Of a stretch of 48,388 bases of DNA, positions 1-48,388 are shown piece by piece. The stretch's first letter is position 1. The number at the start of each line of letters is the position of its first letter. The stretch covers positions 1 to 48,388 of the forward strand of contig DYML01000003.1 in the NCBI GenBank assembly GCA_020721605.1, written 5' to 3'. Source of the stretch: Anaerolinea thermophila (lineage in GTDB: Bacteria > Chloroflexota > Anaerolineae > Anaerolineales > Villigracilaceae). The notes below the pieces were generated by a model that was not told where the DNA came from, did no database searches, and saw only the letters and a program-made list of their open reading frames with translations. The position numbers were made by a program, and so were the translations under genes.

Positions 1-1
1 C

Positions 2-3000
2 ATGAGTCAGTTTGTAGCGGCGGGGGGAATCCGCCCGGTGCAGGCTGAAAGCAAGAATGCAGAAAAAGCAATTGTGCAAAAAGCCTATTCAGATGGAAAG
101 TATAACGACACACACGAGGCTTGGCTTTACGCAGGAAAATGGAGCATAGCCAAGTCTTTGCGCAACTATCAAAGACAAACGCATATTTCAAACACAGTTG
201 GCGATCATGCAAGTTTTCTAATGAAGGGTACAAACTTCTCGCTAATTTACACGATTGCGTCTAAAAAAGGAAAACTGGATATTTTTATAGACGGAGCAAA
301 AGTAAACACACTTAACCAATCTGGCGCGAGAACAAAATATATGCAAAAATGGGACAGCCCAGCGCTTGTGAATGGCGAACATCTCATTAAATTTGCACAC
401 ACAGGCGCTGGAACTGTGGATGTGGACGGTCTTGTGGTAAAAACCAACAGTGAGCCAACTTTGCCAGCCCCTATCCTGCCCAGCCCAAGCGCAACCAGTG
501 TAGAAACGGCAACGCCCATTGTGATTCCGCCCAGCCCAACGCCAAGCATGGAACCCACTTTAGCGCCCACCCAGATTTTTATAACCAATTATTTTGTTTC
601 GCCAAATGGCGACAATGCCAACCCAGGCACGCAAGAGCAGCCCATGCAAAGCATTCAAGCGGCTGTCAATTTTGCACCTGCAGGAAGCACCATTACCGTG
701 CTGGCTGGGAATTACGCCGAAAGAGTATCTGTTTCCAAAACGCTTACGATACAGGCAGAGGGGCAGGCTGTAACCTACGGCTTTACCGTGACAGCCGATA
801 ATGTGACCCTGCGTGGATTTGAAGTATCAGAAACCACCGATGACCCAATTCAGGGCTGGGGAATTTACCTGCAAGGCAGCAACTGCACCCTTGAAAACAA
901 TTACATCCATGATGCCACACGCGGCGGACTTTTACTATTTACACAGCCTGGCGCCGAAACATTAACCGCCAACTGCGTTGTTCGCAACAACCGCTTCTAT
1001 CGCAATTCACAAGTTGGCATTGAAGTTAATGGGCGCAATCACCTTGTGGAAAATAACGAAATTTGGGGAACAATTCAACGCCACCCAAAGTGGATCAACC
1101 CGCCCGCCACTGTGGATGCGGATGGAATTCGTTTTTATGGCACAGGGCATATTTTTCGCAAAAACAATATTCACGACATTCTCTTTACAGTGCCAGAGAA
1201 TGTGAATCCATCCATTGACTGTTTTGAAACATTTGCAAACGCCCCGTATGAAGAGGCTGCAAACAGCATTCTTTTTGAGCAAAATCAATGCAACAATGCA
1301 CAGGTACAACCCAGCACAGGCAAAACTGGCAAAGGGTTTGTTCTTCGAGGAGCCAGCAACATTACAGTTCGCAACAATATTATTAAAGCCTACCTGGGAA
1401 TTTACGCCAACAACGCATCCAACATACTTACCATTCTCAACAACACTCTTGTTGGAGATTTAAACCTGCCGACCTCGTTTTATCCTGCTGGAATGGATTT
1501 TAAGGGGGTCGCATCCTCCATCGTTAAGAACAACATTTTCTACAACTTGCCCGGTCATATCATTTACAATCAAGATGAAACTTCCAAAACTGGCATGATG
1601 GGCGAAAAGAACTTAATGTTCCGTGCAGATGGCGCGTCCATGTGGACCACCAACACCTACTCGCACGCCAATGATCTGTGGGGAAGCAACCCGCTTTTTG
1701 TAAACGAAGCAGACTATCATTTGAGCGCTGGCTCTCCAGCAATAGATGCCGGCTTGGATGTTTCAATAGCCAATGACTATGACAACCAGTTACGCCCGCA
1801 AGGCTTGGGATATGACATTGGCGCACTGGAATCCAACAATACGAGCCTGCCGCCCGCTACCGTTGTCGTTACGCAAACGGTTGAGCCTGCTCCAAGCCAA
1901 ACACTAACCCCAACCAGCCTGCCGCCAAGTGCCACGCCAGTTCCAACAAGCACCAGCCTGCCGCCAACCGCTACGCCGCTTCCAACAAACACCAGTCTGC
2001 CGCCCGTATCTTCCTCTGAATATTTTGTGGCAGCAAGCGGAAATGATTCGAACCCTGGCACATTAGCACAGCCCTGGCGCACAATTCAAAAAGCCGCCAA
2101 TACAGCGCCCACCGGAGGGGTGGTAAATGTAATTGCAGGAACCTATTTGGAGCGGGTAACAATCTCGCGCTCATTAATCTTTCAGGCACAGGGGCAGGTA
2201 ATTACGCATGGATTTACGATCAAGTCTGACGGGGTTACAGTGCGCGGATTTGAAATTACAGACACAGCAGATGAAAGCACTGCCGGATGGGGCATTTATG
2301 TACAAGGCAGCAACTGTCTACTGGAAAATAATTATATTCACTACGCCACGCGCGGCGGCATTATTTTATATGCGCAGCCAGGCAGCGAAGCCCTAACCTC
2401 TAATTGTGTAGTACGCAATAACCGCCTTTATCACAATGCACTGGTTGGCATTGAGGTACGCGGGCGGAATCATTTGATTGAAAATAACGAAGTTTGGGCA
2501 ACCATTCAATTTCACCCGCGCTGGATCAACCAGCCAGCCTCTTGGGCAGATGCAGACGGAATGCACTTTCATGGCTCAGGGCATGTCTTCCGAGGAAACT
2601 ACATTCACGATATTCTGTTTACACAACCAGAAAACCCAACAACACACACCGATTGTTTCCAAACTTTTAATGCTCCGCCCCTGCAAGAAGCAGCCAACAA
2701 CATTTTATTTGAAAACAATAGATGTGATAACGCCCAAATACAAACCAGCGGCGAAGTTGGCAAAGGCTTTATGATGCAGGCAGCCACCAACATTACAATT
2801 CAAAACAATATCATCAAGGCGTATGCAGGCATTAATGCCAACAGCGGATGCAACGGCATAACAGTCTTAAATAATACCTTTGTCAGCAACCCCGCTTTAT
2901 CCACCTCCTCCTCACCGGTGGGAATAGATTTCACCAATGTCGCGGCTTCGATGGTGAAGAACAATATCTTTTACAACATGCCAGGGCATAACATCTACCT

Positions 3001-3277
3001 GCAAGATGCAATTTCAAAAAATGGAATGAACAGCGGTCAAAACTTAATGTATCGTGACGATGGCAAGGCGCTCTGGTCAACCAACACCTACTCACATCTA
3101 AACGATCTATGGGACGTAAACCCGCTTTTTGTAAGTGCAACCGATTATCATTTGCAGGCGAATTCACCGGCAATTAACGCGGGCGCAGTGGTGCCCGTTA
3201 CCCGTGACTTGAGCGGAAATCCACGCCCTTCAGGCACAGGGTATGACATTGGAGCATTTGAATTTCCCAACCCATAG
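2..3277 (+). CDS. Two-module parallel beta-helix surface protein, 5' partial
   Basis: Likely secreted polysaccharide-binding or -degrading protein; substrate unknown. The reading frame is open to the window edge and the first in-frame ATG gives no signal peptide, so the true start probably lies upstream. Residues about 1-145 look like a jelly-roll carbohydrate-binding domain (GTNFSLIYTIASKKGKLDIFIDG). Then come a Pro/Thr/Ser linker, a DUF1565-type beta-helix module (about 195-615, opening YFVSPNGDNANPGT), a second linker with 39-nt repeats, and a second beta-helix module (about 672-1091, opening YFVAASGNDSNPGT). Both modules carry NNEIW/NNEVW, a DADG motif and an IHDILFT motif, so they arose by internal duplication. 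NosD, pectate-lyase and alginate-epimerase families share this fold, but the catalytic activity cannot be assigned. The next plus-strand gene is a single-module paralogue. Confidence 0.85.
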   Translation: MSQFVAAGGIRPVQAESKNAEKAIVQKAYSDGKYNDTHEAWLYAGKWSIAKSLRNYQRQTHISNTVGDHASFLMKGTNFSLIYTIASKKGKLDIFIDGAKVNTLNQSGARTKYMQKWDSPALVNGEHLIKFAHTGAGTVDVDGLVVKTNSEPTLPAPILPSPSATSVETATPIVIPPSPTPSMEPTLAPTQIFITNYFVSPNGDNANPGTQEQPMQSIQAAVNFAPAGSTITVLAGNYAERVSVSKTLTIQAEGQAVTYGFTVTADNVTLRGFEVSETTDDPIQGWGIYLQGSNCTLENNYIHDATRGGLLLFTQPGAETLTANCVVRNNRFYRNSQVGIEVNGRNHLVENNEIWGTIQRHPKWINPPATVDADGIRFYGTGHIFRKNNIHDILFTVPENVNPSIDCFETFANAPYEEAANSILFEQNQCNNAQVQPSTGKTGKGFVLRGASNITVRNNIIKAYLGIYANNASNILTILNNTLVGDLNLPTSFYPAGMDFKGVASSIVKNNIFYNLPGHIIYNQDETSKTGMMGEKNLMFRADGASMWTTNTYSHANDLWGSNPLFVNEADYHLSAGSPAIDAGLDVSIANDYDNQLRPQGLGYDIGALESNNTSLPPATVVVTQTVEPAPSQTLTPTSLPPSATPVPTSTSLPPTATPLPTNTSLPPVSSSEYFVAASGNDSNPGTLAQPWRTIQKAANTAPTGGVVNVIAGTYLERVTISRSLIFQAQGQVITHGFTIKSDGVTVRGFEITDTADESTAGWGIYVQGSNCLLENNYIHYATRGGIILYAQPGSEALTSNCVVRNNRLYHNALVGIEVRGRNHLIENNEVWATIQFHPRWINQPASWADADGMHFHGSGHVFRGNYIHDILFTQPENPTTHTDCFQTFNAPPLQEAANNILFENNRCDNAQIQTSGEVGKGFMMQAATNITIQNNIIKAYAGINANSGCNGITVLNNTFVSNPALSTSSSPVGIDFTNVAASMVKNNIFYNMPGHNIYLQDAISKNGMNSGQNLMYRDDGKALWSTNTYSHLNDLWDVNPLFVSATDYHLQANSPAINAGAVVPVTRDLSGNPRPSGTGYDIGAFEFPNP
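1913..2005 (+). repeat. 39-nt in-frame tandem repeat in Pro/Thr linker
   Basis: About 2.4 copies of a 13-codon unit (1913-1951, 1952-1990, partial 1991-2005) encode TSLPP.ATP.PT. linker sequence between the two beta-helix modules. Such low-complexity linkers typically space domains of extracellular proteins and change in length by slippage. Confidence 0.85.
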
Positions 3278-3279
3278 CC

Positions 3280-3429
3280 CCTAACTCGGACAAGCCGAAA
3301 CCAAAAAGGATTCAACCACAAAGGCAACAAAGGAACACAAAGGAAAACCTAAAAAAACCTTCGTGACCCTTTGTGACCCTTCGTGGTTAAAAAATTCTTG
3401 TACAAAAAGCAAGCATTTAACTTCTAAGT
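3280..3429. repeat. Dispersed palindromic repeat, copy A (about 150 bp)
   Basis: Begins three bases after the stop of the preceding gene with CTAACTCGGACAAGCCGAAA, continues into a long imperfect palindrome (AACCACAAAGG... to ...CCTTCGTGGTT, arms about 30 bp), and ends with AAGCAAGCATTTAACTTC. The same modules in the same order and orientation occur at 40141-40294. The arms are built of CACAAAGG/CCTTCGTG units. No coding capacity is credible; the ORF reported here on the minus strand is a by-product of the palindrome. Confidence 0.85.
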
Positions 3430-3470
3430 CCCTAAAGTCTGCGCCTAACGAGACTAAATTTAATACTGGC

Positions 3471-3513
3471 AAAAAATAGCAGGGCGGACGAACAGTTTGC
3501 CCTGCTATTTTTT
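3471..3513. terminator. Bidirectional Rho-independent terminator
   Basis: A perfect 15-bp stem (AAAAAATAGCAGGGC / GCCCTGCTATTTTTT) with a 13-nt loop. It has A and T tracts at the ends of the arms, so it can terminate transcription in either direction. It lies between the two beta-helix genes, so the second gene likely has its own promoter in 3514-3605; I did not find a convincing one. Confidence 0.85.
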
Positions 3514-3605
3514 ACGTCAGAACAATTACAAAAAAGCCCGAAAAATTCTTGGCTAACGCAAGAGTGGGGTAAAATTTTAGAAACGAGTTTAAACAGCGCA
3601 TCCAA

Positions 3606-5069
3606 ATGGTGATCAAAATGAATAAATTGTCTGCGGAACCACAGCCAAAATTCCCATCCCTGCTAATTTTTATGTGGGCTGGATTATTATTTTTGACCAG
3701 CCTCTCTTGCAATGTATTAAACATTCCAACGACAACAACAGTCACGCCGCCCCCATCTCCAACGCCGAGTCAAATTCCCCCAACACCCGACTGGGTAAGA
3801 GACTATTTTATCAATTCCCAAACAGGGTCAGATGCAAACCCAGGAACGCAGAGCCAGCCTTTGAAGACCATTCAAAAAGCAGCCAGCATGGCAACCGCAG
3901 GAGATACTGTTATCGTTCAGGCGGGAAACTACCCAGAGCGCGTCACCATTAAACAGTCAGGCAGAAGTGGAGAACCGATCACATTTCGCGCAGAAGGAAC
4001 AGTTCGCATGTATGGCTTTACTGTCTTAGCCAGCCAGATTGTCATTCAAGGATTTGACATCAGCAACACGCCAGATGATTCGCGGCATGGGTGGGGAATT
4101 TATGTAAATGGCAGTAACTGCATCATTGCAGACAATTACATCCACAATGCCACCTGGGGTGGCATTCTTTTGTTTACCAAAGCCAATCAATACACCGAGA
4201 TTGAAAACTGCATTGTGCGTAACAATCGCCTTGAGCGCAACGCCCAGGTAGGCATTGACATACGCGGAAGAAACCACCTGATCGAAAATAATGAAATCTG
4301 GATGACCATTCAACATCACCCGGCAATAAAGACTGCGCCAAGTTGGGCAGATGCAGACGGAATTCACTTTCATGGCTCAGGACATATTGTGCGGGGAAAT
4401 TACATTCACGATATTCTTTATACCCTTCCTGAAAACATTAATCCCCACATAGATTGCTTTCAAACATTTTTTAGCCCACCATATCAGGAAGCGGCAAGCC
4501 ACATTCTACTGGAAAGAAACAGGTGCGAGAATGCACAAAACCAAATTACAGGCGAGGTCGGCAAGGGTTTTATGATTGAAAACGCAAGCAGCCTGACAAT
4601 TCAAAACAACCTTGTCCACGCCTATACAGGAATCAATGCTTCCAACTCCAGCCGCCTGGAAATAATCAACAACACCTTCACAAGCAGTTTAACCCTGCCC
4701 GTAGAATTTTACCCAGTCGGCGTGGCGCTGGAAAACACCTCAAACGCCGTCATCCAAAACAATATTTTTTTCGACCTGCCAGGGCATATCCTTTACCTAA
4801 TTAATGCGCCCCATTTAAATACGGCAAAAAACCTAACCTACCGCAGTGATGGAAATTCGGTTTGGGTTACAAATACCTATACGCCGCTCAATGATCTTTG
4901 GGAAGTTAACCCATTATTGGATACTGCAACGGGCTATCGCCTTCAACCTCAGTCACCCGCAATTGACGCTGGCGTACTCACCGCAGTCAAAAACGATTTT
5001 GATGGCATTCTACGCCCGCAAGGGGCAGCCTGCGACATCGGCGCTTATGAATATCTGCCAAAGAATTAA
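3606..5069 (+). CDS. Single-module parallel beta-helix lipoprotein
   Basis: Predicted exported lipoprotein paralogous to the modules of the preceding protein. After a short basic N-terminus there is a hydrophobic segment ending in a lipobox-like LTSLSC (residues about 20-35). A Pro/Thr linker (PPPSPTPSQIPPTP) follows, then one DUF1565/beta-helix module starting YFINSQTGSDANPGT. The conserved DADGIHFHG, IHDILYT and DCFQTF motifs match the two modules upstream. Start is ATG 3606 or the in-frame ATG 3618; neither has a clear Shine-Dalgarno. The stop lies one base from the end of the convergent deacetylase gene, so no terminator separates them. A carbohydrate-active role fits the neighbouring EPS operon, but the enzymatic activity is unproven. 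Confidence 0.8.
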   Translation: MVIKMNKLSAEPQPKFPSLLIFMWAGLLFLTSLSCNVLNIPTTTTVTPPPSPTPSQIPPTPDWVRDYFINSQTGSDANPGTQSQPLKTIQKAASMATAGDTVIVQAGNYPERVTIKQSGRSGEPITFRAEGTVRMYGFTVLASQIVIQGFDISNTPDDSRHGWGIYVNGSNCIIADNYIHNATWGGILLFTKANQYTEIENCIVRNNRLERNAQVGIDIRGRNHLIENNEIWMTIQHHPAIKTAPSWADADGIHFHGSGHIVRGNYIHDILYTLPENINPHIDCFQTFFSPPYQEAASHILLERNRCENAQNQITGEVGKGFMIENASSLTIQNNLVHAYTGINASNSSRLEIINNTFTSSLTLPVEFYPVGVALENTSNAVIQNNIFFDLPGHILYLINAPHLNTAKNLTYRSDGNSVWVTNTYTPLNDLWEVNPLLDTATGYRLQPQSPAIDAGVLTAVKNDFDGILRPQGAACDIGAYEYLPKN

Positions 5070-5070
5070 G

Positions 5071-6267
5071 TCAGGCATCTAAAGACTCAAATTTCAGTTC
5101 TGCGCCGCACAAAGAAACTTTGCACAACTCCGAAATTTGAGCGCGCTGCCGCCACCACTGCGCCACATCACGAGGGAGCGCGTGCCAATAGTTGGTTTCG
5201 CTTTTCATTGCCGCCAAAAAATCGGCATAAATTTTAAATGCAGCAGGGTCTTTGAGATAATCGGGGTGCGAATTGACCAGCGCCAATCCATGATATTTTT
5301 TTAGAAATTGAATTTTATTTAACCACAATTGCGGCGTTTTCTCTGCCAAAATGGCGGTCAGGGTGTAATCTTGCGCCAGAGTATAGGGCAACTCGATAAA
5401 ATGTCCCAGAAAAAACGGCCAAACGGACATAGCGCCGCCAGGAATGGGCTCGTAGGGATCGGTGTCAAAAAAAGATAGGTCGTAATCTATGTTTAGAGTT
5501 TGCATCCATTCTGGCTGACGATGCGTGAGCGGTGCGCGAAACCCAACAGCCGACCATTGCTTAAGATATTGATTGGTACGCGCCGCGCGCCGCGAAAATT
5601 GAGCCTGCGAATCAAACAACCGTCCATCATGGTGCAAACCGTGAACGCCAATCTCAAAACCGCGCTGACGTAAATTTTCCATCAATGTAAAATTCAGCGA
5701 ATAACGCTCTGGGACAAAATTGAATGAGGAGCGAAACCCCATGCTTTGTTCCAGATCGGCAACTGCGGTAACAAAGCCCTGCCCTAACCCGGTTTCCACA
5801 TCGTGCGTCAAGACAAATGCAAATTGATTTTGCCCGCGCCAAAAATTCTTAATGACCATTGAATTGCGCCCGGTGATTAATAAAATCTCACGCAGCACGC
5901 CCCAAAGAAAAGCGCAGTAACGCTCGTCTACGGGGAAAAAATTTTGCTGCGCACTGCCCGCATCCGATTTATATATTTTTCGCAGTTCGCGGGCAATTGG
6001 GCGCGGAATAAGAGGCTTAAGGCGATAATAAAGTTTCTTTATCATCCCCAGTTGCCAATGGGATGCGCCAAAACGCCCCTCACCCAGCGTCAGCGCCAAA
6101 ATGAGATCAATATTTGGCGGGGCTTCGGGAATGTTAAGCGCAGGCAGCGCCCGAACAATTGCCTGCTGCCATTCTTCGGATGAGACCGCTTCCTGACAGA
6201 GCCAAAAGTTGGCGGGGGTATTTAAACTCCAAAGACTTGCAGCGGGTTGAGCCTCTATATTTTTCAT
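5071..6267 (-). CDS. Polysaccharide deacetylase (NodB-type) family protein
   Basis: 398 aa, the last gene of the EPS operon. The central region carries the NodB fold: FAFVLTHDVETG supplies the first Asp pair, and FEIGVHGLHHDGRLF has the His-x3-His-type metal-binding segment. The later GFRAPLTHR matches the RxP motif and IELPYTLAQDYT follows. Family members remove N- or O-acetyl groups from sugar polymers or lipid-linked sugars. No signal peptide is visible, which favours a cytoplasmic substrate such as a lipid-linked or nucleotide-linked intermediate. The N-terminal 140 residues are not recognised. It follows the radical SAM gene by 15 bp. Fold assignment is firm; the substrate is unknown. 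Confidence 0.8.
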   Translation of the reverse strand: MKNIEAQPAASLWSLNTPANFWLCQEAVSSEEWQQAIVRALPALNIPEAPPNIDLILALTLGEGRFGASHWQLGMIKKLYYRLKPLIPRPIARELRKIYKSDAGSAQQNFFPVDERYCAFLWGVLREILLITGRNSMVIKNFWRGQNQFAFVLTHDVETGLGQGFVTAVADLEQSMGFRSSFNFVPERYSLNFTLMENLRQRGFEIGVHGLHHDGRLFDSQAQFSRRAARTNQYLKQWSAVGFRAPLTHRQPEWMQTLNIDYDLSFFDTDPYEPIPGGAMSVWPFFLGHFIELPYTLAQDYTLTAILAEKTPQLWLNKIQFLKKYHGLALVNSHPDYLKDPAAFKIYADFLAAMKSETNYWHALPRDVAQWWRQRAQISELCKVSLCGAELKFESLDA

Positions 6268-6282
6268 GTTTTTTATGGGAAG

Positions 6283-7521
6283 TTAAGAAACCTGATAGGC
6301 AATATCCATATCTTCCAAGGCTTTTGCCACACGGCGAAGTCTTTGATTTATAACTTTATGTGGAACTTTATCACTCAACGTTGAAGCGGGTGTGCGGGGC
6401 GCATCGTAATAAATAAAAATATCCACCATCTTAAAATAAGCCTTGCGAATCAAGTCAATGGTTTTTTCGACATCTTCTTCTTTTTCTCCAGGAAATCCGA
6501 GGATGATGTCGGTTGTTAAATTCAAATTGGGAAATTCATCTTTTAGCCAGATGAGTAATTCAGCAACCTTTGAATGATTGCTATACCGATGCATGGATTT
6601 AAGGATTCGATCACTGCCAGATTGCACAGGAAAATGAATGCCGCTAATTTTTCCTGTTTGCAAAATAACGGCAAAGTCGTGTCGGTATTTCAGCAAAAAA
6701 GAAGGGGAAAGATTCCAGATTTGGATGCTGTAATCTTCCTGTGCTTCTAAAAATAAGTTGATAAGGTCGGGGAATGTGCTGCCAATATCGGCGCCGTAAG
6801 CGCCCACATTATCTGCAATGATTTCAAATTTTTTATATCCACTACTCAAACCTTTCATAAATTCAGCGTGGCAAATTTCCAGCGGCTTGCTGTGAAATCT
6901 GCCCACCGCCGAGCGAATACCGCAATAAGAGCAGTTTCTATCGCAGCCCCAGGATATTCTAATTGGGAATACTTCTGCCGCTGTGCTTTGACGGTTATAT
7001 AAATTTTTGACAAAACCTGGAAGTTTTTTAGTAATAATGTATTTAAAAGAAAGGTTTTTAACCGACTGAAACTTGCCAGACATGGCTTGAATAAAGTCAT
7101 AATCAAATATTTTTCTATAGGTCGGGTAGTAAGCATTTGCGTCCTCAAGGTCTGCAAACTTAAATCGCATAGTTGGAAAGTACGCATCAATCGTGGAAAG
7201 ATCGGAGGTGGGAATACTTTTGCCATCGTGCGCAAGTTCCAGTCGCTGCTTGTTAATTCCGGGCAGGCAGCCGCAAACAATCAAGTCGCCTTGAAATTTC
7301 TTCAGATCAGATACCCGGCAGATTGATTCGTTTTCTCTATTCAGTGAAACGGCACAGGTGACCAACAAAATTATGTCTGCGGTTTCAGGGCTGTTTACCA
7401 TTTCGTAACCATTAATTTCAAAATAATTTTGTAGTTTTTGGGCGTCAAGTTTTCTTCGGTTGCAAGAAAAATATGTTGCTTCAACAAATACTTTTCGAAT
7501 GTGGTTGGGTAATGTGTTCAT
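6283..7521 (-). CDS. MiaB-like radical SAM protein lacking TRAM domain
   Basis: 412 aa. The ORF track begins at an upstream GTG, but ATG 7521 is preferred. It has an AGGGATG-like ribosome site and lies just after the upstream methyltransferase stop, whereas the GTG would overlap that gene. The N-terminal UPF0004-like domain keeps three Cys at about 20, 56 and 85 (YFSCNRRK, VTCAV, CGCLPG), spaced as in methylthiotransferases that bind an auxiliary 4Fe-4S cluster. The radical SAM motif CDRNCSYC is at about 193-200, and GFPGEKEEDV lies further on. The protein ends at LEDMDIAYQVS, where MiaB/RimO/MtaB continue into a TRAM RNA/protein-binding domain; that domain is absent. Position among EPS tailoring genes suggests a substrate other than tRNA. 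Confidence 0.8.
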   Translation of the reverse strand: MNTLPNHIRKVFVEATYFSCNRRKLDAQKLQNYFEINGYEMVNSPETADIILLVTCAVSLNRENESICRVSDLKKFQGDLIVCGCLPGINKQRLELAHDGKSIPTSDLSTIDAYFPTMRFKFADLEDANAYYPTYRKIFDYDFIQAMSGKFQSVKNLSFKYIITKKLPGFVKNLYNRQSTAAEVFPIRISWGCDRNCSYCGIRSAVGRFHSKPLEICHAEFMKGLSSGYKKFEIIADNVGAYGADIGSTFPDLINLFLEAQEDYSIQIWNLSPSFLLKYRHDFAVILQTGKISGIHFPVQSGSDRILKSMHRYSNHSKVAELLIWLKDEFPNLNLTTDIILGFPGEKEEDVEKTIDLIRKAYFKMVDIFIYYDAPRTPASTLSDKVPHKVINQRLRRVAKALEDMDIAYQVS

Positions 7522-7541
7522 TGGGCATCCCTGATTTTTAC

Positions 7542-8489
7542 TTAATCCAAATTGGAATGGGCAGGTTGGGCATCCACCCGCATATCTATAATGCCATTTA
7601 CCATTGGGTATTCCCTTTGACAAGTTGCACACAAAAAACCCAACTTGGTTTGAATCAACCCCGAATTACAAATCGGACAGATCAACAATTCTTCAATTTT
7701 GGAAACCGCCCGAAGCGGGTCTTTCTTTTGAGTAACTCCTTTAAAGAAAACCCAGGGTGCGGCAAAATATTTACCAAGGAGCGGCGCAAAGCGAACTCCC
7801 GCAGGAACAAGGCTGGAAAAGCCAGCCAGGGAACTTGTTTTTCTTGCAATTCTATCGAAAATACCTGCGCCGCGATATTGGGAGATTTTGAATCCAGACT
7901 CAGTCAATAGCCGCAAGACATCCGTGGGGTGGTGATGAAAAAAATTAGGCTCGTCTGTCAGCGGTTTTAACGCAAATGGGTTGGGAGAAGTGGGATGCAG
8001 CAAAAATCGAATCATGCGGTAAATGTTGCGCTTATTGCTGTAATTCATAACCAAATTTCCATTGCCGCACAAAATCCTTTCGGCATTTTTGAGGCAGGCA
8101 CGAGAATCATTAAGATGATGAAATACCCGAATCATTAGCACGGTATCAAAGGCAGATGAGCAAAAAGGCAGTTGGTTTATATCGCCCAACACATAAAACG
8201 CTTTTCCGCGCGTAGTGCGCTGGGCGGCTTGTAAAAGTGACCGCGACCCGTCAAACATGACTTTGGTTTCAAAACGATCAAGATAGCAATCAGATAATCT
8301 GCCATAGCCGCACCCAAGATCAATCAGGCGGCTGCCGCGAGCAGGCAAAAGTTCATTGACAATGGCATGTTCCAGTTTATCCAATTTACGTTTGTCCACA
8401 CTTTTCCAATATTCGTCATAATCAACGCCTTCATAGATGTCGTAGGCATTTGGTATATGTCTGGCGGGGACTCCAATTTCATCTTCCAT
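7542..8489 (-). CDS. Class I SAM methyltransferase with C-terminal zinc-ribbon
   Basis: 315 aa. The methyltransferase domain occupies about 40-200: motif I LIDLGCGYGRLSD, an acidic residue after it (VMFDGS), LGDINQLPF, and FDTVLMIRVFHHLND. The C-terminus carries a Trm112-like zinc ribbon (LLICPICNSG... LCATCQREYP, two CxxC pairs) ending in an NGIIDM-type motif. In many related proteins this ribbon sits at the N-terminus. A GGAGG lies 9 nt before ATG 8489. The gene is in the tailoring part of the EPS operon, so O- or N-methylation of a sugar or lipid-linked intermediate is a reasonable inference. The acceptor is unknown. Confidence 0.8.
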   Translation of the reverse strand: MEDEIGVPARHIPNAYDIYEGVDYDEYWKSVDKRKLDKLEHAIVNELLPARGSRLIDLGCGYGRLSDCYLDRFETKVMFDGSRSLLQAAQRTTRGKAFYVLGDINQLPFCSSAFDTVLMIRVFHHLNDSRACLKNAERILCGNGNLVMNYSNKRNIYRMIRFLLHPTSPNPFALKPLTDEPNFFHHHPTDVLRLLTESGFKISQYRGAGIFDRIARKTSSLAGFSSLVPAGVRFAPLLGKYFAAPWVFFKGVTQKKDPLRAVSKIEELLICPICNSGLIQTKLGFLCATCQREYPMVNGIIDMRVDAQPAHSNLD

Positions 8490-8565
8490 TATAAAAATCC
8501 TCCAATTTAAATTAGGGTCGGTTGGTCAAAGACGGCATCATTATCAACAAATCTGGGCGCGCAAA

Positions 8566-9354
8566 TTAGAATACAACTTTCCTGACCTTTTGTTGAGGTG
8601 GCTCGTCTGTCTTTTTAAAGCAGAGGATGGGTTCTGACGCCCAACGCGGAGAGAGAATACGATGCCGTAAGGTCATCAGTGAGTGGAAAATTATTGCCTT
8701 TGCTTTTGATTTTTTATATAAATTCTGATAGCGTTCACTTCCACCTGGCTGGGCAATATAGACGGTATCCAAAACAAAACCAAACGAAGCAATGAACTCC
8801 AGCAAGGTGATGTAGGTAAAATATCTTACATGGGCATAAAATTCATAGCGTGAAGATTCGTCCAATGGGTCGTGATACGATCTGCCGCGCAAAACAGGAT
8901 TTAAAATATATTCAGGCGCGGCGTAGTTAGGCGTTGTGATGTAGAGAAATCCACCCTGAGATAAGACGCGCTTAATTTCTTTAATAAAATGATCCACGTT
9001 TAGCAAATGCTCAATCGTAACCAACGAGACAACCGCATCAAAAGAGCCATCAGGAAATGGAAAATTAGAAACGCTGTCATCCAGATCAAAAGATACAATC
9101 GGCAGGTTTAGTTTTTTGAGGTCGGGGAAACATGCCGGCGAAATCTCGTTACAAATTAATTTTGCCGAATAGCCGTCCCGAATTCTTTGTGCGGCATACC
9201 CAATGCCAGCGGAACTATCAAGAATATTTTTATGCTGGCGCTGTTCAAAAATGGCTGGAAATACACGGTGTCTTTCCTTGAATTCAGGATAGACCATTAA
9301 AGTTTCGTTTTCGTTTAATCGGGTTTCCTCTTGTTTCATCGAAAATTCACGCAT
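8566..9354 (-). CDS. Class I SAM-dependent methyltransferase
   Basis: 262 aa. SAM-binding motif ILDSSAGIGYAAQRI is followed by ICNEISP, FPFPDGSFDAVVSLVTIEHL and IKRVLSQGGFLYITTPN, the order of a Methyltransf_11-type domain. The start ATG 9354 has an AAGGAG site 9 nt upstream; an inner ATG (9339) is less well placed. The C-terminal 100 residues have no recognised domain. Together with the next gene downstream it makes a pair of methyltransferases in the operon. Likely a sugar or glycolipid methylase by context; the acceptor is unknown. Confidence 0.8.
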   Translation of the reverse strand: MREFSMKQEETRLNENETLMVYPEFKERHRVFPAIFEQRQHKNILDSSAGIGYAAQRIRDGYSAKLICNEISPACFPDLKKLNLPIVSFDLDDSVSNFPFPDGSFDAVVSLVTIEHLLNVDHFIKEIKRVLSQGGFLYITTPNYAAPEYILNPVLRGRSYHDPLDESSRYEFYAHVRYFTYITLLEFIASFGFVLDTVYIAQPGGSERYQNLYKKSKAKAIIFHSLMTLRHRILSPRWASEPILCFKKTDEPPQQKVRKVVF

Positions 9355-9431
9355 GGGATAATTCTCCTTAATTTAATTATATGAACTCTATTTTTTGATA
9401 GAGATGAAAAAATAGTTTGGCGTACAGCGCT

Positions 9432-9467
9432 AAAAAAAACGTGCCTGCCCTGCGAATATTTGGGGCA
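9432..9467 (-). terminator. Weak hairpin with T tract after ATP-grasp gene
   Basis: On the minus strand a 5-bp stem (TGCCC/GGGCA, 12-nt loop) is followed after 6 nt by eight T residues, just after the stop of the 9481-10698 gene. It is short for a terminator and may only attenuate expression of the distal tailoring genes. Confidence 0.3.
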
Positions 9468-9480
9468 TTTGCCTGCAAAA

Positions 9481-10698
9481 TCAATGCCGCGTTAATCGGT
9501 CTAACATTTTATGGAGCAAGCCAAAAGTAAAGGCAGCCCCTGGGCGCCAGTCGTCTGCCGAATAAATAGCCCACATTTTTTCACCGCGCAAAGATCGCAG
9601 CCAGCCCCCAAAAGATAATTGTCCTTTGCGCCAATATTCAATGGCGGCGCGCAAATCTCGCTGCCAGTCCACCCAGATGATGCCTTCGCGGTATACAAGT
9701 TGGGAAGAAATGGGCAGCCCCAAAGTATCACAGTAGGCAATGTAGGGCAGGTCTACACCGCATTTCACGCTCAGACCATCCCATAAACCAAAGCGCGTAT
9801 TTACTTCAATTAATTTATAGCCGCCATCACGCGGATCATCTTTTAATTCCACGCCCACCAAGCCCTGATATTTTGCCGATACCAATAAACGTAATGCAAT
9901 CTCCACCAGCGCAGGGTCGTAAAAACTGCGCACATAACTTGCAGAACCAAATCCAACGGGGATGATTCGGTGCTTTCTTCCGGCAAACATTGCCAGTGGC
10001 TTGGAGTTGCGGTCAAAATAAAAGGAAATATACACAAGCCGGCTGTCTTCCCCTGGAATCACCTCTTGAACGACCAGCCGATGATCAAGCGCAGAAATGC
10101 GCTTGTAAATTTCAATCAGTTCGGTTGGCGTACTGCACAAAATTACTTTTGCGCGTCCATTCAACAATCCACTGCGCAATTCTTGCGCCACTTGCGGCGC
10201 GTGCCAATAAGTGCTTTCGGTGGGTTTTAAAATTACCGGGTAGTTTAACTGCGCAGCGATTGCTTCAATGTTTTCCGGGTTTTCAATAAAAACTGTTTTG
10301 GGCGCGGGAATATGAAAAGCGCTGGCAATTTCTTGTAACCCGCTTTTGGTTGTCAGGCGTTCCATCGTCTGCTCGTCGGGCATAACGTATTCGTAATATT
10401 TTTGAAGGGTTGCCCTGTTCCTGGAGCAAATTAGCACATGCATATCACTAAGCGGGTAGAGAACTGGCTTGCATTTTAGGCTGCGGGCAAAGTTGACCAA
10501 AAACTGCACATACGCGGCTTCACCTTCTCCTTCTGGATTCGGAGATTGAACAAATTGACAATATTTTGAGTATCGCCCAGGTACAGCGGGGTCGTGATCT
10601 ACACCGTAAACGGGGATATTTTTTTTTGCCAAAGAGCGGGCAATATCCAGCCCCATGTGTTCATCAAGCGGGGTAATCACAGCGGGTGTTTGATTCAT
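9481..10698 (-). CDS. ATP-grasp ligase of the EPS operon
   Basis: 405 aa. The start is taken at ATG 10698, which has AGGAGG 8 nt upstream; the longer TTG start adds two residues. The N-terminal domain resembles the preATP-grasp fold (MGLDIARSLAKKNIPVYGVD). The ATP-grasp part follows, with NYPVILKPTEST, LVVQEVIPGEDSRLV, GLVGVELKDD and LIEVNTRFG as nucleotide and Mg binding segments. This group joins a carboxylate to an amine or similar nucleophile through an acyl phosphate. Placed next to a FemAB-like transferase, it could activate an amino acid or uronate carboxyl for decoration of the polymer; this is inference. A second, distinct ATP-grasp protein lies at 47051. Confidence 0.75.
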   Translation of the reverse strand: MNQTPAVITPLDEHMGLDIARSLAKKNIPVYGVDHDPAVPGRYSKYCQFVQSPNPEGEGEAAYVQFLVNFARSLKCKPVLYPLSDMHVLICSRNRATLQKYYEYVMPDEQTMERLTTKSGLQEIASAFHIPAPKTVFIENPENIEAIAAQLNYPVILKPTESTYWHAPQVAQELRSGLLNGRAKVILCSTPTELIEIYKRISALDHRLVVQEVIPGEDSRLVYISFYFDRNSKPLAMFAGRKHRIIPVGFGSASYVRSFYDPALVEIALRLLVSAKYQGLVGVELKDDPRDGGYKLIEVNTRFGLWDGLSVKCGVDLPYIAYCDTLGLPISSQLVYREGIIWVDWQRDLRAAIEYWRKGQLSFGGWLRSLRGEKMWAIYSADDWRPGAAFTFGLLHKMLDRLTRH

Positions 10699-10722
10699 AG
10701 CCAACGCCTCCTAAACCGAGTT

Positions 10723-11769
10723 TTAAGCATTCACTTTTAATGCAGGTTCATTTGTTTTTGAAAAAAGATATTTTCTCGTTTGTTCGTATCCAATTTCGGC
10801 AACTTTGAACAGGGCTTTATTGTGAACACAAATATTGCGCCCGTAGTTCACCAGTTGCCCGCCAAACTTTGCTTTAAAATCACGCACGCCATATTCCTCG
10901 CCTGGCTTGCCAGCGCCGCCAAAGTCGTAGGTGTGATAGCCATTCTGTACGCCCCATTCCAAAATTTTCCACATTAAAATTTCATTGGGAGCATGGGCGC
11001 TGTATTCACGATCCATGCCGCCGTACCAGCCATACATACTGGTTTTGTAGAGTAGTTCCACAGAGGTGGCAGCAACCTGACTACCAACATAGGCAAGGCT
11101 AAAACGAATCATTCCTTTGGGATACAACACATCAAATGCAGATTCAAACAACGAAATATCGGCAAGGGGAACTTGAGCCGCCTGATAGGTTTGGCGTAAC
11201 AAGTTGTAGCAGGCGGGTATTTGTGAACGATCCTGAATTTGTTTAATGACCACATCTCCGCGATTGAGACCATGCCGAATATTTTTACGGGTTCGATGCC
11301 CAATATTTTGGAATACGGCTTCTGGCGCAGCATTTAAGTTAATTAAATAATTAAGATGGTCGGCGTAAACAAAACCATGACGGGAAAGGATGGGCTGCAC
11401 TTCAAAAAGGTTGGAGATATTACGAAGTTCTGTAAAAAGAGAAGTGTGGTCATTGCTTTGCAAATAAGTGTGCAACAAACAATCCAACGCCTCAAACCCC
11501 TGCGGGCTGAAATTCCACAGCACACTGCCGTAGGCAATTGAGCGGGTTGTAATATGACGAAGAATCCCATTCTTTAATGTGATTTGTACGGGAAGTAAAA
11601 TGGCAAGCGGAAGACCGCGCTGATCTAGGGCGGCAATCAGGGTTGGCTTACATTTGTCTGAATTTTCAAAAACATGAAACATCTCGCGGGTATGAAAAAT
11701 ATTCCCAGACGGGTGCTGATCAACATAATTCTGCCAAATATCTTCAGGTAAAGAATAAACAATTTGCAT
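10723..11769 (-). CDS. FemAB/GNAT-like acyl or aminoacyl transferase
   Basis: 348 aa. The protein shows a two-lobed GNAT architecture typical of the FemAB-like family found in EPS clusters. Features are HPSGNIFHTREMF near the N-terminus, a central RTRKNIRHGLNRGDVVIKQI, and the later SVELLYKTSMYGWYGGMDREY and LMWKILEWGVQNGYHTYDFGGAG. FemABX enzymes add amino acids from aminoacyl-tRNA to peptidoglycan precursors. EPS-linked relatives are usually annotated as GNAT acyltransferases with unknown acceptors. It lies between a glycosyltransferase and an ATP-grasp ligase. Exact donor and acceptor cannot be read from sequence. Confidence 0.7.
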   Translation of the reverse strand: MQIVYSLPEDIWQNYVDQHPSGNIFHTREMFHVFENSDKCKPTLIAALDQRGLPLAILLPVQITLKNGILRHITTRSIAYGSVLWNFSPQGFEALDCLLHTYLQSNDHTSLFTELRNISNLFEVQPILSRHGFVYADHLNYLINLNAAPEAVFQNIGHRTRKNIRHGLNRGDVVIKQIQDRSQIPACYNLLRQTYQAAQVPLADISLFESAFDVLYPKGMIRFSLAYVGSQVAATSVELLYKTSMYGWYGGMDREYSAHAPNEILMWKILEWGVQNGYHTYDFGGAGKPGEEYGVRDFKAKFGGQLVNYGRNICVHNKALFKVAEIGYEQTRKYLFSKTNEPALKVNA

Positions 11770-11787
11770 GGGAGTCCATCCACTGTG

Positions 11788-13038
11788 TTAGGCTGTCTCT
11801 TTTTCCAAAGAGTTGGAATTTGCATCTGGCGAGACAAGCAATTGATAGGCTTTGATTAAGTTTTCTGCCTGAAAATGCCAGGCAAGGGTTGTCTCAATTC
11901 TAGATTTGCCCGCCAGCCCCATCATTTTGCAACCCATTGGATCATCCATCAACTCGGCAATTTTTTTGGCAAAATCCAATTCATTGTGCGGTTTTTTGGC
12001 GTATACCGCCGCATCTTGCGCGGTGAAACGATGTTCGGGCAAATCAAATGCCACAATGGGCTTGGCTAACGCCATATATTCCATCAACTTCGCCGCCGTA
12101 GAGCGGTCGTTATATGGGTCGGAAGGCTCTGGCGCAACACAAATATCCATCGAGTTAAGATAACCGGCTATTTCTTCCTGTTTATTAACCCAGCCCGTAA
12201 AATGAATATAGGCAGATATATTCAAGTTTTTGGAAAGGGACTTCAACATGGGCATGGCGCTTCCATCCCCCACCATCAGACATAAAAAATCTGTCCTGCC
12301 CAAATCGTAGACGAGGTGATACAGCGCCTTCATCAAATATCCAAGCCCATCTTGCGTACCCATCACACCCACATAACCAAGAATTGTTTTTCCCTGCGCT
12401 TGAAAGGCTGGTTCAACATCCAAGCAATGCAGTTCGCGCATATCGGGTCCGTTTCGCACAATGGAGATTCGCTCTTCTGCAACATGCCCGCGCTGAATGG
12501 CAATTTGCTTGTACGATTGATTGGTCGAAATCACACAATCTGCAAGATGCAGGGAGAGACCCTCCAACCACAGCAAAATACGATGAATGATTGGGCTGCC
12601 TTTTCCGCCAAAACGCGCAAAATATAGTTCGGGCGCCAGGTCATGATGATCAAGCACATAGATTTTGCCAAATAGTTTATAGAAGCCAGCAATGAAAAAA
12701 AACGTGTCGGGAGGATGAGCCGCATGGACAATATCAAACCCTTTGGTAACCCAGACTCGCAAGGAAACAAAAAACAGAGCCAGCATGGTGTACACATATT
12801 CCCATAAATAACCCCACACACCACTGGCGGAAGGCGGCGGCGGAAAACGATAAACATCCACCCCGTCCACCATTTCGCGGCGGGATTGCCCGCGTGATGA
12901 AGGGCTGATCACAGAAACTTGATAGCCGGCAAGTAATAAAGCCGCCGCTTCATGCCGCACCCGATCATCACGCGGGAAAGAGCAGTTTTCGAGCAGCATC
13001 AAAATGCGGTTTGCTTTAGATTTTTTCATTTTTTTCAC
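11788..13038 (-). CDS. Glycosyltransferase family 4
   Basis: 416 aa. GT-B glycosyltransferase: the N-lobe opens ILMLLENCSFPRDDRVRHEA, similar to WbuB-type enzymes, and the C-lobe has ILGYVGVMGTQDGLGYL, APEPSDPYNDRSTAAKLMEYMALAKPIVAFD (the E-x7-E nucleotide-sugar segment) and SRIETTLAWHF. It transfers a sugar to a lipid-linked acceptor at the cytoplasmic membrane face. The likely start is GTG 13038, with GGAG 5 nt upstream; ATG 13029 is 14 nt from that site. It overlaps the upstream sulfotransferase by 23 bp, implying translational coupling. Confidence 0.85.
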   Translation of the reverse strand: MKKMKKSKANRILMLLENCSFPRDDRVRHEAAALLLAGYQVSVISPSSRGQSRREMVDGVDVYRFPPPPSASGVWGYLWEYVYTMLALFFVSLRVWVTKGFDIVHAAHPPDTFFFIAGFYKLFGKIYVLDHHDLAPELYFARFGGKGSPIIHRILLWLEGLSLHLADCVISTNQSYKQIAIQRGHVAEERISIVRNGPDMRELHCLDVEPAFQAQGKTILGYVGVMGTQDGLGYLMKALYHLVYDLGRTDFLCLMVGDGSAMPMLKSLSKNLNISAYIHFTGWVNKQEEIAGYLNSMDICVAPEPSDPYNDRSTAAKLMEYMALAKPIVAFDLPEHRFTAQDAAVYAKKPHNELDFAKKIAELMDDPMGCKMMGLAGKSRIETTLAWHFQAENLIKAYQLLVSPDANSNSLEKETA

Positions 13039-13903
13039 CCATACTCCAAGTGGTTGGCTCTGCGGGCAAATAGCCTTTAAGCCTCATGCCAGGCGACATT
13101 AAATCCAGCAGGCGCATACCCAATGGATTTTTTGTGTAATCGGGCGCTTTGTAATTTTGGCTTGCAATGGCAGCCAGATTAAAACCAAAACCATTTACTG
13201 CCAAGCCTAAAAAATCTGCCAGAGGGTTCAAAATTTCCAACGGGGCACGGCAAAGTTCTTCATAACTAAATTCAAAAAACTGTCCTTTCAATTGCAAAGC
13301 GAATTCATCTTTTTTGTTTTCTATCTCAAGAATGCAGGCGTTCCAATAATTAGCGCAATGAGTTTTGTATTCCAGTTCTGAATAGGTATATTTTGAATAT
13401 TTTCCAAAATTTTTTTTGAAATATGATTCAACGACCGATGGTCCATACCGAAACAAATGAATAATTTTTGCCTGTGGAAAAATCTCCAAAATTTTTGGAA
13501 TAAAAAATGAGATCATTGCGCTTTTGGTAAAAAAGATTTTTGAAGAACCAGAAAGCCAATGAAAACCGGAAAAAATATCGCGGATGGTTTCTTCATGCCC
13601 TCTGTTCCAACTGGCAATGGAAATCTCACTAAAATAAGCCGGGTCTATTTCAATGGGCGGCAGTTCAATTTTTGCCTCCTCAAACGGCTCCAACGTGGGG
13701 TGCCAGAGTTCATTTGCCTCACCAGGAAAGCCAGAAATGGAGGGGTGAGATCGAAGAATATCCACCAGCAAATTGGTGCCGCAGCGCCCAGTGCCGATGA
13801 TGATAATGGGCTGGCGGGTGCGAAAGCCAAAAGTTTTGGCAGCCTGACCCGCAAACAGACAGCCTGCATCAAAAATTCTTTCACGAAAAATGGTAGTTTG
13901 CAT
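13016..13903 (-). CDS. Sulfotransferase family protein
   Basis: 295 aa. PIIIIGTGRCGTNLLVDILRSHP is the PAPS-binding 5'-phosphosulfate loop. AKIIHLFRYGPSVVESYFKK corresponds to the 3'-phosphate-binding strand and helix, and the later FEFSYEELCRAPLEILNPLADFLGL fits the C-terminal part. Start is ATG 13903, with AAAGGA 7 nt upstream; the longer ORF would run into the preceding gene. The family transfers sulfate from PAPS to carbohydrate hydroxyls, so a sulfated EPS is possible. Bacterial members of this family may also use other acceptors. The product overlaps the next glycosyltransferase start by 23 bp. Confidence 0.8.
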   Translation of the reverse strand: MQTTIFRERIFDAGCLFAGQAAKTFGFRTRQPIIIIGTGRCGTNLLVDILRSHPSISGFPGEANELWHPTLEPFEEAKIELPPIEIDPAYFSEISIASWNRGHEETIRDIFSGFHWLSGSSKIFFTKSAMISFFIPKILEIFPQAKIIHLFRYGPSVVESYFKKNFGKYSKYTYSELEYKTHCANYWNACILEIENKKDEFALQLKGQFFEFSYEELCRAPLEILNPLADFLGLAVNGFGFNLAAIASQNYKAPDYTKNPLGMRLLDLMSPGMRLKGYLPAEPTTWSMGEKNEKI

Positions 13904-13914
13904 ATATGTATCCT

Positions 13915-15180
13915 TTAAGATGCCCGACAAACTTTATAAAATAATGCCAGTAATTGCAGCGAACTCTTTTGGAGGCTGAACTGGGCTTCCACCAAATCTC
14001 TGGCGTTTTGCCCCAAACGCGCGCGCTGGCTGGGGTCTGCGGCGAGCGCCAAAATGGCATTTGCCAACGCGGAGGGGTCGTTGGGTTGCACCAAAAAACC
14101 CGTCTGTTGATGCTGCACCAATTCAGGAATGCCAGAAACAAAGGTCGAAACCAAAGGCAAGCCAGCCGCCGCAGCCTCCATCAGCACCACAGGAATTCCG
14201 TCCATGTCGCCTTCTGGGGTGACGCGGGCAGCCAGTACAAAAAGATCGTATTGATTACATGTCATTCGTATTTCTGGTTGGGGTCTGGCGCCCAACAACT
14301 TGACCCGCGATTGCAGCCCAAGCGCTGCAATTTGCGCCCGCAAGATGGGTTCTTCGGGTCCGCCGCCAATAATGGAACAGGTGTATTGAATGCCGCTTTG
14401 GCTCAATAATTGGCAGGCGGCAATTAAGTCGCTGTGACCTTTTTTGGCAACCAAACTGCCAACCGATAGAATCTTGAGCAATGGAGTTTGATGGGGTGAC
14501 TCCGCGCCCAGGCGGGGTTTGGGTGCAAATTGAGCCAAATCTACTCCGCAGTGAATCACCGAAATTTTTTCGGGCGGGCAGCCTCTTGCGGCGGCAACCA
14601 ACAAAGAGTTAAACTGGCTGATTGCAACAATGTGATCTGCCTCGCGGCTTATGAGCGGCAACAGGTCATTTTTGTACGAAAACAGATCGTAGGCATGAAC
14701 GGTGACGGTAAAAGGTTTCTTTAAAAGGCGGGCGCAAACCCAGGCTGCGGCGCCAGGCAGCCATGCGAAATGCGCGTGGAGCAAATCTACTTTTGTTTCT
14801 TTTAAGTGGTAGGCGGCAGAAACTGCTTTGAGAAAAACAACAAAACGCTTGAAGAACGAAACAAGGGGTTGCTTTGGGCTGGGCTGGTTTATCAACGTAA
14901 ACCACAAACTAAAGTAAAGCAAAGGCGCATGAAAAATAAAATAAAACTGCGCTTTCCAAAGTTGCCAGCGCCAAAGAGCGGGGGCATTCCAGGTGAATTG
15001 CAGCAGCGTTTGTGAGAGGGGCTGCACAAAGTCATCCTGCGGGGGTAATAAAGAAATAATTTCCACTTGAATATTTTGCGCTTGAAGCGCACCAATTTCG
15101 TCTGCCACAAATGTTTCGGTCAGGCGTGGAAAATAAAGGAGGATGTAGGCAACACGAAGGGGGGGCATCTTATGTGACAT
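13915..15180 (-). CDS. Glycosyltransferase family 4
   Basis: 421 aa. The N-lobe opens with RVAYILLYFPRLTETFVADEI, as in colanic-acid WcaL/AmsK-like enzymes. VDLLHAHFAW and the C-lobe segments ISVIHCGVDLAQF, ILSVGSLVAKKGHSDLI and PEGDMDGIPVVLMEAAAAGLP (E-x7-E region) complete a GT-B fold. It probably adds one sugar of the repeating unit. Start ATG 15180 has AAGGA 9 nt upstream and lies 6 bp after the deacetylase stop. The downstream sulfotransferase starts 11 bp after this stop. Confidence 0.88.
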   Translation of the reverse strand: MSHKMPPLRVAYILLYFPRLTETFVADEIGALQAQNIQVEIISLLPPQDDFVQPLSQTLLQFTWNAPALWRWQLWKAQFYFIFHAPLLYFSLWFTLINQPSPKQPLVSFFKRFVVFLKAVSAAYHLKETKVDLLHAHFAWLPGAAAWVCARLLKKPFTVTVHAYDLFSYKNDLLPLISREADHIVAISQFNSLLVAAARGCPPEKISVIHCGVDLAQFAPKPRLGAESPHQTPLLKILSVGSLVAKKGHSDLIAACQLLSQSGIQYTCSIIGGGPEEPILRAQIAALGLQSRVKLLGARPQPEIRMTCNQYDLFVLAARVTPEGDMDGIPVVLMEAAAAGLPLVSTFVSGIPELVQHQQTGFLVQPNDPSALANAILALAADPSQRARLGQNARDLVEAQFSLQKSSLQLLALFYKVCRAS

Positions 15181-15186
15181 AAATCG

Positions 15187-16158
15187 TCATCCTTCTTCTT
15201 GACTTTTCTTTAAGGTTTGTGCGGCAAGAGCCGCCATGGTAATGGATTTCAACCTGCCTTTTTGGGCTTGGTCGGCAAAGTGTGAAAACAAATAACGTAA
15301 TTTATCAAAATCTTTTTCGGTTTGAAACTCATGTGGATGCGCCCATAAGTGAATTACTTTTTTCTCTTCTGCGGCTTTTTGAATACTCTTCGCCGCCCGA
15401 TAAAAACGCAAGTAAGGCAAATTAACTGCATCTAAAACAGATTCGACCTTGCGGTTGGTGCGAAAAAGCCAGAGTGAAGAAGGCACATTCACCAAATGTT
15501 CAGGCTGCGCAGAAATATCAAAAACCTGGGGCGGCAAAAATGCCAGCCGAAGATTGATCTGATTCAAAACTTTACCCAGCAGCGGCACTGCCAACAGCGG
15601 GTGACGCACTTCTTTGCCGCGATAGCAGATAAAGCCCGCCTCTTGAAAAAGATCAAGATGGGCAATGCGCCCCTGCGGAAAAATAACGGTCTGCGGAGAA
15701 ACGCCAATTTTTTGTGCCAAGCGCACCCATTCCTGTATTTCATACCGTGCCTGATCCCTGCTGAGGGTGTTGAAAAAGCGATGCGTATGCCCATGACATG
15801 CAATCTCGTGACCGGCGTTTCTTTCGAGCAGCATTTGAACCATATCTGCCCCGTACCAAAGCGGGTTGGCAGCGCCCCAAACTTGATCAAAGCCTTGATC
15901 TTTTCCCTTAAATTCAAGCAAGGGGCATTCATCGCATTTTTCACAGGTTTCATAAAAGAGATGTCCCGTGACCGCCCAAGTGGCAACCACACCAAATTCA
16001 TTCATCAAATCCAACAGGCGGCAAATCGTTTGCCGTTCCTGCGCCGCGCTGCGGGTTGTATGAGTAAACCGAGTGTGATCCCAGTCAATTGTTCCCCAGG
16101 CAAATTCGGTGTCGAGGGAAAAAACAAAATAACCAACATCAGCGGATACTTCTTTCAT
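15187..16158 (-). CDS. Polysaccharide deacetylase (NodB-type)
   Basis: 323 aa. FVFSLDTEFAWGTIDWDHT provides the catalytic base region and CHGHTHRFF the metal-binding His-x3-His-type motif. WAVTGHLFY and VIFPQGRIAHLDLF follow, as in NodB-fold enzymes. A Cys-rich insert (CEKCDECPLL) is unusual and might bind metal. It differs clearly from the first deacetylase in this operon, so the two are not recent duplicates. There is no signal peptide; the enzyme probably acts on a cytoplasmic or lipid-linked sugar. Confidence 0.82.
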   Translation of the reverse strand: MKEVSADVGYFVFSLDTEFAWGTIDWDHTRFTHTTRSAAQERQTICRLLDLMNEFGVVATWAVTGHLFYETCEKCDECPLLEFKGKDQGFDQVWGAANPLWYGADMVQMLLERNAGHEIACHGHTHRFFNTLSRDQARYEIQEWVRLAQKIGVSPQTVIFPQGRIAHLDLFQEAGFICYRGKEVRHPLLAVPLLGKVLNQINLRLAFLPPQVFDISAQPEHLVNVPSSLWLFRTNRKVESVLDAVNLPYLRFYRAAKSIQKAAEEKKVIHLWAHPHEFQTEKDFDKLRYLFSHFADQAQKGRLKSITMAALAAQTLKKSQEEG

Positions 16159-16172
16159 GGCAGTTTATATTC

Positions 16173-17360
16173 CTAAAGGGGTGAAATGGTTTGGCAGCCT
16201 TTTTGGAGCGCAGCGCTTAATTTTTGAGCAGAGGCTGCCCATGTCCAAAGTGTTGCAGAGGCAGAAGCCTGCTGCCCCATTTTGGATAACTGCGCATGGG
16301 ATTTCCAAACTTGCTGCAAAGCATCTAAAAGCCCGTCTTCGTTGGATGTCTCTGCCCAAAAAACGTATTCGGCGCTGCCAAGAACATCGGAGTGGCAAAC
16401 GACACGGGTGGCTAAAATGGGCAATCCAGCCGCCAGATATTCAAATAATTTAATTGGGCTGCACACTTGGTATTTTTCTTCGTCGGGAAAGGGCAAAACG
16501 CCCACATGGCTGAATGCTAAAAATTGAGGAATTTCTTCATACGCAACCAAAGGAAGAACCTGAATGCAGCCCTGCGTGTGCGCGGCGAAGGTTTGCAGTT
16601 CTTCTTTTTGATTGCCGTCACCGATCAACGTGAGTACAAATGACATACCTTTGGTGTTGGCTAAGACCACCGCACGGCTCAATGCCATGAGGTTTCTTTC
16701 ATAATGAAGCGAACCGTGATAAATCAAGTGGATTGAATCTGAGGGCAGCGACCAGCGTCGCTCAGACTGCGCCTTCAAAAAATGCTCCGGTTCTGCGCCA
16801 GAGGGCCAATGCCCCCATAATTTATGTTTGGGAATTTGAACCGCAGCCGCCATGCGCTGCGTAATTGCCAGCCGCCCATCCGCAAAGTGATTCCCCAGCC
16901 AACTGACCCAAAAATAGAAATACCTGCGGATGCGATCTTTCCACCCTTCGTGCAGGAGCGAGTCCATTGGCAAAGAGCGGGTATCCATCACCAAAATGGG
17001 ATTTCGGCGGCGGGCAAAAAAACGCAGCAGCCGCAAAGGGAGCAACCAAAGAGCCGAGACTTCGTGAAAAAGAATGATGTCAATGGCGGTAAAGTGTGTA
17101 AAGATATAACCCAAGACTCGAAAGTGAAAGACCGCCTGACGCAAAAAATAAATATTGGGCTGAGGAATACACAAGACCTCTACGCCATGAATTTGTTGAA
17201 TGCCCGAAGCGCCTGCCGCGACCAAAGTTACCTGCCATCCAAGCCTGCGCAATTCGGCGGTGGTTTTTAGCCAGGTAGCCGAGTCTAAACTTTTGGCAAG
17301 TGATCCGCTGTAGACCCAAAGCAAACGGAGTGTATTGGGTGAAGTCTGGGGGTAGGTCAT
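16173..17360 (-). CDS. Glycosyltransferase (GT-B, group 1)
   Basis: 395 aa. The start is set at ATG 17360 (AAAGGTG 7 nt upstream, 19 bp after the preceding stop) instead of the longer ORF, whose first 35 residues look untranslated. N-lobe: LRLLWVYSGSLAKSLDSATW. C-lobe: IHLIYHGSLHYERNLMALSRAV, and SHVGVLPFPDEEKYQVCSPIKLFEYLAAGLPILAT with the E-x7-type nucleotide-sugar segment. Likely a membrane-associated sugar transferase for the repeat unit; donor and linkage are unknown. Confidence 0.82.
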   Translation of the reverse strand: MTYPQTSPNTLRLLWVYSGSLAKSLDSATWLKTTAELRRLGWQVTLVAAGASGIQQIHGVEVLCIPQPNIYFLRQAVFHFRVLGYIFTHFTAIDIILFHEVSALWLLPLRLLRFFARRRNPILVMDTRSLPMDSLLHEGWKDRIRRYFYFWVSWLGNHFADGRLAITQRMAAAVQIPKHKLWGHWPSGAEPEHFLKAQSERRWSLPSDSIHLIYHGSLHYERNLMALSRAVVLANTKGMSFVLTLIGDGNQKEELQTFAAHTQGCIQVLPLVAYEEIPQFLAFSHVGVLPFPDEEKYQVCSPIKLFEYLAAGLPILATRVVCHSDVLGSAEYVFWAETSNEDGLLDALQQVWKSHAQLSKMGQQASASATLWTWAASAQKLSAALQKGCQTISPL

Positions 17361-17379
17361 TCTGCAACACCTTTCAGCG

Positions 17380-18315
17380 TTATGAAAAATTATTTTTGCG
17401 CAAGCCGAAAAACAGACCGGGGATGATCTGCGACATGCGAGCGTAGCCGTTGGCTTGGAGGTCAAAATCTTTGTGCCGCCAGCCGTAGAGCAAATCTCTT
17501 GCGCCGCGATAAAAAGACAGCGCAGCGCGAACGAGCATCAACCAATGCCCATGCCGCAAGTGCTTGCCGTAAAACATACCCTGACTCCAGGCGTACATGC
17601 GGTAGGTTTCTGCCATTTGGTTTTTATCACGCCAGTGAAAATGATAGACAATAATTTCGGGTGCAAAGACGATTGGGATGCCGATAGAAAGGGCGCGATA
17701 TGCCCAGTCGTTTTCTTCGGCGGCGAACAGGGTAGGATCAAATGCGCCTATCAACTGGGCGGTTTTGAGCGCAAAGCCCATGTTGGCGCTTGCCAGCGGG
17801 CTGTGAATTCTGACGGACGGGCGATGGTGAACACAAGGTGTTTGAGACATTACCACTGTGGGCGGAATTCCTTCGCCTGCTGGTTGCAGCCGCCCTGTAA
17901 CCAACGCGCTGGGATTTTCTCTTAATTGAATTTCCATTGTTTCGAGCCAGTTTCTTTCGGGGATGCAATCATCGTCCAGGGCAACCACAAAAGTAGTTTG
18001 CACATGGGCAAGCCCTTCATTGCGGGCGGAAGCAGGGCTTCTTTGCGCAGAATGCAGGCGCTTAATCTCAAGCCCTAAAGCGCCCAGCGGATGAAGCCAT
18101 TGTTCAACTTGCGGGTTGCAGCCCTGATCAACGAGGATTAAATGCCCCGGCAAAACAGTTCCGCTGGCGATGCCTTGCAAACATTGTTGAAGCAGAGCGC
18201 GCCCAACAGTGGGAATGACGACTGTAAAATTATCCAACTTGCGAGGAAGCAGGCAGTCGGCTTGAGGAGCGGGAGGGAACGAGTCAGATGGTTTAATAAT
18301 GATCCTCCGAGGCAA
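17380..18315 (-). CDS. Glycosyltransferase family 2
   Basis: 311 aa at most. GT-A fold: FTVVIPTVGRALLQQCLQGI at the start, and FVVALDDDCIPERNWLETM containing the DxD-type metal site. ENDWAYRALSIGIPIVF and YHFHWRDKNQMAETYRMYAW follow, like rhamnosyl/WcaA-type enzymes. No ATG exists upstream of the conserved core. The track start is TTG 18315, which lies 22 bp inside the flippase gene. A strong GGAGG within the flippase's last codons is better placed for an ATT codon that overlaps the flippase TAA. Either way, translation is probably coupled to the flippase. Confidence 0.83.
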   Translation of the reverse strand: MPRRIIIKPSDSFPPAPQADCLLPRKLDNFTVVIPTVGRALLQQCLQGIASGTVLPGHLILVDQGCNPQVEQWLHPLGALGLEIKRLHSAQRSPASARNEGLAHVQTTFVVALDDDCIPERNWLETMEIQLRENPSALVTGRLQPAGEGIPPTVVMSQTPCVHHRPSVRIHSPLASANMGFALKTAQLIGAFDPTLFAAEENDWAYRALSIGIPIVFAPEIIVYHFHWRDKNQMAETYRMYAWSQGMFYGKHLRHGHWLMLVRAALSFYRGARDLLYGWRHKDFDLQANGYARMSQIIPGLFFGLRKNNFS

Positions 18316-19849
18316 CAGGCTCTGGCTGAAATTTACGCAGCATTTGAAAAAAAAGCGCGTTGAATTGCCAAAGAATAAACGTGAAGTCTTTTATGGTGAT
18401 AACAGAGGTTAAAACACAAAGAGCGGCGAAGAGAAACATAATGCCGATTTTTATCCAAACAAGTGAAGCGCCCAGCAGCAGGAAGACCATTGCGCAAGCG
18501 CCAAAAATTAAAATTGGCTTTAGAAAATCTAAAATTCCAGCCATAATTTTTTTACGATATAAAAATAAAATATCCAGTGGAATTGCCACCATATTTCCAA
18601 TCACTTTTGCCAGCGCTGCCCCATTAAAGCCAAGCAGAGGAATAAAAAGCAAGTTTGCAAGCAGACTAAAAACAGCGCGGATGGCGTTAACGGTCAGCGT
18701 TTTGTTTGTCTCTCCAATTGCCACCAAAGAATAACCAAGCGTATTTTCCACACTATTAAGATTCCAGCCAATCATCAAAAGTATAAAAGCAGGCACACAA
18801 GGTAAATAATTTTGAGAGAAAAGGAATTCGATGATTTCGCGCCCAAACAGCAAAGCCGCCAAAGCGCCGGAAATAGTAACCAAGGCAAGCCAGCGCGTAG
18901 AGTTATTAAGCAGGTTGATCAACTTTTTATCTTCGCCGCGCGCAGAAAGGTTTGCAAAAAAGGGCAGATACACAGAGAGAAACGCCTCGTATAAGCCGCC
19001 AAGACTTTGCGGAATTTTTTGAGCAACGGCATAATAAGCCACGCCCGCCGGACCCAATAACGCGCCAATCAGAAAGGTATCCAGGCGGCTGTAGGAAAAA
19101 TCTAAAATGTATTGAAATTGAAGCGGGAACCCAAAAGTCAGCATCTGCTTAAGCAAACGCATGTGAAATTTTCCGCCCTTTTGGCTGGGAATTAAAAAAT
19201 AAGCATAAGCATAGGCAATCAAAGACGAAAGCAACTTGGCGTACATAACGCCAAACACGCCTTGATTCAAAAGCAAAACAAAAATTGCAGTAAATACAAG
19301 GTTTAAGAAACTTGCCAAAAAATTGGAAATGGCAATTTCTCCAAAATGAAACAGCCCCTGTAAAACGCAGGTAAAAGTTTTGCCCAGACTTTCAAAAACG
19401 AACAGAAGCGGAGCATAAATAAGCAGGCTGCGTAACAGGGGTGATTTTATAAACGGGTCTAAAAATGGCGACAAAGCCAGGGCTACAATAATGACGAATA
19501 CGACTGTTAATATTCTGAAATAAATCACGGTTTGAATTAAGTCTGACTGCGTTTGTTTTTCTGAGGCGCTTGCAATAAATTTTGGAATTGCCAAAGTCTG
19601 CCCAAAGGCGCTTACTTCGGCAAGGAAACTTGCGCCAACTTGAAGTAGAACAAAAACGCCAAAGTCGTCAGGAACCAATTTTCGAACCACAAAGATTATG
19701 GTTGCCAACCCCAAAAAAGTGGAAAGCAGGTTTGCCAGCCCAAGAGAGAACGCTCCGCCCAAAAAGCGGGAGAACATAAAACCGTCTGACGCTTTTTGAG
19801 GAGTGTTGGGCTTTTCCTGTTGCGATTTGGAGTTGTGAACGTGGGACAT
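18293..19849 (-). CDS. Polysaccharide flippase, Wzx/MATE-like
   Basis: 518 aa. Start is ATG 19849 with an AGAGGT-type site upstream; the longer ORF would overlap the ligase gene. After a polar N-terminus there are about 12-14 hydrophobic segments. The first carries FLGGAFSLGLANLLSTFLGLATIIFVVRKLVPDDFG, the classical start of a polysaccharide biosynthesis/flippase protein. These proteins move undecaprenyl-linked repeat units across the cytoplasmic membrane. The pairing with a Wzz-like protein and an O-antigen ligase/polymerase supports a Wzx/Wzy-dependent pathway. Confidence 0.88.
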   Translation of the reverse strand: MSHVHNSKSQQEKPNTPQKASDGFMFSRFLGGAFSLGLANLLSTFLGLATIIFVVRKLVPDDFGVFVLLQVGASFLAEVSAFGQTLAIPKFIASASEKQTQSDLIQTVIYFRILTVVFVIIVALALSPFLDPFIKSPLLRSLLIYAPLLFVFESLGKTFTCVLQGLFHFGEIAISNFLASFLNLVFTAIFVLLLNQGVFGVMYAKLLSSLIAYAYAYFLIPSQKGGKFHMRLLKQMLTFGFPLQFQYILDFSYSRLDTFLIGALLGPAGVAYYAVAQKIPQSLGGLYEAFLSVYLPFFANLSARGEDKKLINLLNNSTRWLALVTISGALAALLFGREIIEFLFSQNYLPCVPAFILLMIGWNLNSVENTLGYSLVAIGETNKTLTVNAIRAVFSLLANLLFIPLLGFNGAALAKVIGNMVAIPLDILFLYRKKIMAGILDFLKPILIFGACAMVFLLLGASLVWIKIGIMFLFAALCVLTSVITIKDFTFILWQFNALFFQMLRKFQPEPVASEDHY

Positions 19850-19856
19850 GGTGTTT

Positions 19857-21326
19857 CTACCTCTTAGGCAGTTGTGTGTAAAAAATGGCTTCATTGACAC
19901 CGGCAATCACACCAATGAGGGGAGTCCAACTGGGTGTAATTAAGTAGGGCTCCACAAATGAAATCATTAAAATTTCCATAAATGCCAGAGAAAAAGCCAG
20001 AACGATTGCTTGTAAATATGGGTCTGAAATTTTTCTCCAATTTTTTAGCCCGCGCGTCATTGCAAAAATAATAAAGAACAACAAGCCGAGATACCCCACA
20101 ACTCCTGCTTTGAGCATGATGTAGAGATGCCCGTTATGAATGTAAGTGCGACCGTCAAACAGTTCGTGGTCTCTTGAAGTCCACGGGCGATAGGTGGCTC
20201 CCATGCCCAAGCCGAGAACAGGGTGAGAGATGATTTGAGGCAGTGCGTATTGATATTCAAAATCCCTCCAACGTAAACTGCTGTTTGCGTCTTCGTAGGT
20301 TTGCGTCTCTGTCATGGTGCCAGCACGCCCAAAAGCAGCGCGAACTAAAATGGCGCCGGGGGATTCTGGCTGGAACATTAAAAGAATTACAAGGATGACC
20401 GATAAAAAGGTTACGGTGAAAATCCAAAGCAAATATTTTTTTCTTTGTTGGCGGTTAACAAGAAAGCCCATGAGAAAAATACTAAGGGCAATGGCAACCC
20501 AGGATGCACGGAAGAAAGTTGTGACAATGCCCAAGCCAACCAACCCCAAGTGAATCATTCGGGAGAAATTGGAAAGGCGGGTTTGGTCTAACATTAAGAT
20601 GGCGAAGATGGCGGTAAAAGCCACCAGCATAATGGATTGTCCGGGTGGAATGACACGGGTGGCTCTGGCAAATTCCCCGCCCTCGCTGCCGATCATCTCA
20701 ACCCTGCCTGCCAGAATAATTTGCGATTGACCCAATAAATATTGAGCAATTGTTGCGGCGGCAACCACAGCGGCAATGAGAAGTATGCCCCAAATTAGCC
20801 AAAGAATTTGTTCTTTTTTGCGAATAAGGTTGGTGACAATGAAAAAGAGGATGTACCCCAGCACAACGCGCAATTCGCCCAGAGATTGCTTCCAATACAA
20901 GGATGAATTGAAAATAGCAACCGCAGTAGAAGAAACTGAAGCCAGCAAAAAAATAACAAGGAACCAATCCAACGGGGTGTGAATTACTTTAAAGTTTGGC
21001 TCAACCAGCAGGCGTATTGTGAGCAGCGCAAAGGATAGCAATAAAATTGCATCAGTCAGATACAGTGAGCCAAAACCAAGCGAGACGGAAAAAGTGTGCG
21101 AAACCACCAAAATGCTGGAGGTCAAAATTAGATAGAGCAGAACTAAAACTTCAGCATGGAGAATTGCAATGATTCCGCACCAACCAACAAGCAAGCCAAT
21201 CAACGCCCACATTGGAGAAATCAACGTGGATGCCAAGCCCAGCAGCAGCCCGACGCTACAGGCGATGCCGATGTGGAGGTATATTTTAGGCAAGTCTGAA
21301 ATTTTTTTTATGGTTTGCTCTCGCAT
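19857..21326 (-). CDS. O-antigen ligase/polymerase family membrane protein
   Basis: 489 aa. Start ATG 21326 has AGAAGG 9 nt upstream. About 10-12 transmembrane segments are evident. The large extracytoplasmic loop near residues 350-400 has HPVLGLGMGATYRPW followed by HNGHLYIMLKAGVVGYLGLLFF, the hallmark of the O-Antigen_lig (Wzy_C) family. It would polymerise flipped repeat units or ligate chains to an acceptor. It lies 7 bp from the flippase start and is separated from the aminotransferase gene by 137 bp with two hairpins. Confidence 0.88.
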   Translation of the reverse strand: MREQTIKKISDLPKIYLHIGIACSVGLLLGLASTLISPMWALIGLLVGWCGIIAILHAEVLVLLYLILTSSILVVSHTFSVSLGFGSLYLTDAILLLSFALLTIRLLVEPNFKVIHTPLDWFLVIFLLASVSSTAVAIFNSSLYWKQSLGELRVVLGYILFFIVTNLIRKKEQILWLIWGILLIAAVVAAATIAQYLLGQSQIILAGRVEMIGSEGGEFARATRVIPPGQSIMLVAFTAIFAILMLDQTRLSNFSRMIHLGLVGLGIVTTFFRASWVAIALSIFLMGFLVNRQQRKKYLLWIFTVTFLSVILVILLMFQPESPGAILVRAAFGRAGTMTETQTYEDANSSLRWRDFEYQYALPQIISHPVLGLGMGATYRPWTSRDHELFDGRTYIHNGHLYIMLKAGVVGYLGLLFFIIFAMTRGLKNWRKISDPYLQAIVLAFSLAFMEILMISFVEPYLITPSWTPLIGVIAGVNEAIFYTQLPKR

Positions 21327-21380
21327 GAGAATTTGCCTTCTGTTATGCCGCCATAAGCCCAATCAAAGAAAATTAAATAA

Positions 21381-21453
21381 GCGTCAATCCATATTGATGC
21401 AGTTGCCCAGCCAAACCGGGCGGAGTGGAGATAGACCCGCCCAGCCTGGCTGG
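21381..21453 (-). other. Two intercistronic hairpins within EPS operon
   Basis: Between the aminotransferase stop and the O-antigen ligase start are two inverted repeats: GCGTCAAT/ATTGATGC (7 of 8 pairs, 4-nt loop, 21381-21400) and a compound stem CCAGCCA..GGGCGG / CCGCCC..TGGCTGG (21407-21453). Neither is followed by a T tract on the transcribed strand, so mRNA processing or stability control is likelier than termination. Confidence 0.5.
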
Positions 21454-21463
21454 AAGATATTAA

Positions 21464-22609
21464 TCAGGAGACGTTTGCGTTTTCAAATTGAGGCTCACTT
21501 ATTTGATTCGCTTCAAAAAAATTTTTTACAGCCGCAGCCACATATTCAATCTGGTCATTTTCCAAATCTGCGTACATGGGCAGAGATAAAATTTGAGTGG
21601 CTGCCTGTTCTGTGGCAGGCAGATCACCTTTTTGATACCCCAAAAATTCCATTGACTTTTGCAGGTGGAGTGGAATTGGGTAATGAATGCCAGTAAAAAT
21701 ATTCTGGCTTTTAAGCCAAGCCTGAAGTTCGTCTCGCTGGGGCGTTTTAATCACATACAGATGGTAGACATGAAAATTATTGGAATGCGCGATTGGCGTT
21801 ACAACCGGAGCAGCGCTTAACAGTTTGCCGTAAAGATTTGCGTGTGTGCGGCGCTGCCCATTCCAGTCTTCCAAATGTGGCAATTTGACGCGCAATACAA
21901 CTGCCTGCAATTCATCCAAGCGCCCGTTTAAGCCCAACATGTCGTGATGGTATCTTGCGCCAGAGCCATGATCGCGGATCATGCGCATCTTGAGCGCCAG
22001 GTCAGAGTCGTTGGTGGTAATAAAACCGCCTTCACCATAAGCGCCCAAATTTTTGGAAAAATAGAAACTGAAGCCGGCGGCATCTGCCAGGCTGCCCGCT
22101 TTGCGTCCTTTGTATTCAGCGCCATGCGCCTGGCAGGCATCTTCAACGACCCGCAAACCATACCGCGCGGCAACCTCCAGCAATGGGTCCATATCCACCG
22201 TTTGACCATATAAATGCACGGGCAAAACGGCTTTGGTGCGCGGCGTAATTTTTGCTTCAACCTGTGAAACATCCATCAAGCAGGTGTCTGGGTCAATATC
22301 TACAAATACTGGTGTGGCGCCAGCAAGGAGAATTGCCTCCACAGTAGCAATGAAAGTATGTGCCACTGTGATAACTTCGTCTCCAGGTCCAATATTCATG
22401 GCGCGCAAAATAATATGAAGCGCAGTCGTGCCATCGCTTACGCCAATGCCGTAAGATGCGCCGCAAAATTGAGAAAATTCCTTTTCCAACTGTTGAACAT
22501 TTTCTCCCAAAAACAATTGCATACCATCCAGCGCTTTTTCAAAACCAGCAAATATTTGATCTTTCAAAGGTGCGTATTGTTTGCGTAAATCAACGAGCGG
22601 AACGTTCAT
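21464..22609 (-). CDS. DegT/DnrJ/EryC1/StrS sugar aminotransferase (WlbE/WbpE-like)
   Basis: 381 aa, PLP-dependent. VPLVDLRKQYAPLKDQI opens the protein, GVSDGTTALHIILRA and DEVITVAHTFIATVEAI bind PLP, and VVEDACQAHGAEYKG carries the cofactor Asp. The Schiff-base lysine is in FYFSKNLGAYGEGGF, and IRDHGSGARYHHDMLGLNGRLDELQA follows. Start ATG 22609 has AGGAGG 6 nt upstream. With the adjacent N-acetyltransferase and oxidoreductase it forms the WlbA-WlbE-WlbB type set, which turns UDP-GlcNAcA into the 3-acetamido derivative. In that pathway this enzyme would aminate C3 using glutamate. Confidence 0.88.
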   Translation of the reverse strand: MNVPLVDLRKQYAPLKDQIFAGFEKALDGMQLFLGENVQQLEKEFSQFCGASYGIGVSDGTTALHIILRAMNIGPGDEVITVAHTFIATVEAILLAGATPVFVDIDPDTCLMDVSQVEAKITPRTKAVLPVHLYGQTVDMDPLLEVAARYGLRVVEDACQAHGAEYKGRKAGSLADAAGFSFYFSKNLGAYGEGGFITTNDSDLALKMRMIRDHGSGARYHHDMLGLNGRLDELQAVVLRVKLPHLEDWNGQRRTHANLYGKLLSAAPVVTPIAHSNNFHVYHLYVIKTPQRDELQAWLKSQNIFTGIHYPIPLHLQKSMEFLGYQKGDLPATEQAATQILSLPMYADLENDQIEYVAAAVKNFFEANQISEPQFENANVS

Positions 22610-22619
22610 GGTCTGCCTC

Positions 22620-23108
22620 CTATTTTGTTTCTATAATTCGAATCATGCGGGCAGGGTTTCCTGCAACCACTGCGCCAGATGGTACATCATGGGTGACTAC
22701 GCTGCCTGCGCCGACAATGGCTTTTTCGCCAACGGTTACGCCACACAAAATGGTAGCGTTACTGCCGATGGAGGCGCCGCGCTGAATGAGGGTAGGGGTG
22801 CATTCCCAATCTGCTTCAGTTTGGAGTTGCCCTGTATCTGTGGCGGCACGCGGATATTTGTCATTAATAAACATCACGCCATGCCCAATGAATACTTCGT
22901 CTTCAATCGTTACGCCTTCGCAAATAAACGTATGGCTGGAAATTTTGACCCGTTTGCCAATTTTTGCGCCTTTTTGAATTTCAACAAATGTGCCAATTTT
23001 GCTTTCGTCGTCAATTTGACAGCCGTATAAATTAACAAAGGCGTAAATTTTTACCTCGTGTCCCAGTTTAACGTCGGGCGCAATGCGGGCGAATTCAGCG
23101 CTTACCAT
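22620..23108 (-). CDS. Hexapeptide-repeat N-acetyltransferase (WlbB/WbpD-like)
   Basis: 162 aa left-handed beta-helix enzyme. Repeated [LIV]GxxxxI hexapeptides run through IGTFVEIQKGAKIGKRVKISSHTFICEGVTIEDEVFIGHGVMF. The motif GHGVMFINDKYPRA is typical of WlbB/WbpD, which acetylates the 3-amino group of UDP-2-acetamido-3-amino-2,3-dideoxy-glucuronate using acetyl-CoA. AGNPARMIR closes the domain. The start overlaps the oxidoreductase stop by 7 bp, and the gene lies 10 bp before the aminotransferase. Confidence 0.85.
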   Translation of the reverse strand: MVSAEFARIAPDVKLGHEVKIYAFVNLYGCQIDDESKIGTFVEIQKGAKIGKRVKISSHTFICEGVTIEDEVFIGHGVMFINDKYPRAATDTGQLQTEADWECTPTLIQRGASIGSNATILCGVTVGEKAIVGAGSVVTHDVPSGAVVAGNPARMIRIIETK

Positions 23109-24124
23109 GTCATCACCCGATGTGTTTGACCGTTTAGCATGGAATGTTCTGCGGTTTCAAGAATCTTCACCACGTCCAAACCGCTTCGCCCAGAACTGCG
23201 CGGCAATTCCTTTTTTATGATGCAATCAAGAAAGTGCTGGCATTCCTGGCGCAAGGGTTCAACAAAACGGATATTGGGAATGGTGATGTCGCCCGTGTGA
23301 TAGTTGAAGTTAAATTCTTCAAAGCCGCCATTGGTGTAGGCGGGCGGCGCATCTACGCCCTTGTCGTAAATTTTAATTTTCTGGTCGCTTTCGATGTCGT
23401 TGTAAACAGCCATTTTCTTGCTGCCCACAACGGTAATGCGGCGAACTTTACATGGGTCTAGCCAACTCACATGAACATAGGCTGGAATATTTTCAGGAAA
23501 TAACATATTTAGATAGGCAACATCATGCACGCCTTCAAAGACGCATGGTGTACCTTGTGCGCTAACAGAGATGGGTTTTTTTCCAAGCAAATAAAGCAGA
23601 ATGGAAATGTCGTGCGGAGCCAGATCCCATAGCACATTAGAGTTGCGCTGAAATAGTCCAAGATTCAGCCGCGCGGCGTCCAGGTAATAAATTTCACCAA
23701 GTTCTCCGCTATCTATATAACTTTTTAGGGCATGAACCGCCGAGTTATATTCAAAAGTATGCCCAACCATGAGTGTTAATCCCCTGGAGTCTGACAAGGC
23801 GATCAAATCCTCGGCGTCCTGGCTTTTGAGGGTGATTGGTTTTTCGACCAGCACATGCAAGTTATGTTCAAGGCAATCTTTTGCAATTTTGTAATGAGTA
23901 ATTGGCGGAGTAGCAACTACCACTGCGTCCAAACCGAGATCAAAAAGTTCCCTGTAATCATGTTTGATAGAAACCTGCAAATATTTGGAGGCGGCTTGTT
24001 TGAATCGCCCTTCGTTTAGATCTGCAATTGCAACCAAATCTGCGGAAGGAAGTTCGTAAAAATTCCGCGTTAAATTAGGTCCCCAGTATCCATACCCAAT
24101 TATGCCAATACGTACAGTGTCCAT
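23102..24124 (-). CDS. Gfo/Idh/MocA oxidoreductase (WlbA/WbpB-like)
   Basis: 340 aa NAD-dependent sugar dehydrogenase. The Rossmann motif IGIIGYGYWGPNLTRNF is at the N-terminus, followed by VVVATPPITHYKIAKDCLEHNLHVLVEKPI (the EKP catalytic Lys segment) and VGHTFEYNSAVHAL. DLAPHDISILLYLLG supplies the conserved histidine. WlbA/WbpB oxidises C3 of UDP-GlcNAcA before amination. Start ATG 24124 has GGAGG 5 nt upstream. The UDP-GlcNAc 6-dehydrogenase needed to make the substrate is not in this window. Confidence 0.85.
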   Translation of the reverse strand: MDTVRIGIIGYGYWGPNLTRNFYELPSADLVAIADLNEGRFKQAASKYLQVSIKHDYRELFDLGLDAVVVATPPITHYKIAKDCLEHNLHVLVEKPITLKSQDAEDLIALSDSRGLTLMVGHTFEYNSAVHALKSYIDSGELGEIYYLDAARLNLGLFQRNSNVLWDLAPHDISILLYLLGKKPISVSAQGTPCVFEGVHDVAYLNMLFPENIPAYVHVSWLDPCKVRRITVVGSKKMAVYNDIESDQKIKIYDKGVDAPPAYTNGGFEEFNFNYHTGDITIPNIRFVEPLRQECQHFLDCIIKKELPRSSGRSGLDVVKILETAEHSMLNGQTHRVMTW

Positions 24125-24155
24125 GGAATCCTCCTTACATAAAGTAAAAATATTT

Positions 24156-24905
24156 TTAATATGCCCCAGTCATTGAAATAACGGCTATGGGGGTTTTTAT
24201 GATGATTTTCAAATCAAGCCAGATGGATTGTTTTTCGATGTACTCAATATCAAAACGAACCTGCTGATCAAAATCTGTGGTGGAACGCGCTGTCACTTGC
24301 TGCAAGCCTGTGATCCCTGGTTGAGCCTCCAAGCGCCGCAAATGCCAGGGTTTGTACATTTCCACTTCGTATGGAATTGCGGGTCTGGGACCAATGAGAC
24401 TCATATCGCCGCGCAGCACATTCCAAAGTTGAGGGAGTTCATCAAGACTTAATTTTCGTAAAAATTTTCCAGGGCGAATAATTCTTGAATCATTTACCAA
24501 TTTGCGCGGCTGGGTTGGCGCGCCTTGCAAGGCAGCCATTTGCTCTTCGTTGTTCTCAATGAGCGCCTTAACGTAAGCCTGATGCACGGCAGTATCTGCA
24601 TTTATTTTCATGGTTCGAAATTTATAGCATTGAAAATTAACCTTCTTCCAATAGGCATGTTTGCCATATATTTGCCTTTTTGCGCCCACTCGTTCTTGTT
24701 TAAAGAATATGGGACCCGGCGAGTAAATAAAAATTGCAACGGCAACCAGGAGCATTACAGGGAAAGCAAAAATGAGCAAGACACACGCAAGGGAGAAATC
24801 CATGACACGCTTGATGATGTAGTAATTTCTCCTGCCGCAAGTCACCAAACACAAAGCGTCTGGATCGTCATGTTGAATCAAGTTCAGGCTAATTTCGTTT
24901 TGCAA
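24156..24905 (-). CDS. Initiating sugar-phosphate transferase (WbaP/EpsL-type)
   Basis: 249 aa. The single hydrophobic helix at about 35-58 is followed by SPGPIFFKQERVG and CYKFRTMKINADTA. Then come RKLSLDELPQLWNVLRGDMSLIGPRPA and QPGITGLQQVTARST, the bacterial sugar transferase domain. The enzyme transfers a sugar-1-phosphate to undecaprenyl phosphate and starts the repeat unit at the membrane. The track start is TTG 24905, with AGGAGG 7 nt upstream, so it is a credible non-ATG start. It follows the Wzz/BY-kinase gene. Confidence 0.9.
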   Translation of the reverse strand: MQNEISLNLIQHDDPDALCLVTCGRRNYYIIKRVMDFSLACVLLIFAFPVMLLVAVAIFIYSPGPIFFKQERVGAKRQIYGKHAYWKKVNFQCYKFRTMKINADTAVHQAYVKALIENNEEQMAALQGAPTQPRKLVNDSRIIRPGKFLRKLSLDELPQLWNVLRGDMSLIGPRPAIPYEVEMYKPWHLRRLEAQPGITGLQQVTARSTTDFDQQVRFDIEYIEKQSIWLDLKIIIKTPIAVISMTGAY

Positions 24906-24947
24906 TGGAATGCCTCCTAAATAACAATAAACGAATAAAGCGCATAT

Positions 24948-26465
24948 TTATTTTTGGTGATATTGTGAGTAGTTGTATTCGGTTTTGTTTTCTGATTGGT
25001 TGATAACAAGTTCAATTGACTTGTTTTGAAACCGAGAGCCTGCCAATATTTTTTTTATAGAGCGCAAGGATTCTCGCCTTGCAAGCCCGCGCCGTATAAT
25101 CAACAATAAAGAATCAGCATAGGGAAGCACATACGTCATATCCACTGCCGCCAAAAGCGCGGGCGTATCCAGAATAACGTAATCAAATTGCTGCTTTAAA
25201 TCATCGAGCAAAGCGCCCATTTGCGGGGAACCCAACAAGATCGGCGGGTAATGTTCAAACTTGCCACTGGTGAGTATTTTTACACCGACAAACAAGGTAA
25301 CTTGAAGGGCATCTTTTAACATAATCTTCTGACCCAACACCTCAGCAAGCCCAACTTCATTAGGAACATCAAACCAAGTGTGCAGCGCTGGCAGGCGCGT
25401 GTCACAATCCACTACGGCGACGGTTTTCCCCAATTCAGACAGTGCAGACGCCAGGTGATATACAGATGTGGTCTTGCCTTGCTTTGGCTCGGCGCTCATT
25501 ACAAGCAACGCTTTTTTGTGCGCCTGTGGGTCAGCCGCCAGAATATTTACAGCCAAATTTCTAAAAGACTCTGACACCTGTGAATAACCAGGTTGCGCAA
25601 TATTTATATTTTTTTTGTCAACCTTTGGAATTCCAGCCAGTGCATTTAACGCAACAAGAGATTCAATGGCTTCTGTGGTGTAAAGAGTCGTATCTAAATT
25701 TTCAAAAATAAAAGCCAGACCCGCCCCGCCCACCAGCCCAAGCAGTATTCCCAAAGTGTAATTTAATAAAGTCTGCGGCTTGGCTGGAGACTGCGCTACC
25801 ACTGCCGGATCAACCACAGTGATCATGCTGGATTGAATTTCCTCTCTGTACTGAGCCTGATTGTATTGCGCCAGAAGTGTTGCATAAGTGTTTTGCTGCA
25901 ACTGCAACGACTGCCTGGAGGATTCAATCTTCTCCAACGCTGCCGGTGTTTGAACAACTATTTTTTCATATTCCCGCATTGCCCGATCTAGATCAGGCTG
26001 AACTTTGGCAAGTTGTTCACCCAAAACATCCAACGAATTTCTTCCACCTCCAGAGTACAGGTCATTGCTTTGAGAAATAAGAATATCCGCCAACGTATTG
26101 GCAGCCACGGCAGCCCGCTTGGCATTGGTATCTTCAACGGTTATTTTTATCAATTCTGTATTTGGAACAATCTCTGCTGCAACCACAGGAGGCTGCGCCA
26201 TGTCAAGCCGTTTTGCAAGTTCCACCAAAACAGGCTGGCTGACAGCAATTTGGACATAAGTATTCATTAACCGATCAGAATAGATATAGTCTGAATAGGC
26301 AACCTGCCCTCCAATGGAGGCGGCAATCCGCAGAGTTGTTGAAGACTGATATATAGAACTCTGCGCCTGAGTGCCAAAAATTGTTACAGCCATGATGGTA
26401 ATCACCGTAAATAGGATGATCCATTTTCTGCGTAAAATAATGTCAAGATAGTGTCTGAGTTCCAT
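24948..26465 (-). CDS. Wzz/BY-kinase fusion (chain length and tyrosine kinase)
   Basis: 505 aa. The N-terminus is a Wzz domain (ELRHYLDIILRRKWIILFTVITIMAVTIFGTQAQ, first membrane helix about 15-35) with a periplasmic coiled-coil stretch. A second helix (TLLNYTLGILLGLVGGAGLAFIF, about 230-250) precedes a cytoplasmic kinase domain. This domain has Walker A SAEPKQGKTT and Walker A' VAVVDCDTRLP, with FDYVILDTP as Walker B. The tail TEYNYSQYHQK contains the tyrosines usually autophosphorylated in this family. It controls chain length and export of the polymer and is typical of operon-proximal positions. Confidence 0.9.
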   Translation of the reverse strand: MELRHYLDIILRRKWIILFTVITIMAVTIFGTQAQSSIYQSSTTLRIAASIGGQVAYSDYIYSDRLMNTYVQIAVSQPVLVELAKRLDMAQPPVVAAEIVPNTELIKITVEDTNAKRAAVAANTLADILISQSNDLYSGGGRNSLDVLGEQLAKVQPDLDRAMREYEKIVVQTPAALEKIESSRQSLQLQQNTYATLLAQYNQAQYREEIQSSMITVVDPAVVAQSPAKPQTLLNYTLGILLGLVGGAGLAFIFENLDTTLYTTEAIESLVALNALAGIPKVDKKNINIAQPGYSQVSESFRNLAVNILAADPQAHKKALLVMSAEPKQGKTTSVYHLASALSELGKTVAVVDCDTRLPALHTWFDVPNEVGLAEVLGQKIMLKDALQVTLFVGVKILTSGKFEHYPPILLGSPQMGALLDDLKQQFDYVILDTPALLAAVDMTYVLPYADSLLLIIRRGLARRESLRSIKKILAGSRFQNKSIELVINQSENKTEYNYSQYHQK

Positions 26466-26536
26466 GTTATCTTTTCCTTGTTTAATTCATTTCGGAGAAA
26501 AAGAAAAAAATCCACAATGATTCATGCTTTTTATTT

Positions 26537-26761
26537 TCACCGTGGCAACAACATCCCAGTAGTAACGCGTAAAACATCGGCTGCCTTTCGCAAATTACTG
26601 AGAAACAAGTCATTATCTTTAAAACCGTCAAATTCTTCATAAGTGCCATTCCAAATTTTTATGGCAGTTGGCTCACTGCACCCACGCTTGCGCATCTCGC
26701 CAATGAACTCGTCAAATGACATGTTTATTTTTGCTGCTAATTTTTGTACGATATTGTCCAT
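26537..26761 (-). CDS. Small HTH/XRE-like protein, first gene of EPS operon
   Basis: 74 aa; start ATG 26761 has GGAG 6 nt upstream. The sequence reads like a diverged Cro/C1-type HTH. A first helical segment (VQKLAAKINMSFDEFIGEMRKRGCS) is followed by EPTAIKIWNGTYEEF (recognition-helix-like with the WxG position) and LRKAADVLRVTTGMLLPR, matching the usual end of XRE domains. No other domain is present. As the operon-proximal gene next to a repeat-rich control region it may autoregulate the EPS operon; this is inference. It could instead be a non-DNA-binding small protein. Confidence 0.55.
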   Translation of the reverse strand: MDNIVQKLAAKINMSFDEFIGEMRKRGCSEPTAIKIWNGTYEEFDGFKDNDLFLSNLRKAADVLRVTTGMLLPR

Positions 26762-26838
26762 ACTTGCTCCATATAAAATAGCAAGATTTAAATCATAAAA
26801 AAGGCGGTTATTTTTTTTCTGCGTTTTACTTTATTGCC

Positions 26839-26877
26839 AAATTCCACTTTTCTTTATCTTTGAATTAAAAATTCCAC
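26839..26877. repeat. AAATTCCAC direct repeat, 30-bp period
   Basis: AAATTCCAC occurs at 26839-26847 and 26869-26877, spaced 30 bp, or nearly three helical turns. It lies 78-116 bp upstream of the first gene of the EPS operon. The spacing suits binding of one regulator on the same DNA face. Confidence 0.5.
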
Positions 26878-27050
26878 ACAGAAATCAATTTAAGATTTTG
26901 ATTAAAAAAAATACAACTTATTCAATATTTTTAAAATACTCGGCACAAAACCCATCCAAAAACCAAATCGAGCCAATTTTGCAGACATTCGTAACCCATA
27001 AGACAAAAAATGCACCGACCTTGCAAAAACCCTACAAAAACCTTACAAAT

Positions 27051-27079
27051 TTGTTTGTTTTTAGAATACGGGATATACT
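27051..27079 (+). promoter_or_regulatory. Possible upstream promoter (TTGTTT-17-TATACT)
   Basis: -35-like TTGTTT at 27051-27056, a 17-nt spacer and -10-like TATACT at 27074-27079. This would give a leader of about 135 nt for the NRPS-like gene. The -35 is weak (three matches). Confidence 0.35.
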
Positions 27080-27090
27080 ATCGCGAATCA

Positions 27091-27106
27091 AGTGACAAAT
27101 ATCACC
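27091..27106. promoter_or_regulatory. CRP/FNR-like palindrome AGTGA-N6-TCACC
   Basis: AGTGACAAATATCACC matches the CRP-type TGTGA-N6-TCACA pattern in 4 of 5 bases on each side, with a perfect GTGA/TCAC core. It is centred about 86 bp before the expected start point of the proximal TATAAT promoter and just downstream of the distal one. No CRP gene is in the window, but a cyclase gene is. Confidence 0.4.
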
Positions 27107-27151
27107 TTTATTTTTTAGTTTTTTGCAAAAACCCTCGGCTTTGTACTCTAC

Positions 27152-27178
27152 TTGTAATTAGGCACAGCCATGTATAAT
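27152..27178 (+). promoter_or_regulatory. Proximal promoter of NRPS-like gene
   Basis: A perfect -10 TATAAT at 27173-27178. A -35-like TTGTAA (27152-27157) is only 15 nt away, shorter than optimal. Transcription would start near 27185, giving a leader of about 35 nt that contains the AAAGG site used by ATG 27220. This supports the inner start over ATG 27184. Confidence 0.5.
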
Positions 27179-27219
27179 CAACCATGATCTTTACTATGAC
27201 AGCACAAAGGTATAACGGT

Positions 27220-30200
27220 ATGCACGAAAATAAAATTTTTATTCCCAATACTCTTACAGACAGAATATTAAGTTATGCGCATGACAGCGAAGTTCCCGTT
27301 GAAAAAATTTGGCTCGTCACGTTTCAGGCGTTTCTTCACCGTATAACGCAAGAAAGCCCCGTAGTAGTGGCAGCTGCAATTGAAACAAACAAACGCTGGA
27401 ATATTTTCTCAACCGAGTTCAATCAGCCTGTGCCTTTTAGTGAACTGCTTAAAAATCATTTAACAACGCGGGCGGAGGGAATTTCAACGGCGGTCATATT
27501 TCAATATGAAAACGGTGTAACTGCGCAGCCTCCTGAAAACCTCAACCCCATTCTTCATTTAGAAATAAATGACAGCGCAACAGTTTGGCGCTTTGACACA
27601 GCGCACTACTCAACGGATGAAATTAAACATATTCCGCAAATTTTTATTCACTTTGCAGAAAATCTATCGCAAAACTTTAATCAACCCTACGATCAGGTCT
27701 CCCTGCTTGCCCCTGAGCAATGGGCTGAAATGGAATCATGGAATAATACCGAGTCAGACTTCCCGGCAGAAGCCAGCCTACACGGATTAATTTCAGCGCA
27801 AGCCAACAAAGCGCCCGAAAGAATTGCTGTTGTCTACAACGGAGTACGCCTAAGTTATGGGGAAATGGAAAAACGCGCAAACCGTCTTGCGCACGCTTTA
27901 ATAACAGCGGGTGTACAACCTGGCGATGTGATTGGTCTATATATTGACCGCAACCTTGATTTAATTATTGCCCAACTTGCCATTCTCAAAACTGGTGCAG
28001 CCTACGCAGCGCTCGACTTGCAATATCCGCGTGAAATGTTGGCGCATTTATTTAACAACTTTAATCTTCCGTATATTTTGACTCATTCCAATTTAAAAAG
28101 CCTGCTCCCGCCGCATACATCAGGCGTGTTTTTAATAGACGAATTTTTAGAACAAAAAAATCATCCAGCCACTGCGCCAGAGATAGTAGTTGATGCGCGC
28201 GCCGCTGCTTTCATTATTTTTACATCTGGCTCAACAGGTATTCCAAAAGGAGTAATTCATACTCACCGCAATATGATCGCGCGTTTCCATTCGGCATGGG
28301 CGCTTGCCGCCATGAATGCCGAAGATGTTATTAGCCAAACTTCGCCGCTCAGTTCCATTGACGCAGTAGATGAAATTTATTCGCCGTTTTTGCTTGGCGC
28401 TCAAACGGTAATGATTCCGCATAAAATCGTCACCGACCCGCGCCGCCTGGTAGATTTACTTGAAGAAGAAGGGGTTACACGCATGGTGCTGGTGCCATCG
28501 CTGTTGCAGATCATATTAACTACCTATGCGGATATTGATCGGCGGTTAGCCCGTCTAAAAACCTGGTTAATTGGGGGCGAAGCGCTTACAGCCACACTTG
28601 TTAAGCAGTTTTACGAAAGACTCCCACAAGCCAATCTCATTAATTTTTATGGTCTAACTGAGGGAGATGCCACATTTTACCCGGCGGTCATTTCAGAAAT
28701 GCCGCCGCCTGTGGGTCGCCCGATTCAAAATACACGAGTTTATGTCTTGGATTCTCAACTTCAGCCCATGCCACCCGGTTTATCAGGAGAAATTTTCATT
28801 TCAGGAGAGGGGCTATTTAGAGAATATTGGAATCGCCCTGATTTAAATACTGAAAAATGGATGGTCAATCCTTTTAACACCAGCCAAAATGATTCGTTTA
28901 GCCGCCTCTTCAAAACCGGTGACTTGGGACGCTGGCAGCCTGACGGACAATTACAATACCTCGGACGCCGTGACCGTATGGTAAAAATTCGCAGTTTTCG
29001 AGTGGAGTTGGGAGAGGTGGAAGCCGCGCTGGCAGTGAACCCACTTATTCGGGAGTGCGCTGTCCGTGTTTGGCAAACCGAATCTGCCAATCACGCAGTG
29101 GCCTACCAGCCACGCATTGTGGCGTATGCTGTTTTAAAAGAATCTGCCCAGACAACCCCCGCGCAAATCCGCGACTCACTAAAAGAACGCCTGCCAGACT
29201 ACGCCCTGCCAAAACAAGTGACGCTGCTAAATTCGCTTCCATATTTGCCCAATGGAAAAATTGACTATCGGGCGCTACCAGAGCCAAGCGAATCTGAAAC
29301 GCCGATGGCGGAAAACTTTTGTGCGCCAACAGATGAATTTGAGTTGTATCTGGTGAAACTTTGGGAGCGGCTGCTAAATCGCCGCCCAATTGGCACACAA
29401 GACAACTTCTTTGACCTTGGCGGCGATTCACTGCTTGTCATTTTGATGATTACAGAACTTGAAAAAGAACTAGGGCAAACGCTTTCTTTGGCATTACTTT
29501 TTCATACGCCCACCATTGCCCAGCTTGCCCCCGCGCTAAAAGAGAAAGGTTGGAAACCCGCCTGGTCATCGCTGGTTCCTATTCAACCACATGGCTCAAA
29601 ACCGCCACTGTTTTGCGTACACGCCGACGGCGGAGCCTTCTTCTACAATCGCTTCACCAGCCATATTTCTCCCCAACAACCTTTATACGGTATTCAGGCG
29701 CGTGGATTAGACGGAAAAGAATCTCCATTTACAAACATTAAAGAAATGGCTCAGCAATACATTAAAGAAATTCGCTCGGTGCAGCCAAAAGGTCCTTATA
29801 TCATCAGCGGGTTTTCAATGGGCGGAGTAGTTGTGTATGAAATTGCGCAACAACTCCTGCACGACCATGAAGAGCCAAGCCTTGTAATTTTTCTGGATGC
29901 GCCAAGCCCAACCTACCCCGAAATGCTGCCAAAGCATAACAAAGGGTTTTTGAGCAAATTAAAGAATTTTTTTGATTTGCCTGCAAATAAAAAAATAGAG
30001 CATATCGCCATTCGGTCTTCCAAACGCTGGAACGAATTACAAGATGAGACCCTCAGCCGTCTTTACTTATTATTCAAGCAGCCATTACCCCCTGCTTTGC
30101 GCATCCATGTTGTTCGCAAAACAAATCAACGAATTTCAGATTTGTATCAACCGCAGCCCTACGCGGGGGATGTAACCGTATTAAGAGCCAGTGAACAAAT

Positions 30201-30378
30201 GCCCGGCGCCAAACCAGACCGCACACTGGGCTGGGGGCAATATGTAATCGGGTCTGTAAATGATTTTGTGATTCCTGGGGATCACGAGTCTGTATTTCAA
30301 GAACCAAATGTCGGTCTTCTGGCAAGGCAATTACAATTGAGTATTGATCACTGGCTGGAAAAACAGCAAAAAACATAG
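27220..30378 (+). CDS. NRPS-like protein: partial C, A, T, TE domains
   Basis: 1052 aa; ATG 27220 has AAAGG 9 nt upstream, while the track start 27184 would sit at the predicted transcription start. Residues 1-170 resemble only the C-terminal lobe of a condensation domain and lack HHxxxDG. The adenylation domain spans about 180-690: FTSGSTGIPKG (about 332-342), SSIDAVDEI keeping the Asp that binds an amino group, NFYGLTEGD, KTGDLGR, RRDRMVKIRSFRVELGE and LPNGKIDY with the catalytic Lys. The carrier site DLGGDSL has Ser about 737. The thioesterase has GFSMGG (Ser about 866), FLDAP and GDHESVF (His about 1022). It would activate one amino acid, load it on the carrier and release or transfer it. 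A phosphopantetheinyl transferase is not in the window. Confidence 0.88.
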   Translation: MHENKIFIPNTLTDRILSYAHDSEVPVEKIWLVTFQAFLHRITQESPVVVAAAIETNKRWNIFSTEFNQPVPFSELLKNHLTTRAEGISTAVIFQYENGVTAQPPENLNPILHLEINDSATVWRFDTAHYSTDEIKHIPQIFIHFAENLSQNFNQPYDQVSLLAPEQWAEMESWNNTESDFPAEASLHGLISAQANKAPERIAVVYNGVRLSYGEMEKRANRLAHALITAGVQPGDVIGLYIDRNLDLIIAQLAILKTGAAYAALDLQYPREMLAHLFNNFNLPYILTHSNLKSLLPPHTSGVFLIDEFLEQKNHPATAPEIVVDARAAAFIIFTSGSTGIPKGVIHTHRNMIARFHSAWALAAMNAEDVISQTSPLSSIDAVDEIYSPFLLGAQTVMIPHKIVTDPRRLVDLLEEEGVTRMVLVPSLLQIILTTYADIDRRLARLKTWLIGGEALTATLVKQFYERLPQANLINFYGLTEGDATFYPAVISEMPPPVGRPIQNTRVYVLDSQLQPMPPGLSGEIFISGEGLFREYWNRPDLNTEKWMVNPFNTSQNDSFSRLFKTGDLGRWQPDGQLQYLGRRDRMVKIRSFRVELGEVEAALAVNPLIRECAVRVWQTESANHAVAYQPRIVAYAVLKESAQTTPAQIRDSLKERLPDYALPKQVTLLNSLPYLPNGKIDYRALPEPSESETPMAENFCAPTDEFELYLVKLWERLLNRRPIGTQDNFFDLGGDSLLVILMITELEKELGQTLSLALLFHTPTIAQLAPALKEKGWKPAWSSLVPIQPHGSKPPLFCVHADGGAFFYNRFTSHISPQQPLYGIQARGLDGKESPFTNIKEMAQQYIKEIRSVQPKGPYIISGFSMGGVVVYEIAQQLLHDHEEPSLVIFLDAPSPTYPEMLPKHNKGFLSKLKNFFDLPANKKIEHIAIRSSKRWNELQDETLSRLYLLFKQPLPPALRIHVVRKTNQRISDLYQPQPYAGDVTVLRASEQMPGAKPDRTLGWGQYVIGSVNDFVIPGDHESVFQEPNVGLLARQLQLSIDHWLEKQQKT

Positions 30379-30397
30379 ACAGACCCTGATGTAAAAA

Positions 30398-32299
30398 TTA
30401 CCAAGCGTGTACTTTTTCAGATTCTATGGCGTCTTTGCGCCCAAGCACTTTATAAATGTTAACGGGCTTGGTTTTGCCTTTCACGGTAACTGCATCTACA
30501 AATTCTGTTTCAAATTCATCTTTAACGGATTGATAAGTGCTTTCACTGATCAAGATGGGCCATGAGTAGGTTTTTGTCAGGTCTTGCAAGCGGGCAGCCA
30601 GGTTTGCGTTATCGCCAATGATGGTGTAGTTAATGCGCTCTTTTGAACCCAGCAAGCCAACAAACACTTCTCCGGTATTGATTCCAATTCCAATGTTGAA
30701 TCTTTTTTCAAGGCGTTGTTCAGCCAGCCATGTTTCGGAAAGATCGTCCAGCGCCTTAAGCATATCCACTGCCGCTCGAACAGTGCGCGCGGCATGATCT
30801 TCAAATGAAACAGGCTCTCCAAAAAACGCTACAATGGCATCCCCTTCGTATTTATCCACTGTGCCGCCGTAATTATGAACCACTGCGGTCATGGCTTCAA
30901 GATAGGGGTTAAGTAAGTTAACCACGCCTTCAGGGGAAAGTTTTTCTGAAAGAGTCGTAAACCCGCGAATATCAGAAAATAAGATGGTTAAATTAGCGCG
31001 TTTGTTGAGCGAGTTAATATCTTGCGTTTTAACCATTTGATCGACCATTTCTGGTGCAATAAAACGGCTAAACAAATTACGCAAGCGGCGTTTTTCCAGT
31101 TCCTGTGCAACGGCTTGTTCAAGAGTTGGAATGACAACGCCTAAAAACAACATAGTTAAGGGGAATACAATTGGCAAGATGTAGTTGCTTTTGGTCAAAA
31201 CCAAAAAACTAAAGATAATGTACGCCACCATCACGCCGCCCAAGACCAAAACAGTAATACTTGGACGCTGTGACCTTGCTATAAAAGCAGCGATAATGGC
31301 AGCCATCACAACCAGCATAAGAGCCAACCAAGGCGGGGCTTCAGTTAAATATTTCCCTTGAAGGATAGTGTCTATCGCATTGGCAACAACCTCCACCCCG
31401 GCAGTAGGGATTTGTGTCGCATAGGGCGTTGGATATACGTCTTGCAGAGTGACAGTGGTTGCGCCGATCAGAACAATCTTGTCACGGAATGCCTCTGGGT
31501 TTTCCTCCAGAGTCACGCCGTCGTGTACATTTGCCGCAGAATAGGTGGTATATGTGCCAGCCGCCCCCGCGTAGTTGATCAAAATCTGCTTGCTGTGAAG
31601 GGGCACGTTTGCATGATTGTATTGCAGGCTGGTATTGGTTGGCTTTGCGGGTTGATCGGCGCCCATGTATAGCCTTGCAACTTCAAAAGCCCAATTGTAA
31701 TAAACCTGATCTTGAAACAAATCATACGCCTGCACACTGCGCACAATGGCATCTTCATCTCGCGTAAAGGCTGTGATTCCCACTCCGTCCAAAACTTGTA
31801 AATAAGCGGGCAGAGGTTGGGATAAACTGGAAACCATATAAGTGGTGGATGGGTCTTTGGCAATCTGCGCAACGGTGACTGAAGCAGGAACTTTTGCCAA
31901 AGAATCGGCAAGCAGCGGGTCATTTTCTGATTCGGAATCTGGCGCAAACAAAAACAGGTCCAATCCAACGACCTTGCCGCCGCCGTTGTTAATCTGATCC
32001 ACAATTTCGGCATAATAGGCGCGAGACCAGGGCCAACGGTAACCAGTCCAGTTGAATGAAAAATCATCAATGGCTACAATGACAATATCCTCGGATGCGT
32101 CTTGTGACCCGCGCAAGCGCATTAGCGCATCCCGCGCGGAATATTCCAGCCGCCCAAATGGCGTGGTAACGCCTGGAATGATCTCCAGCATTTGAAATAG
32201 AAGCACCGCAATTGTAGTGCCAAACAATAACAAAAAACGTAAATTGAAGGGCTGTTTTTCTTGCATCAGTTTTTTCATGGGCTTTTCCATTTTATCCAT
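30398..32299 (-). CDS. CHASE2-domain class III adenylate/guanylate cyclase
   Basis: About 633 aa. A first membrane helix (FLLLFGTTIAVLLFQML) precedes an extracytoplasmic CHASE2 sensor (about 45-320, with ARDALMRLRG, IVIVAIDDFSF and DKIVLIGAT), then three closely spaced membrane helices and a class III cyclase domain (about 425-620). Both metal aspartates are present in ILFSDIRGFTTLSE and DKYEGDAIVAFFG. NIGIGINTGEVFVGLLGS and NYTIIGDNANLAARLQ follow. It likely makes cAMP in response to an external signal. Start is uncertain: TTG 32305, ATG 32299 or inner ATGs; no strong Shine-Dalgarno. It converges with the NRPS-like gene (19 bp apart). Confidence 0.88.
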   Translation of the reverse strand: MDKMEKPMKKLMQEKQPFNLRFLLLFGTTIAVLLFQMLEIIPGVTTPFGRLEYSARDALMRLRGSQDASEDIVIVAIDDFSFNWTGYRWPWSRAYYAEIVDQINNGGGKVVGLDLFLFAPDSESENDPLLADSLAKVPASVTVAQIAKDPSTTYMVSSLSQPLPAYLQVLDGVGITAFTRDEDAIVRSVQAYDLFQDQVYYNWAFEVARLYMGADQPAKPTNTSLQYNHANVPLHSKQILINYAGAAGTYTTYSAANVHDGVTLEENPEAFRDKIVLIGATTVTLQDVYPTPYATQIPTAGVEVVANAIDTILQGKYLTEAPPWLALMLVVMAAIIAAFIARSQRPSITVLVLGGVMVAYIIFSFLVLTKSNYILPIVFPLTMLFLGVVIPTLEQAVAQELEKRRLRNLFSRFIAPEMVDQMVKTQDINSLNKRANLTILFSDIRGFTTLSEKLSPEGVVNLLNPYLEAMTAVVHNYGGTVDKYEGDAIVAFFGEPVSFEDHAARTVRAAVDMLKALDDLSETWLAEQRLEKRFNIGIGINTGEVFVGLLGSKERINYTIIGDNANLAARLQDLTKTYSWPILISESTYQSVKDEFETEFVDAVTVKGKTKPVNIYKVLGRKDAIESEKVHAW

Positions 32300-32399
32300 A
32301 CGCAAGCCATTTGCCTGCCTGAGTTGATTATTTTATCGTACAAAAGATATGCCGATCAACAGGAAATTTTTTGAGCGGGTCAACATCAAGTACCCCTTT

Positions 32400-32416
32400 G
32401 GGTAATAGACTTACCC
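32400..32416. promoter_or_regulatory. Dyad GGGTAA-N5-TTACCC over glnA -35
   Basis: A perfect 6-bp inverted repeat (GGGTAATAGACTTACCC) that contains the putative -35 hexamer of glnA. A further TACCC half-site (32391-32395) precedes it. This placement is typical of a repressor site. The regulator is unknown. Confidence 0.45.
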
Positions 32417-32434
32417 ACAACCCAATTCTATAAT
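32406..32434 (+). promoter_or_regulatory. glnA promoter
   Basis: -35 TAGACT (4 of 6), 17-nt spacer, -10 TATAAT (6 of 6, 32429-32434), about 57 bp before the start codon. It overlaps the dyad described separately. Confidence 0.6.
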
Positions 32435-32491
32435 AATAAAATTCCTGCTGAACGCAAGGATAATCATTCAAAATTATTGAGGAGAAATTCC

Positions 32492-33904
32492 ATGACCAAG
32501 ACAGTCAAAGAAGTGCTGGATATGAACAAACAGGCGCAGATCGTAGATTTGCGTTTCGTAGACCTGCCCGGCACCTGGCAGCATTTCACCATCCCTGCAC
32601 ATCGCCTTGACGAAGACTTTTTCAAGGAGGGTATCCCCTTTGACGGTTCTTCCATTCGCGGTTTTCAAGAAATTCACGAATCAGATATGCTTCTTATTCC
32701 TGACCCAGACACAGCCTTCATAGACCCTGTTGCAGAAATACCGACCCTCGTTCTCAGTTGCGATGTGCATGACCCAATCACCCTGGAAGCCTACGACCGC
32801 GACCCGCGTTATGTTGCGCGCAAAGCAGAAGCCTACCTCAAGACAACCGGCATTGCCGATACCATCTTCATTGGACCTGAAGCCGAATTCTTTGTCTTTG
32901 ACAATATCCGCTACTCAACCAACACCTACGAATCCTACTATCATATTGACAGTGAAGAAGGCTGGTGGAACAGCGGTCACAACGATGGACCCAACTACGG
33001 CGGGCAGATTTCTCCCAAACGCGGGTATTTCCCCGTGCCGCCAACAGACACGCTCCAAACCATCCGCTCCAAATTTATGCTGGCGTTGGAAACCGCTGGC
33101 GTGCCGATGGAATTACATCACCACGAAGTAGCAACAGCGGGTCAGTCTGAAATGGGAATGCGCTTTAATACACTCACCCGCATGGCAGACCAAACCCTGC
33201 TTTACAAATATATTGTAAAAAATGTTGCCCGCCAAAATGGCAAAACGGCAACCTTCATGCCCAAGCCCTTATTTGGTGATAACGGCTCTGGAATGCACGT
33301 CCACTCCTCCTTGTGGAAGGGAGACGAAAACGTCTTCTATGATGAAAAAGGATACGCCGGTCTTTCACAAACTGCCAAATATTACATCGGCGGGCTGCTC
33401 AAACACGCGCCGGCGCTGCTTGCGCTTACATCCCCCACCACCAACTCCTTCCGCCGCTTGGTGCCAGGCTTTGAAGCGCCTGTCAATCTTGCATATTCAC
33501 AGCGCAACCGTTCTGCTATTTGCCGCATTCCTGTCACCAAAAGCGTAAAAGCCAAGCGGGTGGAATTTCGCGCTCCAGACGCATCATCCAACCCCTACCT
33601 TGCATTTTCCGCAATCCTCATGGCGGGCTTGGACGGCATTCAAAACAAGATAGACCCAGGGTTGCCGCAAGACAAAGACTTGTACGAATTGCCCGCCGAA
33701 GAGAAGAAACTAATCAAGCAGGTTCCTGGTTCGCTGGAAGATGTGTTGTACGCGCTGGAAGCCGACCATGAATTTTTGCTCAAAGGCAATGTCTTTACAA
33801 CAGACTTTCTTGAGTCTTACATTGATTACAAACGGGTACACGAATTAGACCCCATGCGCCTGCGCCCCACGCCTTACGAATTTTCTCTTTACTTTGACTG
33901 CTAG
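32492..33904 (+). CDS. glnA: Glutamine synthetase type I
   Basis: 470 aa, normal length for the dodecameric GSI. Start ATG 32492 has GAGGAG 7-8 nt upstream; the track's GTG-type start adds five residues. It condenses ammonia and glutamate with ATP. Motifs: FDGSSIRGF near residue 55, FIGPEAEFFVFD (metal Glu), ETAGVPMELHHHEVATAGQ, FGDNGSGMHVHSS (ATP/glutamate site), NRSAICRIP, and VEFRAPDASSNPYLAFSA. DLYELPAEE contains a tyrosine at the position adenylylated in GSI-beta enzymes, though whether it is modified here is unknown. It is monocistronic, with its own promoter, dyad and terminator. Confidence 0.97.
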   Translation: MTKTVKEVLDMNKQAQIVDLRFVDLPGTWQHFTIPAHRLDEDFFKEGIPFDGSSIRGFQEIHESDMLLIPDPDTAFIDPVAEIPTLVLSCDVHDPITLEAYDRDPRYVARKAEAYLKTTGIADTIFIGPEAEFFVFDNIRYSTNTYESYYHIDSEEGWWNSGHNDGPNYGGQISPKRGYFPVPPTDTLQTIRSKFMLALETAGVPMELHHHEVATAGQSEMGMRFNTLTRMADQTLLYKYIVKNVARQNGKTATFMPKPLFGDNGSGMHVHSSLWKGDENVFYDEKGYAGLSQTAKYYIGGLLKHAPALLALTSPTTNSFRRLVPGFEAPVNLAYSQRNRSAICRIPVTKSVKAKRVEFRAPDASSNPYLAFSAILMAGLDGIQNKIDPGLPQDKDLYELPAEEKKLIKQVPGSLEDVLYALEADHEFLLKGNVFTTDFLESYIDYKRVHELDPMRLRPTPYEFSLYFDC

Positions 33905-33926
33905 GCAGTAAAATACCTCTCACGCC

Positions 33927-33976
33927 GACAGTTGATTGCGATCCAACAGGTTTGCAATCAACTGTCATTTTTATTA
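33927..33976 (+). terminator. Rho-independent terminator of glnA
   Basis: A perfect 13-bp stem GACAGTTGATTGC / GCAATCAACTGTC (33927-33939 and 33954-33966) with a 14-nt loop, followed by ATTTTTATT. It starts 22 bp after the glnA stop. Confidence 0.88.
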
Positions 33977-34032
33977 AAGCAGTTCAACCAGTAGAGTGAA
34001 TTACAATTACCCAGCAAAATCTATAAAAACAA

Positions 34033-36264
34033 ATGATGAACCATCAACCTTCCGCCCCCGAAACGCAAGAAGCCAAATTATTTGAAGTGCTGGCAAGCCT
34101 CAACCAAATTAGCCACGCCATTAATCACATTGGGGCGGGTGATGCAACCAACAGCGGCGTCAGTTTGCAGTTAATTGTAGAGAGCGCCATTCGAGTCGTA
34201 CCTGGCTCCTCGGCTGTGATTCACACCTACGACCAACCCAGCGGCAGGTTTGAAACTGCGTCGCGGGTTTCTGCCCAGGCGGAAGGTCACGCCCTATCCA
34301 CTCACCCCGCCTACTCCGATGATGCCCCGCGACCCAATGGGATTGGCATTCGCACCATTCAACGCAGATACAGCTACGAAGAACACGACCTTGAAGTACA
34401 CCCCTACCATGCCGACTTGGGCGTAAAAGAAGTTGGCTGTTTTCCATTGGTGGTTGCCAAACAAACGGTTGGAATTTTATATATCTATTTATATGAAAAA
34501 AGAGAATTTACAAAACTTGAACAATTAATGCTGGATCATTTTGTCAATCAGGCGGCAATGGCAATTTACCATGCGCGGCGGCTGACAGGCGTTCACCGTG
34601 ACCTGGCGCGCAAGGAAGATGAACTCAACCGCCTGCATCGCGCCGGATTAATTATCTCTTCACGCTTGCGGCTAAAAGAAACGCTTGAATCCATTTTGCA
34701 ATTGGCGCTGGAAGTCACCAACGCCCACTATGGAATTTTTCGCCTTTTGGACAAAAGCGGAGAATTTTTAATTACCAGCGCCGTAGGCGGCAATCAAATG
34801 AATCGCCCACTGGTCGAAAAAATCCCCTTAAATGGCAACAGTGTCATGGCGCATGTGGCGCGCACCAGACAGCCTGTGCTTATTTCTGACCTGAGAGCTG
34901 CGCCCTGGTCTCAAGTGTATTACCCGCTTGATTCAAATTTAAAAATGCTTGCCGAATTGGCAGTTCCACTCGTGAATGCCAGCGGAAGGCTGGAAGGCGT
35001 ACTAAATTTGGAAAGCCCCGAAGCCGAATCGTTTTCTGAAGATGACAGCCACATGCTGCAATCTCTGGCAACTTATGCCGTGACTGCCATTCAAGAAGTA
35101 AGGCTGCTAGACGCCTTGCAAGAAGTTGCGCGGCTGCTGCTCGCCGAACCACGCCAAAAAGTGTTCGACCATCTCACCGCAACCGCCAACGACCTGCTCA
35201 ACACATCCTCCAGCATGATCTGGCTTGCCTCAGATAATCAAATCGTATTAACCGCATCAAACGGCAGCCTAAATTACGCAACCCTCATGGCGCGCCCGCA
35301 AGGGTTGGTGGAATGCGCCATTGTGCAGAAAAAAAAGATTTCAAGCGAAGTAGACGAATCACAGAACGGCACACGCGCTTTGATTGTGCCTTTATTTATT
35401 GGGGAAGATGAACAGGCGTTGGGCGCGTTCAGCGTATGCAGTTTGGCGCCTAACACAGGTAGAATTGCCGAATCGGAATGGGACGAAAAAGTGCTAACCT
35501 GCCTGGCGCATTACGCCGTGCTGGCAATTCAAAACGAAGCGCGGCAAGAGGCGTTGCAATCCTCACAAGAGCAACATTGGACAGCCGAAACCTTTGCCGC
35601 AGTGGGAGATATTTCAGCCAATTTACTGCACAACATGAACAACAAAGTTGGCATCATTCCCGTGCGCATTCAAGCCATTCAAGATAAATACCCGCAATTA
35701 CTTGAAAGCGACCCCTATCTCAACAAAAGCCTGAAAGAAATTGAGCGCAGCGCCATGGAAGCCATGCAGATCGTGCAGGAAAATCTATCCCACCTGCGCC
35801 CAATTCACATGGAAAAAATTCACATCGCCGCCAGTGTCGCCGAAGCCCTCCACACCATGCAGATCTCGCCAAATATTCAAGTTGAAGTGGAAGGACTGGA
35901 GCAACTCCCGCTGATTGCAGCCAGCGGACACAGCCTTGCGCTGGTCTTTAAAAACTTAATCGAAAACGCAAACGCCGCCATGAACGGAAAAGGCGCCATA
36001 AAAATTCGGGGTCACGCCAGCGACAAATGGGTGCAAGTCTCCATCATGGATGACGGTCCCGGCATTCCGCCCGAATTACATCATCAAATTTTTGAATTGC
36101 ATTTCAGCGGGCGCGCAAACGCACACCCAGGCAAACTGGGGTTTGGGTTATGGTGGGTCAAAACACTTATGACACGCCTCGGCGGTTTGGCGCTGGTGGA
36201 AAGCGATGGTCAGCATGGCGCAACCTTTATACTGCGCCTGCCGCGAGCAGAGAAATCAACATGA
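34033..36264 (+). CDS. Soluble GAF-domain sensor histidine kinase
   Basis: 743 aa without membrane segments. Three GAF-like domains occupy about 45-190, 205-365 and 370-505 (for example IFRLLDKSGEFLITSAVG and IWLASDNQIVLTASNG). The transmitter part begins FAAVGDISANLLHNMNNKVG, where the His is the likely phosphoacceptor in an unusual H-box. It ends with the ATPase motifs NLIENANAAM (N), DDGPGIP (G1) and GFGLWWVKT (G2). The asparagine-rich HNMNN box differs from the usual HExxxP but occurs in other GAF kinases. ATG 34033 or 34036. The stop overlaps the response regulator start (ATGA), so the two form a coupled pair. Confidence 0.88.
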   Translation: MMNHQPSAPETQEAKLFEVLASLNQISHAINHIGAGDATNSGVSLQLIVESAIRVVPGSSAVIHTYDQPSGRFETASRVSAQAEGHALSTHPAYSDDAPRPNGIGIRTIQRRYSYEEHDLEVHPYHADLGVKEVGCFPLVVAKQTVGILYIYLYEKREFTKLEQLMLDHFVNQAAMAIYHARRLTGVHRDLARKEDELNRLHRAGLIISSRLRLKETLESILQLALEVTNAHYGIFRLLDKSGEFLITSAVGGNQMNRPLVEKIPLNGNSVMAHVARTRQPVLISDLRAAPWSQVYYPLDSNLKMLAELAVPLVNASGRLEGVLNLESPEAESFSEDDSHMLQSLATYAVTAIQEVRLLDALQEVARLLLAEPRQKVFDHLTATANDLLNTSSSMIWLASDNQIVLTASNGSLNYATLMARPQGLVECAIVQKKKISSEVDESQNGTRALIVPLFIGEDEQALGAFSVCSLAPNTGRIAESEWDEKVLTCLAHYAVLAIQNEARQEALQSSQEQHWTAETFAAVGDISANLLHNMNNKVGIIPVRIQAIQDKYPQLLESDPYLNKSLKEIERSAMEAMQIVQENLSHLRPIHMEKIHIAASVAEALHTMQISPNIQVEVEGLEQLPLIAASGHSLALVFKNLIENANAAMNGKGAIKIRGHASDKWVQVSIMDDGPGIPPELHHQIFELHFSGRANAHPGKLGFGLWWVKTLMTRLGGLALVESDGQHGATFILRLPRAEKST

Positions 36265-37340
36265 AAAAGCCCACCCTTCGCGCGCTCATCGTTGAAGACG
36301 ATCTATCCTGGCAGCAAATATTAAGTGAAATTCTGACGGACTGCGGATTGGAAGTGGATATTGCCAACAACGTAGACGAATCCGCCCGCCTGCTAAAAGC
36401 CCACCCGCACCGTCTGGCAGTGGTTGATCTTTCACTTTCACCCAACGACCACAACAACTACGACGGCTTGCGCGTGCTGGATTCTATCCGCCGCCTTGAC
36501 CCCAACTGTAAACCCATTCTTTTAACAGGTTTCGCAACTGTCGAACTGGCAGTCACCGCGCTAACAGATTACGGCGCATTTACTTTTTTACGCAAGGAAA
36601 GTTTTCATCGCAGTCAATTTCGAGACATCGTGTATCGCATACTGGTCAGCCCGCCGCATCTCGCCGCCGCGCTTCCTTCTGCCGAGCAAAAAAACTCTGC
36701 GCCTGCCGCAAAGAACCAGACAAACCCACAAAAAATTACCCAGGAAAAAGCGCTGGTTGTTGAAGATGACGCCGGCTGGAGAAGTATGCTTGAAGAACTT
36801 TTAAGCGATGCGGGCTTTCAAGTGCGCGCCTGCGCCAGTTTTGGCGATGCGCTTGGGTATCTTCGCCGTGAAAAAATTACGCTGGCGGTGCTAGACCTAT
36901 CCCTGCAAACATCTGTCGCCGCAGAAAAAAATACCGCCAACGACTTAAATTTGGAAGGCTACCGCCTGCTCAACACCACCCGTGCAGAAGGCATTGCATC
37001 CATTGTCGTCAGCGGAACCAGTGAGCCGGAAGAAATTCAATGGGTGTATTCAGAATATGCCATATCTGCCTACATTGAAAAGCAAACCTTCGACCGCGCC
37101 ACCTTTCGGCGCGTGGTCGAAGAGACCCGCCTCACCCGCAATGCAAAAAGTGAATTAAGCGCCCTGACAGACCGCGAGCGCGAAGTTCTCAATTTGCTGG
37201 CGCAAGGCTTAACCAACAAAGAAATTGCAGAAAAATTATTTATCACCACAAACACGGTCAAACGCCACTTGAAAGCCATTTTTGAAAAACTGGACGTACA
37301 CACCCGCTCTGCGGCAACCGCCAAAGTTGCCGCAGGCTAA
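36261..37340 (+). CDS. REC-REC-LuxR response regulator
   Basis: 359 aa; ATG 36261 overlaps the kinase TGA, so the long track start is discarded. REC1 (about 5-130): ALIVEDDLSWQQIL, phosphoacceptor in LAVVDLSLS, and ILLTGFA. REC2 (about 160-285): ALVVEDDAGWRSML, phosphoacceptor in LAVLDLSLQ, and SIVVSGTSE, with a lysine in SAYIEKQTF. The C-terminal LuxR/NarL helix-turn-helix (about 295-355) is LTDREREVLNLLAQGLTNKEIAEKLFITTNTVKRHLKAIFEKL. Two receivers in tandem before one DNA-binding domain is uncommon and may integrate two phosphorylation inputs. Targets are unknown. Confidence 0.9.
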   Translation: MKKPTLRALIVEDDLSWQQILSEILTDCGLEVDIANNVDESARLLKAHPHRLAVVDLSLSPNDHNNYDGLRVLDSIRRLDPNCKPILLTGFATVELAVTALTDYGAFTFLRKESFHRSQFRDIVYRILVSPPHLAAALPSAEQKNSAPAAKNQTNPQKITQEKALVVEDDAGWRSMLEELLSDAGFQVRACASFGDALGYLRREKITLAVLDLSLQTSVAAEKNTANDLNLEGYRLLNTTRAEGIASIVVSGTSEPEEIQWVYSEYAISAYIEKQTFDRATFRRVVEETRLTRNAKSELSALTDREREVLNLLAQGLTNKEIAEKLFITTNTVKRHLKAIFEKLDVHTRSAATAKVAAG

Positions 37341-37345
37341 CAAAA

Positions 37346-38629
37346 CTACCAGGTGCGAAACGCCTCAGCCGCCGCCGCAATGGTTTTGTCAATGATCGCA
37401 TTCGTGTGCATGGTGGAGATGAATCCTGATTCAAATTGTGACGGCGCAAGATATACGCCGTTCTCCAACATCTTCTGAAAGAATTTCCCAAACAGAATTT
37501 TATCTGCCACCTTGACCGTGTTCCAATCAACGGGCTTGGTCTCGCTGAAGAAGGTGGTGAACATGGTGCCGACCCGCGTTTGTTGGATTGGGATTCCAGC
37601 CCTGCTTGCAGCGGATGCAATGCCCGCCTCCAGCCGACCCGCAGCCTGATCCAGTTTCTCCCAGCAGTTTTCTTCCCGCAGCAGATTCAACGCCGCAATG
37701 CCCGCGCTCATCGCCAGCGGATTCCCCGCCAGAGTCCCCGCCTGATACATCGGACCAGACGGCGCGACCATCTGCATGATCTCGCGTTTGCCGCCATACG
37801 CGCCAACAGGCAGCCCGCCGCCGATGACTTTGCCCAACGTGGTCAAGTCAGGCTGGATATTGTAGAGCGCCTGCGCCCCGCCAAAGTGAACGCGGAAGCC
37901 CGTCATCACCTCGTCAAAAATCAAGACGCTCCCTGCACGGGAAGTGATTGCCCGCAGCCCTTCCAAAAAGCCTGGCAGCGGAGGCACAACGCCCATGTTA
38001 CCTGCCACAGGCTCCACGATGATTGCCGCAATTTGATCGGGATATTGTTTGAACAAAGCCTCAACTGAATCGAGGTTGTTGAAATCTGCCACCAGCGTAT
38101 CTTTGACCGTGTTGGCAGGCACGCCAGGCGAATCGGGCAAGCCCAGCGTTGCCACGCCTGAACCCGCCTGCACCAGCAGCAAATCTGCGTGACCGTGATA
38201 ACAGCCGTCAAACTTGATGATCTTGTCGCGTTTGGTGTAAGCCCGCGCCAGCCGCAGCGCCGACATGGTTGCCTCGGTTCCCGAATTGACAAAGCGAATC
38301 ATCTCGATGTTGGGCATAAAACTCATCACGCTTTTGGCGAGTTCCAATTCCAGCGGACTTGGCGCGCCGTAAGATGTTCCCCTGGTCGCCGCCTGTTGAA
38401 TTGCCGCCACCACTTTTGGGTGAGCATGTCCTGTGACCAGCGGTCCCCACGACAAAACATAATCAATGTAGCGGTTGCCATCCACGTCGAAGAGATACGC
38501 CCCTTCGCCGCGCTCGATGAAGAGCGGTTGTCCGCCCACAGCGCGGAAGGCGCGCACGGGCGAGTTCACGCCGCCAGGGAATAAGGTTTGCGCTTCGGTA
38601 AATAATTTGATCGAGTTGGTGATACTCAT
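37346..38629 (-). CDS. hemL: Glutamate-1-semialdehyde 2,1-aminomutase
   Basis: 427 aa, PLP enzyme that converts glutamate-1-semialdehyde to 5-aminolevulinate, the second step of the C5 pathway. Start ATG 38629 has GGAGG 4-5 nt upstream. The first 55 residues of the track ORF are translated palindromic repeat and are excluded. Motifs: FPGGVNSPVRAF, GPLVTGHAHPKVV, IRFVNSGTEATMSALRLAR, FDGCYHGHAD, LIFDEVMTGFRV, and LTTLGKVIGGGLPVGAYGG with the Schiff-base lysine. Last gene of the hem operon, convergent with the response regulator gene 5 bp away. Confidence 0.96.
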   Translation of the reverse strand: MSITNSIKLFTEAQTLFPGGVNSPVRAFRAVGGQPLFIERGEGAYLFDVDGNRYIDYVLSWGPLVTGHAHPKVVAAIQQAATRGTSYGAPSPLELELAKSVMSFMPNIEMIRFVNSGTEATMSALRLARAYTKRDKIIKFDGCYHGHADLLLVQAGSGVATLGLPDSPGVPANTVKDTLVADFNNLDSVEALFKQYPDQIAAIIVEPVAGNMGVVPPLPGFLEGLRAITSRAGSVLIFDEVMTGFRVHFGGAQALYNIQPDLTTLGKVIGGGLPVGAYGGKREIMQMVAPSGPMYQAGTLAGNPLAMSAGIAALNLLREENCWEKLDQAAGRLEAGIASAASRAGIPIQQTRVGTMFTTFFSETKPVDWNTVKVADKILFGKFFQKMLENGVYLAPSQFESGFISTMHTNAIIDKTIAAAAEAFRTW

Positions 38630-38645
38630 GTTGCCTCCAAAAGAT

Positions 38646-38713
38646 TTCACCACAAAGGGACAAAGGGTCACAAAGGGTTTAACTTTGTGTTCCTTCGTGT
38701 ACTTCGTGGTGAA
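38646..38713. repeat. Palindromic CACAAAGG repeat at hemG end
   Basis: TTCACCACAAAGGGACAAAG... pairs with ...CCTTCGTGTACTTCGTGGTGAA as an imperfect palindrome related to the core of the dispersed repeat, but without its flanking modules. It contains the hemG stop codon and supplies the last ten residues of HemG (HHEVHEGTQS). It lies in the hemG-hemL gap. Confidence 0.75.
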
Positions 38714-40127
38714 TAATTTTCTCCACAGCCAGTTCGCCCGAATGAATGCAGTCGGGGATTCCAATGCCGCGATAGCCGTTGCCAGCCAGCGCAATCCCAG
38801 GCAGGGTTTCCAATGCGGCGTCCATTCGTTTGAGAATTTCAGGATGACCGAGATTGTATTGCGGCATGGCGTTTTCCCACATAAAGACGCGCGAGAGCAG
38901 CGGCTCGGCGGTGACTCCCAAAGTTAGATTCAACTCTTCTTTGGCGAGTTCCAGCAGGTCATTTTCATTCCAGGGGATGTCCTGCCCTGCCCTGCCGACA
39001 AAGACGCGAATCAGGGCGTAGCCTTCGGGGGCGCGGTGCGGAAACTTGGTCGAAGTCCAGGTGCAGGCGAGAGCTTTGCGTCCCTCGCGGCGCGGGATGA
39101 CGTAGCCGTAGCCGTCCAATTTTCGCGGCACATCACTCTCGCGGTACGCAAGCGAGACGGTGGCGGTTGAGGCGTAGGGAATGCTTTTTAGATCAGAACC
39201 AAGCGTCGGGTGGAGCGAAGCGAGCAGTGACCCGCTGACAGGTGCGGGAGAAGCTAGGATGACAGAATCAGACTCAAGGCTTGAACCATCTTCCAATTCC
39301 ACTTTATAAGTTGAAGGTTGAAGGTCAAAGGTCGAAGGTCGCGTGATGCGTGTTGCGCGTGTGTTGAGTCTCAAATCAACGCCGCTTGACTTTAGACTTT
39401 CGACCAATGCCTCGACCATTTCCGCGAGACCTGTGGTGGGGGTGAGAAATGCCGAGCGCGAACCTTGCACCGTTTTGCCGCCAGACTGCGCCCGCATTTG
39501 GAGCGCCCCGCGTGCCAGCGAACCGTATTTGATTTCGAGGTCGCGCAGATAGGGGAAGGTGGACGCGAGGGAGAGTTGATCGCCGTCGCCCGCGTAGATG
39601 CCCGACATGAGCGGCTCGATCAAATTCTCGTACGCTTCGCGCCCAAGCCGACGGCTGACAAATGCGCCGAGAGATTCGTCGCCGTTGAGGGCGTGCGGCG
39701 GGATGATGAAGTCGAGTCCCATGCGGGCTTTACCAAACCATGAAACCAGTTGCGAGCGCAAGACGGCTGGCACGTTGGTGGGGATCATCATGGCGAGTCC
39801 ATCGGGCAGGGGCAGCAGGCGATTTTTGTTGAGGACGTAGGTATTTTTTTTATTCGGATTCGTGCCATGCAATCGCTCGCCCAAACCGAGTTCCTTGCAG
39901 AGCGCCACGCCCCAGGGCTTGGTGGCAAGGAAGGTGTCGGGTCCGCCTTCGATGATAAATTGACCGTCTTCAAAGGTTGCGCGGTCGGTGGTGATTTTTC
40001 CGCCCCAGCGCGAATCCGATTCGAGCAGGGTGATTTCCAGGGGTTGAAGGTTGAAGGTTGAACGTCGAGCGGCGTAATATGCGGCTGAGAGTCCAGCAAT
40101 GCCGCCGCCGATGATGGTTAGTTTCAT
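38679..40127 (-). CDS. hemG: Protoporphyrinogen/coproporphyrinogen oxidase (HemY/HemG type)
   Basis: 482 aa FAD enzyme that oxidises protoporphyrinogen IX or coproporphyrinogen III to the porphyrin. Start ATG 40127 (MKLTIIGGGIAGLSAAYYAA, FAD dinucleotide-binding motif). The 63 residues before it in the track are translated repeat. Other motifs: GGKITTDRATFEDGQFIIEGGPDTFLATKPWG, GIYAGDGDQLSLASTFPYL, and the C-terminal FAD site NGYRGIGIPDCIHSGELA. No strong Shine-Dalgarno is visible. Two heptamer tracts are embedded in frame (RRSTFNLQPLEI and RPSTFDLQPSTY), and the C-terminus is repeat derived, so protein length varies by repeats. Symbol hemY would equally fit by homology. Confidence 0.93.
   Translation of the reverse strand: MKLTIIGGGIAGLSAAYYAARRSTFNLQPLEITLLESDSRWGGKITTDRATFEDGQFIIEGGPDTFLATKPWGVALCKELGLGERLHGTNPNKKNTYVLNKNRLLPLPDGLAMMIPTNVPAVLRSQLVSWFGKARMGLDFIIPPHALNGDESLGAFVSRRLGREAYENLIEPLMSGIYAGDGDQLSLASTFPYLRDLEIKYGSLARGALQMRAQSGGKTVQGSRSAFLTPTTGLAEMVEALVESLKSSGVDLRLNTRATRITRPSTFDLQPSTYKVELEDGSSLESDSVILASPAPVSGSLLASLHPTLGSDLKSIPYASTATVSLAYRESDVPRKLDGYGYVIPRREGRKALACTWTSTKFPHRAPEGYALIRVFVGRAGQDIPWNENDLLELAKEELNLTLGVTAEPLLSRVFMWENAMPQYNLGHPEILKRMDAALETLPGIALAGNGYRGIGIPDCIHSGELAVEKIIHHEVHEGTQS
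39311..39338. repeat. Heptamer tract in hemG (TTGAAGG x4)
   Basis: Four units (TTGAAGG, TTGAAGG, TCAAAGG, TCGAAGG) in the coding sequence, translated on the minus strand as PSTFDLQPST. Confidence 0.75.
40044..40071. repeat. Heptamer tract in hemG (TTGAAGG-type x4)
   Basis: TTGAAGG, TTGAAGG, TTGAACG, TCGAGCG near the 5' end of hemG, translated as RRSTFNLQP, between the FAD-binding helix and the strand ending LLES. Confidence 0.7.
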
Positions 40128-40140
40128 AGTCAAGTTTTTA

Positions 40141-40294
40141 CCTAACTCGGACAAGCCGAAACAAAAAATGGATTTAACCACAAAGGTAACGAAGGTACAC
40201 AGGAAAACCTTAAAAACCTTCGTGGCACTTTGTGACCCTTTGTGGTTCAAAAATTCTTGTCGCTGCGCGAAAAGCAAGCATTTAACTTCCAAGT
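40141..40294. repeat. Dispersed palindromic repeat, copy B (about 154 bp)
   Basis: Same modules and order as 3280-3429: CTAACTCGGACAAGCCGAAA, a palindrome from AACCACAAAGG to CCTTTGTGGTT, AAAAATTCTTGT, then AAGCAAGCATTTAACTTC. It fills nearly the whole gap between the hemE stop (40297) and the hemG start (40127), so it is transcribed as an intercistronic hairpin. Confidence 0.85.
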
Positions 40295-40296
40295 TT

Positions 40297-41361
40297 TTAA
40301 TTACCTTGATATTCATGCACCATATCCACCACCGCTTTCACCGTATCCACAGGCGTGTTTTGCAAAATGCCATGCCCGAGGTTGAAGATGTGACCAGGCT
40401 TGCCGTTGGCGCGGCGCAAAATATCATGCGTATATTTTTTGATTTCAGGCAGAGGCGCGAAGAGCAGGGCGGGGTCGAGGTTGCCCTGCACGGAGACATC
40501 GCCGCCGAGGATTTTCCAGCCATCATCGAGCGGAATGCGCCAGTCGAGTCCGATCACGTCGCTGCCCGCTTGCTTCATCAGAGGCAAAAGGGTGGTGGTG
40601 TTCGTGCCAAAATGGATGACGGGGACTTGCTCCGCTTTGGCGGCTTGAATAATTTTTTGCGAATACGGCAGGACGAAATTTTGATAATCCTGCGGACTGA
40701 GTGCGCCGACCCACGAGTCGAAGACTTGCACGGCTTGCGCACCCGCGCGGATCTGCGCCACGAGATAATCGGTCAGCACGACGGACAATTTTTCCATCAG
40801 TGCGTGCCAGGTTTGCGGGTCGGAATACATCATCGTTTTTGTCTTCAAAAATTCGCGTGACGATCCGCCTTCGATCATGTAGGATGCGACCGTGAACGGT
40901 GCGCCGCAAAAACCGATCAGCGGGATGTCTTTCAACTCGCCGCGCAAAATTTTGATGGCGTCCATCACGTAGCCCAAATCGGTTTCGGGATTCACAGGTC
41001 GCAGATTTTTCACATCCGCCAGCGTGCGGACAGGGTTCTGCAAAATGGGACCTTCGCCTTTGGCAAATTCCAAACCCACACCCAGCGGAATGGCGGGCAG
41101 CAGAATATCGGCGAAGAGAATCGCCGCATCCACGCCCAGCGCGCGCACGGGTTGAAGCGTCACTTCGGCGGCAATTTCGGGATGATGGCAAATTTCGATC
41201 AGAGAATATTTCTCGCGGATGGCGCGATACTCTGGCATGTAGCGTCCCGCCTGACGCATGAACCAAACGGGGGTGATGTCGGTGGGAAGTCGGCGGCAGG
41301 CGCGGAGGAAGGGAGCAGTGATCAGTGATGAGTGATCAGTTATCAGTGTGGATGGTTGCAT
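40297..41361 (-). CDS. hemE: Uroporphyrinogen decarboxylase
   Basis: 354 aa. Decarboxylates the four acetate side chains of uroporphyrinogen III to give coproporphyrinogen III. Motifs: FLRACRRLPTDITPVWFMRQAGRYMPEYRAIR (the PVWxMRQAGRY signature), ILFADILLP with the conserved Asp, GFCGAPFTVASYMIEGG, VFDSWVGALSP and GLDWRIPLDDGW, with the GHIFNLGHGI motif at the end. Start ATG 41361 has AGGAAA about 9 nt upstream. Residues 4-17 (STLITDHSSLITAP) are encoded by a heptamer tract and precede the conserved region, so the natural N-terminus has been extended by repeats. Confidence 0.96.
   Translation of the reverse strand: MQPSTLITDHSSLITAPFLRACRRLPTDITPVWFMRQAGRYMPEYRAIREKYSLIEICHHPEIAAEVTLQPVRALGVDAAILFADILLPAIPLGVGLEFAKGEGPILQNPVRTLADVKNLRPVNPETDLGYVMDAIKILRGELKDIPLIGFCGAPFTVASYMIEGGSSREFLKTKTMMYSDPQTWHALMEKLSVVLTDYLVAQIRAGAQAVQVFDSWVGALSPQDYQNFVLPYSQKIIQAAKAEQVPVIHFGTNTTTLLPLMKQAGSDVIGLDWRIPLDDGWKILGGDVSVQGNLDPALLFAPLPEIKKYTHDILRRANGKPGHIFNLGHGILQNTPVDTVKAVVDMVHEYQGN
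41316..41350. repeat. Heptamer tract (CAGTGAT x5) encoding HemE N-terminus
   Basis: CAGTGAT, CAGTGAT, GAGTGAT, CAGTTAT, CAGTGTG, read in frame on the minus strand as HemE residues about 4-15. Confidence 0.85.
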
Positions 41362-41372
41362 GGTCTGATTTC

Positions 41373-41407
41373 CTGATCACTGATTACTGGTGACTGATGA
41401 CTGATTA
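41373..41407. repeat. Heptamer tract (CTGATNA x5) encoding radical SAM C-terminus
   Basis: CTGATCA, CTGATTA, CTGGTGA, CTGATGA, CTGATTA. On the minus strand it encodes the tail NQSSVTSNQ and the stop codon of the radical SAM protein. It is inverted relative to the neighbouring CAGTGAT tract, 22 bp away, and the hemE ribosome site lies between them. Confidence 0.85.
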
Positions 41408-42543
41408 CCACTGACCAACACACACGCAGGGTCACTTTCCAAATAATCGCCTGTAATGCCATACGCGCGTCCGCGCTGACCGCCGCACACATCGCGGTAT
41501 TCGCAGGTTCCGCACACGCCTTTGAGTTTTTCAGGATCACGCAAGTCTTTGAAAATTTGCGCGTTGCGATAGACATCCACAATGTCATTGTCACGCGCCA
41601 TGCCCGCTGTGATGGGAAGAAATCCGCTGGGCTGAATTTCGCCGATGTGCGAGATGAACAAAAACCCGTTGCCGTCGTTCACGCCTTTGGTAGGGCGGTG
41701 AAGTCCGTCCGCGTATTGAAAGCCCGCGCTTTGAAAAGAAACGGGCTTGCCGTCATTTTGCGCGCGCTTGCGTTCGATTGCCACGCGGCGATACATCGGC
41801 GCGGCAGTGGACTTAATATCAAAGGGCGCATTTTGCGAAAGGTCGTACAACCAGTTGAAAACTTTCTCGTGCTGTTCCGCCGAGATCATTTGCTCCGCCA
41901 TTGCCCGCCCAGTGGGCACAAGGAAAAAGACCGACCACTGCACCGCGCCGACTTCCTGAATGAACGGAACCATCTCGTGCAAAATATCCACGTTGTGTTT
42001 GGCGACTGTCGTATTGACTTGCACGCTCAACCCCGCCTCATGTGCGCGGCGCAGAATATCCATTGTCCGCTGCCACGAACCTTTGACCTGACGAAAATCA
42101 TCGTGGATTTGCGCGCGCGGGGCGTCGAGTGAAAGCGCCACACGCAGAATGCCTGCCTCCCGCGCCTGTTCGAGTCTTTCCTTTGTAGGCAGCGCGGTGG
42201 CTGTCGGCGTGAGCGAGCAGCGCAAACCGCGCTGGGTGGCGTAGGCAATCAACTCAATCAGGTCGGGGCGCATCATCGGGTCGCCGCCTGTAAAAATCAA
42301 AATGGGATGATTGCCAAACGCGGCGAGTCTTTCGATCAAGGCTTTGGCTTCATCTGTCGAAAGTTCGCGCGGATCGCGCTGGTGCTGCGCGTCTGCGCGG
42401 CAGTGGACACAGGCATAGGCGCAGGCGCGGGTCACTTCCCAGGCAATCGTAAAAGGCGCCTGGTCAAAATCCGCATGAATCATGCGCTCGTTATTTGCAC
42501 TGCGTTCAGCCGCAGCGCGCGGGGCAAGGATTTCTAAAGTCAT
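41377..42543 (-). CDS. Radical SAM/SPASM protein of the hem operon (AhbD/NirJ-like)
   Basis: 388 aa. Start ATG 42543 has AAGGAAAA upstream; the 19 extra residues in the track are repeat. The radical SAM motif is CAYACVHC (WEVTRACAYACVHCRADA), followed by ILIFTGGDPMMRPDL and LSLDAPRAQIHD. The C-terminal SPASM-type region has CGTCEYRDVCGG and a further Cys in ESDPACVLV for auxiliary clusters. Relatives include AhbD (Fe-coproporphyrin III decarboxylase) and NirJ (heme d1), but also peptide-modifying enzymes. Its place between hemB and hemE suggests tetrapyrrole chemistry. Whether it replaces a missing decarboxylation step is inference. Confidence 0.85.
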   Translation of the reverse strand: MTLEILAPRAAAERSANNERMIHADFDQAPFTIAWEVTRACAYACVHCRADAQHQRDPRELSTDEAKALIERLAAFGNHPILIFTGGDPMMRPDLIELIAYATQRGLRCSLTPTATALPTKERLEQAREAGILRVALSLDAPRAQIHDDFRQVKGSWQRTMDILRRAHEAGLSVQVNTTVAKHNVDILHEMVPFIQEVGAVQWSVFFLVPTGRAMAEQMISAEQHEKVFNWLYDLSQNAPFDIKSTAAPMYRRVAIERKRAQNDGKPVSFQSAGFQYADGLHRPTKGVNDGNGFLFISHIGEIQPSGFLPITAGMARDNDIVDVYRNAQIFKDLRDPEKLKGVCGTCEYRDVCGGQRGRAYGITGDYLESDPACVLVSGNQSSVTSNQ

Positions 42544-42573
42544 GTTTATTTTCCTTGTTGAAAATCGGTAATT

Positions 42574-42612
42574 GGTAATTAGTAATTTTCCAATCTCCAA
42601 TTACTAATTACC
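42574..42612. repeat. Perfect intercistronic hairpin of heptamer units
   Basis: GGTAATTAGTAATT and AATTACTAATTACC form perfect 14-bp arms with an 11-nt loop between the hemB stop and the radical SAM gene. The arms are themselves TGGTAAT/TAGTAAT-like heptamers. No T tract follows on the minus strand. Confidence 0.85.
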
Positions 42613-42628
42613 AGTTACCAAGCACCAT

Positions 42629-43717
42629 TTATTTCAGCCACTTCGCCGCATCCAGCGAGTGATAGGTGATGATTAAATCTGCGCCCGCGCGTTTGATGGC
42701 GGTCAGCGTTTCAAGCGTCACTCGTTCTTCATCCACCCAGCCATTCGCGGCGGCGGCTTTGATCATCGAATATTCGCCGCTGACGTTGTACGCCGCCATT
42801 GGCATTTCGGGGAAGGCATCCTTCACCACGCGGATCACATCCAGGTACGCCAGGGCGGGCTTGACCATCAGCATATCTGCGCCTTCCTCCACATCCAGCG
42901 CGGCTTCGCGCAGTGCCTCGCGCACATTGGCAGGGTCCATCTGGTGCGATTTTCGGTCGCCGAATTTTGGCGCGCCTTCCGCCGCATCGCGGAACGGTCC
43001 ATAAAACGCCGAAGCGTATTTGACGGCATAGGACAAAATGGGCAGATTTTCATAGCCCGCAAAATCCAAGCCGTCGCGGATTGCCGTCACCATGCCGTCC
43101 ATCATGCCGCTCGGCGCAACAATGTCCGCGCCGCAATCGGCGTGCGAGATCGCCACCTTCGCCAGCACATCCAGCGTTGGGTCGTTCAGCACATAGCCTT
43201 CGGGCAGGTGGGGTTGCAGGAGTCCAACGTCTCCCGACGTTGGAATTCCGAAGTCAGGAGACTTCGGAGTCCGCGCGTTGAGGATTCCGCAATGCCCGTG
43301 ATCGGTGTACTCGCACAGGCAAACATCGGTCACCACCACCATTTCGGGAATTTCTTTTTTGATGGCGCGAATCGCCTGCTGAACAATGCCGTCTTCGGCG
43401 AAATTTTCCAGCCCGATTGGATCTTTCGCGGCGGGGATTCCAAACAGAATGACTGCATTCACCCCCAACCTCGCGGCTGATTCTGCTTCCCGAACCGTTT
43501 CCGCCACTGACAGTTGATACACGCCAGGCATCGAGCGGATTTCACTGCGCCCTGCGCCGTGCCGCACGAACAGCGGATAAATAAAATCGCGCGCGTTGAG
43601 TTCCGTCTCACGCACCATCGCGCGGATGGCGGGAGTGGCGCGCAGTCGGCGCGGACGGGTAATTAGTGATTGGTGATTGGTAATTTTTTTTGATTTTTCC
43701 AGTTCAGCGAGTGTCAT
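42629..43717 (-). CDS. hemB: Porphobilinogen synthase (ALA dehydratase)
   Basis: 362 aa, longer than the usual 320-340. Condenses two 5-aminolevulinates. Start ATG 43717 has GGAG 5 nt upstream. Zinc-site cysteines are in [15 protein letters not shown]. The lysines lie in [14 protein letters not shown] and [14 protein letters not shown] (Schiff base). IFIYP-type LFV(R) and DMLMV motifs are intact. Two extensions account for the extra length: residues about 11-22 ([12 protein letters not shown]) come from a heptamer tract, and about 25 residues after GHCGILN ([22 protein letters not shown]) come from a double-hairpin element in the loop that follows the zinc site. Confidence 0.95.
43219..43272. 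repeat. Double-hairpin element inserted in hemB
   Basis: Two adjacent 8-bp stems with 4-nt loops, CCAACGTC-TCCC-GACGTTGG and CCGAAGTC-AGGA-GACTTCGG, separated by AATT and bounded by a GGAGTCC direct repeat (43219-43225 and 43266-43272). It is translated in frame as part of a loop absent from ordinary HemB. Confidence 0.8.
43663..43683. repeat. Heptamer tract (TTGGTGA x3) in hemB 5' end
   Basis: TTAGTGA, TTGGTGA, TTGGTAA; translated on the minus strand as ITNHQSLIT near the HemB N-terminus. Confidence 0.7.
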
Positions 43718-43761
43718 AATTTCTCCATCATTCAACAGTCCAACTTTCAAATTGTCGAACC

Positions 43762-43782
43762 TTCAACTTTCAACTTTCAACC
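43762..43782. repeat. Heptamer tract (TTCAACT x3) at hemD end
   Basis: TTCAACT, TTCAACT, TTCAACC encodes the HemD C-terminal RLKVES and its stop, and related units (CAACTTT) continue toward hemB. Confidence 0.7.
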
Positions 43783-44497
43783 GAATTGCTTGAATCAAAC
43801 CTTCGGTGGTGTATTCTTTGGCTGTGACAAAATGGGTAATGCCTTCTTCTCTTGCGGCTTGCTCGGTGATGGGACCAATGCAAGCAAACAGCGGATTGTT
43901 CGGCAGGCGCAGCGGGTCGAGTTTATTTTGTCTGGCAATCGCGCAGAAGTTTTGCACAGTGGAAGGGCTGGTCAATGTGACCACATCCACGCCCGATTTG
44001 AGCGCCGCGATCCCTGCGATGTCTGGCTGGGTGGGCAGAGTTTTGTAAATGATGATTTCATGCGCTACGCCGCCCGCTTTGACAATCGCTTCGGGCAGGG
44101 CTTTGCGGGCAACCTCTGGTCGGGGCAGCAAGACCCATTTGCCGCGCAGGTCGCCCAGTCCAGGCAAAATGGATTCGGCGACATATTCATCGGGAATGAA
44201 GTCAGGTTCGATGTTATATCTGCGCAAGGCGTCTGCGGTTTTGGGTCCGATGGCGGCAAACCTCACCCCTAGCCCCTCTCCTAAAAGAAGAGGGGAACAA
44301 ACATCCACAGCATTGACTGAGGTAAACACAACCCAATCGTATTTTTGTAAATTCTTTATTGCGTCATCGAGTTCGGCATTGTCTTCTATCGGATGTATCT
44401 CGATCACAGGAAAATAGATCGGCTCAAACCCAGCGGCTTGCAAGGCTTCACCGAAAGATTCAGCTTGGGCGCGGGGGCGGGTGATGAGGACTTTCAT
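43763..44497 (-). CDS. hemD: Uroporphyrinogen-III synthase
   Basis: 244 aa. Cyclises hydroxymethylbilane with inversion of ring D. Recognised from VLITRPRAQAESFGEALQAAGFEPIYFPVIEI, WVVFTSVNAV, FAAIGPKTADALRRYNIEPDFIPDEYVAESIL, and VDVVTLTSPSTVQNFCAI with FACIGPITEQAA in the second half. This is the usual two-domain HemD4 layout. Between SVNAVDV and FAAIGP lies CSPLLLGEGLGVR, translated from a purine/pyrimidine-rich hairpin repeat, and the C-terminus is heptamer derived. There is no strong Shine-Dalgarno. It starts 26 bp after hemC. Confidence 0.9.
   Translation of the reverse strand: MKVLITRPRAQAESFGEALQAAGFEPIYFPVIEIHPIEDNAELDDAIKNLQKYDWVVFTSVNAVDVCSPLLLGEGLGVRFAAIGPKTADALRRYNIEPDFIPDEYVAESILPGLGDLRGKWVLLPRPEVARKALPEAIVKAGGVAHEIIIYKTLPTQPDIAGIAALKSGVDVVTLTSPSTVQNFCAIARQNKLDPLRLPNNPLFACIGPITEQAAREEGITHFVTAKEYTTEGLIQAIRLKVES
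44261..44302. repeat. Pyrimidine-rich hairpin repeat inserted in hemD
   Basis: CCTCACCCCTAGCCCCTCTC followed by CTAAAAGAAGAGGGGAACAA contains a CCCCTCT/AGAGGGG stem. In frame on the minus strand it reads CSPLLLGEGLGVR. This sequence type is a widespread bacterial intergenic repeat; here it lies inside a conserved gene. Confidence 0.8.
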
Positions 44498-44510
44498 GGT
44501 GAGAAGTTGT

Positions 44511-44545
44511 CAGTGAACAGCAATCAGTCATCAGTGAGCAGTTTA
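44511..44545. repeat. Heptamer tract (CAGTGAA/CAGTCAT x5) at hemC-hemD junction
   Basis: CAGTGAA, CAGCAAT, CAGTCAT, CAGTGAG, CAGTTTA span the hemC C-terminus, its stop codon (44524) and the start of the gap before hemD. Confidence 0.75.
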
Positions 44546-45444
44546 AGAACTTCACTTGCACCTTGTGCGATGGCTTCCTTGGCAAGTCTTTTTCCTAATT
44601 CAAGAGCGTCTATGCCTTGACCAACAGCTTTGACAATTTGTTTGCCGTCCAGTGAAATCACCAGCCCCGTCAGGCTGATTACTGATGACTGATCACTGAT
44701 TTCTGCATACGCCGCAACAGGCACGGAACATCCGCCGCCCAATCCGCTGAGGAAGGCGCGCTCGGCGGTGACACACTTGCGGGTAGATTCATCTTCCAGT
44801 TTGGCAAGCAGGCTGAGGGTCGTCAGGTCGGCGGCGCGGCATTGAATCGCCAGCGCGCCCTGTCCAGGTGCGGGCAGCATTACATCCAGCGCAATCCACT
44901 CGGTGACGTGCGAATCCAAGCCGAGGCGGGTTAATCCCGCGCCCGCGAGAATGATTGCAGCATATTGACCCTCCAGCGCTTTTCGCAAACGGGTGTCCAC
45001 GTTGCCGCGCAGAGACTCGGTGCGCAGGTCGGGGCGCAGCGCAAGAATTTGCGAAGCACGCCGCAGACTGGATGTGCCGACAACTGCATGAGGCGGAAGC
45101 GTGGCGAAGGTGTATCCATTTTTGGAGATCAGCACATCGCGCACTTCAGCGCGGGCGGGGATACAGCCAACCGCCAGCCCAGCGGGATTTTCAACAGGCA
45201 AATCTTTGAGCGAATGCACCGCGCAATGCACCGCGCCAGATAGCAATTCGCTTTCAAGTTCCTGCGTGAATAATCCCTTGCCGCCGATTTCGGGCAGCGG
45301 CTTGTCCAAAATTTTGTCGCCTTGCGTGGTGATGACTTTTTCTTCACAGACAAGGTCGGGGTGAATTTTTTGTAATGCGGCAATGACCCATTGAGTTTGC
45401 CAGCGGGCGAGCACGGAGGGACGGGTTGCGAAAATTAGTTTCAT
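44524..45444 (-). CDS. hemC: Hydroxymethylbilane synthase
   Basis: 306 aa. Polymerises four porphobilinogens on a dipyrromethane cofactor. Start ATG 45444 (MKLIFATRPSVLARWQTQWV); the upstream 44 residues of the track overlap hemA and are excluded. Motifs: LFTQELESELLSGAVHCAVHSLKDLPVE, VVGTSSLRRASQIL, LRGNVDTRLRKALEG, LPAPGQGALAIQCR, and the cofactor cysteine region FLSGLGGGCSVPVAAYAE. Just after this, EISDQSSVISLTGLVISLDG contains four heptamer-encoded units in a surface loop. Confidence 0.95.
   Translation of the reverse strand: MKLIFATRPSVLARWQTQWVIAALQKIHPDLVCEEKVITTQGDKILDKPLPEIGGKGLFTQELESELLSGAVHCAVHSLKDLPVENPAGLAVGCIPARAEVRDVLISKNGYTFATLPPHAVVGTSSLRRASQILALRPDLRTESLRGNVDTRLRKALEGQYAAIILAGAGLTRLGLDSHVTEWIALDVMLPAPGQGALAIQCRAADLTTLSLLAKLEDESTRKCVTAERAFLSGLGGGCSVPVAAYAEISDQSSVISLTGLVISLDGKQIVKAVGQGIDALELGKRLAKEAIAQGASEVLKLLTDD
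44675..44702. repeat. Heptamer tract (CTGATNA x4) inside hemC
   Basis: CTGATTA, CTGATGA, CTGATCA, CTGATTT, translated on the minus strand as EISDQSSVIS between the cofactor-binding loop and the C-terminal domain. Confidence 0.8.
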
Positions 45445-45454
45445 GGTTGATGAG

Positions 45455-46774
45455 TTAGTCAGCAGCGATGGGGCAAGCCGCGCCGGAAAATCCACATAGC
45501 CCGTTATCGGGTTGCAGCCCAAAGAGGGTGCGGGCAACGGTGGCGTATTCGGGCGCGTGCGGGCAGGCTGCCTCATCTTTTAATCGGCGCGTGGGGTGAT
45601 CCAGTATTTTTTTTACGAGGGATTGGGTTAATAATTCAATGCGCTCACGCTCGCGGTCGGTCAGGTCGGGCATGTGGCGCAGGGATTTTTGAAGCTCTGC
45701 CGCGCGGATAATTTCTGCCTGCTGGCGAATATCCGCGATAATCGGCAGCATTTCAAGCGACTGCATGAACGCTTCAAATTCGGCAAGTTCTTGCGCGAGA
45801 ATGGCTTTTACCTGCGGCACTTGTGACATGCGCTGGGCAAGCGAGTCTTCCAGTTTTGCACTCAAATGATCCAGGTCAAAAACTTTTACGTTGGGGATGT
45901 TTTCGGCATCGGGGTCAATATCGCGCGGCAGGGCAATGTCCATCAAAATCAACGGGCGTTGAGGACGCGCCTGCATTGCCCGCGCCGCCATATCGGCGGT
46001 GATGATGACATGCGGCGCGCCCGTAGACGAGATGACAATATCCGCGTTGCTTAATGCCTCGTGGATGAATTCAAACGTGGAAGATTCCGCGCCCCAGCGT
46101 TGGGCAACTTCCTGGGCGCGTTCCAGCGTGCGATTGACCACGCGGATTTTTTCCACGCCGCGCTTGCGGAGCGCCTCGACGGTTAACTCTGCCATTTCGC
46201 CCGCGCCAATGACCACTACACTGGCGGTTTTGATGGAACCGAGATTCTTCTCCGCGACCGAAGCGGCAAGCGAAGAGACCGAGGCGGGGTTACGGCTGAT
46301 GGCGGTTTCGGTGCGCGCGCGTTTGCCGGCATGAATGGCAGACTGGAAGAGTCGATTCAGCGTGGGACCCGCTGTGTTTTGTCCGCGTGCCAGTTCGAGG
46401 GCGCGGGTGACTTGCCCCAAAATTTGCGGCTCGCCAATGACTAGAGAATCCAAACCCGCCGTCACATCAAATAAATGCCGCGCCGCATCCATACCTTGCA
46501 GGCGGTACAAGTGGGGATGAAATTCATCAACCGCTACGCCGCGCACATCCGACAAAAAATCCTCCAAATCAGCGTACGCCAATTGATGAGAGGCTGTGTA
46601 AATTTCAATTCGATTACAGGTGGAGATGATAATCATCTCTGCGATGGATCGTGCAAGATGCCCGCAGGCAAGCCTTGCCAGCGCCGCGCGTGTGGCATCT
46701 TCGTCCAATGCCATTTTTTCACGCAGGCTGAGAGGGGCGGTGTTGTGATTAATTCCAATACAATGAATGCGCAT
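45455..46774 (-). CDS. hemA: Glutamyl-tRNA reductase
   Basis: 439 aa, first enzyme of the C5 pathway, reducing Glu-tRNA(Glu) to glutamate-1-semialdehyde. N-terminal MRIHCIGINHNTAPLSLREKMA. The catalytic cysteine is in IIISTCNRIEIY, and GLDSLVIGEPQILGQV and VVVIGAGEMAELTVEALRKRGVEKIRVVNRTLERA (NADPH site) follow. The C-terminal dimerisation helix is at about 330-420. First gene of the hem operon; hemC starts 10 bp after its stop. The enzyme is usually the control point of the pathway, by heme feedback in other bacteria. Confidence 0.96.
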   Translation of the reverse strand: MRIHCIGINHNTAPLSLREKMALDEDATRAALARLACGHLARSIAEMIIISTCNRIEIYTASHQLAYADLEDFLSDVRGVAVDEFHPHLYRLQGMDAARHLFDVTAGLDSLVIGEPQILGQVTRALELARGQNTAGPTLNRLFQSAIHAGKRARTETAISRNPASVSSLAASVAEKNLGSIKTASVVVIGAGEMAELTVEALRKRGVEKIRVVNRTLERAQEVAQRWGAESSTFEFIHEALSNADIVISSTGAPHVIITADMAARAMQARPQRPLILMDIALPRDIDPDAENIPNVKVFDLDHLSAKLEDSLAQRMSQVPQVKAILAQELAEFEAFMQSLEMLPIIADIRQQAEIIRAAELQKSLRHMPDLTDRERERIELLTQSLVKKILDHPTRRLKDEAACPHAPEYATVARTLFGLQPDNGLCGFSGAACPIAAD

Positions 46775-46804
46775 GTGTCAATACTCACTTTATGAATAAA
46801 AGTG

Positions 46805-46833
46805 GTTATAGCATCCTTGCGCAGATGTATCCA
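46805..46833 (-). promoter_or_regulatory. hem operon promoter candidate
   Basis: On the minus strand: -35 TGGATA (46828-46833, 4 of 6), 17-nt spacer, -10 TATAAC (46805-46810, 5 of 6). It lies about 31 bp before ATG 46774. The 46775-47050 gap is divergent; no gene was seen in it. Confidence 0.5.
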
Positions 46834-46965
46834 CACAGCATTACAGAGTATTTGATTAATACCGCGTAAGATGTCGGTATGACACACAGGTTTATGATGA
46901 TTGTCATATAGTTATGTGACGCTGCGCCGCCTCCAATGCCAGCCAAAAGGTGAAATCATTTGTCG

Positions 46966-46971
46966 TATAAT
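46966..46971 (+). promoter_or_regulatory. -10 element TATAAT upstream of ATP-grasp gene
   Basis: A perfect TATAAT at 46966-46971, 79 bp before the start codon. No good -35 is 16-18 nt upstream, so activation may be needed, or the match may be chance. Confidence 0.35.
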
Positions 46972-47050
46972 CGCGCAAGCAATCATATTTTTATCTGCAT
47001 GATTCGCCCACTTTATCAACCAAGGCGTTCATTGAACAAGGAGATGTCGC

Positions 47051-48190
47051 ATGAAAGATAAAATATCTGTACTGATCCCTGATGGAGAAGGTGATGATTT
47101 CGCGCTTAAGGTGCTTCGCTGTCTTGCCCAAGTTCCAAATATTCGCGTCCATGTGCTGGCAAGAGACAGCCAAGCGCCCACAAAATTTTCACGGCATCGG
47201 GCTGAATTCTTTACGCACACAGTGGATGGTTTTGATGAAAAGCGGCTGGATGTAATTTTACAAACCGCAAAGCAAATAAAACCAGATGTAATACTGCCCG
47301 TTGATCAGCCAACGATACGATTAATAGCCAAATATCAGAGCGAAGCACAATCCGCAGCCGCACTCCCGCCGCTGGCGAGCGCCGAATTAATAGACCTTGT
47401 ATCAGATAAATGGTTTTTGGCAGAATTTCTAAAAAAAGAAAATATTCCACACCCTGCAACAATCTTGTATAAAGACGATCCGCTAAACGCACAAAGTTTT
47501 GAATCGTTGTCATTTCCCGTTTTGCTGAAACCGTTGGACAGTTCTGGCGGAGTTGGAATTGTATATTTCAATAATTCAACAGAATTATCCGAATACCTAA
47601 AAAAACAAAACCAGCCTGAAAGGTTTGTTATTCAATCCTTTGTGCAAGGCTACGACATTGATTGCAGCGTACTATGCCAGGACGGCGAAATTCTAGCCTA
47701 CACAATTCAAAAAGCATTCATTGCGGGCAAACAACAATTTATGCCAGCCGACAGCATTGATTTTTTATACCACGAGCGAGTACATACAGTGGTCAAACAA
47801 TTGATGCGCAGTTTGAATTGGTCGGGCGTCGCGCATATTGATTTACGATATGATGAAATAGAAGCCGAGGCGAAGATTATAGAAATTAATCCGCGCTATT
47901 GGGGAAGCCTTCTTGGATCGCTGGTTGCTGGAATCAACTTCCCTCACCTCGCTTGTCTAACCAGCATGAAAATAAATTATCCAACACCAAACTATCAATT
48001 TATACGCTACACAAAACCTGAAATAGCGGTAAATTTACTTATAAATAAATACTTAAAGGGAGACCGTACCATTCAGAAATTCAGCGACACAGGATTGCCC
48101 TTTATCCTACGCGACCCCTCCCCTGAACTACACAAAGAATACGCCAAAATATCCAAAAAAATATTTCAAAAAGCAGGAGTTAAGATCTAA
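47051..48190 (+). CDS. ATP-grasp protein (carbamoyl-phosphate synthase-like fold)
   Basis: 379 aa. ATG 47051 has AAGGAG 7 nt upstream. The N-terminal alpha/beta lobe (ISVLIPDGEGDDFALKVLRCLAQ) has IKPDVILPVDQPTIRLI. The ATP-grasp region includes DKWFLAEFLKKENIPHP, FPVLLKPLDSSGGVGI, FVIQSFVQGYDIDCSVL, and SGVAHIDLRYD with IIEINPRYWGSLLGSLVAGINFP (Mg-binding Asn/Glu). Such proteins ligate a carboxylate to an amine or phosphate-like acceptor. It is divergent from hemA and no pathway neighbour is in the window, so the substrate is unknown. It is less like the 9481 ATP-grasp than the shared fold might suggest. Confidence 0.8.
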   Translation: MKDKISVLIPDGEGDDFALKVLRCLAQVPNIRVHVLARDSQAPTKFSRHRAEFFTHTVDGFDEKRLDVILQTAKQIKPDVILPVDQPTIRLIAKYQSEAQSAAALPPLASAELIDLVSDKWFLAEFLKKENIPHPATILYKDDPLNAQSFESLSFPVLLKPLDSSGGVGIVYFNNSTELSEYLKKQNQPERFVIQSFVQGYDIDCSVLCQDGEILAYTIQKAFIAGKQQFMPADSIDFLYHERVHTVVKQLMRSLNWSGVAHIDLRYDEIEAEAKIIEINPRYWGSLLGSLVAGINFPHLACLTSMKINYPTPNYQFIRYTKPEIAVNLLINKYLKGDRTIQKFSDTGLPFILRDPSPELHKEYAKISKKIFQKAGVKI

Positions 48191-48269
48191 TAGTGGCGGC
48201 TTCCATCAACAAGGTTGATTTTGGGTCGTACGGACGCTCATACACTTCCAGAACATCTTCCATTTTCCG
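48189..48269 (-). pseudogene. Remnant of IS630-type transposase
   Basis: An open minus-strand frame begins RKMEDVLEVYERPYDPKSTLLMEAAT. MEDVL.VY.RPYDP is characteristic of IS630-family transposases just before their catalytic Asp. An in-frame TAG precedes it and the conserved VCMDE continuation has decayed to LLMEA. Only about 25 codons remain, ending beside the stop of the ATP-grasp gene. The rest of the 48191-48388 tail has no further recognisable gene. Confidence 0.5.
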
Positions 48270-48388
48270 CTACTTTTTCCATCCTCGTTCCCCCCTTTTC
48301 CTGACCTTGCTACAGCCATATAATTACCGCAACTGTCAGTATATACAATCCTGACAAGTTATTTTATAATAAGAAAATAGACTGCTTA

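Follow-up and report, generated by a model that had tools for sequence, protein, structure and literature searches.

Radical SAM methylthiotransferases (MTTases) fall into four clades and act on two documented classes of substrates, A37 of tRNA and the ribosomal protein S12 (PMC10702137). The classical enzymes MiaB, MtaB and e-MtaB share an UPF0004 domain with three cysteines, a radical SAM domain with a CxxxCxxC motif and an overall fold, and RimO, built on the same catalytic core, provides with its non-RNA target a precedent for a substrate other than tRNA. In classical MTTases, methylation of the sulfide is carried out by the enzyme itself and requires no partner (PMC10702137). The RNA-binding TRAM domain at their C-terminal end was regarded, in a reading of the present locus from the sequence alone, as the element that MiaB, RimO and MtaB need for substrate recognition. 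This is too simple, as chimeras place the recognition of i6A/t6A in the MTTase or the radical-SAM domain, and all three domains of MiaB contact the tRNA (PMC10702137). Hence, the loss of TRAM alone is no proof of a substrate switch. Among open-licence papers, no description of TRAM-less MTTases was found. The same reading stated that no thiomethylated exopolysaccharide (EPS) made in this way is described. A methylthio sugar, 5-deoxy-5-methylthio-xylofuranose, is present on a bacterial surface polysaccharide, the mycobacterial lipoarabinomannan (PMC3229680), but it is not known as the product of a radical SAM MTTase.

The window, i.e., the whole stretch of 48,388 nts that was analyzed, lies in contig C53 of a 3.2-Mb draft genome that is 86% complete (G000). 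On its minus strand, the ORF 6283-7521 encodes a TRAM-less, MTTase-like radical SAM protein of 412 aa starting at the ATG at 7521. The open frame extends 5′ of this codon to a GTG at 7632, and the orthologues start at the ATG. Pfam identifies the UPF0004 domain (PF00919, residues 16-95, E 1.6e-12) and the Radical_SAM domain (PF04055, residues 192-358, E 3e-16). Both cysteine sets are intact, as the sequence-only reading had reported: C20 (7462-7464), C56 (7354-7356) and C85 (7267-7269) are by homology the ligands of the auxiliary cluster (7267-7464, minus strand), and the radical-SAM motif C193xxxC197xxC200 lies at 6922-6945 on the same strand. No Pfam match was obtained beyond residue 358, the TRAM domain being absent from this protein and from its four orthologues. 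The stop is at 6283 and the next gene starts at 6267, the 15-nt gap (6268-6282) being too small for a TRAM domain, so that a hidden one is impossible at the window. At the other four loci, the next ATG follows after 38, 6 and 8 nts or overlaps by 4 nts. In all five proteins 71-73 residues separate the GFPGE motif from the C-terminus, versus 116-190 in classical MTTases with complete 3′ ends from viral contigs. The tight downstream genes and the common endpoint of the orthologues therefore rule out a TRAM domain hidden by a frameshift or a mis-assembly, and the early end of the protein is confirmed.

A search for homologues of the same length and a comparison of their neighbourhoods, as had been proposed, yielded four full-length orthologues among 150 relatives, with 56% (G021), 51% (G079), 47% (G016) and 48% (G036) identity and the same endpoint as the window protein. 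The gene is thus present in five of 151 draft genomes, which are incomplete. In pairs with unsaturated synonymous sites, dN/dS ranges from 0.125 to 0.20, indicating purifying selection. The short MTTase is a real, maintained gene. Its named relatives belong to metagenome-assembled genomes of Chloroflexi/Anaerolineales. A scan of genome contigs with a five-row alignment returned the same four relatives only, and class- and phylum-level samples at E 1e-60 returned the window sequence only. Such scans would miss distant members like the one from Geobacter described below, and rarity of TRAM-less MTTases can therefore not be claimed. IMG/VR scans with the queries P0001 and A1 revealed no relatives and phage matches were just ~25-28% identical, hence a phage or viral origin was rejected. 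Annotated plasmid matches were classical MiaB, RimO or MtaB; the exception is an unannotated ORF on a Geobacter plasmid.

The five proteins score below every NCBIfam cut-off and far below those of all equivalogs. TIGR00089 gives 211-232 bits for a cut-off of 251, a shortfall partly explained by the missing TRAM domain, and the best equivalog, TIGR01578 (e-MtaB), gives 191-216 bits for a cut-off of 314.7. A tree built from these proteins, MiaB, RimO and MtaB, without archaeal e-MtaB, places the five on a long stem as a separate clade (100/100) outside all three subfamilies; RimO, which carries a TRAM domain, shows no specific kinship to them. An alignment with 17 classical MTTases demonstrates that the six cysteines are common to all, and the GFPGE and QxGS-type motifs are also retained. 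In contrast, four positions near-invariant in the classical enzymes are changed in all five proteins: N15 to R23, N47 to V54, A55 to R62 and R170 to V206 (E. coli MiaB numbering for A55). In terms of motifs, GCxxN becomes CxRR, NTC becomes VTC and the RG following the cluster motif becomes VG. With the change of NTC to VTC, residues adjoining the cysteines of the auxiliary cluster are unlike those of all classical MTTases compared. We rate the TRAM-less protein as probably working like an MTTase while belonging to none of MiaB, RimO, MtaB and e-MtaB, from which it also differs by an added inter-domain segment and its location in an EPS operon.

Structure prediction was another of the proposed checks. 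The second AlphaFold2 model of the window protein (pLDDT 79, pTM 0.67) has MtaB, MiaB and RimO as its best PDB matches (TM 0.64-0.70), and the catalytic core is accordingly predicted to adopt the MTTase fold. The family-specific segment between the two domains, residues 127-179 (6985-7143, minus strand), was delimited by alignment, classical enzymes being ~35-40 residues shorter in this region. The models show it as partly helical, but at low confidence, and for this reason it is not claimed as a substitute for TRAM.

The distant relative is a 372-aa ORF on plasmid pSD of Geobacter anodireducens (CP014964.1, 71954-73072; L185:13955-15073). It shares with the five proteins the six cysteines, the absence of TRAM, the VTC motif, an ADDxGxxGxD motif and a PxxLxKY segment, but differs by its 26% identity, its lack of the 127-179 segment and its plasmid setting. 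It clusters with the five Anaerolineales proteins (98/96); because the stem is very short and the branch long, the kinship is likely rather than certain. The genes downstream overlap or abut, and encode a guanylate-kinase-like protein followed by two probable glycosyltransferases, namely a probable nucleotide-sugar transferase with a Pfam E of 0.0026, below cut-off, and a GT-B-like glycosyltransferase recognized by motif reading only, with no database match. Were these assignments correct, TRAM-less MTTases would adjoin sugar genes in two separate lineages.

The EPS setting of the window gene is borne out by gene content, the MTTase being the second-last gene of a Wzx/Wzy-type operon on the minus strand. 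The operon encodes an initiating sugar transferase (Bac_transf) and a Wzz/GNVR-AAA chain-length protein (24156-26465), followed by a DegT aminotransferase, a hexapeptide acyltransferase and a Gfo/Idh dehydrogenase of an amino-sugar pathway (21464-24124). A Wzy_C polymerase/ligase (19857-21362) and a Polysacc_synt flippase (18293-19906) occupy 18293-21362, and glycosyltransferases, a sulfotransferase and a polysaccharide deacetylase occupy 11788-18315. The part nearest to the MTTase comprises a FemAB/GNAT-type aminoacyltransferase-like protein (10723-11769), an ATP-grasp ligase-like protein (9481-10704) and two class I SAM methyltransferases, MT262 (8566-9354) and MT315 (7542-8489), the latter with a C-terminal zinc-ribbon-like tail (CPIC...CATC). 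The last gene (5071-6267) encodes a further polysaccharide-deacetylase-like protein, with a weak Pfam match.

At four of the five loci (G000, G021, G016 and G036), the MTTase lies in this syntenic operon with MT315 directly upstream. The cassette FemAB - MT262 - MT315 - [MTTase] - ATP-grasp - deacetylase is kept in G021, G016 and G036, and in the window the ATP-grasp gene is found at another place. In G016 and G036 a second copy of MT315 flanks the MTTase on its other side; this duplication spans ~8417-11518 of L038 and L039, and the upstream copy of G016, called as just 240 aa, looks shortened or broken. Between G021 and G036, the core operon proteins are 67-74% identical versus 52% for the MTTase and MT315, implying that these two behave as one variable module, in keeping with a tailoring unit that strains exchange with one another. 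The same cassette exists in G017 (L075, G017:C3:139000-158900) without the MTTase or a remnant of it. In a tree of four shared operon proteins, G017 is sister to G016/G036 (100/100), which makes a loss in G017, or a gain in its relatives, direct. Since G017 retains the polymer genes, the MTTase is not needed for polymer synthesis; the G017 operon is a natural null for a comparison of polymers.

The fifth case is unlinked. The MTTase gene of G079 is not part of the EPS locus but sits beside uvrA and the remnant of a HicAB toxin-antitoxin system, and a UbiE-like methyltransferase starts 8 nts after its stop. The C-terminus of this methyltransferase (L037:8120-9412) matches a fragment of the HicA toxin and adjoins the HicB antitoxin gene, which looks like a fusion by recombination. 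MT262 and MT315 of G079 are found at a sugar locus on a different contig, which also encodes a glycosyltransferase and an ATP-grasp protein. MT262 occurs in six of the 151 genomes, including all five with the TRAM-less MTTase. The naive probability of this co-occurrence, 1e-8, takes no account of shared ancestry or of linkage and is not to be read literally. Only G079 counts as independent evidence.

The TRAM-less protein is an extra enzyme, since both G036 and G079 also hold MiaB, RimO and MtaB. G000 possesses MiaB and RimO, while RimO is the only classical MTTase seen in G021; MtaB was found neither in the 86% complete assembly of G000 nor in G021. With the whole classical set retained in G036 and G079, the protein is no general replacement of MtaB, and a general replacement of a tRNA enzyme is unlikely. 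None of the five orthologues lies beside tRNA-modification genes, a setting which the sequence-only reading had named as speaking against its proposal.

Its location in the EPS cluster and the same short enzyme in four relatives suggest that the protein probably decorates a part of the polymer, and there is good support for linking it to polymer tailoring. With slightly better than an even chance, we propose that it is an active enzyme of MTTase fold that converts C-H into C-SCH3 on a sugar or aminoacyl precursor together with MT315. We infer the two half-reactions, the class of substrate and the cooperation with MT315. The standard two-step reaction is suggested by the conservation of both sets of cluster cysteines: like MiaB and RimO, the enzyme would carry two [4Fe-4S] clusters, a first SAM would donate its methyl group to a sulfide of the auxiliary cluster, a second SAM would yield the 5′-deoxyadenosyl radical, and a C-H of the substrate would become C-SCH3. 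As target we envisage a sugar, or an amino acid or aminoacyl group, of the precursor of the polymer repeating unit in the cytoplasm, on which the adjacent MT315 may act together with the MTTase. The amino-sugar genes of the operon offer sugar targets, and the FemAB and ATP-grasp genes make an aminoacyl target plausible; on the other side, the genes give no indication of a sugar or amino acid that contains sulfur. The earlier idea of a substrate switch towards polymer tailoring stands on the four of five loci in one syntenic EPS operon and on the co-variation with MT315, and falls as far as the loss of TRAM was to prove it. The deep separate clade, the changes at invariant residues, the extra copy and the operon are stronger signs of such a switch. 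Against an EPS role count the position of the G079 gene outside the EPS locus and the polymer genes of G017 without an MTTase, and a gene can be carried along passively in an operon.

As a methyltransferase is its constant partner, the enzyme might also insert sulfur that is S-methylated in a second step. It would then tailor the EPS by sulfur insertion, or by radical chemistry of another kind, and not be a true methylthiotransferase. In variants of this scheme, MT315 would S-methylate a thiol or thioether that the enzyme makes on a sugar or an amino acid, or the reaction would be a C-methylation or a dehydrogenation. The pairing with a SAM methyltransferase (two flank the MTTase in G016 and G036, and a different one is coupled to it in G079), the change of NTC to VTC and weak NCBIfam matches of the window protein to B12-type radical SAM methyltransferases are consistent with it. 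However, the three cysteines of the MTTase domain are invariant, Pfam and NCBIfam revealed neither a cobalamin-binding nor a SPASM domain, and classical MTTases methylate the sulfide without help, which makes such chemistry rather unlikely. Methylthiolation of a protein or peptide in the manner of RimO, during EPS assembly or on a product displayed with the polymer, could draw on the ability of the fold, known from RimO, to modify the side chain of a protein residue and on the aminoacyl groups suggested by FemAB and ATP-grasp. It seems distinctly improbable, as neither a candidate precursor peptide nor a consistently adjoining small ORF came to notice at the examined loci, and the tree shows no RimO-specific kinship.

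A tRNA methylthiotransferase that works independently of TRAM and is merely sited in an EPS operon would agree with the closest curated models, both tRNA MTTases, with the failure to find MtaB in two of the genomes and with a recognition of i6A/t6A that does not depend on TRAM. The retention of the three classical enzymes in G036 and G079, the sub-cut-off scores, own clade and changed residues, and the restriction to five of 151 genomes with a tie to one EPS operon render it quite improbable. Finally, the missing domain might betray a decaying or mis-assembled MiaB or MtaB gene. This is scarcely credible and is refuted by the endpoint shared among orthologues from independent assemblies and by the dN/dS values.

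Returning to methylthiolation of a polymer precursor, the five proteins and the Geobacter ORF might, more tentatively and with somewhat less than an even chance, represent the first lineage of radical SAM MTTases acting on glycans or on building blocks linked to them, TRAM-less, spread over two phyla and placing methylthio groups on surface polysaccharides. If true, MTTase chemistry would be widened to glycans or small molecules and an enzyme that methylthiolates C-H positions in carbohydrates or amino acids would become available. It would also give a lead for methylthio groups without a known enzyme, e.g., that of methylthio-F430, for which no product was obtained with the archaeal MTTase that had been assayed (PMC10702137).

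Other genes of the window deserve mention. Divergent from the EPS operon, a single-module NRPS (27184-30378, plus strand) combines AMP-binding, PP-binding and thioesterase domains. It was rejected as a supplier of aminoacyl groups, the NRPS matches in the other genomes with the operon being 29-39% identical and none lying at the operon. A second, carbamoyl-phosphate-synthase-like ATP-grasp protein is encoded outside the operon (47051-48190, plus strand). Heme-pathway genes at 37346-46774 (minus strand) encode HemL, a protoporphyrinogen oxidase and a radical SAM/SPASM protein of the TIGR04053 family, strongly similar to the heme b synthase AhbD. Right-handed beta-helix proteins, pectate-lyase-like or NosD-like (2-3277 and 3606-5069, plus strand), face the end of the EPS operon, and their homologues flank the operon in G021, G016, G036 and G017.
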